From: Galerina marginata
Taxonomy: Eukaryota > Basidiomycota > Agaricomycetes > Agaricales > Galerinaceae
Assembly (NCBI GenBank): GCA_023014335.1
Contig: JAECYW010000018.1
Coordinates: 868,001 to 932,000, forward strand
Length of the DNA stretch: 64,000 bases
Reading direction: 5' to 3'
Numbering within the stretch: position 1 is the stretch's first letter; every line of letters starts with the position of its first letter. Position numbers and translations under genes: made by a program. The notes under the pieces are model-generated. The model worked only from the letters and a program-made list of their open reading frames with translations, did not search any database and had not been told where the DNA came from. Below are positions 1 through 64,000 of the stretch, piece by piece.

Positions 1-1
1 A

Positions 2-564
2 GCGAAACCTGAAGGGACGGTTGGTCCTGACTCCTTTACCCTGGCTGCATGGCGCAGTAAACCCCTCGATCCATATACAGGCCTACCTGTAGTTCTCTAC
101 CACAAAGACGAATTCACCGTGACGCAACGAAAGGGCTGGGAAATCTGCACTCTTTCACTCAATGTTCCGTCCGAGGTACGGTTCCCACTCCAAAGCCGCG
201 ATAACATCAGTGGTGACCGTCGTTTATTTGGGCTGGCGGCCTATTCACCATGCCATACAGAGCGGGGTAGAATATCTGGCACAGGTTCCGCCCGGTTAAA
301 TAGATCACAGTAGTTGGATCTAATTGGAGAGCGCTAAATCCATGTCGCCGTACTAGTCGTAAATGGAGATGATGGGGTGGGCGTCTCGAAGCGTGCTTTG
401 TTGTCGAAGATCAAAAATATCTACTCCAAGAAATGTTGCCGAAGCTCCGACTCGGCGAAGTTATATTTACTGGCCCAGTATCGGATTCCTCGGTATGGAA
501 CAAAGGTATGGACGCCTGCGTATTCAAGAAATCACCCACTCCAAAAGGTCAGATAATTCCATAA
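2..564 (+). pseudogene. 3' end of an unrecognised broken gene
   Basis: The window opens inside a reading frame (2-313) that encodes a protein-like stretch including DPYTGLPVVLYHKDEF and KGWEICTLSLN. Another coding-looking stretch follows in the same frame at about 335-430 (HVAVLVVNGDDGVGVSKRAL). It continues only after a frame change at 433-564 (LPKLRLGEVIFTGPVSD..., stop TAA 562-564). A possible donor (GAGGTACGG) lies near 175, but no intron set joins all parts cleanly. I do not recognise the family. The three pieces look like the tail of one gene starting left of the window, with at least one frame break near 430. It could instead be an intact gene whose introns I failed to place. Confidence 0.35.
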
Positions 565-2569
565 CGTCATCGCACAAGACCCGTTCACATCGCTTGCAAT
601 GCCCAGCCGGACCTTGAAGGTCAGAGAAAGCGTCGTGTGATTGCCAATGCCAGTTCGACTGGGAAGATGTAAGCTGTCAAGTTTTTATTCAATTGACTTA
701 GACGAGTTTTAAAGCGATTGTGGCGGTTGATTCAATGACTTCAAGTACAATCTCGTATTCCAAGGGATATCGAGCCAGGGCAGGAAAGGTAAAATGTGTT
801 TACCGATGATCACAAACAAAAGGAGAGGTATGTTGGTTCCACTGAAAGGTGCTGAGATGAGTGAAAAAACGTAGTCGTATCTGTACACATGCAGTGCTTT
901 CCAGGTGGCTGATGACGAGCACCCAGAAGCTTCGGCGATTGGGTGACAATAGGCAGGAAACGAATAGAGCATCTGAGCCTTTCTCTGACAGCGGCGAGAA
1001 AATCAGGCTCATATGGGTCTGAACGGCGAATATGTTTTCAGTGGGTTGAGCACGCCTTCCTTGTTGCAAGTACTTGATCGTGCAAGTCTCGGTCCTCAGG
1101 CACGGGCTTAAGGATAATTGTTACCAAAAGACACGTCAAGACCCAAATTGAAAGCACCAGTAAAGGATATGATTATTCCAGCGTTCACCAGATGACGAGC
1201 ATACGAAGATGAACTATTAGATCGGTAATCTCCAAGGTCATGATAGCAGACGCAAGCCTCAGCAAGGATATTTTTCAAGGCACCAAGGGAAGATAAAGAT
1301 CCGACCAATAGGTCGAAATCGTCAGTCTATTTACTGATGAAGTTTAGAACTAAGACATAGGAGCTTTCCAATAAAAACCCATAGACCTGTCCCGAATAAA
1401 GAGATAACATTTCGATGTGGCTGGTGTTCAGAGATCATTGCGTCCTCGACCTGATTGACCTGTTCAGGACTTTTGGTTAGATGAGCGATAGATGGTGGAC
1501 GGAAGTCCAGGTGACAGACACAGTTTATGGTACACAGAAAGCGCATAGATATCGGGTGCAGTAAGTCGTCTAGCTCAGCAGATTTTAACCAGAAGATTGA
1601 ACCAGACGGATAAGGTGCTGCTAGACTCGAATCCGTATCGGAGAGCTGAAAAGGGCAAAGAAAATGGCAAAGATTAATCACCGGAAGCATAAACTATTTT
1701 AATACCATCATGATAGTCAGCCAACGTCCTATTTATAAGAGAAACTTCACCTCGTTAACGACGAACGATACTCAGCGAAATATGAAGGAGTGACACAAGT
1801 GAATCCAAATCGATGGGTTCAAGTGGTACTATCACGTGCAACGGGATTCAAACGGTCAGGGAGATTCAAAACCGCATCTACAGCTTGCACAACACAGCAT
1901 CTCTGCCAAAATTTTTGCATATTCTAAATTCCTTTTATCTTAGCTTCACGAATATCCAAAAATTTTGAGGAAAAGTTGACTTGAGCATGTTGTGGACGGC
2001 GTTCTCTCGAGATTACCCACATCAAATTGTAATAGATTTGTGTCTCAAGCTCCAACGACTTCGATTTAGAGCACAAAATTTTAGAGATACATTTTTCCAA
2101 TGGTTTTACACCTGTGTACAAAAAATTGGGACGTCAAAGTGAGTGTAGCACATAATGTAGAAGAAAAGGTCGAAAAAGCGTGACGAAATCGTGACACTTC
2201 AAAGGATTTGTCCGCTTTCGGCTCGCTGGAAGATTCCGTGACTTTGCGTTACTTTTTTTGAATCTCTCTGACCGCCTTTATTTTGAGCTCAATTCTACAC
2301 CAAATGTCTCAAAATTTTGCATTTGAAATCCTTAAGATAAAAAGAAAGTCGTTGTAAATTTTGGTGAAGATTGAAGGAAAACTCGTTGGGGAATTTGAGA
2401 TTTAAAATCGCTTGTCGGGGTTTTTGAATCTCCTTGGGCTTGATAGTAGATAAGTCCAACGCGTGACCCAAAATAGTCGAGGCAGGTCACGCGCACGGTT
2501 TCGAACCAAAGCTACACAAACACCAACCCTCTCTCCGACACACTCCGAACATTGGCCAGCACATTCACC
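565..2569. other. No confident gene
   Basis: Minus-strand open frames of 66-119 codons occur at 709-1690, for example one ending at 1331 with a hydrophobic C-terminus. Neither their splice borders nor their sequences connect into a recognisable protein. They could be an old decayed membrane-protein gene. 1700-2460 is AT-rich with no coding signal. The last 100 bases are presumably the promoter and 5' leader of atp17. Confidence 0.4.
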
Positions 2570-3038
2570 ATGCACGCAACCCTCATCCGCCGCCAGCTCG
2601 GGGGCCTCATTCCGCCTAAAATCGCCACACCTAAACTCGTCGTGCGTCCTCAGTTCTTCCTAGAAGCTAACCAGAACTTTTTACGAATTTTTCTCGATTT
2701 TTTCGCATGCAGTCAGGTGGATCTGGCGCTGGATTGGGCCCGCTCGTAAACTTCTACTCAAAACTTCCCAAAGGCGAGGCCACCGCTCGCGTCAGCGGCC
2801 TCAAAGGGCGTTACTTTGCTGGTGCGAACGCATCAGGCAAGCCCATCGTGGCGGTCATTCTCAGCCTATTCGCTATTGGCTACACCCTTGACTACAACAG
2901 TGAGTTTGCACCGTTTTGTTTGGACTTCGTATTGCTCACAGAATTTCGTAGTGCATCTAAGTACGTGGGCCCTCGAAAGGTGTCCTTCTTGGCTTGCTAA
3001 CGCCTCTCACAGAGCACCACAAGAACCACGCGCACTAG
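2570..3038 (+). CDS. atp17: Mitochondrial ATP synthase subunit f
   Basis: Encodes a 97-residue protein matching subunit f (Atp17) of the F0 part of mitochondrial ATP synthase, a small inner-membrane protein of the peripheral stalk and dimer interface. Exons: 2570-2641, 2713-2899, 2952-2960 and 3013-3038, all with GT..AG introns and agreeing phases. Family marks are the basic N-terminus (MHATLIRRQLGG), the PPKIATP segment, the LVNFYSKLPKGEA block, one membrane segment (PIVAVILSLFAIGYTLDY) and a His/Lys-rich C-terminus (HLKHHKNHAH). Exon 3 is only 9 nt (TGCATCTAA), yet it restores exactly the expected MHLK junction. The start ATG follows TTCACC and gives the family's usual N-terminus. Confidence 0.93.
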
Positions 3039-6000
3039 ATGAACCCACTGGGACTTGTGGTAGACATAACACTGGCATAGATCATACTGGAGCCAATCAT
3101 ATTATTTTTGCGTCGCTTCCAATCGTGAAAGCCCGGTCACCGAGTCTTCAACTTTAATCCCCCATTCTTGACTGTCTCGTTTTTGCTGGACCTAAGAAGT
3201 CTCAAGGGAGAAGAGGGCCAGTGAGAAGGCGCTTTAGTCCGTCATTTGGAAGGACGGGCTATGCTTTTCAAATTTCAAGCTTCGATAAGGACAAAGGACT
3301 AGGGTGCGTTTATGAGCCAAATACTCTCTTGGTTGGCTGAGTCCAGGAAGCAAGACGGAAGAAGGGGATGAAGGAGTTCTGTTCTCTGAATGGCAACAAT
3401 GGCAAAGAAGGATCCAAGATGAGGCCATATGAGCGCCAAGGCCAGACCGTCGGACGGTCGTATTGCCCGGATTGCTCTTCTTTGCTGCCCAGTAGTTCAC
3501 GCGACTACGATCGAAATGTCCCTTTTCATGATTCGCTTCCTGCAGGCCGCTCGGAATGCTGGGTCCGATTGAAGGTCATCTGAACCCTTCTTGCGGAGCC
3601 CTCCGTGCTTTGGTTGTGAGGCTCAGTATACGGCTTCTGGTCCAGACCAAGTTATTTGCAATTCTTACTTCCGCTCGCAGTCTTTGCACTATTTACTGAT
3701 CACAGGAGCAACCTCAAGCTGGTCGAAGTTACGGCAATTGAGTGGTCCACACCTGCACTGCACAATCCCTGTAAGCCACGTTCTCCACGCATCTGTAAAG
3801 TGTAAGCGGCGCAGCCTCCTATGATCGAACCCTTCCTGTTCTCCATGAAGCAAGCAGTGTTCTTCCAATGAAATTCTAGCTGAATGCATAGCTAGCGGCG
3901 TAACCCTCGCGGGAGACGTTATCCCGACGACCACAATGGGCCTGTAGATAAGACGAGTCTTCTGCCTTGTCTACTATACTTTTTGTTGGACGTTGAAGAG
4001 TTTGGGTAAAGGTTCAACCTGCAGCGCACGATAAGCTCAGGACTGGAACCTCGGAGACCAGAGTCGCGCATCGTCTCCGAGTTGATAAAAAGAGTACCCG
4101 GCCTTATCAGTTGGCTTGTCCTGCGCTGCAGGAATCTTATCACGGCAACAGCACTAGAAGCGCCTTGCGCCGAAGTCGTGTCAGCCATGATCGACATTCC
4201 CAAATATAACAATTCGAATTGACGATCTGCAGAGCAAGCTTTAAGACGGTATGAAGTCCTGAGAACATAATGGCCACAGTCAACGTGAAGACTAGCATTA
4301 ATACTATCTTGGAAAGGAATTTATAGACGGACATGTGGTGTACTTTTTGTTTCCTACACCGATCAGCAGATCACAATCTTCTTTTGTGTGACTTCTACCC
4401 GAAGAGATCAAGGACAGGCACTCACATGCGTCATACACACAACGGAAGGGCAGGGTTGACCAGGGTTGGGCTGAGAGGAAAGAAGCGACAATGTATATGG
4501 GGTGAGAAAAGTAAGAATTGCAATTATAATATACATGGAATGCTTGGTGGTATCATCATCGAGAAGTCGTACAGTGGGTCATGGGCGTTCGCCCCGCCTA
4601 CCTAGGCGCGTCATCTCAGCCTCACCCCCGCAGCCCGAGCCTGAGCGGCTCGACAAGCAAAGCAGAATTCAGCTACGCTGTCGACATCTCGTTGGATCTC
4701 AGGCCCATAGTTCTGGACATTGCAAAATCAGATACGGATCAGGAAGGAGTCCCATTTCCAGCGTCGGGGTACACTTGCCTTCGCACATGTCTGCTGCCGA
4801 CAACCGTTGGCGTGGAAGTAGCTCCGCTCGCAGTTTGTTGCGTTGCAGTCAAGGATGGCCACCACAAGGTGACGTTGGAAATGCTATGCATTGGTTTCGA
4901 GTCAGCTAGCAACAATAGAAAAGAGTGGGCGCCAATGGCCGAACGGACCCCGCAGCTAGTCCATCGTGTCCCTTCGCTGAAGAAAAGAAAGGACCGGTTA
5001 GATGGCGAACAGCGTTCTCAAGGAGTGAGTAAGACGTACGCGATTTGTTGGCACATAGTTTCGTGGAGAAGGTTGGGGGAGGTTTGTTAATGGAAGAGAT
5101 AAATCAACCAAAGTGTAAGATGACCTTGGGAGGGGATGGGGATGGGGGATGTAAAAGAGAAAGAAAAGAACGAGCACTTTATACCAGTGGGATGAACAAA
5201 GGAAAGGGAGGCCCTTTCGGCAGTGCTGGTACTTACGGCCTTATGTAAATTCGGGAAGCTCCAATTGCGAGTCGGAGTAGGGAGATAGGATAAAGGCCGG
5301 AATAGGTGGTCCATCATATACCCTCAATCAATAACCACATCCGTTCTAGCAAGACGCCAGGCGTGAGATTACACACATGTGAGAACCATCTCTCCTCCCT
5401 GGCTTCCGTTCCGATGTTTATGGCAATTGATTGAGCAGCCCGCATGTGACTATTTATCTGTTCTTTCGGTCTGACAAATGAACGTTCATGAACATGACAT
5501 TGCTTCGAATCACCTAAGGTTGTTGGGCCGCCTGCGGGTTTGGTGTAAAAGGGTTTCACAGCCTTTTGTGTCGCCTTTTGTATCGATGTACCCTCGCACA
5601 TCTAGATAAAAGGGTCCCCTTTCAAATGACGATTCCACTTATAACGAGAATATTTAGGCCCGTCCTCCGGAGGGCGTCGCGACGGAACCAAAATCTTGGC
5701 TAATTTGTCAGCGAAGAAATCCCATATCGAGAAAATGAGATTCACTCTGAATCTGTTATTAACCGGTTATTCTGTCAATATGTCAACTTTGTGAACCTGC
5801 GCAAAGCAAAAGGTGCGCCTAAGATGGGTTTGAAGAAACCCGCGTCGTGTGAATGGGTCAAATGAAAGCTTCTGACGACGCATGTGGAAGCACTGCGACT
5901 TGCAAAGGAAAATTTCCGAAATCCAACTCGCATCGATTGCGCGCTGATAAAATGATAATGACCTTGAATTCTCGTCTTGAAGATAGGGCGATAGCGATAG

Positions 6001-6339
6001 GACTGCAGCATCGCTCAAGATCCGTGATGGCCAGTTTTCGCGGACTTTGACGACCTAAGACACGCTGATACACCGCCGTTTGCTCTTATCTGTCAGAAAC
6101 GTGTCCTCTGAACCGCGGAAAAGCTCTCGCAATCTGTTGCTAGTCAAATTAGCATTTCAGGGTGTTAATATGCTTGAGGAGGTCAGGTCAATGGCGATAC
6201 CTGGTTTATATCCGTCGAAGTTTCCTTGCAGCGGTTGCTACAATACCAATGTTAGTCCTCGGCAACGAAGAGTGAACCTGTGAGAATCGCGCAATGGAAG
6301 GCCAGAGTTAAAATAATCAATTATAAGTTAGAGCAAATC
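3039..6339. other. Intergenic, no confident gene
   Basis: Only short open frames on both strands. One minus-strand frame at 4140-4334 begins with a hydrophobic signal-like segment (VLMLVFTLTVAIMFSGL). One plus frame at 4581-5090 is 169 codons long, but neither its composition nor its splice borders look like a gene. A small secreted-protein gene on the minus strand near 3.9-4.3 kb cannot be excluded. Confidence 0.4.
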
Positions 6340-8269
6340 CTATGACTTTGTCGCTTCTAGATGTACCACCACGAATCTTCGTGTCAAGAGGTTGAAAATG
6401 GTGCCAAATATAAACGCGATGACCGAACAGGTGAAAATAATGACGTTATAAGGCATGCTGAAGTCCGGTGTCGCCAGGTCAACGAGGAGCGTCGAGGTAT
6501 ATATTCGGCCATCCTTGACAGAGAAAGATGAGCCATTGTTAACGAGCTCCACCGGCGTGAAGATGGCTGGCGGGAGGTCCCACCCCCTTTGAGCATCCGG
6601 GGGGTGCTCCGTATAGCGTAGGAAGGCTTTCGTAACGTCCATGGTAAGCTGGACGGTGCTTTTCGGTGGAAGGCTCAAGAGGACTTGGAAGGTAGTCGGC
6701 CGAGAGTGTGGAACGGAAGGAATATACTTGAGATTGGAGATGATTCCGCCTTGGGGTAAAAGGCGTCAGTATTTGAAAATAGAGATCAAACCTAATTAAC
6801 CTTGAGGGACACCATCAATTCGGGCTTCAAGGGTATGCACGTAAAATTGGAGTAGCCAGGGCATTGTTTCAAGATATAATGCATGCACCGTCGAGGCTTG
6901 TTCGTTGGTAATAACAACAGATAGTTGTCCATAGGCTTGGCTAGAACCTCGAAGTGTCCGCTTTACGGTAAATGGCGTCGAGTCGGAGTGGTATTCCAGG
7001 GCTAGATAAAAACACGTGAAGTTAAATAAAGGAAATTTGCAAGGAGACCTACGATAAATGAATGGGTCAGGCCATATCATTCTGACGTTCAGCGGCTTTT
7101 CATCTAAGCATAGCGTTGAAGTGATAGAAGGCGAGATAAAATTCACCGGAAAGCTTACAAGAATTCACATTGAACGATGCTAGACCTCCTTCAATCGAAG
7201 ACGGATCAGGTTCGATAGAGTAGACACCGTTCCTGGGCAATGACACAATGACATTGCTTGTTTGCGCAACGGGGCAGGCTCTGTCAATAGAGCGGTCAAA
7301 GAGAGACTGAATAGACCAGTCTAGTGTATAATCACGTTGAGTCAAAGCCTGATCATGAAAAGGACAAAATCCAAACAAACCTTGCTTCCTCTCCGTTTCA
7401 GACCGTAGAGGATCAAACACAGACTGGAAAGTTAGCCTCATTTCAACGCCTTCGTCCTCGCGCCACAGCACATGGACGCCCATGCCGTGCCAATCGGCAT
7501 CAAAAAGGCGATGAGGATTCAAAAGGCTGGCAATTCCTGACAGTGATTTGCAAGGAAGTAGTTTTAAAAAAGGGGTTAGGTTTTCGGTGCAGACATGCTC
7601 CGATGGCAAAGAGGCGTGTCGAACTTGGTGAGGGGCTTCCCAGTCGGGCAGGTTTCCCTCCGGCACAAATGATTGTGGAGGTGAGGTGGTTCGCAGTTCA
7701 TCCAACGATCCGAGAGAAGCGCAAAAAAGGCCTGCAAGCGCGTTACGAAGACCTCTCCACCGTTCGTCCACCCTGGTCCACAAATAAGCGTGAGGCATTG
7801 AGGGTACAAAAATTTAGGGTATCTCACGTCTTCGTCCCACCGCCACCCATCCACGCCCATAATTCTGCACCAGTGCCAACGCCTTTCTCTTCTGGGTAAC
7901 CCCAGCGATCATAATTCCAATTGCCAGCATTGAGTGTCAAATGAAGCTCGGTCACGGCATATTGCCGTAGAATCTGACCCAAGGCAAGAGGAAATACAGT
8001 ATAATGTTGTGCTGTTAATGCTCAGTAATCGTCGAAAAAAGTATTGGCTGGGTTTTTGACGTACAGTCGTCTTCTATATCCAAAGTCGTCGGGTCTCTTG
8101 GTGACATTCCAGTCAAAAGTGTGGTAAATGTGAACTTCGAGGCAACTTTGCCATCCTGCAATGTATTTATGGTCAACTTCTCGTCAAACCTTTCTGAATT
8201 GGATGCTAAAGCAGCCAGGCAAAGATTTAGCAAGGTGAGTGGCCACAGTATATGCTGCGCTTTCAGCAT
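6340..8269 (-). CDS. gpi16: GPI transamidase subunit Gpi16/PIG-T
   Basis: A 554-residue PIG-T/Gpi16 protein, an ER membrane subunit of the GPI transamidase that attaches GPI anchors to proteins. Exons on the minus strand: 8269-8065, 8011-7828, 7772-7159, 7103-7053, 7001-6801 and 6749-6340; phases agree throughout. Visible features: a signal peptide (LKAQHILWPLTLLNLCLAALA), the NERFDEKL-like start of the lumenal domain (SNSERFDEKLTI), the block ELHLTLNAGNWNYDRWGYP, the short exon with WPDPFIY, and a C-terminal membrane segment (VIIFTCSVIAFIFGTIF) followed by a short cytosolic tail. Length fits fungal homologues. An ATG 12 codons upstream is in frame; I chose the one directly before the signal peptide. 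No frame break was seen. Confidence 0.93.
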
Positions 8270-8740
8270 CGCGCCGCGGTGGTCGTCGTTCTTGGCAATG
8301 AGCAATGCGTTACATCCACATCACGAGGTGTGACAAAAGTTGTGTGTGTTTGTTTGTCTACTCCAAATTTGGGAAATGTCACAACACGAGCGGGGCCTCA
8401 ATTTGATAACAATTTTTGATCTTTCCTTCTGACTGAACTCTGTAGATTCTTTTTGTGGTTTGGAAGACGGCCTTCCAGTAACCAATTATTATCAATCGAT
8501 CAAGTCCGCTTTTTCAATTATTTCGTCAAGAAGTTGGTATCGGAAAGGCCTTTATCGCTGTAGACCCACGATGGTATTGATCTTTGCCCCCTCTAGTCTC
8601 AGGTTCGCAGAATTGACTCGGTGGCGTATCTTGCCTACGACACCGACAACGAGGTCACTTGCGGTCAGCAGATCTTGAGCATTTATTTCGCGGTTGAAGT
8701 AATCTCAAGGCGTTCTCCTGACCTAATATTTATAAAGGTC
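8270..8740. promoter_or_regulatory. Divergent promoter between gpi16 and afg2
   Basis: The 471 bases between the two divergently oriented start codons contain no gene and must hold both promoters. No clear TATA box is placed at a usual distance from either start. Confidence 0.4.
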
Positions 8741-11835
<3,095 letters not shown>

Positions 11836-13758
11836 AAGATCGGAAGGCTTCGAGGATCACACACTTTGTCAATCGGTTATCAAAATTAACGAGTAAACGC
11901 GTCCACTCCCCTTTAGATTTCGGGGATCACCCTTGGTCCTAAGCTGAACGTCATTGGATGGAATTGTCAGAGATAGCTTTTGCGTTTCCGTTCTTCATGT
12001 CGGAAATTTTTCGAAGAGCTAAAAGTGAAGTGAGATTGCAATGATTTCTTATTTTTGGCCATCTTACGAAAGAGGTGACTGACAGCCTGAGATTCCGAAA
12101 CTGGTTGATCGTTGACTATCACTTGATCCTTGGGTGTCGTGCAGATGCTAAGAATATAATACGAAGTATCGGTGTATCTTTACCATACTAATCGTCGAAA
12201 TAGCGGAGGAGGGAAATTCGTTTCTTTGACAGCGTTGATGGGTGAAGTTGCAGGATGCAAGAACGGGGTAATTTTTAGCTACTAATGGGCAATGGTTTCT
12301 GTAATGCCTTATGGCGAAGTTGGGGAATAACTCGAGGAGTTTGCCGTGACCCTGGCGCAGAAGACAGAACTGTTTTCTGAATCTAAGACATCAAAACCCT
12401 CAAACGTTATTTTCTATTACGAAGTCCAACGCAGCAAAGTGAGCCGATAATATTCCACCTGCGAAGCATTTCCCTACCACGCGCTGGAAACGAGGATTAA
12501 CACGACATAAAACGGTCTGCGAAATTGGGATGTCCACTAGAAAATTTCTAGGGACGTTGTCCTAATGATTTAATATCGATGCTAAATTAACAACCTTGGG
12601 GTGGGCTTGCTGAGTGGCTTTCACAACGATTTCTACATGAACACTGAACAAACATCCACCTACATCCACACACCTGCATTAGCTGTTCGATTTGTACCTC
12701 AGATCTGAAGTACTGTCCCATATAGAATCAATGCCGCGAACCTGACGAAGAACGACAGAAGACATAGCCTAAGTAATATTACCTCGACGCAAAACACCGG
12801 TTTCGTGAATCCTAGTTTCTGCTCTGTGGTATTGGCAAACTGAGATAAAATTGTCGCAAACGACGGCTTAATTATTACCGTTTCCGGGGGATTGTTGAGA
12901 TATAGATCGTGATAGAATCATATAGAGAACTTCCCAATGTGCCGCAGACAGACTTGCGAAGATTTCCGGTTCGATTGGACCAGTCTCTGACCTCCTAGTA
13001 CTAGTGCGAGTCATTTCCAGTATATGTATCGCAGGATGGTGAATAAAATTCGAAAACCTGTTTTGAGTCCTCAGGCCTCAGGCTTTCTGTGGAAGCATAC
13101 GAGTTTCGGGCAGGCCCGTTTCAGTGTCCACAGGTTGGGGTATGCATCGAGAGAAAAAAAATCAAGATTGATAACGGGCCAACAAAGAGTGGCAGAAGCC
13201 CAAGTATAGAAGCGCGGATCGCCACGAAGCTGGATTCGATAATATGGTACCTTGCTTTCCTGTGCAAGGCGACCGTCTCAAACAAGTGTATAGGAGCAGG
13301 TACACAAGGTCCTACAGGGGAGGCAGAAGAGACCTTCCTTTCTTGATTTAGATTCACGCGTCCTACAGAGGGTAAATGAGAATTATTAGATGACAGGTTT
13401 CATTATGACCACTTGACCTCACCCAGCGTGAAACCAAACATCTACTTGAAGATGAGAAGTGACTGAAAAACAGCTCGAATTCAGGGTGCTGTATTGCCAA
13501 TGTTGATACGATCATGATCGATGAGTTCGCCTTGGGAATTGTTACCCTCTTTGAAAACGACGACCCATTTATAACACGAGTATTAGAAATCCGGACTTGT
13601 AACAAAAAGAAAAGTGATCTCGAAACCCGGTAATAGGTTGCTGACCTTCCAGAATCCATACAAAGAAAATAATCCTCCTTAGCTGAGCATGATGGAGTGA
13701 AAAATGAAGGGTATAAACGATGTAGATCCGAAAATAATCCAATGATGTTAACGAGTCT
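11836..13758. other. Intergenic, no gene seen
   Basis: About 1.9 kb with only short, protein-unlike open frames (the longest are 78-98 codons near 13.1-13.7 kb on the minus strand). No repeat structure was noticed. Confidence 0.45.
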
Positions 13759-14832
13759 TCAGACAACAAGTGTCTTTTGGAACCACTCGACAGTTTGTTT
13801 GAATGCACCTTCATAAGCCTCCTTTATTTCGGGGAAGGCTAGATTAGGCCGAGAAGCGAAACCGTGAGCAGTTCCTGTTTCGGAGTGAACCTCATTTACT
13901 TCAAGTGATCGAGAAATTAAAGGAGAATCCCACCTTTATATTCCTTGAATTCGTATTCAACAAAATTGTCTTTCCCTTTTCTTTCGGCAAGAACAGCTTC
14001 AGACTGGTGGCGAAGAGACTCTGGGAAGAACAGGTCCTCTAATAGAAAAGTTATTATCTGTACAAGGTTGGGTCAAGAGCTCAAGGCTGACCTTCTGCAC
14101 AAATCCATGCAACAGGAACTTTGATGGCCTTCACTTGGTCAATGCTGAAGCGACCGGGGTGCGCAACGATGACAGCTGTTCACAAGATCGGTACCTCCTA
14201 TCCGGACACATGTAGCACCTCCGTAGCAATACCTAAATCAAGGTGAGGTAGCTTATACTTGGATGAGAGTGCCACTGACGAACCCGACTGCCCCAATTTT
14301 CTCGTACTTCTTTTTCTCCCTTATTAAACCAATGAACTAGGAGGATAACATAAACGTCAGTAAGAGGCAGCTTTCAGAAACTAGAAACGTACAGATTCCA
14401 AGCGTTTATCCACGACAGAAGGCCTGTTACTGATGAATGCAGGTATCCTTGGGAGGCCAATGAATATAAACTTGATCCAATCCCACATCGACAATTTTAC
14501 TCCAGCGCGGTCTGGCAGAGTCATCGCTTCGTGTGGAAATAAGGGTTTTCCTGACCATGGCGTGAGCATTGAATGCATGAACGGATAGAAACGTACCATC
14601 GAAATAGTCTGGAACCCACACATCACATTCCAACCGCTTGGCCAATTCATCTGCCATTATCTTGCAAGTTCTTCAAGGGCAGGCCGAATGCATCCGTAAA
14701 AAGGAGAACTGTGCGCTTTGAAGTCTCTTCTCCAGGACCAGGAGCGAAGTAGGCGCCTTGAAAGTCTGCTTGAATACCACCTGTCGGTTCTCCAGCAAGG
14801 ATATCGCCTGTGGTACAGTTTGGGCACGCCAT
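13759..14832 (-). pseudogene. Dienelactone hydrolase family protein, two frame breaks
   Basis: An alpha/beta hydrolase of the dienelactone hydrolase family. Minus-strand exons: 14832-14597, 14550-14393, 14336-14284, 14232-14092, 14038-13934 and 13874-13759. Family marks: N-terminal MACPNCTTGDILAGEPTG, TDAFGLPLKN then IMADELAKRL, VWVPDYFDG, the nucleophile Cys in GYCYGG (split by an intron), VAHPGRFS, and the C-terminal His in GTAHGFASRP. One extra base near 14666 separates LPLKN from CKIMADEL, and one near 14165-14180 separates the catalytic-Cys exon from AVIVAHPGR. Exon phases fit only if each is counted as one surplus base. Without correction the product would stop after about 75 residues. 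Substrate unknown; many fungal members are not true dienelactone hydrolases. Confidence 0.8.
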
Positions 14833-15487
14833 GGCAGCCAGTGGTGATGGTTCGGGTTCAAGGGTGAATTCAACATCGTAATAAGGGCACACATTGTACT
14901 TATACGAGCTCCTCAGTTTCACATTCAGCTGTCGGCTAATGCTAAAATTTCCCAGGCCTCCGGGTATCTTTCCGCACCGTGTAACGGTAGTTTAGTCGTG
15001 ATAACGTTGTAGGCGCGAGTTATCGCTGAAGAGTTCAACATTTGAAGGAGGAAACACGTAGTCTCGGAAACATTCCGAGTGATGGCCGAGTGAACACGTA
15101 ATGTGTCTGGGCATCAAGTTGGGCTCCGGGCTGCCGGATTCCCCGGGGCAGTTGGATATTTCTGGTAATTACTAGATCAAGACAACTAGTCCCCCAAGTC
15201 CTCCAATAGCACATACGCAAAAGCTCTCGATATGAAGACCCGACGAAGTGCTTTTGGCGAGAGTCACTCAGGCAGCTGTCGTCGAAATAAATAAAAAATC
15301 GAAGCAGAATTAGTTTCTAGACTGCCATGGAATGCTGTGGAACATAAGCCTCGTCCGAGTCATCGATGCCACTCGTCGCCTCGTGGCGATATCCTTTGTC
15401 TCTCGACGCCAATTTCGGAGGCGACTTACTTTCAGGCTAGGCGTGGCCTTCGACAAAGGAATAAATACCTGCATCGCTATTTCTGCC
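14833..15487. other. Intergenic
   Basis: Divergent spacer between the dienelactone hydrolase gene and the next plus-strand gene. No other gene is seen. An ATAAATA string near 15460 could serve as a TATA-like element for the downstream gene. Confidence 0.35.
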
Positions 15488-16079
15488 ATGGATCGTTCCC
15501 ATCTTCCAACTATCACCCCCACCCATCAATCAACACGACCTCCAGCAATGAACAACCTTGAGAAGGCCATAGCTCAAGTACTTCGGGAGAATCAAGTCCC
15601 CAGTTACGCCAACGTCTTCAGCGCATACACTTCCATCTGTCACCCACGAGCTGTTATTCCTCCAGCCGGTGCTGTTCTAGCGTTCGAACGCGCAACGGGA
15701 AAGTATCCAGCATCAGAGAATCGCCATATGCGACGTACGTCGCCGACATCCGCAGGGAGTACTGGCAACAAAGCATCGACTTATTACTCTCTATGTTCCC
15801 AGTCGACTCGCCTTTATGACTTGCCCATGCTGTGGAGATACTTTGACGGCCGACGATATGCGGCGAAAGCTGGGCCTTATGATGGGCATTACACCTCCTA
15901 GTGAGTAACCAATTCAATATGTTTTGCATTGTATGACTTACAATAACTCAGTCAAAGAGGTCAAGTCAAAGAAAATCAAATCGAGCCGCGCAGCAAAGAA
16001 GCCCAAGACGAAAAAATTAGGCAAGAATACATTGGTCTTTGACCCATACGGCCCTTCGACGAGCGCTAGGTCGTTGTGA
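15488..16079 (+). CDS. Unrecognised small basic protein, possible frame breaks
   Basis: A protein-like frame starts at ATG 15488 or 15548 (MNNLEKAIAQVLRENQVPSY) and runs through SYANVFSAYTSICHP. The best continuation switches frame to ATYVADIRREYWQQSIDLLL near 15690, then back to YDLPMLWRYFDGRRYAAKAG near 15815. An intron from about 15899 to 15950 leads to a Lys-rich tail (KSKKIKSSRAAKKPKTKK) ending in VFDPYGPSTSARSL and a stop at 16077-16079. The tail looks like a nuclear localisation signal. I do not know the family. The frame switches may be the same kind of single-base defects seen in neighbouring genes, or unrecognised introns. Confidence 0.35.
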
Positions 16080-17799
16080 AAGAAGGTAAGCATTATTCGC
16101 CAGTTCCTCTCTCTTCTCTCTTCTAACTATCGTTCTAGAAAGTGTATTCATACCTTCCTTCCTTTCTCCTGGTCACAAACGATGTAGCATCGCAGCCACT
16201 TCATCGTTTCATCTAGAACAGAGCTTCCCCACATGCAACTACATTCCTATAATATGAAATTCGTTCCTTTACCCAGATTTTCTTGGACACAGTATTTCTT
16301 TTTCAATTATGCGTTCCTACTCGTTGTTCAAACATGATTCCAACCGCGCGTCTGCCCTATTATAAATTAGGTCAATCTATTACCCAGACTATTCTCGCCT
16401 TATTATTCCAGTTTATATCGATATTGCTTATGAATTTGTCAAAGACTGAATGTAATTACCTTACAATCCTCGTTGCTTTAATCCACGTTTATCCACATTT
16501 ACTTCACCCTTGGAATATTAGAATACGTAGCTTAAAGTATATAAGGCTCCAACAAATGGTCTTTCCGATGGAAGTGAATGTCCCGTTCTATGACAAGCAG
16601 CGTTAAACGAATAGCTCTAAAAGGACAGAAGGAGGACGCCCGATTATTATGTTCCCGCGTACGTACAAATTAAAGTTCATAGGCCGTTTCTTTTTCGACG
16701 ACAATGGGTCGCGAACCATTCAACGCCCTCTTGACGCTCGCGCCAATGAATAATCTATTAATAGCTAGTCCTACATAAGCGCCGATCGAGCTCAAATTTC
16801 TATTAGAGAGTACAGTAGTTTAGTTGAGTAAGGACCCTTACAAAACCAAGCTGGGAGATCGAATTATGTGATGACTTATATAGGGCTCTTAATATTCCAA
16901 CAGCCAAAAAAATAGAAATGTCGCAGGTTATCTCGCTTTTGGTCGATCCGAATGCCACCATTTTCTCGTCTGTTAGCAAAAGTGGGAAACGCAGGCAAGG
17001 GATCATGCTGGAAATCTCTCTGGAGGAGAAATGCTAGGAAACAGGGACACCAGAGATATTTTTAAGAGTAGGTCAAAGAATTTTCTATAGTAAAAGTCGA
17101 CGGTGCTATATTTGAAATACCGTGAGGATCGGTGCCACACTTCCAGTGGGTTCAGGAACATTTGGATAAATGAGAATCTCATGCGATGTTGATGCCAAAC
17201 TCCTCAGGCGCATGTTTTGGAGTGATGAATGATGAAGTTACAAAATGAGCCTGAGAGCTTATGGTTGCAGGCACACGGTTTGCACACGGTGGAGCCTGGA
17301 GTGGGATACTCAACTCGGTCGGTGGTGCTCAAGGTGCGGGTTCTCCGAGTTCGAACTTCATGCAGTGCCTTCATCGCTAAATCCTCAGCTTCATGCTGAA
17401 AAGCTTGTACGACTTGCAATTTATAAATTTGGCCCAATTCGCAATGATATACATGACGGGTATGAACGAGCGTCAATCTGGATTGTGCCACTGCCTGGCA
17501 ATCACTCCAAATAGGAGGATCTTGAGATACCGTGATGAGGCTATTCCTTTTAATTTCGGCGTTAAGTTGCCACATGATTTCGGCTTCTTGTGTTTTAATT
17601 TTGGAGGACAGTATCCGTCCGGCAGTCTCAAGGGTATATTTTTGCTTGGACTCTATTGCGCCAGTGGCCGTGCTCCGTTCTTAGTGGACGGCTTTTTAAA
17701 GTATGCGAATAAAGAAGTCCTTATCAATCCCATAAAGCTATCGGTAGCCTCATTTCACACCAGGCTGGTGCACGCTCTCCCCACTCAACCTTTCTTGAT
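16080..17799. other. Intergenic, no confident gene
   Basis: Contains a 107-codon plus frame at 16283-16606 and overlapping frames on both strands at 17204-17857. None resembles a known protein or has convincing splice support. Holds the 3' end of the preceding gene and the promoter of the GH5-like gene. Confidence 0.35.
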
Positions 17800-20700
17800 A
17801 TGTACCTTATCCTGCTGTTCCAAGTTGTCCTTCATGCCTTGCTCGTGTCTGCGATAGCACCCACGCGGACGACGACCAAACGGAACAACAATGGGGCGCC
17901 GTCCAAATTTGTTACAACTCAAGATGGCCAGTTCATGTTTAATGGGAGGTGCTTACTTTCTTGTCCGTTTCTGGTTCCAATCTCATTCTTTTAAGTGTTC
18001 TGCACTTCGTTGGGACGAATGCATACTGGTTGGCTGCTCTGAATTCTGATGAGGATATTGACTTTACTTTGGGAAATATGTCGGCAAAAGGCATAAAGGT
18101 TGTCAGAACATGGGCATTCAATGGTGAGCCCTGCATTCTCTGCCACCACTGCAGATGACATCAATTATTTCAGACGTTGAAAGCGTCCCAGTGAATGGCA
18201 CGTGGTTCCAACTAATCGCAAATGGTACCACGACCATTAACACTGGACCCAACGGCCTTCAAAAACTGGATACGGTTGTCCGGCTTGCTGAGAAGCACGG
18301 CCTATTCATACACCTCTCCCTCACGAATAACTGGGATCCCCGACCTTTCCTAAATAACACGGCTGCAATTAGCGCCAGCGATGTGACTCCAGGTACAAAC
18401 AACACTCTACCTCGGAACAGCCTGAGCAATGACTACGGTATGTCTTTGTGGCAAACTATCTTCAATGTTGACAGTCATTCTAGGTGGAATGGACGAGTAT
18501 GTCCGGGAGTTTGGAGACCACATGATGCACGACGAGTTCTACACAAACCCCAAGATTCTTTCCGAATTCATGAATTACACTAATCAGATCGTGTCTCGAT
18601 ACGCCGACAATCCTACAATATTTGGATGGTATGTCATATTTTTCGCGAATTATCCAACCGCTTATTTTCTTGCAGGGAAATAGCGAACGACCCAAGGTGC
18701 TTCCATATTCTCGACTAATCTTGTCTTTCGCATTTGGATCTCATCCGATTCACAGGTGTAACTCCTCCATTCCTGCAACAAGTAGCTGCAATACCACAAC
18801 GATAACCAACTTTCATGCGGTTCTCGCCCAACATATCAACTCTATTGATCCAAATCATCTTGTGTCTTCAGGGTATGTAATGTTAGGAGTCATCACTAAT
18901 ATTTATTTTTGGCTCATACAGAATGGTTCAGAAACCAAGGGTTTTTTTGTTTGGATTGCCCAAAGCTTTTCCCGCGAGTTATCCCTTCTCCCCCTCAAAC
19001 GTCCCCGGTGGCCAATAGACGACGCGCCAATGCGAAAAAACAATTGACCAAAAGGAGCCTGATACAAGAACGGAAAGCTGCCTTTAGGAGGACGAGAAAG
19101 TCGCCGAAAGGCAATGGAAGAGAGCCCGGTGCAATTCGCATCCGAGGTAGATGGTTTTCTTCAGGTATGCACATCGGTAGTCTCACAAATAGCTTTTTTG
19201 CGCTTGTACAAGTGAAAAAAGCGCCAAAAAGCGCCAAAAGCGGCTTGGTCAAAAAGCTAGGTGTCATTTCGGAAAAAGCTGAGTATTTCTCCGGAGGTCG
19301 TTAAAATGGAAAAGTGAAAAAGCTACAAAAAGCTGACCGGTATTTAAAATACATATATAGACAGACACTGTTAAATACTTTACGACAGATTAAACACCCG
19401 TAAATTTACAAATTGAAAAAAATGACAGAAATTCGTCAGTGACAGCCCCCCCCCCAGTGGACACGAGCATTGTAAGGCAGCCGGTAAAACTGTTCCCAAG
19501 GAGCAAAACAGGCTGCAGTTGAAGCAGCGGGTCAACATGTCGTGATAGTGGTGGGTGAAAGCTATGAGATCAAATTGGTGAGCAAAAGATCATGTAAGTC
19601 ATGAGAGAAAATCGGTGCACTCAATGCATTGTAACGATCTTCGTGATCGTAGGTAGCAGCGTGGCTGGGGAAAAGGTGGTTTACACGGGAGAGAAGATCT
19701 TGATAAATGAAGACTATCCAGTCAAGTCGAAGAGGAGAAATGGATGGCAGAACATGGCAGGCTGCATAGGAAGATGTAGAACGCCGCGGTCGATGGTGGT
19801 TGTGGGGGAAGAACAAGAAGGGATGCGATCAAAATCGCCGAAAAGAGGATTTCAACATATCACGTGTTCGGAGTTTGAAACGACTGTCCCCAAAATTTGG
19901 GTGGCACCGTGGCACCCCAACGCTCTTTCATTCTCCTCACTCTGTCCAACTCACAACCCAGCAGAATGCGGCGCTCGAGGTACAACAATCGATCGCTTGC
20001 GTGTTCGTTGCCTAACACCATCTCGCGCTCGCCACTTCGTCATTCAAACCTGACATTACATCGAATTGTCGACGTCCCTTCCCTACAAGACACTCGGCTG
20101 GTTAGTGACGGAGGAGGTATTGGGAGCAGGGCAACAAGATTCAGTTCGGGAGCATCGCAAGACCCGTGGGCGTTACAGTTCGTAAGTATCTCAGCCTCTC
20201 TGCCAGTTATCCCTGCTCAACTGTTACAAGTTGGCATAGGTTGCTAGGGTTTATTGTCCTTGCTCCTGTACGCTACTTTGTAGCACCATATATGTACCAA
20301 ACGCACACCCTATACTCATACGTAGACAACATTTATACATATTCTAGAGTAGTTGTCATTTCCAGTGATTTTCTTGGTCCGGTACTACGGACCGGTAGGT
20401 GGGTTAAAGTAGCCTTAGGTAGCTTTTCCGCTTTTTCACTTGTGCGTTTTTCTCAAAGTCGTAAAAAGCTGAAAAGCGCCGGAAAGTGAAAAAGTAAATT
20501 GTGAGCTTGCTGATGCAGCCCGCTACTGGAAAAATAGTTTGAGTGTCTGCTTAATTGATTAATTTCAGCAACGCGGCGTCAGGCTGATGACGTTGGCGTT
20601 GGACCAGCTTTTGATGGGTCTCAAGGTGTAGACAGCGAAGATATCCTAAACATTCCAGAAATCGGGTTCGGTTCGTTTCAGCTATTCCCCGACCAGAACA

Positions 20701-21496
20701 CATACGGCGTGGACGATCCCAACCTCCCTTCTTTCAATAACACAGTAAATCAAGGCTTGGACTGGATCACCAGACATGCAGCTAGTGGTGGAATTGTACG
20801 CCTTCATTATCAAGCTTAGTCGTAGATGGTTGACCAGAATATCTCAGGTTCGGAAAACCAGTGACGTTGAACGGCTTTGGTCTGGTTACTCAGTTGAACG
20901 CGCCTTTTTTCGTGCCATTTAATGAAAGTACACCACGGTTCGTGCCGGATTCGGGTAGGATTGGAAATTTTGATTAGTGTCCCATTGAAATAACAATAAT
21001 TCTGCAGGTTCAGGTTACTACTCAACCTTTCGGAGTGCACCGATGATCAGCGAGACGATGCTTATGCTCAGTGGCTAAACGGCATGTGTTCAAAATCTCT
21101 TGCTACATTGCTATTCGCAGGGCTTATATCTGTTTAGCTGGCCTGACAAGCGGGCTGCAAGGAATGTTCCAATATCAGGAAAGCGTCCTTCACTAATTTA
21201 TACCATGCATCTTTAATCTTACACAATTTTCGCCTTTTAGTGGTCACATTCCAATCTAACGACCGCCGTCGGAACTGCGATAGACCCAACGGTTAGCGGT
21301 ACAGGTGTCAGTCCCATTGTCAACGGAACTGGGCTCTCGCCAAACGACGGATATGCTATTAGCGGTCAAGGGTAAGCGCTTGAGCATCGATTTTTAATGC
21401 GAAATAACGACCCATACTCTGCTTTCCAGGCTAGATCCTGTGGAGAGCACTATTCAGCAAGCATCTCAGCAATTTGGACTCGACAACCCGACCTGA
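17800..21496 (+). pseudogene. GH5-like secreted protein with altered catalytic residues and a large intron insertion
   Basis: A secreted protein of glycoside hydrolase family 5, closest in layout to endo-beta-mannanases (subfamily 7). Exons: 17800-17948, 17996-18123, 18174-18437, 18484-18628, 18676-18696 (21 nt), 18756-18872, 18932-19164, 20569-20795, about 20848-20954, about 21006-21240, 21241-21371, 21430-21496. It has a signal peptide, FVGTNAYWLAALNSDEDI, GIKVVRTWAFNDVES, then EIANDPRCNSS where active GH5 enzymes have N-E-P, and KPVTLNGFGLV where they have L-E-E-F-G. Both catalytic glutamates therefore appear to be lost. Intron 7 (19165-20568) is 1404 nt; the others are about 45-60 nt. An extra G near 20848, a frame change near 21030 and a GA instead of GT donor at about 21179 suggest decay. 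Extracellular and probably non-hydrolytic. Confidence 0.75.
19190..20500. mobile_element. Insertion inside intron 7 of the GH5-like gene
   Basis: About 1.3 kb that is absent from the usual intron size. The left edge carries AAGTGAAAAAAGCGCC and repeated AAAAAGC strings. The right edge carries GCTTTTTCACTTGTGC, the inverse of the left, plus further AAAAAGC strings. Inside are a poly-C tract (about 19447) and open frames on both strands with no recognisable transposase. It looks like a non-autonomous element with subterminal inverted motifs; exact ends and target duplications could not be set. Confidence 0.5.
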
Positions 21497-22189
21497 CCAA
21501 GGCTCTCTTGAGGAGAGTTAATCCAAGATGTACTTTTCCATAATTCGCGACGAACATTGGATTTCTAAACACATGATGTAAATCAGCATATTCGTGACGT
21601 CGACAAGCAAACACACGTTCTCCCAATAATGACAGCTCTTGCATCATGTTGTCAGATAATCGTTACTGTCACCGCCTCCGACACAGTGACGTTTTTCTTC
21701 CGTTTAGGGATGCATGCTGCGCCACACTTTCCCTGAGAATCTAGACCGCATCACGCCTTTCGATATTTTCACCTTCATAGTTCATACTCTGTCCCGTATT
21801 TGCCCTGTGACTTTGTATTTCATACTCGTTTCTTATGCTTATAAGCGTGCCATGTGCATAAGGTTCCCACAAATTTGGACAAACCAACCATGAAACCTGA
21901 GAGGGGCCACACTATGAGATTGGGACGGTCTTCGGTAAACGTAGTCAACTCCTTCAAATCAGTAAGTTTGAAGATCTACATGATTGAACCAATTCGCCCA
22001 CTACGCATGCCCGGAAAGTATACATCTTATAAAATGTCATCCGCTGCCTGAGGCCACCTACATCGTTGTCAGTAAGCAAGAACATGCCCTAAGCTTTCAC
22101 CCGAGAGAAACTCACGTGCAAAAGTCCAGAGCAGTGGTGATATCACTGCTCAAGTTTTCTGTCGACACCACGCCCGAAAAACGAGATTT
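21497..22189. other. Intergenic
   Basis: Convergent spacer between the GH5-like gene and the decayed monooxygenase. Nothing recognisable. Confidence 0.4.
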
Positions 22190-24170
22190 TATTCAGACGG
22201 CTTCTCCTCAGCCTGCCGAAGACCTTCTGTGGAAGGCGGAAATATTCATCTCATCGCAGTGGAAGTACGAGTCCATCCTGATGGTGGCTACTTCGTTGGC
22301 GTGCAGGCGCTGAGCTATATCAAAAAGATTCAGGTTGAAAGGACTGGAATTAGAGCTGAAGAATCAGAATTAGACGTACAGGAGCACAAGCGATGGACAA
22401 ATCGCATAAATGGAGTTGGTCCAGTGTTCATTTTTCGGATTCGGTGGCGGCCCACCTCGTAAACTCTTGTAGGTTCCAAGAAGCCCAAGGATTCTTTTGC
22501 GGAGGGTGTCGACTCAGCCAGGTGTCGACTCATCTCAATGTCGTTTGTAACTTCCGCTGGAGGGCAAGAATCAACGACATATCACAACGCAGAAACATAA
22601 TTGTAGTCAAAGAACATACAAGTGGATATCTGCGTCTAGGAAGACTTGGTTCGGAACGAGCTCCCGTCGCTGAGCAGGACGGATAAACCATCATCCTAGC
22701 AACGAACGAACCATGCGTGCAAGTGCGGTGCGCTCGATGGCGTCGGAGTTGGCCAGGGAGTGGAAGCCATTGGGGCGGCGATCCCTTCGTCGCTGATTCG
22801 GATGCTCTAGAAAACGGACTGCGTCCGTCATGGTGGAGAGCCTTCTGGGACGGTGTAAGCCTTGAATTGGGAAGAGGAAGGAATCAGTTAGTACAAGTAT
22901 TTAGAAGCAGGAGCTGATGTTGGGTGACTCACTGCAATGTGATTCCAAAAACCGCGAGTAAGTAATTGAGCTACCAATGGTTGTGGTATGCAGAAAGCGG
23001 CTGGCGGTAGGAACGAGGTCATGATCCCTCCTGAAACCATCATTACAAAAGACGCTTACTCCAGACGCGTGTTCAGGCTAACTTAAGGCATCAGGAAATT
23101 GAAAACCCTGTAAGAAGATGGAATGAGACAGAAAATAAACATAGGTAACGTAACAGCGGTACCTGCTTTTCCTCAGAATATACAATGGGCCTGCAATGAA
23201 GGAGTCGGCCTTCTCGTATGTGATAGCCGTCCTGCGACCCTCGGAGGCCAAGTTCGCACATACGCTAATTGTCACGATAGCCGTCAATGAAAATACATAA
23301 TGGACGCCCAAAGAGCCCTCTCTTCTGCATATTCACCACCAACAATGACTAGAACCATCTCAGCCTCGTGCTATCCCCAGCTAGGAGCGGACTTAACGGC
23401 GGCCAATATGGCATCCCGTCGAGCGGCAGAGATAAAAGGAATGGGCAAGGAAACCTCGAAACCCTACTTGGTCTGCCGCATCTTTCGATAGGGACTCCGG
23501 GATGAAAGGACTTCTGCAACCCTAAAGTTCGACATCAGTCAACAAAACTGGGTGGAAAGTTGCATGTCACTTACTCCAGTAGCAAGGATGATACGAAAAC
23601 AAAGTGGTCCTGAACTTTGACCTGCCGGGTTCCATTGTCGTCGCGCCTGATGTCGAGAACCTCGGTCTGCATCCTAAACTGGGCCTTTTGTTCCAAAATT
23701 TTCAAATCGAACTTTTCCTTGTAGTCACGGATGTCCACTCCCGGGAGGTATCCAGCACTATCTGACATTACAGGTGGTGATCGAGGGCAGAGATTCAGTA
23801 ACCCACATGAACACTAAGGATGCGTCGTGAGTCATCAACAAAACGGGTTCGTGCGAGGAGCCGGAAGGTTGATACGCACTTGTTAATCCACAATCCTGGG
23901 TAAGCAATTCTTCGAGCCCATGTGCGTCTAACGAGTCTTGTCCCAGGAAATTTTAATGAGAGCAACAAATGTGAACCCGTCTTGCAGGTTGCAGGAGAAC
24001 ATATGCGTTGATGAGACCCTCAACTCCAGCACACCTGATATGCCTATTGGTTCGTCGAGAACCTTGCGTGGGGCAGTTTCGAGCTGGGTCGTTCCTCCTG
24101 GAGGGTTTGCTTCATAGTAGACCGTGACAGGGTAGCGAGCGCCTACGAGCCATAACCTTTGTCAAGACTC
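22190..24170 (-). pseudogene. Decayed flavin-containing monooxygenase
   Basis: Reading the minus strand, pieces of a class B flavin monooxygenase appear in the correct order but in different frames. They are the beta-strand and loop ARYPVTVYYEANPPGGT (about 24.1 kb), MSDSAGYLPGVDIRDY (23768), ILATG then CRSPFIPESLSKDAADQ (about 23.5 kb), RRDAILAAVKSAPSWG, VIVGGEYAEE, CANLASEGRRTAITYEKADS (about 23.2 kb), RFLHTTTIGS (about 23.0 kb), DGLSVLLSDGSSFRTK (about 22.65 kb), PPPNPKNEHWTNSIY (about 22.4 kb), and MDSYFHCDEMNI with a short tail. Stops and frame changes separate several of them, and the N-terminal GxGxxG is not found. Such enzymes hydroxylate or epoxidise small molecules with NADPH and FAD. 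This copy cannot make a full protein as written. Confidence 0.65.
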
Positions 24171-26040
24171 TCGTTTAGCTCGACCGGGAGCTAAGCTAGC
24201 TAAGTCGCACTGCTGGTTCATTAGAATTGAATATGTAGTTCAAAGCTAGAAGGAGATTTTGGTGGCGAGTGTACGACTTGCGCGAACCAACACGTGGAGG
24301 AAGGTGATGTTGGCGTATTTAGAGTTCGACGTGTTAGGACGTGTTCAAGCGGAGATAAAAAGTCGGAGTGAACGAATTCCAATTGTCCCACTGCCAGATG
24401 GCCTTTTACCTTGACCGCCAACTGTTCGAAGACTTTCCACGAAGAACTACGTCAACCCCAAAGGTGCAAGCTCCTTGTTCGTTAAAATCCTTTAACTTCC
24501 TCAGAAAATTCCAAACGGCGCTCAAACTGCAGGGAATAAGTAGATTACAAGCGGTCTGCATGGCATGGATAAATCGCCCAGAAACGCACTTGCATAGGTA
24601 GAAGTTTCTTGATCTGCTCATCGGGCTCTTGCCCATGGTATGCCAGAGACGCTCAAGGATGTATAAAAGTAAATGCTTCACTGCTGTTATTCAAACTTTC
24701 CGTCTGTGTCGGGCCACAAATTGCTGGTGGAATTAGATGAGAGATGCAAAAAGTGGGATTTTGAACCCGCCTTTCCTCCGCTCCTCTAAAAAATTTCATG
24801 TTCTTGGAGGTCATGTATAGCTCATTGAGAAACCTTTATCAAAAGAAATATGCTTTTTGGGTTATTTTTCTTAAAATTGTAACACTCGGTGGTCGGGTGA
24901 CATTATTTAGCCTGTGGAGGACAGTACAACGTGTTTCCTGGAGAATTCGAGAATTCCGATATGATGTTGTACCGAATGATGCGATTAGAATAGCTACATT
25001 TTCCCTACTCCAGCGGCGTTTCAGGTAGCAAGAAGCAACGTTATGACATAAAGAAACCAAAAAGTCGAGTAGAGGAACGTACACACAATTGTTCGGTTAG
25101 CGATAGGGATCAAGGCTACGACGGAACGAAGGGGTAGGAAGACAATCATTGGCGTTGGTCGGGAAGGGAGTACAGCTCGACATGACTGTCAGATGTCGCG
25201 GACATTGATCTTATTATTGGACAATTAATTGTGTCACCGGGGCCATTTACAGCAACGGAGCATCTCTGCACTTGTTATCTCGACATTTGTTCATTAATCG
25301 AGCCGGAGGTTATGTTCATTCGTTCTCGTCCTTTCCCGCAATTACAATTCCTGTCGCATTTGGATGTTTCGGAAGTTTTCGTTTAGTGTCGCCGCTGTAT
25401 AATAACACTAGCACACGGACACAGACAGCAGCGGAGAATGCAGATACAGGGATAGTCGGTTGTGGATTATCAGCCTTAATTGGCCTTGGGTGCATTCCGC
25501 AACTTGTAAGACCTCAATGACGGACAGAATAATTATTTCTCCAGAGATCAACTCTTTGGCGAGTGAAGAAATTACAGGTCTGAAGGTCTTGGCATTTTCT
25601 ATTAATAGATAAGCGCCCATCACCACTCGACACCAAATATCTGGTCTTTCGCACGTGCGACAACGGTCTTGATCCTTTGTGGACAGCAGCAGATAAGCTC
25701 TGATGCGCACAAAGGGCACCATCCAACGGTGCCCTTTGTGGCAGTCACTCCTTTGATTGACATCCCTGATGGTTGGCTGCCTCCGATAACGCAATTTACC
25801 AATCGACCAGGGGGATGGGTCGGATAAGTGTCGCAAAGAATGAGTTGGTTACCGCCAACGAGTGTCGACGTCAAAGGGAAAGAAACCTATTGTGTAGCCA
25901 GGTTCACTGTGGAACGCGTGTATTCGCTCGAACGAAAATGATTATTCCCTTGCCTGATTCATGCGGCCCAACCACTGACGTGCCTAAACCAAGTATGTCT
26001 TTCTCTCATGACCCTGCCTCATGTCGGCATTGCTAAATAT
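24171..26040. other. Intergenic with an inverted repeat
   Basis: No gene with support. Short frames at 24221-25084 and 25408-25836 look random. From about 25596 the sequence resembles the stretch starting at about 27838 (shared TCTATTAATA and AGCGCCCAT/GGCGCCCGT context), so it belongs to the duplicated unit of the two genes that follow. Confidence 0.45.
25708..25740. repeat. Perfect 13-bp hairpin
   Basis: CACAAAGGGCACC is followed after a 7-base spacer by its exact reverse complement GGTGCCCTTTGTG. Lies in non-coding sequence 357 bases before the start codon of membrane protein gene A. Confidence 0.85.
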
Positions 26041-26050
26041 ACTCTATGTA

Positions 26051-26057
26051 TATAAAG
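26051..26057 (+). promoter_or_regulatory. TATA box of membrane protein gene A
   Basis: TATAAAG lies 40 bases before the ATG at 26097. The same arrangement (TATAAA at 28274) precedes copy B. Confidence 0.6.
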
Positions 26058-26096
26058 TTCGGCCATTTCTTCTACCGGGCCTAATCGATTCCCCAC

Positions 26097-27487
26097 ATGT
26101 CACTCCTCGGTCTTCCCTTCCTCCTCCTGGTCTTAACCTTTCCACGATCCTTCGCTCTGACGAACATTACAATCGATGACCAGGACTCTCTGATTCACTA
26201 CTATCCTGCTCACTCCGACTGGGGCCAGATTTCCGAGAGTGCTGATGCCGGAGGAGGGCACATGTTGACGTCGCATAAGGGTGCCTATGCGAACATCACC
26301 TATACATGTATGTTCGTCGATTTCGCACTTTTCATACCACCGAAGTCGTTTGCTCAACAATCGCTTCTAGGCGTTTCAATGCATTTTATGTCTCCGTTAT
26401 GGCCCTATCGCGTTACTACGGCACTACAATTCGATGACAAACCGCCCGTGATACTCGATCTTCAGGACCACAGCGTCCCGCACGGATCTGGACCGGCCAC
26501 AGCGTCTTCGAGGATTGTGAAGTCATTTATAGGAACGAAAAGCAGCAGAGCATACACTACGCGTCTCCATACCTCCCTGGAGACTGAGTTCGCTATTGTT
26601 GATATGTTGATGTAAGTCGCAGCTCGACCACGATTTAGGAAATTGATCCAAAGACTTGACCGTGAACAGCTTCGAAGTTTTGGATCCTTCTACCTCATCG
26701 CTTACCTCAACTACTACAACTCAAACCTGTGACTGTGAGCACACAGGTAACGACGACCGCCGTGAATACAATAACGACGAAGTGAAAATGTGGCAGCAAG
26801 CAGTACAGAAGCAGGTACCGGCCAAACATTGTTTCCTATCCTTTCGAGTACTACAACGCAACCAATTTCCACTCCGCATCCCTCTAATTTCGACAGAAAG
26901 GCGTCAAACACAAAAGATAAGATCAAAACCATCGGCATGGGAGTTGGAATGGGTATACTTGGTTTCCTCCTTCTGCTTGTTGTAGTATGGTGTCTCTATT
27001 CCCGACGAGCCAAAAGACACCAGACGACCAATCCCAACAGGGGAGACTTTGTTAGGCTTCAACAAACCGATCCTAGCCTCTGGGGAGACACTAATCCAGC
27101 AACCAGCACTCGTATTAATGATGGCGCCGAGGGCTTTCAGTATATGCCCGTGCCACTGCTTGAACGAGGAGGCTATCCCTCGGCCCAATCTAGACCCAGT
27201 TCGCAATGGCAGCCTCAGCAAGGCGATGGATTTGATCGGCAAAGTTCAGTTTGGGGACATAGTGAGATGCAAATGACGTCGATGTTTTTTTCCTGTCATT
27301 TACATCCCTCTTAATAGGTGTCCACGAAGCGCCAAGACGCAATTCTGGGTATCCTAACGTTAGAGGTCAATCCCCACAAGATCCTCCGCGGTCCATTTAT
27401 TCTTCAAATCAAAGCAAACCCGGAGAGGTGGTGCTGTCTTGGGAGTCTGGCAATTCACAACCCTTGAAGTTTATTCCGGTTATCTGA
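26097..27487 (+). pseudogene. Single-pass membrane protein, copy A, with frame breaks in the stalk
   Basis: Secreted/plasma-membrane type protein: signal peptide (LLGLPFLLLVLTFPRSFA), then the mushroom-typical TNITIDDQDS start of an extracellular domain, LWPYRVTTALQF and LDLQDHS, a Ser/Thr-rich stalk, one membrane helix (MGVGMGILGFLLLLVVVWCL) and a cytosolic tail ending SWESGNSQPLKFIPVI. Exons: 26097-26307, 26371-26611, 26670-27261, 27318-27487. Exons 1 and 2 are exactly as long as those of copy B (211 and 241 nt). Two apparent single extra bases in the stalk (about 26730 and 26780) put the Thr-rich repeats and the membrane helix in different frames. Function unknown; the layout suggests a cell-surface sensor or adhesion protein. 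Confidence 0.65.
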
Positions 27488-28273
27488 AATTGAGCCATCG
27501 TAATTACCTTTCTTCCATCCCCGCCACCTGGTACCGAATGAGGAGAACCCCTCACATTCCCGGTCTCGACCGCATGATAGAGAGCGAGACAATAATGTAA
27601 GGTTCCAAATTATTATTTTGTCAAGCAGTGGAGATGTATGGTTTGTGGGCGAGGAAGGTTTTGTTCAATCTCGAGCAGTTGACCGCGCATCCCAAACATT
27701 CAGCATACCAATTTGTATCAGATTTAGGTCCAGTCAACTTTATTATGCTTAACACCAATTGAACTTATTTTTCGGTCAAGCAGCTGTCTCCAGCCAGTGC
27801 ACCGGCGCATCTGGAAAACTCACCTTGCAGAATAGTGTCTATTAATAAATAGGCGCCCGTGATGAGTCTCTTCCGGGAAACCAAATGCCCAGGTCAATCT
27901 CACTATTATACACACGTAACAACTGTTTTTTCGAGACGTTGGTGACGCTATCAGCTCAGATGCTTATATTATCTTTTCCTCCTTGTCTGGCGGCCAATGT
28001 AAACTGTGAATGGGACAGATGTACACAATCCATCAATCAATCAATCAGGATCTGGAACTGTCAACCCAGCGTCGTCGAAATCCGTGCTTGTTACAACCGT
28101 CGCTTGTTGTTCACCTCATTTGAAACAGACTATAAGACAGGATCACTGGCGGTCGTGAACTAGGTAACCGTCTTCGTGGCCTATTTTTTTCGAGAAATCC
28201 CACCCTAAACCATTATGTCACGGAACGGAACAGTATCTCGTACAGCCGTGTAATAATTAATTCTATGAATACA
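27488..28273. other. Spacer between tandem paralogues
   Basis: Contains the 3' end of copy A and, from about 27838, a diverged duplicate of the upstream region of copy A. No additional gene seen. Confidence 0.45.
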
Positions 28274-28279
28274 TATAAA
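28274..28279 (+). promoter_or_regulatory. TATA box of membrane protein gene B
   Basis: TATAAA lies 45 bases before the ATG at 28319, matching the position in copy A. Confidence 0.6.
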
Positions 28280-28318
28280 CCCTGAGGCTTAGTCTCTATT
28301 GCCATCCTTCCCACCATC

Positions 28319-29538
28319 ATGTCCCTCCTCTCTCTCGTTCTCTTCCTCTTGCAATGGACGAGTTCACCAAGCCTCGCTTTGACGAATATCACAGTCGATG
28401 ACCAAGATTCTCGAATACAGTATCTCCCGACGGTGTCGGATTGGGAAAAGGAGACAGATGGAGCTGACGTTGGAGGAACGCATATGTTGGCATCGGATGC
28501 TGGCACATTCGCAAGGATTACCTTCACTTGTATGTCTGTCATTTTCTATAAAACTTCTCATGAATGGCCTCGCAACCAATATTTCGAATAAGGTGTCTCT
28601 ATTTATTTTATGTCCCCGTTATGGCCTTATCGTGTCACCACCGCTCTGACGCTGGATGGTCAATCGCCGGTAACCCTCGATCTTCAGGACCATAGCACCC
28701 CGCCTCCGACTGGAGAAGTGGCCTCAAAGTCATCACAAGTTGTCCATTCATTTATAGGAACGGAAAGTGCGGTGCATACTCTTGTCATCTCTGTACCTCC
28801 AGGAGATCCGTACGCCATCGTTGACATGTTGATGTGAGTCGAATCTTAATTGAATATCCACCATGGCTTCCATAATTTCACTTACCCGCGCCTAGTTTCG
28901 AGGTGTCGGATCCTTTGACTTCAACTCCAATCTCGACCACAACATCTCTATCTTCTTCGAGCTCGACACTAGCCTCGACAACAAGCCAAGGTGAAACGAC
29001 CTCAATCGGTTCAAGCGGAGCTTTACCCACGTCTAGTCAAATTGCATCCAACGGAAATATCAATGCAGCTCAGAGGAAGTTAAAAATAATAGGCATAGGA
29101 ATTGGTATCGGCCTCGGTCTTCTGCTTTTACTTCTGGTGTGGTGTTTCATTGCCCGGCACACTCGCAGAAAAAACCGCAACAAGGCGAGCAGCCCTAGAC
29201 TTGACCTCAATAGTCCCGATGTATGGAGATCCACGGCTCCAAAAACCAGTATTCATCATAGTGACGGAACCGATAGCTTTCAGTACAGTGCTGTCCCAAT
29301 AGCTGAACAAGCGGAACATTTACCTATGCAACTGAGAGTTCCTCATCAAGGCTCTGAGTTGGGTCGACAACATTCCAATAGGGGCGGTGGGGGTGCTGCT
29401 GCAGACTCCGGCCCCAAAGGCCAACCTCCATGGGACCGATCACCGGCTTATCCATCCAATTCCGACGAGGAACGACGAGATATATCATCCTGGGGATCTG
29501 GTCATCCACAACCGTTAAAATTTATGTCAATAGGTTGA
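28319..29538 (+). CDS. Single-pass membrane protein, copy B (intact)
   Basis: 364 residues from exons 28319-28529, 28593-28833 and 28896-29538. Signal peptide (MSLLSLVLFLLQWTSSPSLA), TNITVDDQDSRIQYLP, the conserved ADVGGTHMLASDAGTFARI stretch, YFMSPLWPYRVTTALTLDG, VTLDLQDHS, a Ser/Thr-rich stalk, a membrane helix (IGIGIGLGLLLLLLVWCFI) with the stop-transfer ARHTRRKNR, and a cytosolic tail ending SWGSGHPQPLKFMSIG. It is the intact tandem partner of copy A. It lacks the last intron of copy A and has diverged most in stalk and tail. I know of no assigned function for this mushroom family. The signal peptide, single helix and glycosylatable stalk place it at the plasma membrane. Confidence 0.85.
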
Positions 29539-29791
29539 ATTCGAATGGAAACGGACATGAACCATTTTTTGTGTAACATGGACATTTTTACTCTCTTTCT
29601 TTGCTCTTCTTGTCGTTGATTTTATTGACGCGTTGATACAAAGAATAGACAGACATTCTGAAGTTTAATTTAATTGATCTGCAGGAGAGTGGAATTTCCC
29701 GCTATGTGAAGATTTGGGGACTGACGAGGTATTCGGCTGGCCTCCAGAGCGGAAAGGGCAAGGGCAAGAAGATGCACGTGCGTGTATTACA

Positions 29792-30452
29792 TACAGTATT
29801 TAACGGGTACTTTGTACACCAAAATTAACTTTGCTCAGTTTTCAATATGATGCCGTCCATAAAATATTAATAAAATTATATAAACATGTAGCTATACATC
29901 TCATAGTCTTTTATACCAAATTTCAGAGCCTGAAGAGAACATCATGTTGAGTAATTCACTCCTCAAGACGAAGTCATTTTCGCAGCCCGTTTATAAATAC
30001 TTTGTACACCGGCTTTTACTTATCTGCCGGTAAGCTTTCCTGGACTTTGTTAACCCTGATTTGTAATGCGATCAAATCTCGGCATCCCCCTTCCCCCTCT
30101 TCCGATGGTATTTCGCCATTTTCTCAACGAGTTTGCATCCAATTCCCCTAATTTCTTTTGCATAATATGTGGTTATGATACCTTAATGTCCTGAATGCAA
30201 AAAAGTTCCCAAGTTTTCATTGATTGCTATTCAAGAACCCAAATACCATTTTCGGAAAACTATCCAATTTGGGTATCTCAGGCACCGGCACTGACCCACT
30301 TGATTTCTACCCTCCGTTCCGTACTTTTATATCGCCCATGGGCAGTACTCATATGTAGGAAACCAAATATAATAGTAGATATACCCGATAGTCTCAAAAA
30401 ACTCAACTGTACAAAGGACCCATAGTGTACAAAGTACCCGTTAAATACTGTA
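29792..30452. mobile_element. MITE-like element with 28-bp terminal inverted repeats
   Basis: The left end (29792-29819) and right end (30425-30452) are perfect reverse complements. Reading TA as target duplication, the element starts CAGTATTTAACGGGTACTTT. TA flanks with a CAGT start are typical of Tc1/mariner-pogo relatives. The 0.66-kb interior has no transposase frame; a further ACTTTGTACACC copy lies inside at about 29999. Confidence 0.8.
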
Positions 30453-30770
30453 ATTAATTGCAAGGGGGCACCGGGATTCAAAAAACGACACGGGGTCGAT
30501 TTTTTTCATTAAGGTCTGGGCAACCCCCCCCCCCCCCCTCCCGGCCGCCCAAAATGGCTATGTCAGGCCTAAAATGGTAATTCCAAGAAAAACATAGGTT
30601 ATATTTTATACCTGCCACTGGCCTGCACGCCAACGTCGCACAGCCCACCCATTACACGGCACAAGTAATATACTATCCCAGTCGGGCGCGCTTTCGCGAA
30701 CGTGTCATATGGTTCTCACAACGCCAATTTCTTGGTACACATTCGAGGTTTAAGCATTCCAAATGAATAG

Positions 30771-31183
30771 GGATTGGCAGGGGTAACCCGTGACTTTTCG
30801 CGGGTTTTTTAGTAATCAACGTGTAGAGCAAAATTTTCTGAAAATTTTGCAATTTTTTTTGTGCAAATCCGTTAAGAAATGAGTATTCTACAGGTCTGCC
30901 AAGTTTCAGCGCCAAAGACCAAGTTTTGATGCCACGGCGGGGCCATCAACCGGGCCGATCAGCCCAATTTGGCCATTTTCCCGATTTGGCATACCCGCGG
31001 CTACTAAACCCGGTGCTGTGGGCTCATTAGTGAAGCTCTCATCTTCAAACTTGCAGAGGACATAGCTAGGCCATTTCTTAACTGATTTGGATGAAAAAAA
31101 TTGCCAAAAATTCAGCGTGACCAGGGCTACACGACTGCAACTAAAAACCCGCGACTTACCCCGGGGTAACCCCTGCCAATCCC
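30771..31183. mobile_element. Second MITE-like element, TA flanked
   Basis: The left end GGGATTGGCAGGGGTAACCC and the right end are inverted repeats over about 22 bp with one mismatch, and a looser match (GCGGGTTTTT / AAAAACCCGC) continues inward. TA lies on both outer sides. About 413 bp; no coding capacity recognised. Confidence 0.75.
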
Positions 31184-31364
31184 TACAAATGAAACTTGAG
31201 TTCGAGGGCCAAAGAATACTAGTAAGTATCAACAGAAGGAATATCAATATCATCAACATACCCATGAAGTTTCACAGCCCTCAAACCCGCAACGGACAGC
31301 CGTTTCCGATCCCATCACCCTTTCGCCCATATCAACGGCATTCCCACAAATACAAACATATATT

Positions 31365-31397
31365 ACGAGTCCTATTTATAGGGCTCGTTCTTTTATC
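31365..31397. repeat. Quasi-palindromic short repeat, copy 1
   Basis: ACGAGTCCTATTTATAG followed by GGCTCGTTCTTTTATC. Nearly identical to 57887-57919 (one base differs). Self-complementary around TATTTATA. Confidence 0.7.
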
Positions 31398-32300
31398 CTG
31401 AGGTCCTCTGGGCGTTTGTGCGGCTTTTGCAACGCTATACGAGCCGGCAAACCCCGTGAGCGCTTCTATTAATGATGCCATCAAAATTCGTCCTCAGCAT
31501 CTTCTGTTCATTATTCCATTTTATTCTCTGCGCGGAATGTTATCCTTTGTACATATTCTTAATCCCCTTATTTCTGCGAACACAGCCATATAAAATTTTT
31601 TCACAAATTACATAGGTTGCAATGAGATGGATGCACAATCAAGTATCCGGATGTGCTCATGATCATTGCTACGTGATAAAAATAGATTTGACTGCCTTGC
31701 TCTCTTTTTGCCCGTCATAACGAGTCTTCATTTCGTCAGTCCCCTTCACTTTTTTTTATTAAAACACCATCTTCTGACTAATGTGATTCTAGTGATCTAA
31801 ATTTTCCAAATAACCTTACTGCCGTATCCTCGCGCCCCAACTGCCAACCTGCCGTCTCTCGCCTCTCACCTCCTGCAGCCCGTTTTGTCACCAGCATTGC
31901 AGGGGCATCTTCATGGAAGTTTGCACACTGGCACTGACTCCCTCGGACCCAGGAGACAGGATCCGGGATCCAGAACATTGCGACGATGAGAAAGAAGGAA
32001 GATGGACAGTGACGACTGGATAGTCGGGGTCGCTGTCCGCTTCGCGTGGCGGTGGTGTACGCGCCGGTATATGCTTCTCCTTTACCCAAACCACCTGTTG
32101 TCAATGTGAGCCACGTAGCTAACGTACATCACACAGCGCTCTCGAGTCAGGACCTGTCAACCAACCCGCGCCTTCAGCTTCACCTTATACCCCAGCGGTT
32201 GCAGCTTCATCCGCCGAACGTATGAACAAATAAATGACGACAACTACACGGAGTAGTCGAGATCACCAGATGCCGGGGGTGGTGCTGCGAGCAGGAGCAG
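31398..32300. other. No gene seen
   Basis: AT-rich then mixed sequence with short frames only (for example 31778-32104 minus). Nothing recognisable. Confidence 0.4.
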
Positions 32301-34640
32301 TAAGGTTGATCTTGTTGAGGAGGGTTCAAATTTACGGTGAGTCGCTTCCTTGACTTATAGGGTTTTCAACTAATCTTGGCGCTGAATGGAAGGAGGCCGC
32401 GGCTTGGAGAGTAGGCGGTGGCGATCGCGAACTGGGAGTCAAGGAGGAGCCGGGCGGGGGGGTGAAGGAGGGAGGCTGGACATTGACGTTGAACGTCAGA
32501 GTCTCGAGCTTGTGGGCTGGAAAAGAGGTGAGTAGTAATTCAACGAGGCTATGATGAGGTGCTTATCTTGTCTATTGGAAAGGTTCCCTAACTGACCGAT
32601 CGACTTGAAGGCAGCACCAGCGGAACGCATGATCGTCAACATCTTGGATGGCAAGGCGGCGTGTGGAGGGAAAAGGGTGATATATACAAGGTAGGTGGAT
32701 TTTCGAGCTTTACAAGAAATTAACACTCATCTGAACTGTTTATGGCAGCCTTCACCTCTTGGTTTGCCTGCACAGCGCCGTCGATAGCATTCGCACACCC
32801 TTTGAGTCGATATCGTGCCAACAAACACGAACAAATGATGCTGCGGGGGCGTCGTGCAGGGAACTGCTGCGGGAAATAATTCGTCGACTTCGGTGGAGGC
32901 ATTAGAGACAAGGGGGCTTCATACTCGCCCCGGAAGATGTGGTGACAACACCAGCTTGCTGCTCGATCTGTGGTGAGTTTCTTGCCCGTGTTTTGATTCA
33001 GTTCCTGGGCATGGAAGTATGCTGCGGCTTGAGGGTAGGAGGCGGGATTCGTGAATTGGGAGTCGAGGAGGTGGTGGTGGGTGGGCGAACGAGGGCAGAG
33101 GCTGGACGCTGATGTTGGAACAACAAAGTCCCGAGCTCGAAACAAGGTGAGTCAAGATACAAAGAAGATATGAAGGTTTATTGACCTGCTCCAATCAAAA
33201 AGTCTATAAACCGTCAGTTTGACTCGACGACAGCTGCGGCTGCGGCACATTGAGCGTCGGCAGGTGGGATTAAAAGTGGGTGGGCGGAGGATAAAGCTGT
33301 TATGAAGGACGCTGTGGCTTGGTGGGTAGGTGACGCTGATTGAAAATTGGCAGTCAAGGAGGAGACCGGCGGGCGGGTGCGGGAGGCTGGAATGACATTG
33401 ACATTGAACTTCAAAATCTCGAGCTTGGATGTGAGCTGAAAACAAAGTGAGTAGTAATTCAACGTAGCAGCTATAATGAGTTACTTACCTTGTCCATTTA
33501 AAAGGTTCTTTAACTGTCCAATCAGCTTGAAGGCAGCACCAGTGAAACACAATCATCAATGGCTTGGATCACAGTTCGACCTGTAGAGGGAGAATGGTGC
33601 TGTAAATAAGGTAAGCGAATTTACGAGCATTAAAGAAAGCGATACTCACCTGAATTATGGCAGCCTCTACTTGTACCCCTTGCTTTGCCCGCAACACCAT
33701 CGATGGGATTCATGCACCCTTCAAGTCACCATTGTATTCACGCCGACAGATACAAACGGATGAGGCTGCGGTGTTGCGGGTGCATCCAACCCTCGCCGCA
33801 AGCGATTCGTCGACTTCGGTGGAGGCACGCGAGCTGCGGAAGTCTTTGTACACGCCGCGCGAGATGTGTTGGGGTGTCCATGGTGCGTTTTAACATCCGT
33901 TATTGACTCGGATGACGGGCTAACGTGTGCAGGCAGACCAGTGGTATGCGCTTTGCCTCGACTCCTAATCCGATGACAATCATTGCAAGTTGCCAACCAA
34001 GACAGCAAGTAAAGGGAAGCGGGCTGTGTCAGCATCTGCCGCATGGTCGTGGATGTGAACGTTTTCTGTCCGTCAGGGGTAGGCTCGGTATACGGGAGGC
34101 GGGGTAGGCAATGCTGGGAGGAAACGGTACGGTGAGCAGGAGGTTGAACGTTTGTCAAAACGGCCAAGTTGCGAGCTCGAAGTGGGCTAAAGGCGAGGTG
34201 AGTAATGCTTCGACTAGGTTGTGAACAATTACTAACCCTGCCAATCTGAAAGCCCTAAAATTTGACAAATTGACATGGCATCTGCGCCTGCGGAGCGCAT
34301 GAACTTTGAGGTTTGGGAATCCAAGTTGTCGTGCAGGGCAAGAATGACGCTATAGACAGGGTAAAAAAATTTTCGAGCATTAAAGGATGGATTACTGACC
34401 TAAATTACTTGCTGCAACCCATTACACCTTGGTTCGCCTGCACAGCGCCATTGAGGTCATTCGCCTGCAGTTGAAGGCGATAGATATCGTGCCGACAATG
34501 GCGAATGGATGAAGCCGCAGAGGCGTGGCTGGCTTTGTTGGGGGTGTGTCCAACTGCTGTGGGAAGGAATTTGTCGAGATTGGAGCTACGAAGGCAGATG
34601 CAGTTGCTTTGTATGTGCTAGATGCGTTGGCGGGCTAACA
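32300..34640. repeat. Degenerate tandem repeat array (about 0.6-0.9 kb units)
   Basis: Similar blocks recur near 32513, 33130, 33430 and 34180. Each contains GGTGAGTAGTAATTC-like sequence, then CTTGAAGGCAGCACC (exact at about 32608 and 33525), then TCGTCGACTTCGGTGGAGGC (exact at about 32881 and 33812). Minus-strand translations of the blocks share a pattern such as FNVNVQPPS / FNVNVIPAS followed by QAAASFHSA / QATASFITA. The array may be duplicated exons of an unknown minus-strand gene or non-coding satellite-like DNA. Confidence 0.55.
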
Positions 34641-35325
34641 CAGGATAACCTCGATAGCTAACCCGAGGATCGTGAAGTACAAACAGCATTGCCCGCGCGA
34701 TCGTGGAGTTGAATAGAAAGGATAGAATGGTATCAAATTTCGCTCAACCAACTCCAGCCCCAGCCATTGAATGATTCTGAATGAATGAACAAGCAAGCAA
34801 GCGAGGCGGTGGTATTCCCGGTGCTGTTTCTGGTGTCAATATTGAGGCGCGTATGTGAAAATTAGGTGGTCTGTCTGACCTCTCATGCATCTCATGACTG
34901 ACCCCTCAGTATTTGCTTGCAGGTGGTATCCTGATTATCCGTGGTTTTTTGGACCTGTTGTCTTGACGCAACACCTATCTTCACGGGTCTAGTAACAGCA
35001 CGGAGGAAAAAGAAAAAAAGAGAGAAAGAAAAAAAAAGGACTCGTCAATGCTATGCTGCAAGGCAATGGCTCACAAGCCACGTCTCAGCCATATCACGCG
35101 TCCGCCGTGGTCGCCCACGACGCGTCGGGAGTGCATCCATGTTGAATTCTGTTTGATGAGTGGCAAGGAGAATTTGAGGTTGCGGTGGACTTGCGACGAG
35201 AGGTTCTAGGGATGACAATTAACAGTTAGCTTCAATACGCAAGCTTTGTGTGGCTTACCGCTCTCCACAAATTCCTGCGAGTGTAAAGACCCGTCAACTG
35301 ATCCACCCGCTCAGGTAGAATAGCA
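34641..35325. other. Left flank of the giant element
   Basis: No confident gene. The minus strand holds a protein-like stretch at about 35250-35345 (VAILPERVDQLTGLYTRRNL) ending in a good donor, possibly a gene fragment cut by the element. A purine-rich run lies at about 35005-35040. Confidence 0.35.
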
Positions 35326-35420
35326 ACAATGTACCGTAGACTACGATACAGCTATTGTTTGACAATGTACCCGCAGCTATGGATGCAGCGGACGTAGCTT
35401 ATGAATATACAATGTATCAA
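35326..35420 (+). repeat. Left terminal inverted repeat of the giant element
   Basis: Reverse complement of 53590-53690 with scattered mismatches and one or two small gaps. Contains three of the four left-hand ACAATGTA motifs (about 35327, 35362 and 35409; the next is at 35448). Confidence 0.85.
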
Positions 35421-35624
35421 GGAATACGAGTAAGCTAACAGCCCATACAATGTACAATACTGAGTGGATAAGCTTATGGGTGTCTCCTGGGGCAGTATAG
35501 AGACGGCATGGATTGGAATTTATCTATATACACGGATGGGCTTATGTAGTAGGCTCGGGAACTATTTACAACGGTCGCGGTGGCTTAAAGCGTAGAACGG
35601 CCGACGGAAGGTATTCGGATGCGA

Positions 35625-37538
35625 TCATTGGTCTAGCTCCTCCAGGTCTTTGGTGATGGCTTCGGAAACTTGAGTGAGTCGCTGGTGCACAATATCTAAA
35701 CTTTGCATTGCTGTTATTTCACTCCTGATTTTTGAAACCCGGGCATTGTATAGGAGGGCCCCGGCGTTCTCAAAACCCAAACTAGGGGAGATCTCTTCGA
35801 TACTCCTCAGGCATTGATGAAGTTCTTCCCAAGAAAGGGGCTACATGTGGTATCAGAACCCGAAAACGGCGAAAGGGAGGGATCAGTACTTACAGGTTTG
35901 CCGGGGGTCGTTAAAGGATTACCGTTGGGTATAACAGCCTATAATTATTAACGTACTATTAGCCGTAGGAATAATGAAACATTAATAGACACGTACGACT
36001 TGGTACGGCCAGGGATAACCAGCCGACTCAACGGGATGAGGATGAGGAGCCGCCCGTGGCATGCCTGGTCCTCGGATAAAATCGAGATTGGGGTCATCTT
36101 TATGGTCGGTGATTGGAAGCGTAAAGTTTGGTGGGGCTTGGGCAGTCATCCCGGGTATCGGTTGGGGGGCAGGCGGGGCAAAAACCTGGGGGATTCGAGC
36201 TCCAACGGGTTGTTGACGCAGGGCGGGCGGTGACCAGTCAATTGTAATCGGTCTATCAAATGCATTACCAGGGGACAACCCGGGCTGCGGGGGGGCATGG
36301 CCGACGGATGGCCCGGCGTCGAGCTCCTCGGGCCCTGTCGAGGATAAACTAATGGGTGTTCCACCGCGTTGTGGAATAACAGCGCGCATTTTGCCTTTCT
36401 TCTGTTTCCGCACTGCAGCGGATGACGGGTGAGGTGGCAGAACGGGGGACGGGTGAGCAGCACCGACGGTTGGTGCTTCAGGCTTTTTGTCTGTTTCTAA
36501 GTCGTCAAGAAAGGCGTTTAAAGAGAAACTACTTGCGGAAGATTCCGTCTTGTCGGGTTTCGGACCAATATTCCCAATCGGCCGTTGAAGATCGTTTTTG
36601 GGTACAGGGAAGCCGAACGGGTCCAGTAACGAGGGTGCTGCTATCGGGTGTGCGTATGAACCCTGGAAACGGCTAGAGGACGCCATCGGCTCTGCTTGCT
36701 GTGCTAAGACACGGGCTGCATAATCAAGAGGGTCTTCCTCCGACCCACTGCCACCCGAATTTGCGTGGTCAGCCGAACCGACTGCCCAGGGCTGTCCACT
36801 ACACGCTGATTCCTCCAGTTTAATAGTCGGAGGGAATAGACTGCGCTGTGAACTGTTGGGTATGTTCGATGTAGCCCCGAAAAAAACTTCCCTCGGCGGC
36901 GGGACGTAGGCGGTGAGAAGGGTAGGTGGTCCCCAGGGCTTATGGCGCCAAGCTTGAGGTGACTTCTGTGCCTGTGGAAGGCCTATGTGAGTTTCCATGT
37001 AATCGAAAGGATCACTTTCAGAATCGGAATGTTCCTCAGCCGATTCCGCGGCCGGCCGATTGTTACTTGAACCACCACCTTGGGGATCGGTCGGTCCTGG
37101 TAAGGATGTCGGCTAAGTCTAATCAGCCTGGTACCAACAAAATTCATGTTTCAAGCCTTACATTGTCTTCGGGCGTAATCGGTGGCTCGTCCGATGGTTC
37201 ACGGAAAAGCCCATCATTTTGCGTGATTCTTTCAATCTTTAACTCTTTGGACAAGTACTCCAAAGGATCGCTTTCATTGTCAGATTCGGACCCGGAAATG
37301 CTCGTCGCGGGACTATGGTCGTCATTCGACTGATCCAACTCCCTGAAGCTCACCGGATTACCGGATGCAAGACCTGCATGGTTGAAAACTAAGTAGTTGA
37401 CAATATAGAACAATATGGACTCACTGGTAGAATCATCCATAACGATATCAACGGCCTAGACATAGAAATGTGTTGAGTGTTAGAGAAATTTTGAAATTCT
37501 GAATTTACCTCGGTTGTTGGATTTGACATCCTATCCAT
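35625..37538 (-). CDS. Giant-element accessory protein 1 (Pro/Ser-rich, triple DP-hydrophobic-acidic-Tyr motif)
   Basis: 549 residues from six exons: 37538-37509, 37455-37425, 37373-37162, 37112-35997, 35938-35894 and 35840-35625, phases consistent. I do not recognise a domain. The N-terminal half holds three related acidic motifs: SESDNESDPLEYLSKEL, HSDSESDPFDYMETHI and GSGSEEDPLDYAARVLAQ. The middle is Pro-rich and disordered. The C-terminal about 70 residues are predicted-helix-like (LSWEELHQCLRSIEEISPSL to AITKDLEELDQ). It shares a 240-bp divergent promoter with accessory protein 2, which suggests co-expression. It may be a scaffold or a transcription/targeting partner of the transposase; that is inference. 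Start chosen as the first ATG of an exon with a good donor; an ATG three codons further in is possible. Confidence 0.75.
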
Positions 37539-37778
37539 TAATTTTCTTATCTTGGTGAGACAACGGCTGCGATGGCTGAACAGTGAGCAATATGCGAATC
37601 TGTTCGGTGGAGAGGTTGATCTTGTTGATAACAATTAAGGTGACGATGACAAAGGCACGTGACCTTGTCACGGTTTGGTTGATTTTCAAAATGTCGCGTT
37701 CTTGCTCTCTATCTATAAACACACTCAAGTCCTCCTCACGCGCCGTTCTCCCCGAAAAATCTTCGCTTTTGCATCAAG
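37539..37778. promoter_or_regulatory. Divergent promoter within the giant element
   Basis: 240 bases between accessory genes 1 (minus) and 2 (plus). TATAAA at 37714-37719 lies 65 bases before the plus-strand ATG. Confidence 0.55.
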
Positions 37779-40700
37779 ATGTCAGCCCAACCAACTGTCA
37801 CCCCCTCTGCCGTTCCACCTGCACCCGTCACCACCACCTCCGTCGACGTCGCTGGCTCTCTCGCGACGACCACTGGCTCCTCTGCTGCACCGTTGGCCCC
37901 AGCTGCAGCTGCGCCAGCCATTAATCCAGAAATGCTGCCCCCTGTTGCGCCGAGCGACGTCGCTCCCATCCTTCCTCTCGCCGAAGTCCCCCTTGTTCCT
38001 GCGACCCCTTCTTTGGAACCTGCCCGTGCATCGCTCCCCCCTGGGCCTTCATCTCTCGGCGAAACTGTTGCGTTGCCCGGCGCCCAACCCGCTGCGTTGG
38101 GTTCTCCATTCGTCCCCGCACCTCGCCCTCAGTTGCCCGACATTACGAAGCTTCTCGCGACGGCCGCTGGTACTAGCCCGCCGCCCCCACACCCGACGCA
38201 GACGAAGAAGGAGAAACAAAATCTTCGGTACCGCTCCTACGACAAAATTGCTCTCGTCTCCTCTCTTGAAAAGCTGCTTGTCACGAAGGAAGAGTGGGCT
38301 GAAAAGGGAACGGATGCCGTTAGGGAAATTGTGAGTAATGAAATTTTCAACATAATTCCTCTCTCACCCCCTTTCTAGGCGAGGCTATGGAAATCGTTCC
38401 GCGTCAATCAGATAGAAGTCCCGCCCTTCCTTCGTGGACTTCAAGACCACATCCTGTTGATTCGCCAGGATGCTGAGCAATGTCGGGTAACTTTGCAACA
38501 ATATCTGGCTGACCGCGACGCCGACGGCGAAAATGATGTACCTGCCTCCGGTGAATCGACCGCCCTTCCATCGACTGCGCTCCCGCCGCCCTCCGCTCCT
38601 ACTGGTGGTCCGACCATCCCCCCAGTGTCGATTGAAGCTTCGGATGCGATGCCCCCGCCCCCCGCCAACGAGAGACCTCATCCAAGGCCCACGTTCCGCA
38701 AACCAGCTGCAGGTGGAGACTTGCCCCCTCCAACCCAGCCGTTAGAGTCTTCCCAAGTCCCAACACCGTCACTTTCACTCCCCGCCCCGCCACCCGTTGC
38801 ATCGGCGGGCGCTATGAATGCTACGCCCGCTGGTCGGAAGATGCAACCGACGATTATGATGGTTGATCAGCAGAAGACTGAAGTGGACGGCTCTCACGAG
38901 GACGAAAGTAATGATGAGGTACCCGACGAAGAAGAGCGACAGCGAAGACGGCTAGCAAAGGGAAAGTTCAAGGAAGAGGAACAGGAGGCCGACTACCCGA
39001 TGGATTTGTCGAAACCGAAGCGGAAGAGCGTCAAGGGGAGGTATGTGGACGTGGAGTCCGAGCACGAAGAGGTGAAAGGGAGCGACGACGAAGAAGAGGA
39101 GGAGGAGGAGGACCAACTGGCGTCCGACAAAAACGACGCGGCTCCGAACACCCGACCTCGGCGCCGATCGAAGACCGCCGCCAACAAACGACTTAAGGAA
39201 GAACCCGTGGACGACGATATGGACTACGTAGGGATTCTTTCTGACTACGCCGACGATCGCAAGGGTCCCAGTACGCGTTCAAAGAAAGGACGGAAGCCTA
39301 AGCCCGAGCCGAAATCGAAGGCTTTTGTCAAGGACACCGACGAAGAAGACGACGACGTTCCCGTCGAGGTAGACCGTTTCGCCGCCGTGGGGAAGAACGA
39401 TCCGGCGTGTTCCAAGTGCGTGTCGAAGGACATCACTTGTTACTTCGTCGTCGACCGAGGGATCTTTGCCTGCCAAGGTTGTCACAAAAGCAAGGTCAAG
39501 TGCACTGTGGCAGCACGTAAGGCCGCGAAATTAAAGCACGACCAAGAAAAAAGGCCCCGTTGGGACGGAACCAAGTCTGTACCCCGGACGTCGACCTCCC
39601 GACCGCCTCGAGCATCAACATCCCGACCGACTCGTTCCTTGAAACGGACGACTGAGACCGAAGAACGCAAGCCGTCCCGGGTGACGACGACGAGGTCCAC
39701 GACGATGGAGAACCAGCTGAGGGCCGAAATGCAAGCGGCCGATCAGGGTAACTTCGCCACGTTCAATTTTTTTTTTTCCAAACTGACATCGGATCTTAGG
39801 TCACCGATATAGCGCCATGGAGAAAATTATTCAGGAGCTACAGACTGAGGTTCGTGGCCTTCGTCAAGAAGTTGTTGAACTTCGGGCAGCACAAGGGAGC
39901 CAAGCGACCATGGCAACTCAACGGGCTTTGAACAATGCGGAATCGCAGTCATTGTTCATGAGTGACATCCAAGCACGTCTTCGAGCCGCAGGGATTCCCG
40001 AAGTCAACCCCCTCGAACACCGGGCCTACCTTGGCGCGCCTCCGGATCCAAACGCCCAATCGGCCGGCGACGTCATTCGAGGATGGCAGACGAACGAGAT
40101 TCGTCCCTCCATCGCGTCGACATTGTCGGTCCCACCGGCCCCTGAAGCACCCCAAGGACCCGTCTTGCCCTCGCAGGCTTCGTCGGCCCCACTTCCTAGC
40201 ATTCCCCCTCCAGTGGCAGCCCCCGTTCCTGCCCTTCCCCCTCCTATTTCACCTCCAGTGGCCCACCCCCACGGACTTTCCTCGCCGTCCCAATCCGTAT
40301 CGGTCCCGTCGCCTGAAAATTTGGCTGCCACTGCGCCTCCCGCTCTCGTTACCGATCCGACACCTTCCACGGGTGGTCAAACGACCCACATTCCCTCGAC
40401 GGCCGAGGTTTTACCGCCGGCCGACGACAGCTTGCCAATTGGGACGGCGGAGCTACAGGCAACGCCAACACCTGGGGTCACGTCGGAGGGGCTGTCGGCG
40501 GGTGTGGATAGTCAGCCACCGGCGGCCCGACCTCTAGTTGAGTACGACGACACTCCCGCTTCCTCTCAACTCGCGCATTCCGACATCGCCGACCCCCCCA
40601 CAATTGTGGCAAGCTCAGTGGGCCCCGCCGTACCCGGTCCCGACACCCCGAAGCCAGAGGTTTCATCGGCCGAACAAGTTACACCCGACCGAATGACATC

Positions 40701-41037
40701 CCAGGAGGCAGGACACACTGCATTGTCTCCAATTCCAGAACAGTCCGAGCCGCCAGCCGATGGAGAGGGCGAAAACATGCAGGTCGACACCACCCCAGTC
40801 ATCACCACTGGAAGTCCCCGGGCCCCGTCGTCGATTGCCCTTCCATCCGTCCCCCATGTCCCATCCTCGTCCGACACAACGTCGGCTATCAGCCCAGCAC
40901 CTCCTCAACTACCTGGGTCACCGGCTTCATCGACTCCGAATGTCCCACCGTCGTCGGGCGAAAAAAGAAAACGCGGCCGGTCAGGATCTGTAATGTCGAC
41001 CCGAAGTTCGAAGAGGTTGAAGGACGGAAAGATGTAA
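37779..41037 (+). CDS. Giant-element accessory protein 2 (Zn-cluster and coiled-coil, putative DNA-binding)
   Basis: 1052 residues from exons 37779-38330, 38379-39747 and 39800-41037. The N-terminal 130 residues are Pro/Ala/Thr-rich. There follows a conserved-looking helical block (YDKIALVSSLEKLLVTKEEW to LRGLQDHILLIRQDAEQCR), a long acidic and basic disordered stretch with KR-rich nuclear signals, and a cysteine cluster CSKCVSKDITCYFV with CQGCHKSKVKC. That cluster resembles the DNA-binding Cys clusters of basidiomycete proteins related to fungal Zn(II)2Cys6 factors. After a basic region comes a coiled coil (IIQELQTEVRGLRQEVVEL) and a 300-residue Pro/Ser/Thr-rich tail ending in KRKRGRSGSVMSTRSSKRLK. 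It is probably nuclear and may recognise element DNA; the specific role is unknown. Confidence 0.8.
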
Positions 41038-41258
41038 TATTGAATGGGGGGGATATCTTTGTACCAGCCATGTAAATATTTCATTAATGTTTATCCACAC
41101 ATTTCTTCTTGGTATGACCAGTGTGTCAAGATATTTGGAAGCATTTGGAATTATTAAAGGTATATTATTGTATGATACTAGAGAGAACTTTATAACACAA
41201 GGTAAGAGATGTATTGCCAGGTTTAGTTATTAATTTGCTGGGCTGCTATGGTAAATCT

Positions 41259-43855
41259 TTATGGTTTGTTAAACTTGTAATTTCCACGTTTAGCCGCCGG
41301 GCCAGCTTCATAGTCCGGCCGACTGACTGCCGCCCGTTTCCTTGGACTATTACAAATCTGCACTGGTGGGTCTTGATATCTTACCTTCTTTGTCTTCTTG
41401 ATATCATTTGCAGAGGTGGTTGGGTGTTGAATGATTGGCTCTTGTCTAGGTCTTTTACCATTTACATTCTTCATGAAATTCTCGTCGGTATTGAAGTGGT
41501 CTACCGTTTGACCGGCCGACTTCACCGGCCGTGGCTTGGGCCTTGGTACGAGAGGGGGCTGCGGCGGGTCCAGTTGTTGAATGTGAACCGGATCACGAAC
41601 ATTATTGGTGGATTTCGTTTGCAAGGGGCTAGCGGGAATGCTTGCGGGCTGACGATGAAAGTCCGTCTCCATCCTGCCGGCCGCCGGTTGATCCCATCTC
41701 AACGGCTCCGTCGGAACATTGTTTGGGGTGTACGTGGAGCTGGGGAAAACAAAAGGCTGGGTAGGCAATGGCAGACCGGTGGTTTGACAAGGCTGATTTC
41801 CATTGTGCTGCTGGTAATCAGTCACATAGGGAAGGGGCTTATTTGAGTCCATCGGATCGGGTGGATTGGAGTTTCTATTCATCAACCCTTCCCTGAAATC
41901 CATGGGTGGAAAGAAAATGGGTTCATTCATGCCCCAGGCAGGGGCGTCACCAGTGTAGTCGGGACCGGCCGACGGACCGGCCGACGGACCCTCAATAAAT
42001 GTAAAGTGTGGGTTGGTGGTAGCTTTAGAATATACTTGCAGTGCAGGATCTAAGAGCCGATTGATATCATCGCCCCCGAGAAGATTTGCGGCCGACGGAT
42101 CGTAGGTTAGTGATGGGGGATTGGGTAGCTCAGTCATTGGGCCGTCGGGTTGAGAAATTGCATACTGGTTAATGTGGGAGTGGCCGGAAAGACCAGCGGC
42201 CGACTGGTCCACGGGAAGAATTGCGGCCGACGCATCATAGGTTTGTGATGCCAGATCTCCAGTCATTGGGTCGTCGGGTTCAGATATCCCTTGCGGGTCA
42301 GTTCCAGAATCATTTAGAAAGGGTTGAGAAACCTTGGCGGTTGCTTTGCCCTTTCCCTTTCCTTTAGCCTTCCCCGATTTGCGTTGTTTGGGCGGAGCGG
42401 CGGCCGGCGCATCCAACTCCTCTTCATCGTCGGATACACCGTGGCTCATTTCCGGATAAGGCGCAAGAAGTCTAATGGGTGATTTTTTGTTACCACCTTT
42501 GATGTGGGACCAACGAAAAATTTGCGACGGCTCAACACGTGTTTGCCTGTCACGCCAGAAGTCCAATAGTTTGTCAACTTGGTCTTCAGTCATCCTCGAT
42601 GGATCGACCATCCGAACATCGGCCGGCCAATATTCAGCAGCCGCCCATTTCAAGGGGTCCTCACTGACCTCCTTGAATGGGCTGCTCGCATGCTTGCGGC
42701 CGCGGGCTATGGCTGCTGATTGTTAATAACAAGGAAACTATGGCAAAACTGAATGACTGACCATAGTTAAGATTTAGAAAGGTTCGGACCATGTCCTTCC
42801 TGTCGGACAAGGGAGGATTAACATAGTCGGCGCCGGTAATTGGCTTGAATACTGGATAGCCATATTTTCTGTCAAAGGCAGCCGCCGCGGCTGCCCGTTT
42901 TTGCAGTCGTCGGCTGGGGTCCACCGGGGCGTCGTCATCATCCTCAACACCATACATGTATTTGGCGTGCGTCCACCAGTCTTTAAACAAAGATTCAACG
43001 AGCTCGGGCTGCTTGTCCTCCAGCTTCTTTTTGGGGTCCCCCAATTCGTTATTATAGTCATAGCTGTGCAACAATATGAATATGAAAGAGACAATAGGAG
43101 AGGCACCATACATTTCCATGCCGAGGACCCCCTTCTGGTTAATATATGCACCTAGAATGACCACCCGCATTCCACATCTCTTGAAAAGAAGCTCCGCGAA
43201 CTGTTGGGTCAAACGGGTACTTTCTTTCTCAACAAGCCTGGTCACAGTCGGCTTTAAAAAACAACCCAATAAAGGCAGGCCGCAAAACGCACCTTTGTTG
43301 AACCTCGGCCGGAAGGCCAGCAACCTTCCAATCCAACGCCGCCTGGCGGTATTCATCAAGAACACGCGATGGAAGGCGGTCCTTTACGTTCCGGACGCCC
43401 TCTCGAAATTTTCCTATATATCCAGGATCACCGGGTGCGACGCCGGAGATTTTGCGGACTTCCTCTTCGATTGCCTTTCGTTCCATGCATGCTATAATGC
43501 TATCCACTTTCACCTTTGGGGCAAGAAGATTGAACTTTGGTTTAACGATCCTTCTCCGACCCGAATTGCTAAACCACTCTTTGACCTTCTGCTTTAACTG
43601 TTAGATATCTCCCTGTAAACAATCAACAATCTGTGTACTCACCGTCTTTAAAACACTTTTCTCAGGTGGTGACAAATTCGGGTAGATTTTATACAGTTGG
43701 GGCATGACAATGTTGCCAAGAAGAGCCTTACGCCCCTCTTTGTCTTCATCACGGAATTTGTCAAGATGGGGCTCGAGAACTGCGAGTTCATGGTCCTTCC
43801 AAGGTGACTTCTTATTCTTCGAAGCCTTTTTCTTCTTTGTAGGTTGTTCAGGCAT
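41259..43855 (-). CDS. Giant-element accessory protein 3 (unknown, nuclear)
   Basis: 799 residues from exons 43855-43643, 43597-43293, 43237-43112, 43063-42762 and 42712-41259, all phase-consistent. N-terminus MPEQPTKKKKASKNKKSPWK is strongly basic, followed by a folded-looking region (LEPHLDKFRDEDKEGRKALL, KVKEWFSNSGRRR, PGYIGKFREGVRNVKDRLP) that resembles an uncharacterised family frequent in mushroom genomes. The central part contains LVESLFKDWWTHAKYMYGV and ITGADYVNPPLSDRKDM. The C-terminal 450 residues are disordered and rich in Pro, Ser and SAD/AAD triplets encoded by GGCCGAC. It ends convergently with accessory gene 2, about 220 bases apart. No catalytic motif is seen. A DNA- or chromatin-associated helper of transposition is a guess from context. 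Confidence 0.75.
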
Positions 43856-45466
43856 GGTGGATGGACAGAAAAAAAAGGTGGTTCGTTTCCAGGAACAGGA
43901 TTGTTGATTCAGAGTCAGCCACAGGGTTTGATCACCGAATGGGCGATCAGTATCACCCATATTCCAAAAAAGGAAAAGTTACCCAAATTGGTATCCCCTC
44001 TTCGTTGCCTCAAGGAGTCTTCAACAGGGGTTGGACATCTGCTTGCCATTCCAATAAGGTTCCGGTCACTCTATCAATGCATTCATTGATGTTCCAACAC
44101 ATGTTGTTACCCGATTGCACCTGTCCTCCCGGGCAGAGGATGATGTTCACCCACAAGTCCATTGAAGGCAGGGATTAGATTCTTTAGGTCTATTGGCCTA
44201 AGTAGACACTTCAGAAGGACCAAATACATTACATTACTGTATTCAGTGACATTGTACGATCGAAAACTAAGCACAGATTTGAAATTAATCTATAAATGAA
44301 GGTAATCTAGACTTAGAGTATCAAAAGAGTAAACATGGTCACCCCAGCTGTCACCCATAGAATTTCACACTGTAAACAACATGAATGTATTCTAATAGAG
44401 CCAATAACGTTATTTCTTCAAAAGAACATTCACCCGGAAAGATTACGGAGCTACGGGCAAATTGTAAAATTGGTCGGGCAAAGTTAGAATAGGTCCGGGC
44501 GGGTTCAAATTTTGTTCCAGAGGGCTGAATGTCTACGATTGAGTTTTCATACACAGATCCTTCAAATATATTATGTAGCCGAAGATTTGAAGGTTGATTT
44601 GGCGTTTTTCAATTTCGTGTTTCAAAAAGTTCAAAAGTTTGACTGAATTCATGTATGCAACTATGAAGAGTCCTCGAAAACGACTTCCTAATTGGGATGA
44701 CCATTTCTGAGTATCTGAATTTTGTTTAGGACATCCTATAATGCTTCTGGCCAAGTTTGAAAAGATTTGAACAAGATTTGGATGAGCTACATGTGTTCTG
44801 GTCCGGGGGGAAGACTGTTTTGATGCTCCAGAGATTACCTGACAATTGCATTTTTTTGCCACGGTTAAGAACCTTCGGTCTATGTGTGTTATGTATAGGT
44901 CCCAGTAACGTTTTATTCAGCCACGAATTGAGCGGATTGGACCACGGCGGCTACCACGGATCTCAGTTTTACCCAGCCGAACAATTCCCCATTTACTACC
45001 TCAATTGGACATGCTGTCATGAGGAAATTGGCAATATTATGAGTCAGATAGCAGACAGTCATATGTACCATACAACGTATGATTTTATGTGGCAGTCTGA
45101 GAGGTTCTTCCATTGACATGGCTGGCATTCCGGGAGCGGACGGATTCCGGGAACAGTGGGACCACAGCTCCACTGTGCTTCGAAATACAAATAATATCCA
45201 TATTTGGATTCGTGACAATTGTATTGCATGTGGATGAAATGTGTGGCTCACCAGTGTCACCGGGCCTTCATTCCATTGAGAATCCTAATACAAAGAGTAA
45301 TTGTATTAGGCCACAACATTAGTGTGAAAGGTTCCGGCCGAGCGTAATGCCATCTTATCTATCCATCATTCTTAGGCCGCCCATGTACCAGGATTGCACT
45401 CATTGCTGTCCAATGACAAGTACGGCTATAGTTGGGATTATATTAGAACAAGGGGAAAGAATTGGC
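43856..45466. other. Divergent spacer between accessory gene 3 and the transposase
   Basis: 1.6 kb with short frames on both strands (44533-44862 minus, 44757-45116 plus) but no supported gene. Contains a perfect hairpin at 45284-45310. Presumably holds both promoters. Confidence 0.4.
45284..45310. repeat. Perfect 10-bp hairpin upstream of the transposase
   Basis: CCTAATACAA, a 7-base spacer, then TTGTATTAGG. It lies 214 bases before the transposase start codon. Confidence 0.8.
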
Positions 45467-45473
45467 TATAAAA
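45467..45473 (+). promoter_or_regulatory. TATA box of the KDZ transposase gene
   Basis: TATAAAA, 51 bases upstream of the chosen ATG (45524). Its position argues for that ATG rather than the in-frame one at 45347. Confidence 0.6.
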
Positions 45474-45523
45474 TGGCCGACATTTCGCATCGTTTAACAG
45501 TTAAATCTTCAGCAGTATTCGAA

Positions 45524-48500
45524 ATGTCATCCTCCAAGGGCAAAGAGCCTGCTGGGCGAGCTACACCGAAATCGACCCGCCGGGGACGTGGATGGACTAA
45601 CCGACGACTGACTGGGCCACCCCAATCTCAACCGAATGTCGCTGTACGGTTCAAGGCTGTAGAAAAGGAAACTTCCCGTGGTATACAGGTCAAAAAGGTT
45701 ACCACCGAGATTGACCTAGGCCAGCCGTCGGCCCGTGCGCAAGGGAGTCGTCCGAACACCGGTAGGGTCGCCGATACACCCACCGATGACGCTTCAATGA
45801 TGTTTCAAGAGCACGGGGCTGATACCTCAAGTCAGGTACATTTAAATATCCGCCCGGCCGGTGGAAAGGTACTTGCAATCTTCGGTGGCACTGTGAACCT
45901 TCTGACTTACCTTTGACTTTTAGACTCAGGGAGATTTCCTTCTGGAATTTATTGCCCACAAGGAAGGAATGTTGGAGGCATTGTTGGCGACGTATGGCCT
46001 GCCCCCAAGCAGCACCTGCCAGAACTGCCGCAAACGGATCGGCCGGTGGCGCTGCAAAGATTGCTACCTCCACCCTCTTCTCTGCCGCGGCTGTTGTCGC
46101 AATCAGCATATCAATCTTCCGTTCCATCGTCTGGAACGTTGGACGGGCAAGTTTTTTCAACGGGCGGCCCTGTGGGAAGTCGGGGCATGGTTATGTGTCC
46201 CACATGCCGGCGAAGTATGCGCCACGTTAACGGACGTCCTAAATCACATGGAATCAGCTGAACAACGTCGTGATCTACTGGAACAGGAAATTGTTGCCAA
46301 ATTGGCATCATTAACAGCCATCTTCCCAATGAATCGGCCGGCCCCACAGCGCCACCCGGCCGATCATGCGCAAACCGATCCTGACTTCCAATGGCAAAAA
46401 GTCACTCAGTGGAAGCAGAATATGGCCATGGATGATCCCGATGTAATGCCAGAACTTCAAAGTGTGGAAGACTCGGACGACGGCTACTCAGACGACGGCT
46501 TGGATGACGGCCGGTATACCATTGGCCGCAGTGATGTAAGTTGATTACAAAGCTCACACCATTCTTCCGATGTTAATTTCACCACGACAGGATCCAGAAG
46601 CCATGGACACCACCGACGACGGCTCTTCTAAGGATGAGGACCAAACGGCCGGAACGCAGGTGTATTCAGATACCTTTGGAGGTCTCCCGGAAGAGACGGA
46701 ACCAACCTTGGTCGATGATCCCGGTGATGATCAGGATTGGGATGATTTTGATCCTGACGAATCCGTCCAGGCCACGGGTAATCGGCTCGGGCAAGGCATT
46801 CCTCATCAGAACGATCTGGGCCACCCATTTATTACTATCGTCGACACCACCGGAATTCATCACCTGCCATTTTTGACTTGCAACTGTCATGGGCCTGGAC
46901 TTGTCATCCAGGAATGCTTGTTTGCTGGGCTGCTTCCATCCAGTTTCAAGGTCATACACACGGTTTTCACCACTAGGTGCCTTAATGACTTTCGGATTCT
47001 GAATTTGGAATGTAAAACATCAGCATATCAGTATTATCAATGTCTCCGACAAATCACCAACCCAGCGAATCCATCTGCGGTTCCTGATCGATATGCTGAA
47101 CTTCGCCGGGCCTCAAGGGAATGGCGTCATCTCAAGAAATTGAAGCAAAATGGATTCGGTCACAAAACAGAAACTCCTTCCACAGGGGAACTCAGTCTCT
47201 TTTGTCCTGCCTGTCCTCAGCCGGGGATCAATCTCCCATCCGATTGGCAAGACTCTGAGCATCTGTATGGTTCATCCGATGTTCCGTACACTTTATGCTA
47301 ACAATTTCCCCAGTGAGGTATATACCCGGACGTTTGCAATGGATGGTAATTTTACGGCCGATCACCTCAAACAAAAGCGTCCGGGCAATGATGTGTGGCT
47401 TCTGGATGGTGAGGGTATGATCACGGATAGGACACGGTATAAAGAGCAGTTAAAGACGGCCTTCGAAAAATACACGGTACATTTCATCAGGCATTCGTTC
47501 CGTTGACCTAGTTGACATTAATGCATTGCAGAAAGCACCATGTGAACGAAATTTCCAAGCTGTTGAACAGGCAAACAGAACATCAACAACCAATGATGTT
47601 ACAGGGATTGCCGGTGTTGCATGCGCTCGGCATGGTTGTTTTGCCCCCGGCTCGGTTTCGGACCTCCAGAAGGGTGAAAGGCAAATGAATGTTGATTGGG
47701 CCTTTTGCGAAGCAGTGAAGAACACCAATGTTCCTCTCAATCGGCAGGTATTGCTTCTATATGACATATACTGTCAGTGGTCTATCAATTTCGAGGAGCG
47801 GTTGGCCAAAAGCCCCATGTTGTCACTTCCGGATGGTGTTACTGTCGATGGCGGCATTGGATTATTTCATGTCCATGGACATCGAGAGGAATGCCTTTAT
47901 CGATATGCGACATATTTCGTACCCTCGGCGGCGGTCGTCGATGGCGAGGTCCTGGAACGATTATGGTCTGTATTGAACCTAGTGTCCAGGTCCACAAGAA
48001 CCGCCACACTGGCGCATCGGGCGGAAATTCTCGATGACCATATGAATGACAATAACTGGAAGAAGTTAATTGGAATGGGTGAGAGTTTGTAGATTGTTGC
48101 GTCATTCAGCCAATGTATATTTCCAATATAGTGGCACTTATTTGTAAAAGGTACAACACAGCCCGAGAGTCGGAACAAGAAACAAGAGGTTACTGGGATG
48201 AATTAACGGAGTCTATGTCTCCTACAATAATCGAGCAATGGAAAAGGGATATAGAGCGAGCCGAATCACAGAGGCGAAAACACCCGAAAGGCATGGATAT
48301 TATGGGAGCCAAGGGAACAAAGTGTTTGTTTGTTTTATTCCGAAGCCAGCTCTATTCTAAAATTTCTTACCCTTCAAATTATAGTGAAAACACGGGCAGA
48401 TGTTGAATTGGATTTAGTGTCAGGACCGGCCGTCAACCAAACTTCGACCGTGCGCTGGCTCATGTCGGGATTGAATCTGGAGGAGGATCAGTAAGTTAAA

Positions 48501-49584
48501 AACACTTGTATCTTATGTTTCCTAACAATGCTTAGGCTTCACCTCCAAATTTACATCCATCACAAAGGACGATATCCTAGCCGAGCCGAAATGGTCGATA
48601 TCGCGAGCCGCCGGGACCGTCTACGTATTCGGATAGAAAGATTTCAAAGGGAATCAATGGAAAAACTGGACAAAAATGCAACCGGATATATTCAGGACGA
48701 GTCGGCCGATATCGATTTCTTTGACGCCGACCAATCTGGACAACCACCCGGACAACCCCCAGTGGAAGCCTTTCGCACTGAACCAGGTGCCGCCTCTGAA
48801 AAGCTCAAATTGGCGTTACCGTCAAGCTTCCCACCAGAATATCTCAAGAACTTGGGCCTGGAGGGATTAATCAAGCAGGAACTTCAACTACGTTATGGGC
48901 AAGCCAATGAAGCTCTGCAGGGCATCCGATTAGCAGTGGGACAACGATCATTCCAGTACACGTCAAATATGCGGGCGGGTGAAGGCAATCCCGGTTTGAA
49001 AACCCGCAGCCGAGCCGCCATTCAAGGCCTCGGCCGCACAATATCGGCCCACCGCCGAGTTTATGTCAAGTGCCGTGCAGCCATGATGGTTCTGGGCTTA
49101 AGTCACGAGGATCAACAGGTGTATCGAAAGATTGAAGATACAGACGTTCGGACCGACACAAGCATTTTGGATCCAAATCGGCCGGGTGCCGCGAAAGAGC
49201 AGTTATCTTGGATTTTTACCTTCGGACGGGCTAGGAACGAGTCTCCGTCAGATTTAACAGAATGTAAGTTCATCGGCCGATCCAATTAGAACGGTTCATA
49301 ATTGATTTGCAGATTACCGTGTTCACTGGCTTCGGGCGAGGGCCCATGCACGTCGGTGGGCAGAGGAGTTGCGTCTGACCGACCATGAAATGACATGGGT
49401 CGCAAGATTTTTCAGTTATAAATACGGCGGGTGGCAGAATTGCAGGGACTTTGCGGTGAACAAAAAATCGGCCGGAGCGGTTGCCTACGCGGAACGGCAA
49501 ATGCATTTTTGGTTTGTCATGGCCCAGAAAGCCGACGGTGCATTTACAAAAGTGAACCCAGATTATGCCCCCATTACCAATTAA
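45524..49584 (+). CDS. KDZ-superfamily transposase with CxC2-like Cys cluster
   Basis: 1212 residues from nine exons: 45524-45868, 45924-46535, 46591-47264, 47314-47476, 47532-48078, 48132-48323, 48385-48490, 48536-49263, 49313-49584, phases consistent and no frame break. A Cys cluster (CQNCRKRIGRWRCKDC, CRGCC) of the CxC2 type found with KDZ transposases lies near residues 130-180. The RNase-H-like catalytic core follows: FAMDGNFTADHLKQKRPGND (first Asp), LLLYDIYCQWSINFEERL (second Asp), IGLFHVHGHREEC, and GEVLERLWSVLNLVSRSTR (Glu). The C-terminal region (LKNLGLEGLIKQELQLRYGQ) is the usual KDZ extension. KDZ enzymes move DNA by cut-and-paste. The catalytic residues are inferred by motif match. 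All appear present, so the protein may be active. Confidence 0.9.
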
Positions 49585-49725
49585 CTTGTACCCGTTAGTG
49601 CAGAATATCTATTTATGGAAATGTTTGATAAGCCTGTCACAATGTCACCACACGTGAAAATTGTTCAACTTTGTTTCTTACCACAAACTATTCAACTGAT
49701 TCAAAGATCTTCTGCCGATCCGACA

Positions 49726-51526
49726 ATGACATCCACTGCCAATCCTGACATTCCCTTCCATCCATTCTCCCCATGGAGTCCCATATGGATTTACAAAGAT
49801 AACGCAGTATTGGACTGTCAAGATCAAATATACTACATGACAAGCCGCTTGCGAGCCATTCTTGTTGATTATTTTCTGGACACTTTGTTTCTGGAAGATA
49901 CTGAAAGAGCCTGGTGGAACAGCAATTTCCTGGAAGAGGTTGTGAGTATTTTGAGACTTCTTGCAGAATCAGATTGATCCATGATATCTGCAGGCAATTG
50001 CCAATGGGCTTCTCGGCTGGGTAACGGCCATAGGTTCCACGCCCGACGTTCCATATATCCTAAGATCAATTTGCGTCTACTCGGTTTTTTTAGATAAAAC
50101 CTCGACCATTGGCTATACTGACGACATGCAAACTCTTTTGCTGACGAATCCCCAGCATATTGAGTCTCCGTACCTTCGCCCCGCGCCGGAATATTATAAC
50201 CAATGGTGGAAAGCATATACGCCCGAGGCCCGCAGCTTACATTATAAAGAACTTCGTCTGGCGCAACAACACCATATTTCGGTCGTGCCGTTGCGCGACC
50301 CGATACCCGAGCCGACGCCCGACCCGACCACCTACATGCCCGATCATTCTCCTCATCGATCTTTCACCGAGAATTACGAGGATTTCAACCCAGGTTACGT
50401 GGATCATTTGAATGCGCCAGATACCAGCCTCGCCGCCGACGAAGATATATATGATCCTGAACGGCATTGTGACAGATGCGACATCTACCGTGCACTTGCC
50501 ATGAAGGCTACAACGGCTCTTCGGGAAACATCGACCCATGTCAAAGCTATGAAGCAGTATGCCGAATGGTCGGTAGCGACGTCTCAACGCATGTGCTTTG
50601 GGCTAAAGTTCTTGATAATGAAACGGCGCCGTCTCAAACGAGACATTGTTGTCACCGACTTGAAAAAGTGGGGAAAAAAGGCTTACCTGGACAAGGATAA
50701 TGCCTCCTGCGAACGGTTTAGCGTCACCTATCCATCGGAATCAAGCCTCGAAATTGTCGGCCAGTCTCCGGAAGATAGCCAAGGTCCACTACTGTCTGCC
50801 CCGGGCAGTGCAATGTCGGACCCTGAAGAGGAATTCATTGTCGTACCTGGCGGTTACCCTTTATCTGAACTCGAACCCGAATTTGAACACCCGCCCGACA
50901 TTTGTGATTGGATTTCCAAGGTTCACGGGCCGCCGACCGGTCGTCCGTTCGACTCCCTGTCGGACAGTTTGGCTCATTCACCACCGTCGAACGAAGTGGT
51001 TGACCTGCAGTCTGCCATTTATCAACTGGCAGATACCCCTCCTCCCATCGATCACGAAGGTATACGGATGACCACGATGATTGAAGGGTTGGACCAGGCG
51101 ATCAGCACCGGAACCTCTCTTTTACAGCAGCCACCGATCCCGCCAACCCATCAACCGCCGAGTCCGTTTGCCGCATCACCAACACCCCCGACACCGGTTC
51201 CATTTCCAGCTCCCGTAGCCACCCATCCGGGGAGTCAACCCTCTGTACCCGAACGGGAATGGAACACTCGGCCGTCGATAGTAACATCGCCTCATGTCAT
51301 CGGACATGATACTGCAATGGATGTTGACCAGCCGATATCGCCGGCCGGTACCTTCATATCTTCAACAGGTCTCTCCGATCGATCAGTGGGACCCAATGAA
51401 GCAGAAGCAGATGATGAGGATGAAGACGGGGAGGATGAAGACGAAAATATGGACACCTATGAACATGGAAATCATGGGTCGGATGGATCGGAGCTGAATG
51501 AAAAGGATCCAGAATGTCAAATGTAA
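49726..51526 (+). CDS. Giant-element accessory protein 4 (unknown, acidic C-terminus)
   Basis: About 582 residues if translation starts at ATG 49726 (MTSTANPDIPFHPFSPWSPI); an in-frame ATG at 49615 would give 619. Exons: 49726-49941 and 49994-51526. An N-terminal folded-looking region (ILVDYFLDTLFLEDTERAWW, ANGLLGWVTAIGSTPDVPYI, EYYNQWWKAYTPEARSLHYK) is followed by a CDRCDIYRAL segment and a helical basic block (FGLKFLIMKRRRLKRDIVV). A long Pro-rich stretch follows and the protein ends in a run of Glu/Asp. It begins 142 bases after the transposase stop codon on the same strand and may be co-regulated with it. No family recognised. Its constant company with the transposase in this element suggests a helper role. 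Confidence 0.7.
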
Positions 51527-51573
51527 TTCATCACATTTTATGTATTATATAGCTTGTTACCCTCTAATTTAGT

Positions 51574-52828
51574 TTACTTTGGTGTGTACCATCCAGGGAT
51601 AGGTAACCCAAGCCTATTGTGAACCTTTTCCCTCATATAATATGCAATACATGCTCTATCCCCATCACAATGAGCAGAATGTGATATAACCCGTCCGGCT
51701 AAGGCTACCACTGTGCCCGGGTTATAGTGGAATCGGACACCAATTCCTGGCAACTCCAAAAACCCCTCACGGTATGATCCTAGTGCAACAAGAATATCCA
51801 TGAAGGTTTTTCCAGTATTAGTGTCTCGGTGAACTGGTGTCACTCTGTTGCTAATGACTGATAGACCATGGAATGGCGCAGTCCATATCTGCAACACTTC
51901 CAACAAGGCATTAGGATGGTCCACTCTCTCTGGTTCCTGGCTGAGTAATAGCATTGCTTGTTTGCCAGCTTCATACAGCTCGGGCTGTACCAGGCTCAAG
52001 ATTCCGCCAATTAGGGCCGACGATTCCAGCATGCCGCTCAGCCATTGGCGAGCCGGTCCCTCACTTGCAACCAAAGGCTTGGAGACCTTCAAATAATGTG
52101 CATCCGTCTACAAATAGAATTAGATCGGCCGATGAAATTAAGACGACTTCGTACGTCGTGTCCCTGCTCAAACCATGCCGGAGCAATGCTTGCTGTCCCC
52201 GGCCAAAGCCAGCCGGTGGACTGCGAACTGTAGTATTTCGGCCCACATCTCCAATTACTGCTGCTTTGATGTACCTTTAGCTCTGGTTGCAATTCATGTA
52301 ACCTGTTCCACATTAATGTCTACAACCGGTCAGCTTATTAGCCCGTCCGAACAGCAGCCTTCGACGTACTCTTCGGAACTTCGTCAGAACACCCGGGAGA
52401 TACCATGCCAGTGCCTTTCCATTGACATCAGTAACCATACGCGGATATTCATATTCTTCAACCTCGTCATTTATGGGGGGGAATTCTTCAATTAAAGATT
52501 TCTCGGTTGATTCGTTCCGGCCGGTATTCCGAGTCTTGAGCCGTGCTGCATAATCTTCTACCGCCCAAGTTGTGCTGACTAGTTCAAGTAATCAAGCTAC
52601 ATCCCGACAGTTCAGTCATCTACCGGGAAACTTACTTCTCTTCTCCCAGGCTGCTGCTATTACATTCACTGCAAGGTCGCAGTCAACCAGGAGTTCCATT
52701 GTCCACTCATTTGGAAATGGGACATGACTCTTGTCTTTCTTAAGGATGGAAAGGAGTTTATGATTCATATACTTTGCCACTTTGTCTGTCAAAGTCAGTA
52801 TGGGTAGGCAAGGACTTGATTTTGTCAT
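51574..52828 (-). CDS. TET/JBP-family 2-oxoglutarate- and Fe(II)-dependent dioxygenase
   Basis: 366 residues from exons 52828-52636, 52578-52370, 52319-52155 and 52107-51574, all phases consistent. The double-stranded beta-helix core carries the iron ligands in VTPVHRDTNTGKTF (H-x-D) and the distal His in RVISHSAHCDG. The 2-oxoglutarate-binding Arg follows in DRACIAYYMRE. Upstream are PRMVTDVNGKALAWYLPGVL, KYYSSQSTGWLWPG and AHYLKVSKPL, all typical of fungal TET/JBP proteins. Animal TET and several fungal members oxidise 5-methylcytosine in DNA; that activity is inferred here from the family. The gene converges on accessory gene 4 (47 bases between stops). It lies inside the terminal repeats of the KDZ element, so it probably alters methylation of element DNA. 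Confidence 0.88.
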
Positions 52829-53589
52829 GGTGAAAGTCGTAGCCAAGAGTAATTTCCTTTTAGAGAATCAGAACCATTTTCAATCAATATTCTAGTTATT
52901 CCCACAATTCATTCAATGCAGTGCTGGACGGCCGACCTGTTACATCTGGTACTCCGACAATTGACTTCATATGTTGTATCTATTTTACACGGGTCGTACG
53001 ATCACACCGAATGCTTGGTATAAATTTTGGGCGGCCGATCTTCCGCGACCCGGCCGATGTCTACAGGATTTATTGAACTTCAATTATTTGGGTGCTTAAA
53101 CAGGAATACAGTTCATTGACTACTTACCTCGTCGATATTCTGACTAGTCAACCAATGTTTACCTACTGCTACTCAGCTTTGCCGGCTGTCCGATATAGGC
53201 ACCTGTCGGTGAACCATAAACTTGTGTCATCCCTTCTTAACTTTCACCGGTAATTATTTGGATCCCACAATTCGTTCGTTACCGGTCACCTGCACCATCC
53301 GGATGTGAGCCCCGCCTGGCGGCCGATCGATCTACTACCGTTCCATCCGCTTATGTCTACAATTTAAATTCTTGAAAGGAAATATTTCGCTCACATAGTT
53401 TCACTTGCTCGCACATATCCAATCATAATTATTGGGGTGTAGTTCAATCATCAGGCCATCATCTTGTCAATGCCGGTTGGCGACAGCCGCTCTTGTCTTG
53501 CGCAATACCTCTCACCTTTCAGCCTTAAGTGCAAAGACTATAAGCTTACTCGTGGCTGCAGCTACATTGTACACCTATTAGCTTATCCA
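52829..53589. other. Subterminal non-coding region of the giant element
   Basis: Promoter region of the TET/JBP gene and subterminal sequence; no gene seen. Contains several GGCCGA strings (about 52930, 53035, 53052, 53322) and, near its end, more ACATTGT motifs. Confidence 0.5.
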
Positions 53590-53690
53590 TTGTCTACCTT
53601 ACATTGTATATCTATAAGCTACATCCGCTGCATCCATAGCCCCCGGTACATTGTCAAGAAATAGCTGTATCGTGGTAGAGGGTACATCAT
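53590..53690 (-). repeat. Right terminal inverted repeat of the giant element
   Basis: Inverse of 35326-35420. ACATTGT motifs lie at about 53564, 53600 and 53648 (with a variant at 53588). The outer edge (GGTACAT, 53681-53687) lies only 6 bases from the stop codon of the neighbouring transposase gene. Confidence 0.85.
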
Positions 53691-53692
53691 TA

Positions 53693-56600
53693 CTATGGTA
53701 TGTGACCCGCTTGCATTGGTTCGATTACTGCGTTGGCTTCAACAGATAGCCGCGACGGTGCTTCACTACCGATACTGGAGTGAAAGTCTTGATGTTGATC
53801 TATGTGTCGGTCCTCACAATAGATATCCATGTTGATGTCTTCATTTGCTTCATGCCGACCGTCTATGTCCGAGCTGTCAATACCGCTGTCCGTTTCTAAC
53901 TCGTCTTCACCCGAACTGCTGTCCGAGTCCGACTCGGAAATGGAACCATCCGAGTCCGGGTTATCAGCACTAGCGGCATCGGGTCCATGAGATTTTTGGC
54001 TCAGTAGGCCTTCGGGAGGAATATCACTATAAAATCGAGGCGTAGATTAGAATGGATCTAACAAGATAAACTAATGAGTATAGTAATACGCACGAAAAGA
54101 CTCTCCGAGTGCTATGGGCCTCCGAAATGGACAGCTTATTCTTCTTTTTAGCTCCTGTATTTGTTCGCCGTTTCTTCGTGTGTCGTTTGTTCCATTTTGT
54201 TAGCAATTTGGCTCGTTCTGAGTCCGAGATGGTAAAGGGAGCTGAATAGGACTCATAAGCTGCAGACGGGTGGTTGATGGCGAAATGAGTCTTCATATTG
54301 TACTTCCAAACTGCGCCAGCAGTTGATGGACACAGCGGACATAGAAGCGGCACGTTGGTGCAAGGTGAACTGGCGGATTCGGTGGCGGCAGAGTGGTAAG
54401 AAATTGCCTTGAGAAGATTTGGACATCGTGAAGCTTTCATGTCTATCTGATTTGAAGTGCCTACGCCTCTTCCTTTCCGTAGGTAGAATACACAAAACGG
54501 GGCAGGACGGAAGCAAAGGCCACATAGCTGCTGCGTTATGTCGAGTGATTCGTCGAAAAGAAGGTGCGTGCTGACATGCTCGAGGATTTTATGGGATTTT
54601 TGCCTGTCCCAAGAAACCAACGGTCGACATTGCGGACAAGAGTCGGATTCCGCATCGGGGATTCTCCGATCGCTTCCTTCACCCTCGCATATAAATGCGG
54701 CGAGGCCTTTAAACACAAGGTTTAATATTCAGGAACAAGTAGACTAATTCGAAAAGTTACCTTGGGATCGGTATGGGAAATACGATGAACGTTTGACAGT
54801 TGGAATCTTCAATTGATCGTCCTGTGAAAGAGAGCCAAAGAGAGATGCCGCTAAGCCACGTAACTCCTCCGTTTTGAAGAGATACACTCCGTGACCAGTA
54901 AGTCGTGTTGAAACATCGGGGTCGATAACCTGAATATTAGAGCCTCGTGTTTTTAGAACTTGGTTTTCCAAGTGTAAGTTCCACTTCCAGTCGGCATTGT
55001 TGCAATCTGGGTCATCTGCGTCCGTAATTTCTACCATTTGGTAAACCTGGAATTGAACATTAACAATAGCTTCCATAAGAAGATCTGGCCCAATCTCCAA
55101 GACGGATTCACTGTCAACACGAATTTCTGTGACCTGAACAATTGAGAGGAAAATGTTTCCTTCACATCGTACAAGCGTGGCAGCTGGATCATTTACAAAT
55201 AAAGATGGGGCAGCGAAAGCCGACCCGGACGACATTGCACTTGTGGAGTCAATTATACTTGGTGTCTTGACCGTGAATCTGGTGAGCCCAGCTACGCGAC
55301 CCAAGCGGTTGGTTGATCCTGGAATTGACGAAACCATAGCTTTCCAAAGTTCTCGAAGGGCCCGAGGCTTTGAGACTTTTTTCCCATCAACGTCGACAAA
55401 GGGGTCAAATTTCCCCTTCCCATTGCGGCTCGCTTCGATGGAAACATGCTCTTCAATATCAAGAAGGGGGCCATCATCCAGACCAAAAATCGGTTGTGCT
55501 AAGATAGCGGCTGTATCCAGAACACCCGAGGCATTGATTTCATCCTGCAGCGTAGTTTCGTCTTCAAATTCGTCAGCTTCCAATGGTTCATCGTCCTCAA
55601 CATCTTGACCGAAAGGAAATGCCATATCGTGGTGCGCAATATCAAGCTCTGTAAACAGATGGCTGATGTCAGGTCCCCGAGACTCAGCCATCTCTCGACC
55701 GAGATTCCAGGAGGTAAGTAATGAGACAGCCGCAACCCGAACATCGCCTTTCCATGAACTAGGGTTAATATGGTCAACCTTTGCGAGAATATCTCCATTT
55801 CCGTCCTCGATTGCTGGAAGTTTGAGTCGCTTTGGACCGCGGTCCCATTCAGGCTTTTTCTCGAATATGTTAAGACATTCGACAGCGTGCGACAGTCGAG
55901 TAGAGAGTTGAAGAATATCGGCATTCTGGTCAGTTCCAATCATCGACCTGACGAGGCCAAACGTTGATTCCAGGCGATCGGTACCAAGTAAGATAAGCCA
56001 GAATTTGCCGTCTGGGACACTAACTTTGGTCTTCGCGACGCAGAAGTAGGCATTTTTGACAAGAAGAATGATATCCCGGAAAGTTAGTGTTGCAAGAGCT
56101 TTATTTCGAGCCCTCTTAACGGTATATAGATAGGTGGCAAGATGGGCTGCGGCGCTGAGATGGGCAAGCTGCTCGTGTAAACTGAGATTGATTTGAATGA
56201 ATGGGATTACAATATGGCGGAAGAGAGAACCTAGAAGCTGGAGAGCTCGACGGGCAATTGCAAAGCTGGGAGTATCAGACAGGGCGGGATCCGGTAGCGA
56301 CCACACTTCTTTCAGCAAAGAATAGCAAAGTGGGACATTTTGGCGGTCGAGGGGGTTAAGAAGGTAATCCAGCCGAATCTGGGAAACCTTGTTCTCCTTT
56401 AAATGGAAACGTAAAAGGGCGGGGGTAATGTGAACGCCGTTGACCATAGTACCCATTTTCCGTAGGAGAAGATTTCTCAAGCGTTTGACAACATGCTTGT
56501 AATCTTTATCGGCCGTAAGATCGTGATCGCCAACCAGCAAATTCATAAGGCGCAAGTCCGCAACGAGAGGGAAAATGGGAGATGCTGAGGACAATGGACG

Positions 56601-57864
56601 TTTATGGGTAAGGATGATGAGGGCAGATCCTCGACGACTTTCTCCGTCAGATGCTACACAGTACATTGGCGGCCCTATAGTCGTCGCCTCGTCATTGCAA
56701 GCATCAATGATGGTCTGAATCAAATCGGCATGAGGTTCGGCTTTCTCCCGTTTGCAAGTTCCCGAAATAACAAAAGGGCGGGAGCCATACGACGCTCGTT
56801 CTCCAGATAAAATACCAAAGGAGAAGACACTTGCCTAGAAAGGTTCATGTCACACCAAATGAATCTGAAAAACAGATGTTTCGTACCTCAGATGCCCAAT
56901 GAACCTTCTTCTCAAGAACCCCTTGCAGAATGGCTTTTGCGACCTCGATTGAACAGAAGTCTAATTCCGTGGTTTTTGTGTGTTCCCGGCAGAGGCCTAG
57001 AATCTTGTTTGTTTTATCCTCCCAACGAGGACGTTCCTCGAGCTTTATTTCATCAATCATGAGAACATATCCATAATTGCGACCAAGATCTGTGCCCTTG
57101 AAGATTTTCTGAATGTTGCCTCGAATTTCCAGGTTTGTCGGTGTTTTGATGCATGGAGATAGGCAGGTGACGGCAGTACTACGTCTGATGGTGGATATTC
57201 CAGCATGATCAAGCGACTTATGTGCGAGATCAGCAACACGGGAACCCCCGAGACGTAAAAACAAAACACTTTTCAACATCTCTTCCTCGGTGAAGTTCTT
57301 CGGTTTATACAACCCCTTGCTTGCACGATCCAAGAGCTCGAACAGCCCATTAATTCCTGCGTTATTGTTCAATCCTGCCCTGATTAAAGCGTCGACTCGG
57401 TTAACATTTCCATCTGCCAGCGCCATGACAAACTTCTTGTATGTGTCAAGTGTTTTTGCCCGAGCGATTATCTTCCGAGCCATGGTGAGTTTCGTAAATC
57501 GAAGAGTATCCAGGGCCTGATTTTTGCGTCTCAGCAATTCGATGAGGCTTTCAATTGGTTGAAACGCGAGCGGCGTGTTCTCGTGGACGCCTTTTTCGAT
57601 CCGGTCTTTAATTCCTTCTAGAATGGTGTTCAAGAGGAGTTCGCGACATCGACGACAGGCGTCTTTGTTGGCGCTATCTTTACCCATGCAGTGAGTTGAT
57701 CGGAACCACATTTGGTTGTTGACGATGTGGATGTTCCAGGGAAGAGAAAAGATATCATGTAGCTTGAAGGGATAGGCAGAATAAGGGCTGACCCCCGCAG
57801 CCAGCGAAAGGAGAATCCCGGGACAAGAACAGCTTGCTACCGTCACCAAACTGCTGTCGGACAC
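53693..57864 (-). CDS. P-element/THAP9-like transposase
   Basis: 1332 codons from exons 57864-56887, 56834-54761, 54706-54094 and 54026-53693, phases consistent, no frame break. RNase-H-like signatures in order: YGYVLMIDEIKLEERPRW (first acidic residue), CVASDGESRRG, DYKHVVKRLRN (matching the D-x-x-H-x-x-K-x-x-R-N motif of P transposases), and GTDRLESTFGLVRSMIG (the final Glu). Cysteine pairs follow (CPQCRPL, CGLCF, CPLCPSTAGAVWKYNMKTHF), then a Ser/Asp/Glu-rich tail. No ATG starts the first exon: the frame opens after a TAA at about 57900 and position 57864 is GTG. An upstream exon is therefore missing, or the copy is truncated at its 5' end. Its stop codon lies at the edge of the giant element's terminal repeat. 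Class assignment is from motifs only. Confidence 0.65.
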
Positions 57865-57886
57865 CGCTAAGGCAGATGTGGCGGTT

Positions 57887-57919
57887 ACGAGTCCTATTTA
57901 TAGGACTCGTTCTTTTATC
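57887..57919. repeat. Quasi-palindromic short repeat, copy 2
   Basis: Same 33-base sequence as 31365-31397 apart from one base. On the minus strand it contains TATAAATAG just upstream of the P-like transposase frame and may act as its core promoter. Confidence 0.65.
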
Positions 57920-59042
57920 GATCTGAACCCACCAAAAATTTGGCGGGTGTAACGCTCAACTTTCCGGCAAACGCCGATTGCTATTTTTAGTTCACCCGTG
58001 GTTGTCGGTGTTCGTTCAACCGCGTCGTCTGCAGTGTGCACTGTCTTCTCTCCCTTGTCTCTCATTGAGTCTGTCTCCACATTCCTTCTTTAAGTTCTTT
58101 ATCTAATCCAACACGACAGCAACAGCTCTTCTGAACTCGGTTCAAACCTTCCATCCTCTCCCTTTCAGAGGGGAATACCTAGGCTGGAGAAGAGGGGTCA
58201 AAGACTGCAAGGAGAGCCCTAGTAGAGAGAGACAAGCAGGTCCGAGGTGAGTCATACAGCTCTCCTGTCTTCCATCCACCCCCACTCATCCAAACCGTAG
58301 ATGGAGACGTTTCTCCCTCTCAAGCTTTACGCCTCCGCCGGCCTCGTCCGTTTTTAATGACGATTTTGTCGTGCCCGTCATTACCTCCACCCGCAGCGCC
58401 TGCGCCTTCTTGACGACAATATTGTCGTACACATGCGCACCACCCACATCGTCTTGTCCCACATCTCCTCCACAAGCTTGATGCCTCCGTCATCCCCCGT
58501 TTGCCACACGGTATTTCGACGACGGTATTGTCGTGCACGCTGGGCGCAAATTGACCACTTATGCAATTTCAGTAGGATCCTGTCCGAGACAGTGACGACC
58601 TCAACCCGTAAGGCGACTTCTGCCTCCCACAAGGTGTCCCGCACCCGCACCCGCCCCAGCGACCACTCGGTTAACGCCAGTCGCCGTCTACAAGCATCCG
58701 CGAGCCCTCGCGAGGCTCTCATCCATCTCTCTGTTGAATGCCGTCGCTGTCGACATCTACGATTCGCAACCCAGATACTCCCTGCCCTGCACCACATCAC
58801 TGCACCCACAGCCGTTGACGAAGCTTGCGAGCCCCGCGTCACAGCTCCAGCTTGCCTTGCGCTGGCTGCTCGAACCTTCTGAGAAGTCGCTCCGTTGCCT
58901 TCATGCCAGTCTATGTCCGAAGCGAGTGCCATGCGGACTTTAGTTTACGGTAATAACTGTGTTTCTATTTAGCCCGTGTTATGTTAAAATGAAAATAAAA
59001 ATAGGGGCTCGTTTATGCCATGCTACGCAATGGCCTACAAAG
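57920..59042. other. No confident gene; palindromic motifs
   Basis: Two overlapping antisense frames at 58381-58932 look like composition artefacts. Three related palindromic motifs lie near 58357, 58413 and 58517 (see findings). Confidence 0.4.
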
Positions 59043-59852
59043 CTAGTTGTAGCTGAAGTAACCGAGTCGACGACAACAGGATTGGCTGCGGTTCCTTCGC
59101 ATTGTCGGGTGCTGGGTGAGTCCTTGTCTGACGTTCTGTTCTGTTACATTATTAATGTCCTTTGGTAACACTGGCAAGAGGACATACGTCTCGTTTATGG
59201 CATCAATCAGCCTTTTCACCTTTCCCTCAAGCATCATTCCTTCTACTCCGCCCACCTCGACAAGGTGGGTCAGGTATTTCCGAAATCCCGTCACTCCCAT
59301 GTTGCCCCGACGAAGCAAGGCTTGAATCTCGCTTGCTGGTCGTCCAAACCCCAGAAGTCGGTCCAAGTCAGGGTTTACGAGCTCCCAGATTGCGTCCTTG
59401 TCCCTTCCCAGACATTCGCCCATCGCTCTTGTAACACCAAAGGACGATATTTCGTCACCTTCCTTTCCAAGCGGTATCGTCAAATCCATGCGATCTTCTG
59501 CTTCTTTCAGTTCGGTCATCAACTCCCATCTTTGTTCAGATCCACAACGCTCTTGAGCTCCTCGTAACACCGTGTCGTTCTCGAGGTCCTCCATTTGTCG
59601 CCGTGTTTGACCAACTACAATCGGGGGTGGACCGTTCAAGGTGTTCCTCAAAGACGAGCCTCCTACAGGTGACTTGGTGGGCGGGACGTCCTTAGCCTTC
59701 TTTAAACCAACATCAAACAGTGTTCTTGTGTTTTTTTTCTGGTTTTTCTTGTCTTGTGCTTTACGACATGGCGCCTTTCCTTCGTGTTGTACAAGGCCAG
59801 CAGGTCCAGCAGTACCAACACGCACGTCCTCACCACAGGACGGGCAAACCAC
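59043..59852 (-). CDS. BED/zinc-finger-like repeat-family protein, 5' end uncertain
   Basis: An uninterrupted frame of 269 codons. Near its N-terminus CPSCGEDVRVGTAGPAGLVQ followed by HEGKAPC forms a C-x2-C...H-x6-C pattern like a single zinc finger. Then come a Lys-rich segment, an acidic helical region and VTGFRKYLTHLVEVGGVEGM. It ends in RRLGYFSYN. The frame has no ATG before the zinc finger (59850-59852 is GTG), so a short upstream exon probably exists. Similar proteins occur in many copies in mushroom genomes; I cannot assign a function. It lies beside mobile elements and may itself belong to one. Confidence 0.5.
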   Translation of the reverse strand: MVCPSCGEDVRVGTAGPAGLVQHEGKAPCRKAQDKKNQKKNTRTLFDVGLKKAKDVPPTKSPVGGSSLRNTLNGPPPIVVGQTRRQMEDLENDTVLRGAQERCGSEQRWELMTELKEAEDRMDLTIPLGKEGDEISSFGVTRAMGECLGRDKDAIWELVNPDLDRLLGFGRPASEIQALLRRGNMGVTGFRKYLTHLVEVGGVEGMMLEGKVKRLIDAINETYVLLPVLPKDINNVTEQNVRQGLTQHPTMRRNRSQSCCRRLGYFSYN

Positions 59853-60587
59853 CGTAGTAGAATTATCAAACTTGAGTTTCTCATTTGCCTTCGTCTACCT
59901 TCATAAATGACCTCGTTTAAGTTGGTTTCAGTCAAAGACTTCGTACCTTTCCTTTCACCATTTGATGGTTTTTCCTTTATAATTTGTGGACGATGCAATG
60001 AAAAGTGAACAGAATACATTTTTTCTCTACTGTTTAGGGCTTCGAACGAAGCTCGTTGTCTGTCCCGCCTCAAAGATGTGTCCCGACGTTGCTGGCACCC
60101 ATTAAAAATAGATTTTAATGTATTTTTAGAAAAATTTTTTAAGGCAAGCTCGACCCACCCCCCCCCCCTACCCCGGGTCACGGGCTCGAATCCCGGTGCC
60201 CCCTTGATTAATTGACAAGAGACGGGATTGACCGAAGCGGAAATTCTTCGTCAATTCCAGTTCATCTCGACCATGACCGCCAACATTTCTTGAACATTTC
60301 TAAGTGTTTCTAGTTGATTTCAAGGACCAATGGACTTTGAGATGTCATATACTCCGTAATTTAACACTGACTGTGCCGTCAAGTTACAGTTCAACAAAGT
60401 GGAAGCGCAGTACTTGATTTGCCGCATCAGCTGCGTATTTGCTCGGCACAAGGAAAAAGTGAGCCCTGAGACCTACATACCATTGTTCCTTGAAGTACTT
60501 ATGCACAGCCAGGTCTCAGCAAGAACCATCTTTTGTATCCACGCGCTGACGCGTCCAACTGGCACCATTGACAATACAGTCAAACTC
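59853..60587. other. Intergenic with poly-C and a tRNA T-arm-like sequence
   Basis: A poly-C run near 60157-60168 is followed by CACGGGCTCGAATCCCGGTG (60179-60198), which looks like a tRNA T-arm or RNA polymerase III B box. No full tRNA can be folded here by eye. Confidence 0.45.
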
Positions 60588-60594
60588 TATAAAG
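60588..60594 (+). promoter_or_regulatory. TATA box of the FAD monooxygenase gene
   Basis: TATAAAG, 70 bases upstream of ATG 60658. Confidence 0.55.
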
Positions 60595-60657
60595 ACGGTC
60601 GCGGATCATTAGTCGCGACTCGATTCGCTTCCAACAAACTACCATTCACCTCAAAAC

Positions 60658-62232
60658 ATGAAAGTCATCATCGTCGGTGGTGGAATAGGAGGCTTATCAG
60701 CATATCATGCTCTGAAGAAACACCTCGTTAATTCCGATGTCAAGCTACCTGCACCTGTGTCCATCACCGTAGTCGAATCTCATCAGTCAGCCGCACGCAC
60801 TCTGGGAGGTGGCCTCGGGCTTGCGCCGAACGGCCTTCGCGCTATCGCATCCATTTTTCCCGATGCTGTGCCATTCATCCAAGAGCGCTCTTTTCCTGGA
60901 TCCGAGATGACATTTCGCAATGCCAAGGGAGGTCTACTTGGGACATTCAAGGCTGGAAAAAAGGAGCGTTACGGGTACGAGATGGGTATGCTTCCCCGCC
61001 CTGTCGTTCATCAAGCCCTTCTTTCGGGTGTGCCAGAGGAAGATATTCGTTGGGGCACAAAAGTGACTCGTGTCCGAGAGTCTGGTTCTGAGGTCGAAGT
61101 CCAGTACGAAGATGGCACGAAGGAGATGGCAGACCTCGTAATTGGAGCCGATGGGGTTCGAAGCACAGTCAAGGACTCCTTGTTCAAGGGAGGTTTTGAA
61201 GCGACATACGAGTATGGTTTTGTTGGTCTTATATGCAATCTATGTCTCTAACAACAACATTTTAGCGGTCTTACAGGTGTCGGAGGCTTTATTAGCCTTG
61301 ACGAACTCCCTTCTGGGTTTCAAGAAAGCCTAAAAACCCATGGAGTCACCATGACATTTGGCAGGAAGGGGTTTTTCGGTTATTCTATGTGTTCCCCTCT
61401 GTCTCAAAAATCCACAGAGATCTCACCGTTCATACAATGGTGGTCTATCTACGAGTGCCCAGTCATCCCTGAGCGGACGGGCCTCGATCACGAAGCTCTA
61501 AAGGCCCAACTTCTGGCCCGACACGGGGACTGGAAATCGCCCTATGACGAGTCGAACATGCTTCTTTTCCGGCGAATCATCGAGCTTGGATGTCGTCCAC
61601 CCACCTTGGCGGATACAAAGGACCCGTTCGAACCCGACGTCGAGAAAACAAGAACCCACGATGCTTCCGTGATGGTTCTGCCACGTTATATCACACCCCG
61701 TCTCCCCTATTGGTCGAACGCCAACGGTCGTGACACTCCTGTCCAGAATCAGGGCAGGATCGTCCTCATGGGTGATGCTGCGCACACCATGCCTCCAGAC
61801 GTCGGTCAAGGTGTATCCTGCGCTGCTGAAGATGCTGTGGCATACGCTCTTTTTCTCAAACATTTTCTCGTTGCTGCCCACGAGTCGCCCACGAGTCCAG
61901 GATCTCCCTCCACCGAGGCGGCATTTTCGTTAGCGGCCAAGGCGTATGAGGACCTGAGAAAGCCGCACATCCATCGGTTGCTCGACTTCGCCAAACATAG
62001 TGGAAACACCAAGAAGGAAATGGGTCCCATCGGCCAGATTTTCAGGGATCTAGGAATGCGACTTGCTTGTAGGTCTGCTACTATTTCCCAAAGTGCCGAA
62101 CTTAATCCTCCTTCCACCAATTTAGGCAAACTTCCCGAGTCGCTGAACGATTTCGTCTTTGCTTATGACGCCGAAGCCGCTGTCGCAAATCACATTGCTC
62201 AAAATGCTAAAACCCGTCGAATTCTCTGGTAA
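60658..62232 (+). CDS. FAD-dependent monooxygenase (aromatic hydroxylase type)
   Basis: 487 residues from exons 60658-61211, 61266-62068 and 62126-62232. The last intron is 57 nt and in frame, so its use is inferred from the junction it creates (ACKLPESLNDFVFAYD). It is a class A flavoprotein monooxygenase like salicylate or 6-hydroxynicotinate hydroxylases. Marks: N-terminal FAD dinucleotide-binding motif VIIVGGGIGGLSAYHALKK, the DG motif DLVIGADGVRSTVK, and the second FAD motif GRIVLMGDAAHTMPPDVGQG. It uses NAD(P)H and O2 to hydroxylate a small, probably aromatic, substrate that cannot be told from sequence. No signal peptide or membrane anchor, so probably cytosolic. A start at ATG 60658 places the FAD motif at the very N-terminus as usual. 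Confidence 0.88.
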
Positions 62233-63238
62233 TAAAACCCGTAATGAATTTCGTCTGGCGACCCGGCGGCTGAAGCGGGGCCTGGTAATGCTTCGGCTCA
62301 TATTTATACCCTAAGATTATTGGCGAGGTCGATTGCTTATCTGGAACCTCGCATGTTTGTTTGGACTTCGGTGTTATTTCCGTTCATTCATTGATTCCTT
62401 TGCGTATCCTTGCCTCGTGTATAGCTCCTCAATTCAATAACTTTTGTTTCCGATGCTTTGCGTGTCAACTAAACGCCGGCTCCGCAAGAACGAAATTCAG
62501 CTCCGCGGCATTCTCAGATTGGCGCCCTCTGCAAACCCGGCGTCAAGGAGATACATAGGTCCAGAACGCCTCGTTCGCGCGCTGCAAAAGCATGTTTGGC
62601 TCTCACCATGCATTAACCCTTCATGTGCGACATGAACCTTCAGGTTGATGCAGAAATGGTCAATTACAACTCGACTTAGACGGGTAAATTAAATGCGGCA
62701 GAGACTTCCGTGTGAGTGAGAAATATATGTCGAGAGTTGGACAGCTTATTCATGCCAATTGTCAGATGTCTTTTGTGCAGATTTTGGCGCATTCCATCGA
62801 AAGTTCTGTCACATAAACCCTCACTTCTTGTGTATGACGGGATACGTTTATAGCATGAAGCATGTTGATAAGGTGATTTCAAGAATAATCCCCTGCGACT
62901 TCACTCTCATGAGTCGGAGCATCAGCAACTCGAAGGCTGAATGCGTCAGACCAATCCCCACTCTCGAAACCGTATCTGATGCCACAGGTTTAAAAATGCA
63001 CCTGTGGAACTCGACTTGGTCCATGGAGCGACATCATCCGATCTTTTATTGTAGAGAAAGAGAAACAAAGCCACGAGGAAACCAATTCCGGAAACCGAAA
63101 TCCCCGTCTGCTTCGATGACTTTCCATCGTGAGCTGCCTCGTTGGCAATTGACCTCCCGACTACGGCCAGGTCTCGAAGTCTTAAGGTCTTGGAACGATC
63201 CTGTTAGCCCTTGAACAGACTCTCACGAAGCCCTCGCC
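62233..63238. other. Intergenic, no confident gene
   Basis: A 151-codon plus frame at 62759-63214 has no recognisable features. Otherwise short frames only. Confidence 0.4.
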
Positions 63239-64000
63239 ATGCCCATCCCAAGGATCGTCAACGCTCTCTTCTTCCATGACACCCCCAGGTTGTACATCCT
63301 CAGGATCGTTATCACAGCAGCTCTGGGCGCTCTTTTAGTAACCCTTCCTTCCTTATTACAACAAAGCGATTCAGTGTTATGGATCTTGCTCTTCGTCTTG
63401 GTTGCCGTTCACCATTTGCTGAGGCAAGTCTACTAAATTCTTTACTTCGAACGAAGGCACGACTAATGCGTTTTTTCTAGCGTTGTTGAATGGCGATTTT
63501 TTGTAGTGCCTATTGACCTGGCTCTAACTGTGTTCGAAACTGCTGGTATGTTTTTCTGTTATCCCGAGCAATAATACCTGAAAGATATTCCTGTAGCCGT
63601 CGCATTCTACGCACACAAGTTGGGCTTATTTACCTGGTACCCCGAGACCCTTATCCTCCACATTGCCTTCTGCTGGGTCGTTTTCGGGGGCCTATCTTTT
63701 TTGGCGATCTTCCGAATAGCGACAATCTTCCAATCTTGGAGAACACTGTCTAAGCGATCATCCATCCTTCATCACCAATCGGGCCAATCCGGATCGCCCA
63801 GGTCAGTACTCAAGATGTTGTTTGGAAGAAAGGTCTGGGAAGGGCAGTTCCCGTGAGTGTTCTATCGTCCTTGCATCTGTAATTGATGGATAATGGGTGC
63901 TTTGTACGTAGAGGCGAACATCAACTGGTCGCAAGTTTCCGGGCAATTCTGGGCATAATATTCTTAGGGGGCATGTTTTTTTACATCCTCACGGATGTTA
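63239..64000 (+). CDS. Multi-pass membrane protein, unknown, 5' part only
   Basis: Starts at ATG 63239 (MPIPRIVNALFFHDTPRLYI). Exons: 63239-63423, 63481-63545, 63597-63852 and 63912 to beyond the window. The first intron begins GCAAGT (GC-AG) and its use restores the frame (HLLSVVEWRFF). At least four hydrophobic segments are visible: VITAALGALLVTLPSLL, VLWILLFVLVAVHHLL, ILHIAFCWVVFGGLSFLAIF and ILGIIFLGGMFFYIL. A cytosolic loop with RKVWEGQFPGEHQ lies between the last two. I do not recognise the family; fungal hypothetical membrane proteins of this layout are common. The 3' end is cut by the window border. Confidence 0.65.

Follow-up and report, generated by a model that had tools for sequence, protein, structure and literature searches.

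The window analysed here, a stretch of 64,000 nucleotides of the Galerina marginata genome, contains a transposable element of the KDZ/Kyakuja type with CA..TG ends at positions 35312-53704 (18,393 bp, ~18.4 kb). Its exact borders were set with the help of a second copy on contig 39 (C39:251021-270808), since the similarity of that copy, which starts at 35312 and ends at 53705, together with a perfect 7-bp target site duplication (ACCCGCT at 35305-35311 and 53705-53711), yields CA..TG at 35312-53704. The element as such had been recognised in the original prediction, but the limits given there (35329-53687) were about 17 bp too short at either end. The terminal inverted repeats are located at 35312-35454 (forward strand) and 53563-53704 (reverse strand). 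They are imperfect, 35320-35454 pairing with the reverse complement of 53563-53696, and include an ungapped block of 97 bp with 85% identity, in line with the repeats of about 90 bp that had been proposed to bracket the genes.

A search of the host assembly for other copies with the same ends, as had been recommended, revealed the copy C39, a diverged sister (C3b) and a derivative (C8). C39 is located between other flanks and differs from the window element by 1.5% substitutions (281 mismatches in 18,211 aligned bases). C3b has a length of 22.6 kb and carries the same six genes in the same order and orientation, with 59% amino acid identity over the aligned part for both the transposase and the TET protein. 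C8 is 5.7 kb long and by blastn has only the ends in common with the window element, namely 168 bp of the left end at 89% and 165 bp of the right end at 87%. Apart from the window element itself, its subfamily in this genome comprises only C39 and a truncated end (C3:752322, 94%). The search for empty sites was successful for C8, with a single target copy at C18:352088-352387 (97% over 300/300 bases); for the window element, whose right flank is single-copy and whose left flank is repetitive, and for C39 none was found in the assembly. The same ends bound the window element, C39, C8 and C3b amid different flanks, which settles the concern that they might be a dispersed repeat unrelated to the genes between them.

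The CA..TG ends and a perfect 7-bp duplication were found in 5/5 complete elements, that is, the four just named and a TET-less element of a second family (family Y, C23:871843-885362); the copies C3:752322 and C6:1089208, each with a single recognised end, were left out of this count. The 8-bp duplication suggested beforehand, which is characteristic of Zisupton/Dileera, is absent from the window element and was dropped, as the window element, C8 and C3b fit 7 bp only; for C39 and family Y 8 bp would be possible on assigning the element's final G to the target site. A duplication of 5 bp whose outermost base varies was likewise rejected, CA..TG with 7 bp fitting all five elements.

Gene models were predicted from sequence alone by a custom script that took conservation into account. 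In these predicted spliced models all six genes have open frames, as originally claimed, and 20/20 predicted introns have GT..AG borders. A codon comparison with C39 indicated purifying selection on the transposase, TET, G3 and G2, a borderline value for G1 and none detectable for G5. Of the indels between the two copies, the four within G2, G3 and TET have lengths divisible by three, and the two within the transposase gene do not.

The KDZ transposase (45524-49584, forward strand, 9 exons, 1203 aa; dN/dS 0.16, p 2e-11) combines a KDZ domain (PF18758, 163.6 bits, cut-off 26.6) and a CxC2 domain (PF18803) within one protein. The element was assigned to Kyakuja because its KDZ domain, 7-bp duplication and CA..TG ends match the TET-carrying Kyakuja transposons of Agaricomycetes described in the text of Kojima 2025 (PMC12730594), where the 7-bp target site duplication is part of the Kyakuja definition. 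These published elements share with the window element the KDZ transposase, the AG-type TET, the 7-bp duplication and 5'-CA..TG-3', and they bear out the statement that KDZ-TET/JBP pairing is known in basidiomycetes. The window element has clear, if imperfect, terminal inverted repeats, whereas two L. bicolor Kyakuja families are described there as lacking them; no further Kyakuja genes are described in the sections of that paper considered here or in its legends. The mobile KDZ1 of Cryptococcus, as presented in the text of PMC12810828, also has a KDZ transposase and terminal inverted repeats, but differs in its size of about 11 kb, 241-bp inverted repeats, 8-bp duplication and CxC1 instead of CxC2. 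Ends, duplication and open models uphold the original view that the KDZ transposon with its TET gene is complete and has defined limits, and the element is probably an autonomous Kyakuja.

The TET/JBP dioxygenase gene (51574-52970, reverse strand, 5 exons, 397 aa; Tet_JBP, PF12851; dN/dS 0.12, p 0.008) matches CcTET of Coprinopsis cinerea (7vpn, 8jkk) with an E value of 8.5e-44 (7vpn), and the HxD motif, the distal H and the equivalent of Asp337 are aligned. Asp337 and Gly/Ser331, in CcTET numbering, are the residues of AG-type TET in the text of PMC12730594; Gly331 of CcTET aligns with Thr in the window element and, by eye on the model, corresponds to Ser in C3b. CpG positions account for 2,256 of the 18,193 sites compared between the window element and C39, yet for 83 of the 187 transitions, a 5.6-fold bias (4.5 to 9.4 by block). 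Other pairs gave 13.6 (a 4.6-kb repeat pair on C3), 13.1-13.4 (the truncated C3 end versus C39 and the window element) and 1.6 to 7.8 (remaining repeat pairs); a short C39/L036 piece, itself part of the window element/C39 pair, gave 2.7, and rows of the C6 tandem array without CpG sites gave no ratio. The bias was dropped as proof of TET protection; the enrichment of CpG transitions means that TET did not prevent methylation-type mutation.

G3 (41259-43855, reverse strand; dN/dS 0.35, p 5e-4) lies head to head with the transposase gene. Its model encodes 810 aa, and an alignment gap relative to C3b (39% identity) points to probably one further small intron, so that the protein would have about 790-810 aa. 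Distant relatives of G3 were found in this genome at eight places, in 8/8 cases head to head with a KDZ match 2.7-8.3 kb away. G3 of the window element had no Pfam match over the cut-off, and a protein database search returned none at E 0.01 among the 8000 candidates sharing most words, in a database that includes agaric TET relatives. Among its relatives, a fragment of a family Z reached 27.3 bits for the GTF2I-like repeat (PF02946, cut-off 27) and family Y 24.6 bits, and a profile of four G3 stretches matched TFII-I repeat structures (best E 0.0021); the stretches of the window element and of C3b alone gave no match. GTF2I repeats are best known from vertebrates, and unlike GTF2I (TFII-I), which has a series of repeats, the G3 group would have a single copy. 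If true, the presence of a repeat of TFII-I type in a protein from a fungal transposon would come as a surprise. Iyer et al. 2014 (PNAS) are said to have reported TET-carrying Kyakuja-type transposons of Agaricomycetes, and their abstract reportedly mentions additional proteins, one with a divergent HMG domain, with which G3 may or may not be identical. By sequence, no match of G3 to an HMG box was found in Pfam or the PDB.

The remaining genes are G1 (35982-37440, reverse strand, 3 exons, 452 aa, serine/acid-rich; dN/dS 0.32, p 0.046), G2 (37779-41037, forward strand, 1052 aa; dN/dS 0.50, p 0.006) and G5 (49621-51526, forward strand, 617 aa; dN/dS 0.67, p 0.26). G1 had no Pfam match, was seen only in the TET-carrying elements of this genome, and weakly matches its sister counterpart (E 2.6e-4; reversed control E 2.5 or worse). 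G2 comprises a cluster of cysteines in CxxC pairs, followed by a coiled-coil-looking stretch, with low-complexity flanks. It matches C3b with E 9e-29, and a genome search with it detected the three TET-carrying elements plus two marginal matches (E 0.04, 0.08). G5, with CxxC followed by a helical-looking stretch and an acidic tail, had no Pfam match over the cut-off, is 36% identical to C3b over the aligned part, and in a genome search detected the three TET-carrying elements only.

Family Y shares with the window element the 7-bp duplication, CA..TG, a KDZ protein with CxC2 and the order G2-G3-KDZ-G5, and differs from it by its length of 13.5 kb, a 384-bp terminal inverted repeat and the lack of TET and G1. 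The divergent arrangement of G3 and KDZ recurs in the TET-less relatives, family Y included. Genes similar to G2 and G5 occupy the same positions in the TET-less families examined, with weaker sequence support than for G3; they are linked because of this shared position and weak profile matches to families Y and X (hhalign E 9.7e-5, probability 58%, for G5; E 0.0014, probability 17%, for the G2 cysteine stretch). Within this genome G3, G5 and G2 move with the elements. The accessory genes highlighted in the original prediction are present in the TET-carrying element, but are not peculiar to it, G3 clearly and G5 and G2 less so being found beside KDZ in TET-less relatives. A G2-G3-KDZ-G5 chassis to which TET and G1 seem to have been added would suggest that the core apparatus for transposition includes some of the helper genes, with the demethylase-type gene as an extra.

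That an inverted-repeat pair surrounds host genes by chance can practically be dismissed; no point in its support was found, and it is refuted by the second copy with the same borders, the duplications in 5/5 elements and the C8 empty site. A host origin of G1, G2, G3 and G5, as genes captured and carried as cargo, is improbable. The missing Pfam matches of G1, G3 and G5, the large size and low-complexity tails of the accessory proteins and the lack of a G1 counterpart in family Y would fit such an origin, but the same gene order is kept in the diverged sister, G2- and G5-like genes are in place in the TET-less families examined, and for G3 the idea was abandoned altogether as its distant relatives adjoin KDZ.

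Two further readings concern activity. TET might serve the host or transposons in general, with oxidised cytosine as a chromatin mark, and merely ride along on the element. The texts of PMC12730594 and PMC8889193 report oxidised methylcytosine in two mushrooms on retrotransposons too, and the persisting CpG enrichment between TET-carrying copies would agree with such a role; we nevertheless regard a general role as unlikely, as purifying selection acts on a TET gene housed in an element of low copy number, and of the genome's 18 TET matches the top three (75.8-77.8 bits) fall in the three TET-carrying elements. Somewhat less doubtful is that the window copy looks complete but is already immobile, being silenced or lacking a needed factor. 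The small subfamily would be compatible with this, and 1.5% divergence from C39 is not very recent, while the open frames, intact intron borders and perfect target duplication argue against it.

Overall, it is very likely that the window harbours a complete, probably autonomous TET-carrying Kyakuja, with KDZ and G3, probably also G2 and G5, as chassis and TET and G1 as a probably anti-silencing addition. The transposase would recognise about 165 bp at each end, as the ends and the ends-only derivative suggest, and its insertion of the element would duplicate 7 bp of the target. Together with KDZ, G3 and probably G2 and G5 would make up the chassis, which is also present in elements lacking TET; DNA binding in aid of the transposase is the most likely role of G3, through a putative GTF2I-like repeat, and of G2, through its cysteine cluster. 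Of the proposed guidance of transposition by helper proteins, the association with KDZ was thus observed, and the helper role is suggested by it. TET, with G1, would be a branch-specific addition that probably oxidises 5-methylcytosine at CpG sites of the element and may weaken silencing. Such self-oxidation, also part of the original prediction, is plausible and already proposed in the text of PMC12730594; retained catalytic residues and selection on TET are consistent with it, and protection of the element is what they may imply. A broader model seems possible, if a little short of evenly balanced, in which mushroom Kyakuja possess a conserved four-gene machine (G2, G3, KDZ, G5), G3 binding DNA via a repeat of TFII-I type, probably within a complex of several proteins on long subterminal ends, with TET and G1 as an exchangeable anti-silencing addition.

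The window element is an additional TET-carrying Kyakuja of an already known sort, and the chassis apparently shared with TET-less relatives goes beyond the original prediction. TET-carrying transposons are known and the further needs of such elements are unsettled, which gives this genome its value: it holds a TET-carrying element alongside a decayed copy, a diverged sister, relatives devoid of TET and an ends-only derivative, so that what the ends, the chassis and TET each contribute could be separated by experiment. As TET-carrying and TET-less elements share one nucleus, a comparison of their methylation could test the anti-silencing idea.

The TET-bearing (TET+) Kyakuja/KDZ transposon at window positions 35312-53704 (18,393 bp) is bracketed by terminal inverted repeats (TIRs) as originally predicted, the arm 35320-35454 aligning with the arm 53563-53696 and including an ungapped block of 97 bp (85%). 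The host assembly comprises 69.3 Mb in 43 contigs, and searching it with the two arms as queries returned 9 and 7 matches, one count per arm. A further copy with the same ends was found as a full, decayed copy at a different place on contig 39 (C39:251021-270808), and its alignment with the window element, in four blocks of 97.5-98.3%, extends from window position 35312 to 53705 and stops there. A diverged element of 22.6 kb on contig 3 (C3b, C3:1319347-1341989) carries the six genes in the same order and orientation; its G2 is interrupted by about 5 kb of other sequence, and its KDZ and G5 gene models differ between two prediction runs. An element on contig 8 (C8:500861-506555) has by blastn only its ends, 168 bp and 165 bp, in common with the window element; the interior of this non-autonomous element is a large imperfect inverted repeat with arms of 2.4 kb (91%).

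Instead of the proposed 8-bp target duplication, an exact 7-bp repeat (ACCCGCT) was found in the flanks of the window element when CA..TG was taken as the element end. With the same end, exact 7-bp duplications flank the copies on contig 39 (ATGGCGG) and contig 8 (TCACCTG), C3b (GTCGGTT) and the TET-less family Y (ACACATT). If the last G of the element is counted as target, an eighth base also matches for contig 39 and family Y, and does not match for the window element, contig 8 and C3b. Empty sites were sought in the host assembly for three elements. One was found for the contig 8 element, the joined-flank query of which (300 bases) matches C18:352088-352387 over 300/300 bases at 97%; none was found for the contig 39 copy or for the window element, the left flank of which is repetitive. 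Window positions 33800-35088 lie within a dispersed repeat (67 matches including itself) that ends about 220 bp before the element. On the right, the open frame of a predicted minus-strand gene (53693-54046) terminates within the final 12 bp of the transposon, and the insertion may thus supply the last codons of that gene. Additionally, a one-ended TIR relative at C6:1089208 adjoins sequence also resembling window positions 31362-31612.

The absence of frame breaks was upheld by six open gene models, G1 (-), G2 (+), G3 (-), KDZ transposase (+), G5 (+) and TET/JBP dioxygenase (-), which were predicted by our own script with conservation with C3b as guide; GT..AG was retained in 20/20 introns projected on the contig 39 copy. 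The dN/dS values against that copy (one-sided Fisher p in brackets) were 0.16 for KDZ (2e-11), 0.12 for TET (0.008), 0.35 for G3 (5e-4), 0.50 for G2 (0.006), 0.32 for G1 (0.046) and 0.67 for G5 (0.26), and mix constrained and relaxed history because the contig 39 copy is itself decaying. Eight indels separate the two copies: four in G2, G3 and TET, all multiples of three, two in KDZ that are not, and two intergenic. Decay of the contig 39 copy is seen in KDZ, where a 143-bp deletion has removed the start region and where one in-frame stop and about 0.8 kb of inserted sequence occur, and in TET, which is shortened by an in-frame deletion of 27 bp. The insert in KDZ (C39:265278-266096) is flanked by a duplicated sequence of some 12 bp.

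The TET protein was aligned with the Coprinopsis cinerea enzyme CcTET (E 8.5e-44). HxD, the distal H and Asp337 are retained and Gly331 is replaced by Thr (CcTET numbering; roles of these residues after PMC12730594). Among 18 Tet_JBP matches in the whole genome, the top three (75.8-77.8 bits) are the window element, the contig 39 copy and C3b; of the remaining 15, ten fall below the cut-off, and five weak ones on contig 23 exceed it only when neighbouring matches are counted in (35.2 bits). The five (C23:2791967-2870203) have identical scores and a spacing of about 19.46 kb, which suggests a tandem array in which each 19.5-kb unit carries a distant TET-like gene. The nearest of nine database relatives is from Hebeloma (54%), the others named being from Galerina, Gymnopilus, Agrocybe and Psilocybe, which points to an agaric as the probable host. 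That the window element is a complete element of the already known TET+ Kyakuja kind is well supported.

Between the window and contig 39 copies, 83 of 187 transitions fall in CpG positions, which make up 2,256 of 18,193 compared, a 5.6-fold excess as expected if the copies were methylated. Other repeat pairs of the genome range from 1.6- to 13.6-fold, and the excess is as compatible with TET protecting the element as with a lack of such protection. In one repeat pair (C3:747102-751690 and 768298-772856, 94% alike), 151 of 214 transitions are at CpG, a sign of CpG-directed repeat mutation in this genome.

Besides the three TET+ elements, the genome search with G3 reached eight more places (30-33% identity) and one marginal match (E 0.05). 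All eight have a KDZ match in head-to-head orientation at a distance of 2.7-8.3 kb; judged by their equal scores they are copies belonging to perhaps three families, and thus not eight independent cases. The whole assembly has 135 KDZ domain matches, with a detected G3 near only 11 places (three TET+ elements, eight others). One locus was examined for each of the TET-less families X, Y and Z, and tblastn of one stretch per family gave no TET match at E 1. Family Y (13,520 bp) has the order G2-like (+), G3 (-), KDZ (+), G5-like (+) within 384-bp TIRs of 98.4% mutual similarity, about 780 bp being left beyond G5; the stretch of family X has this order reversed and partly broken, and that of family Z has it without the G5 side. 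When the window element's G5 and G2 were used as genome queries, the TET-less families were not reached. By this and the respective match values, the links between TET+ and TET-less elements differ in strength: that of G3 is firm (22% over 402 residues against family Y, E 1.7e-17), that of G5 moderate (hhalign E 9.7e-5, probability 58%), and that of G2 weak in sequence (cysteine stretch, E 0.0014, probability 17%) and drawn mainly from position.

A Pfam scan of the family Y G3 gave a GTF2I match below threshold (E 8e-4). In the G3 stretch aligned among the window element, C3b, Y and Z, GTF2I scored 27.3 bits in Z, above the cut-off of 27, and 24.6 in Y, with no match in the window element or C3b. 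A profile of the four stretches retrieved six PDB sequences up to E 10, among which five are TFII-I repeats with E values down to 0.0021, a result not independent of the Pfam match since the stretch was picked after that match had been seen. For the central part of G3 (alignment A2) no convincing match was obtained. On our reading, G3 is probably a DNA-binding partner of the transposase.

Two features merit further attention: the GTF2I-like repeat of G3, and the chassis (G2, G3, KDZ, G5) that TET-less relatives also have. Tentatively, and at slightly less than an even chance now that the claim takes in the G3 domain, Kyakuja transposons of mushrooms would possess a conserved four-gene machine in which G3 binds DNA via a TFII-I-type repeat, TET and G1 being an exchangeable addition.
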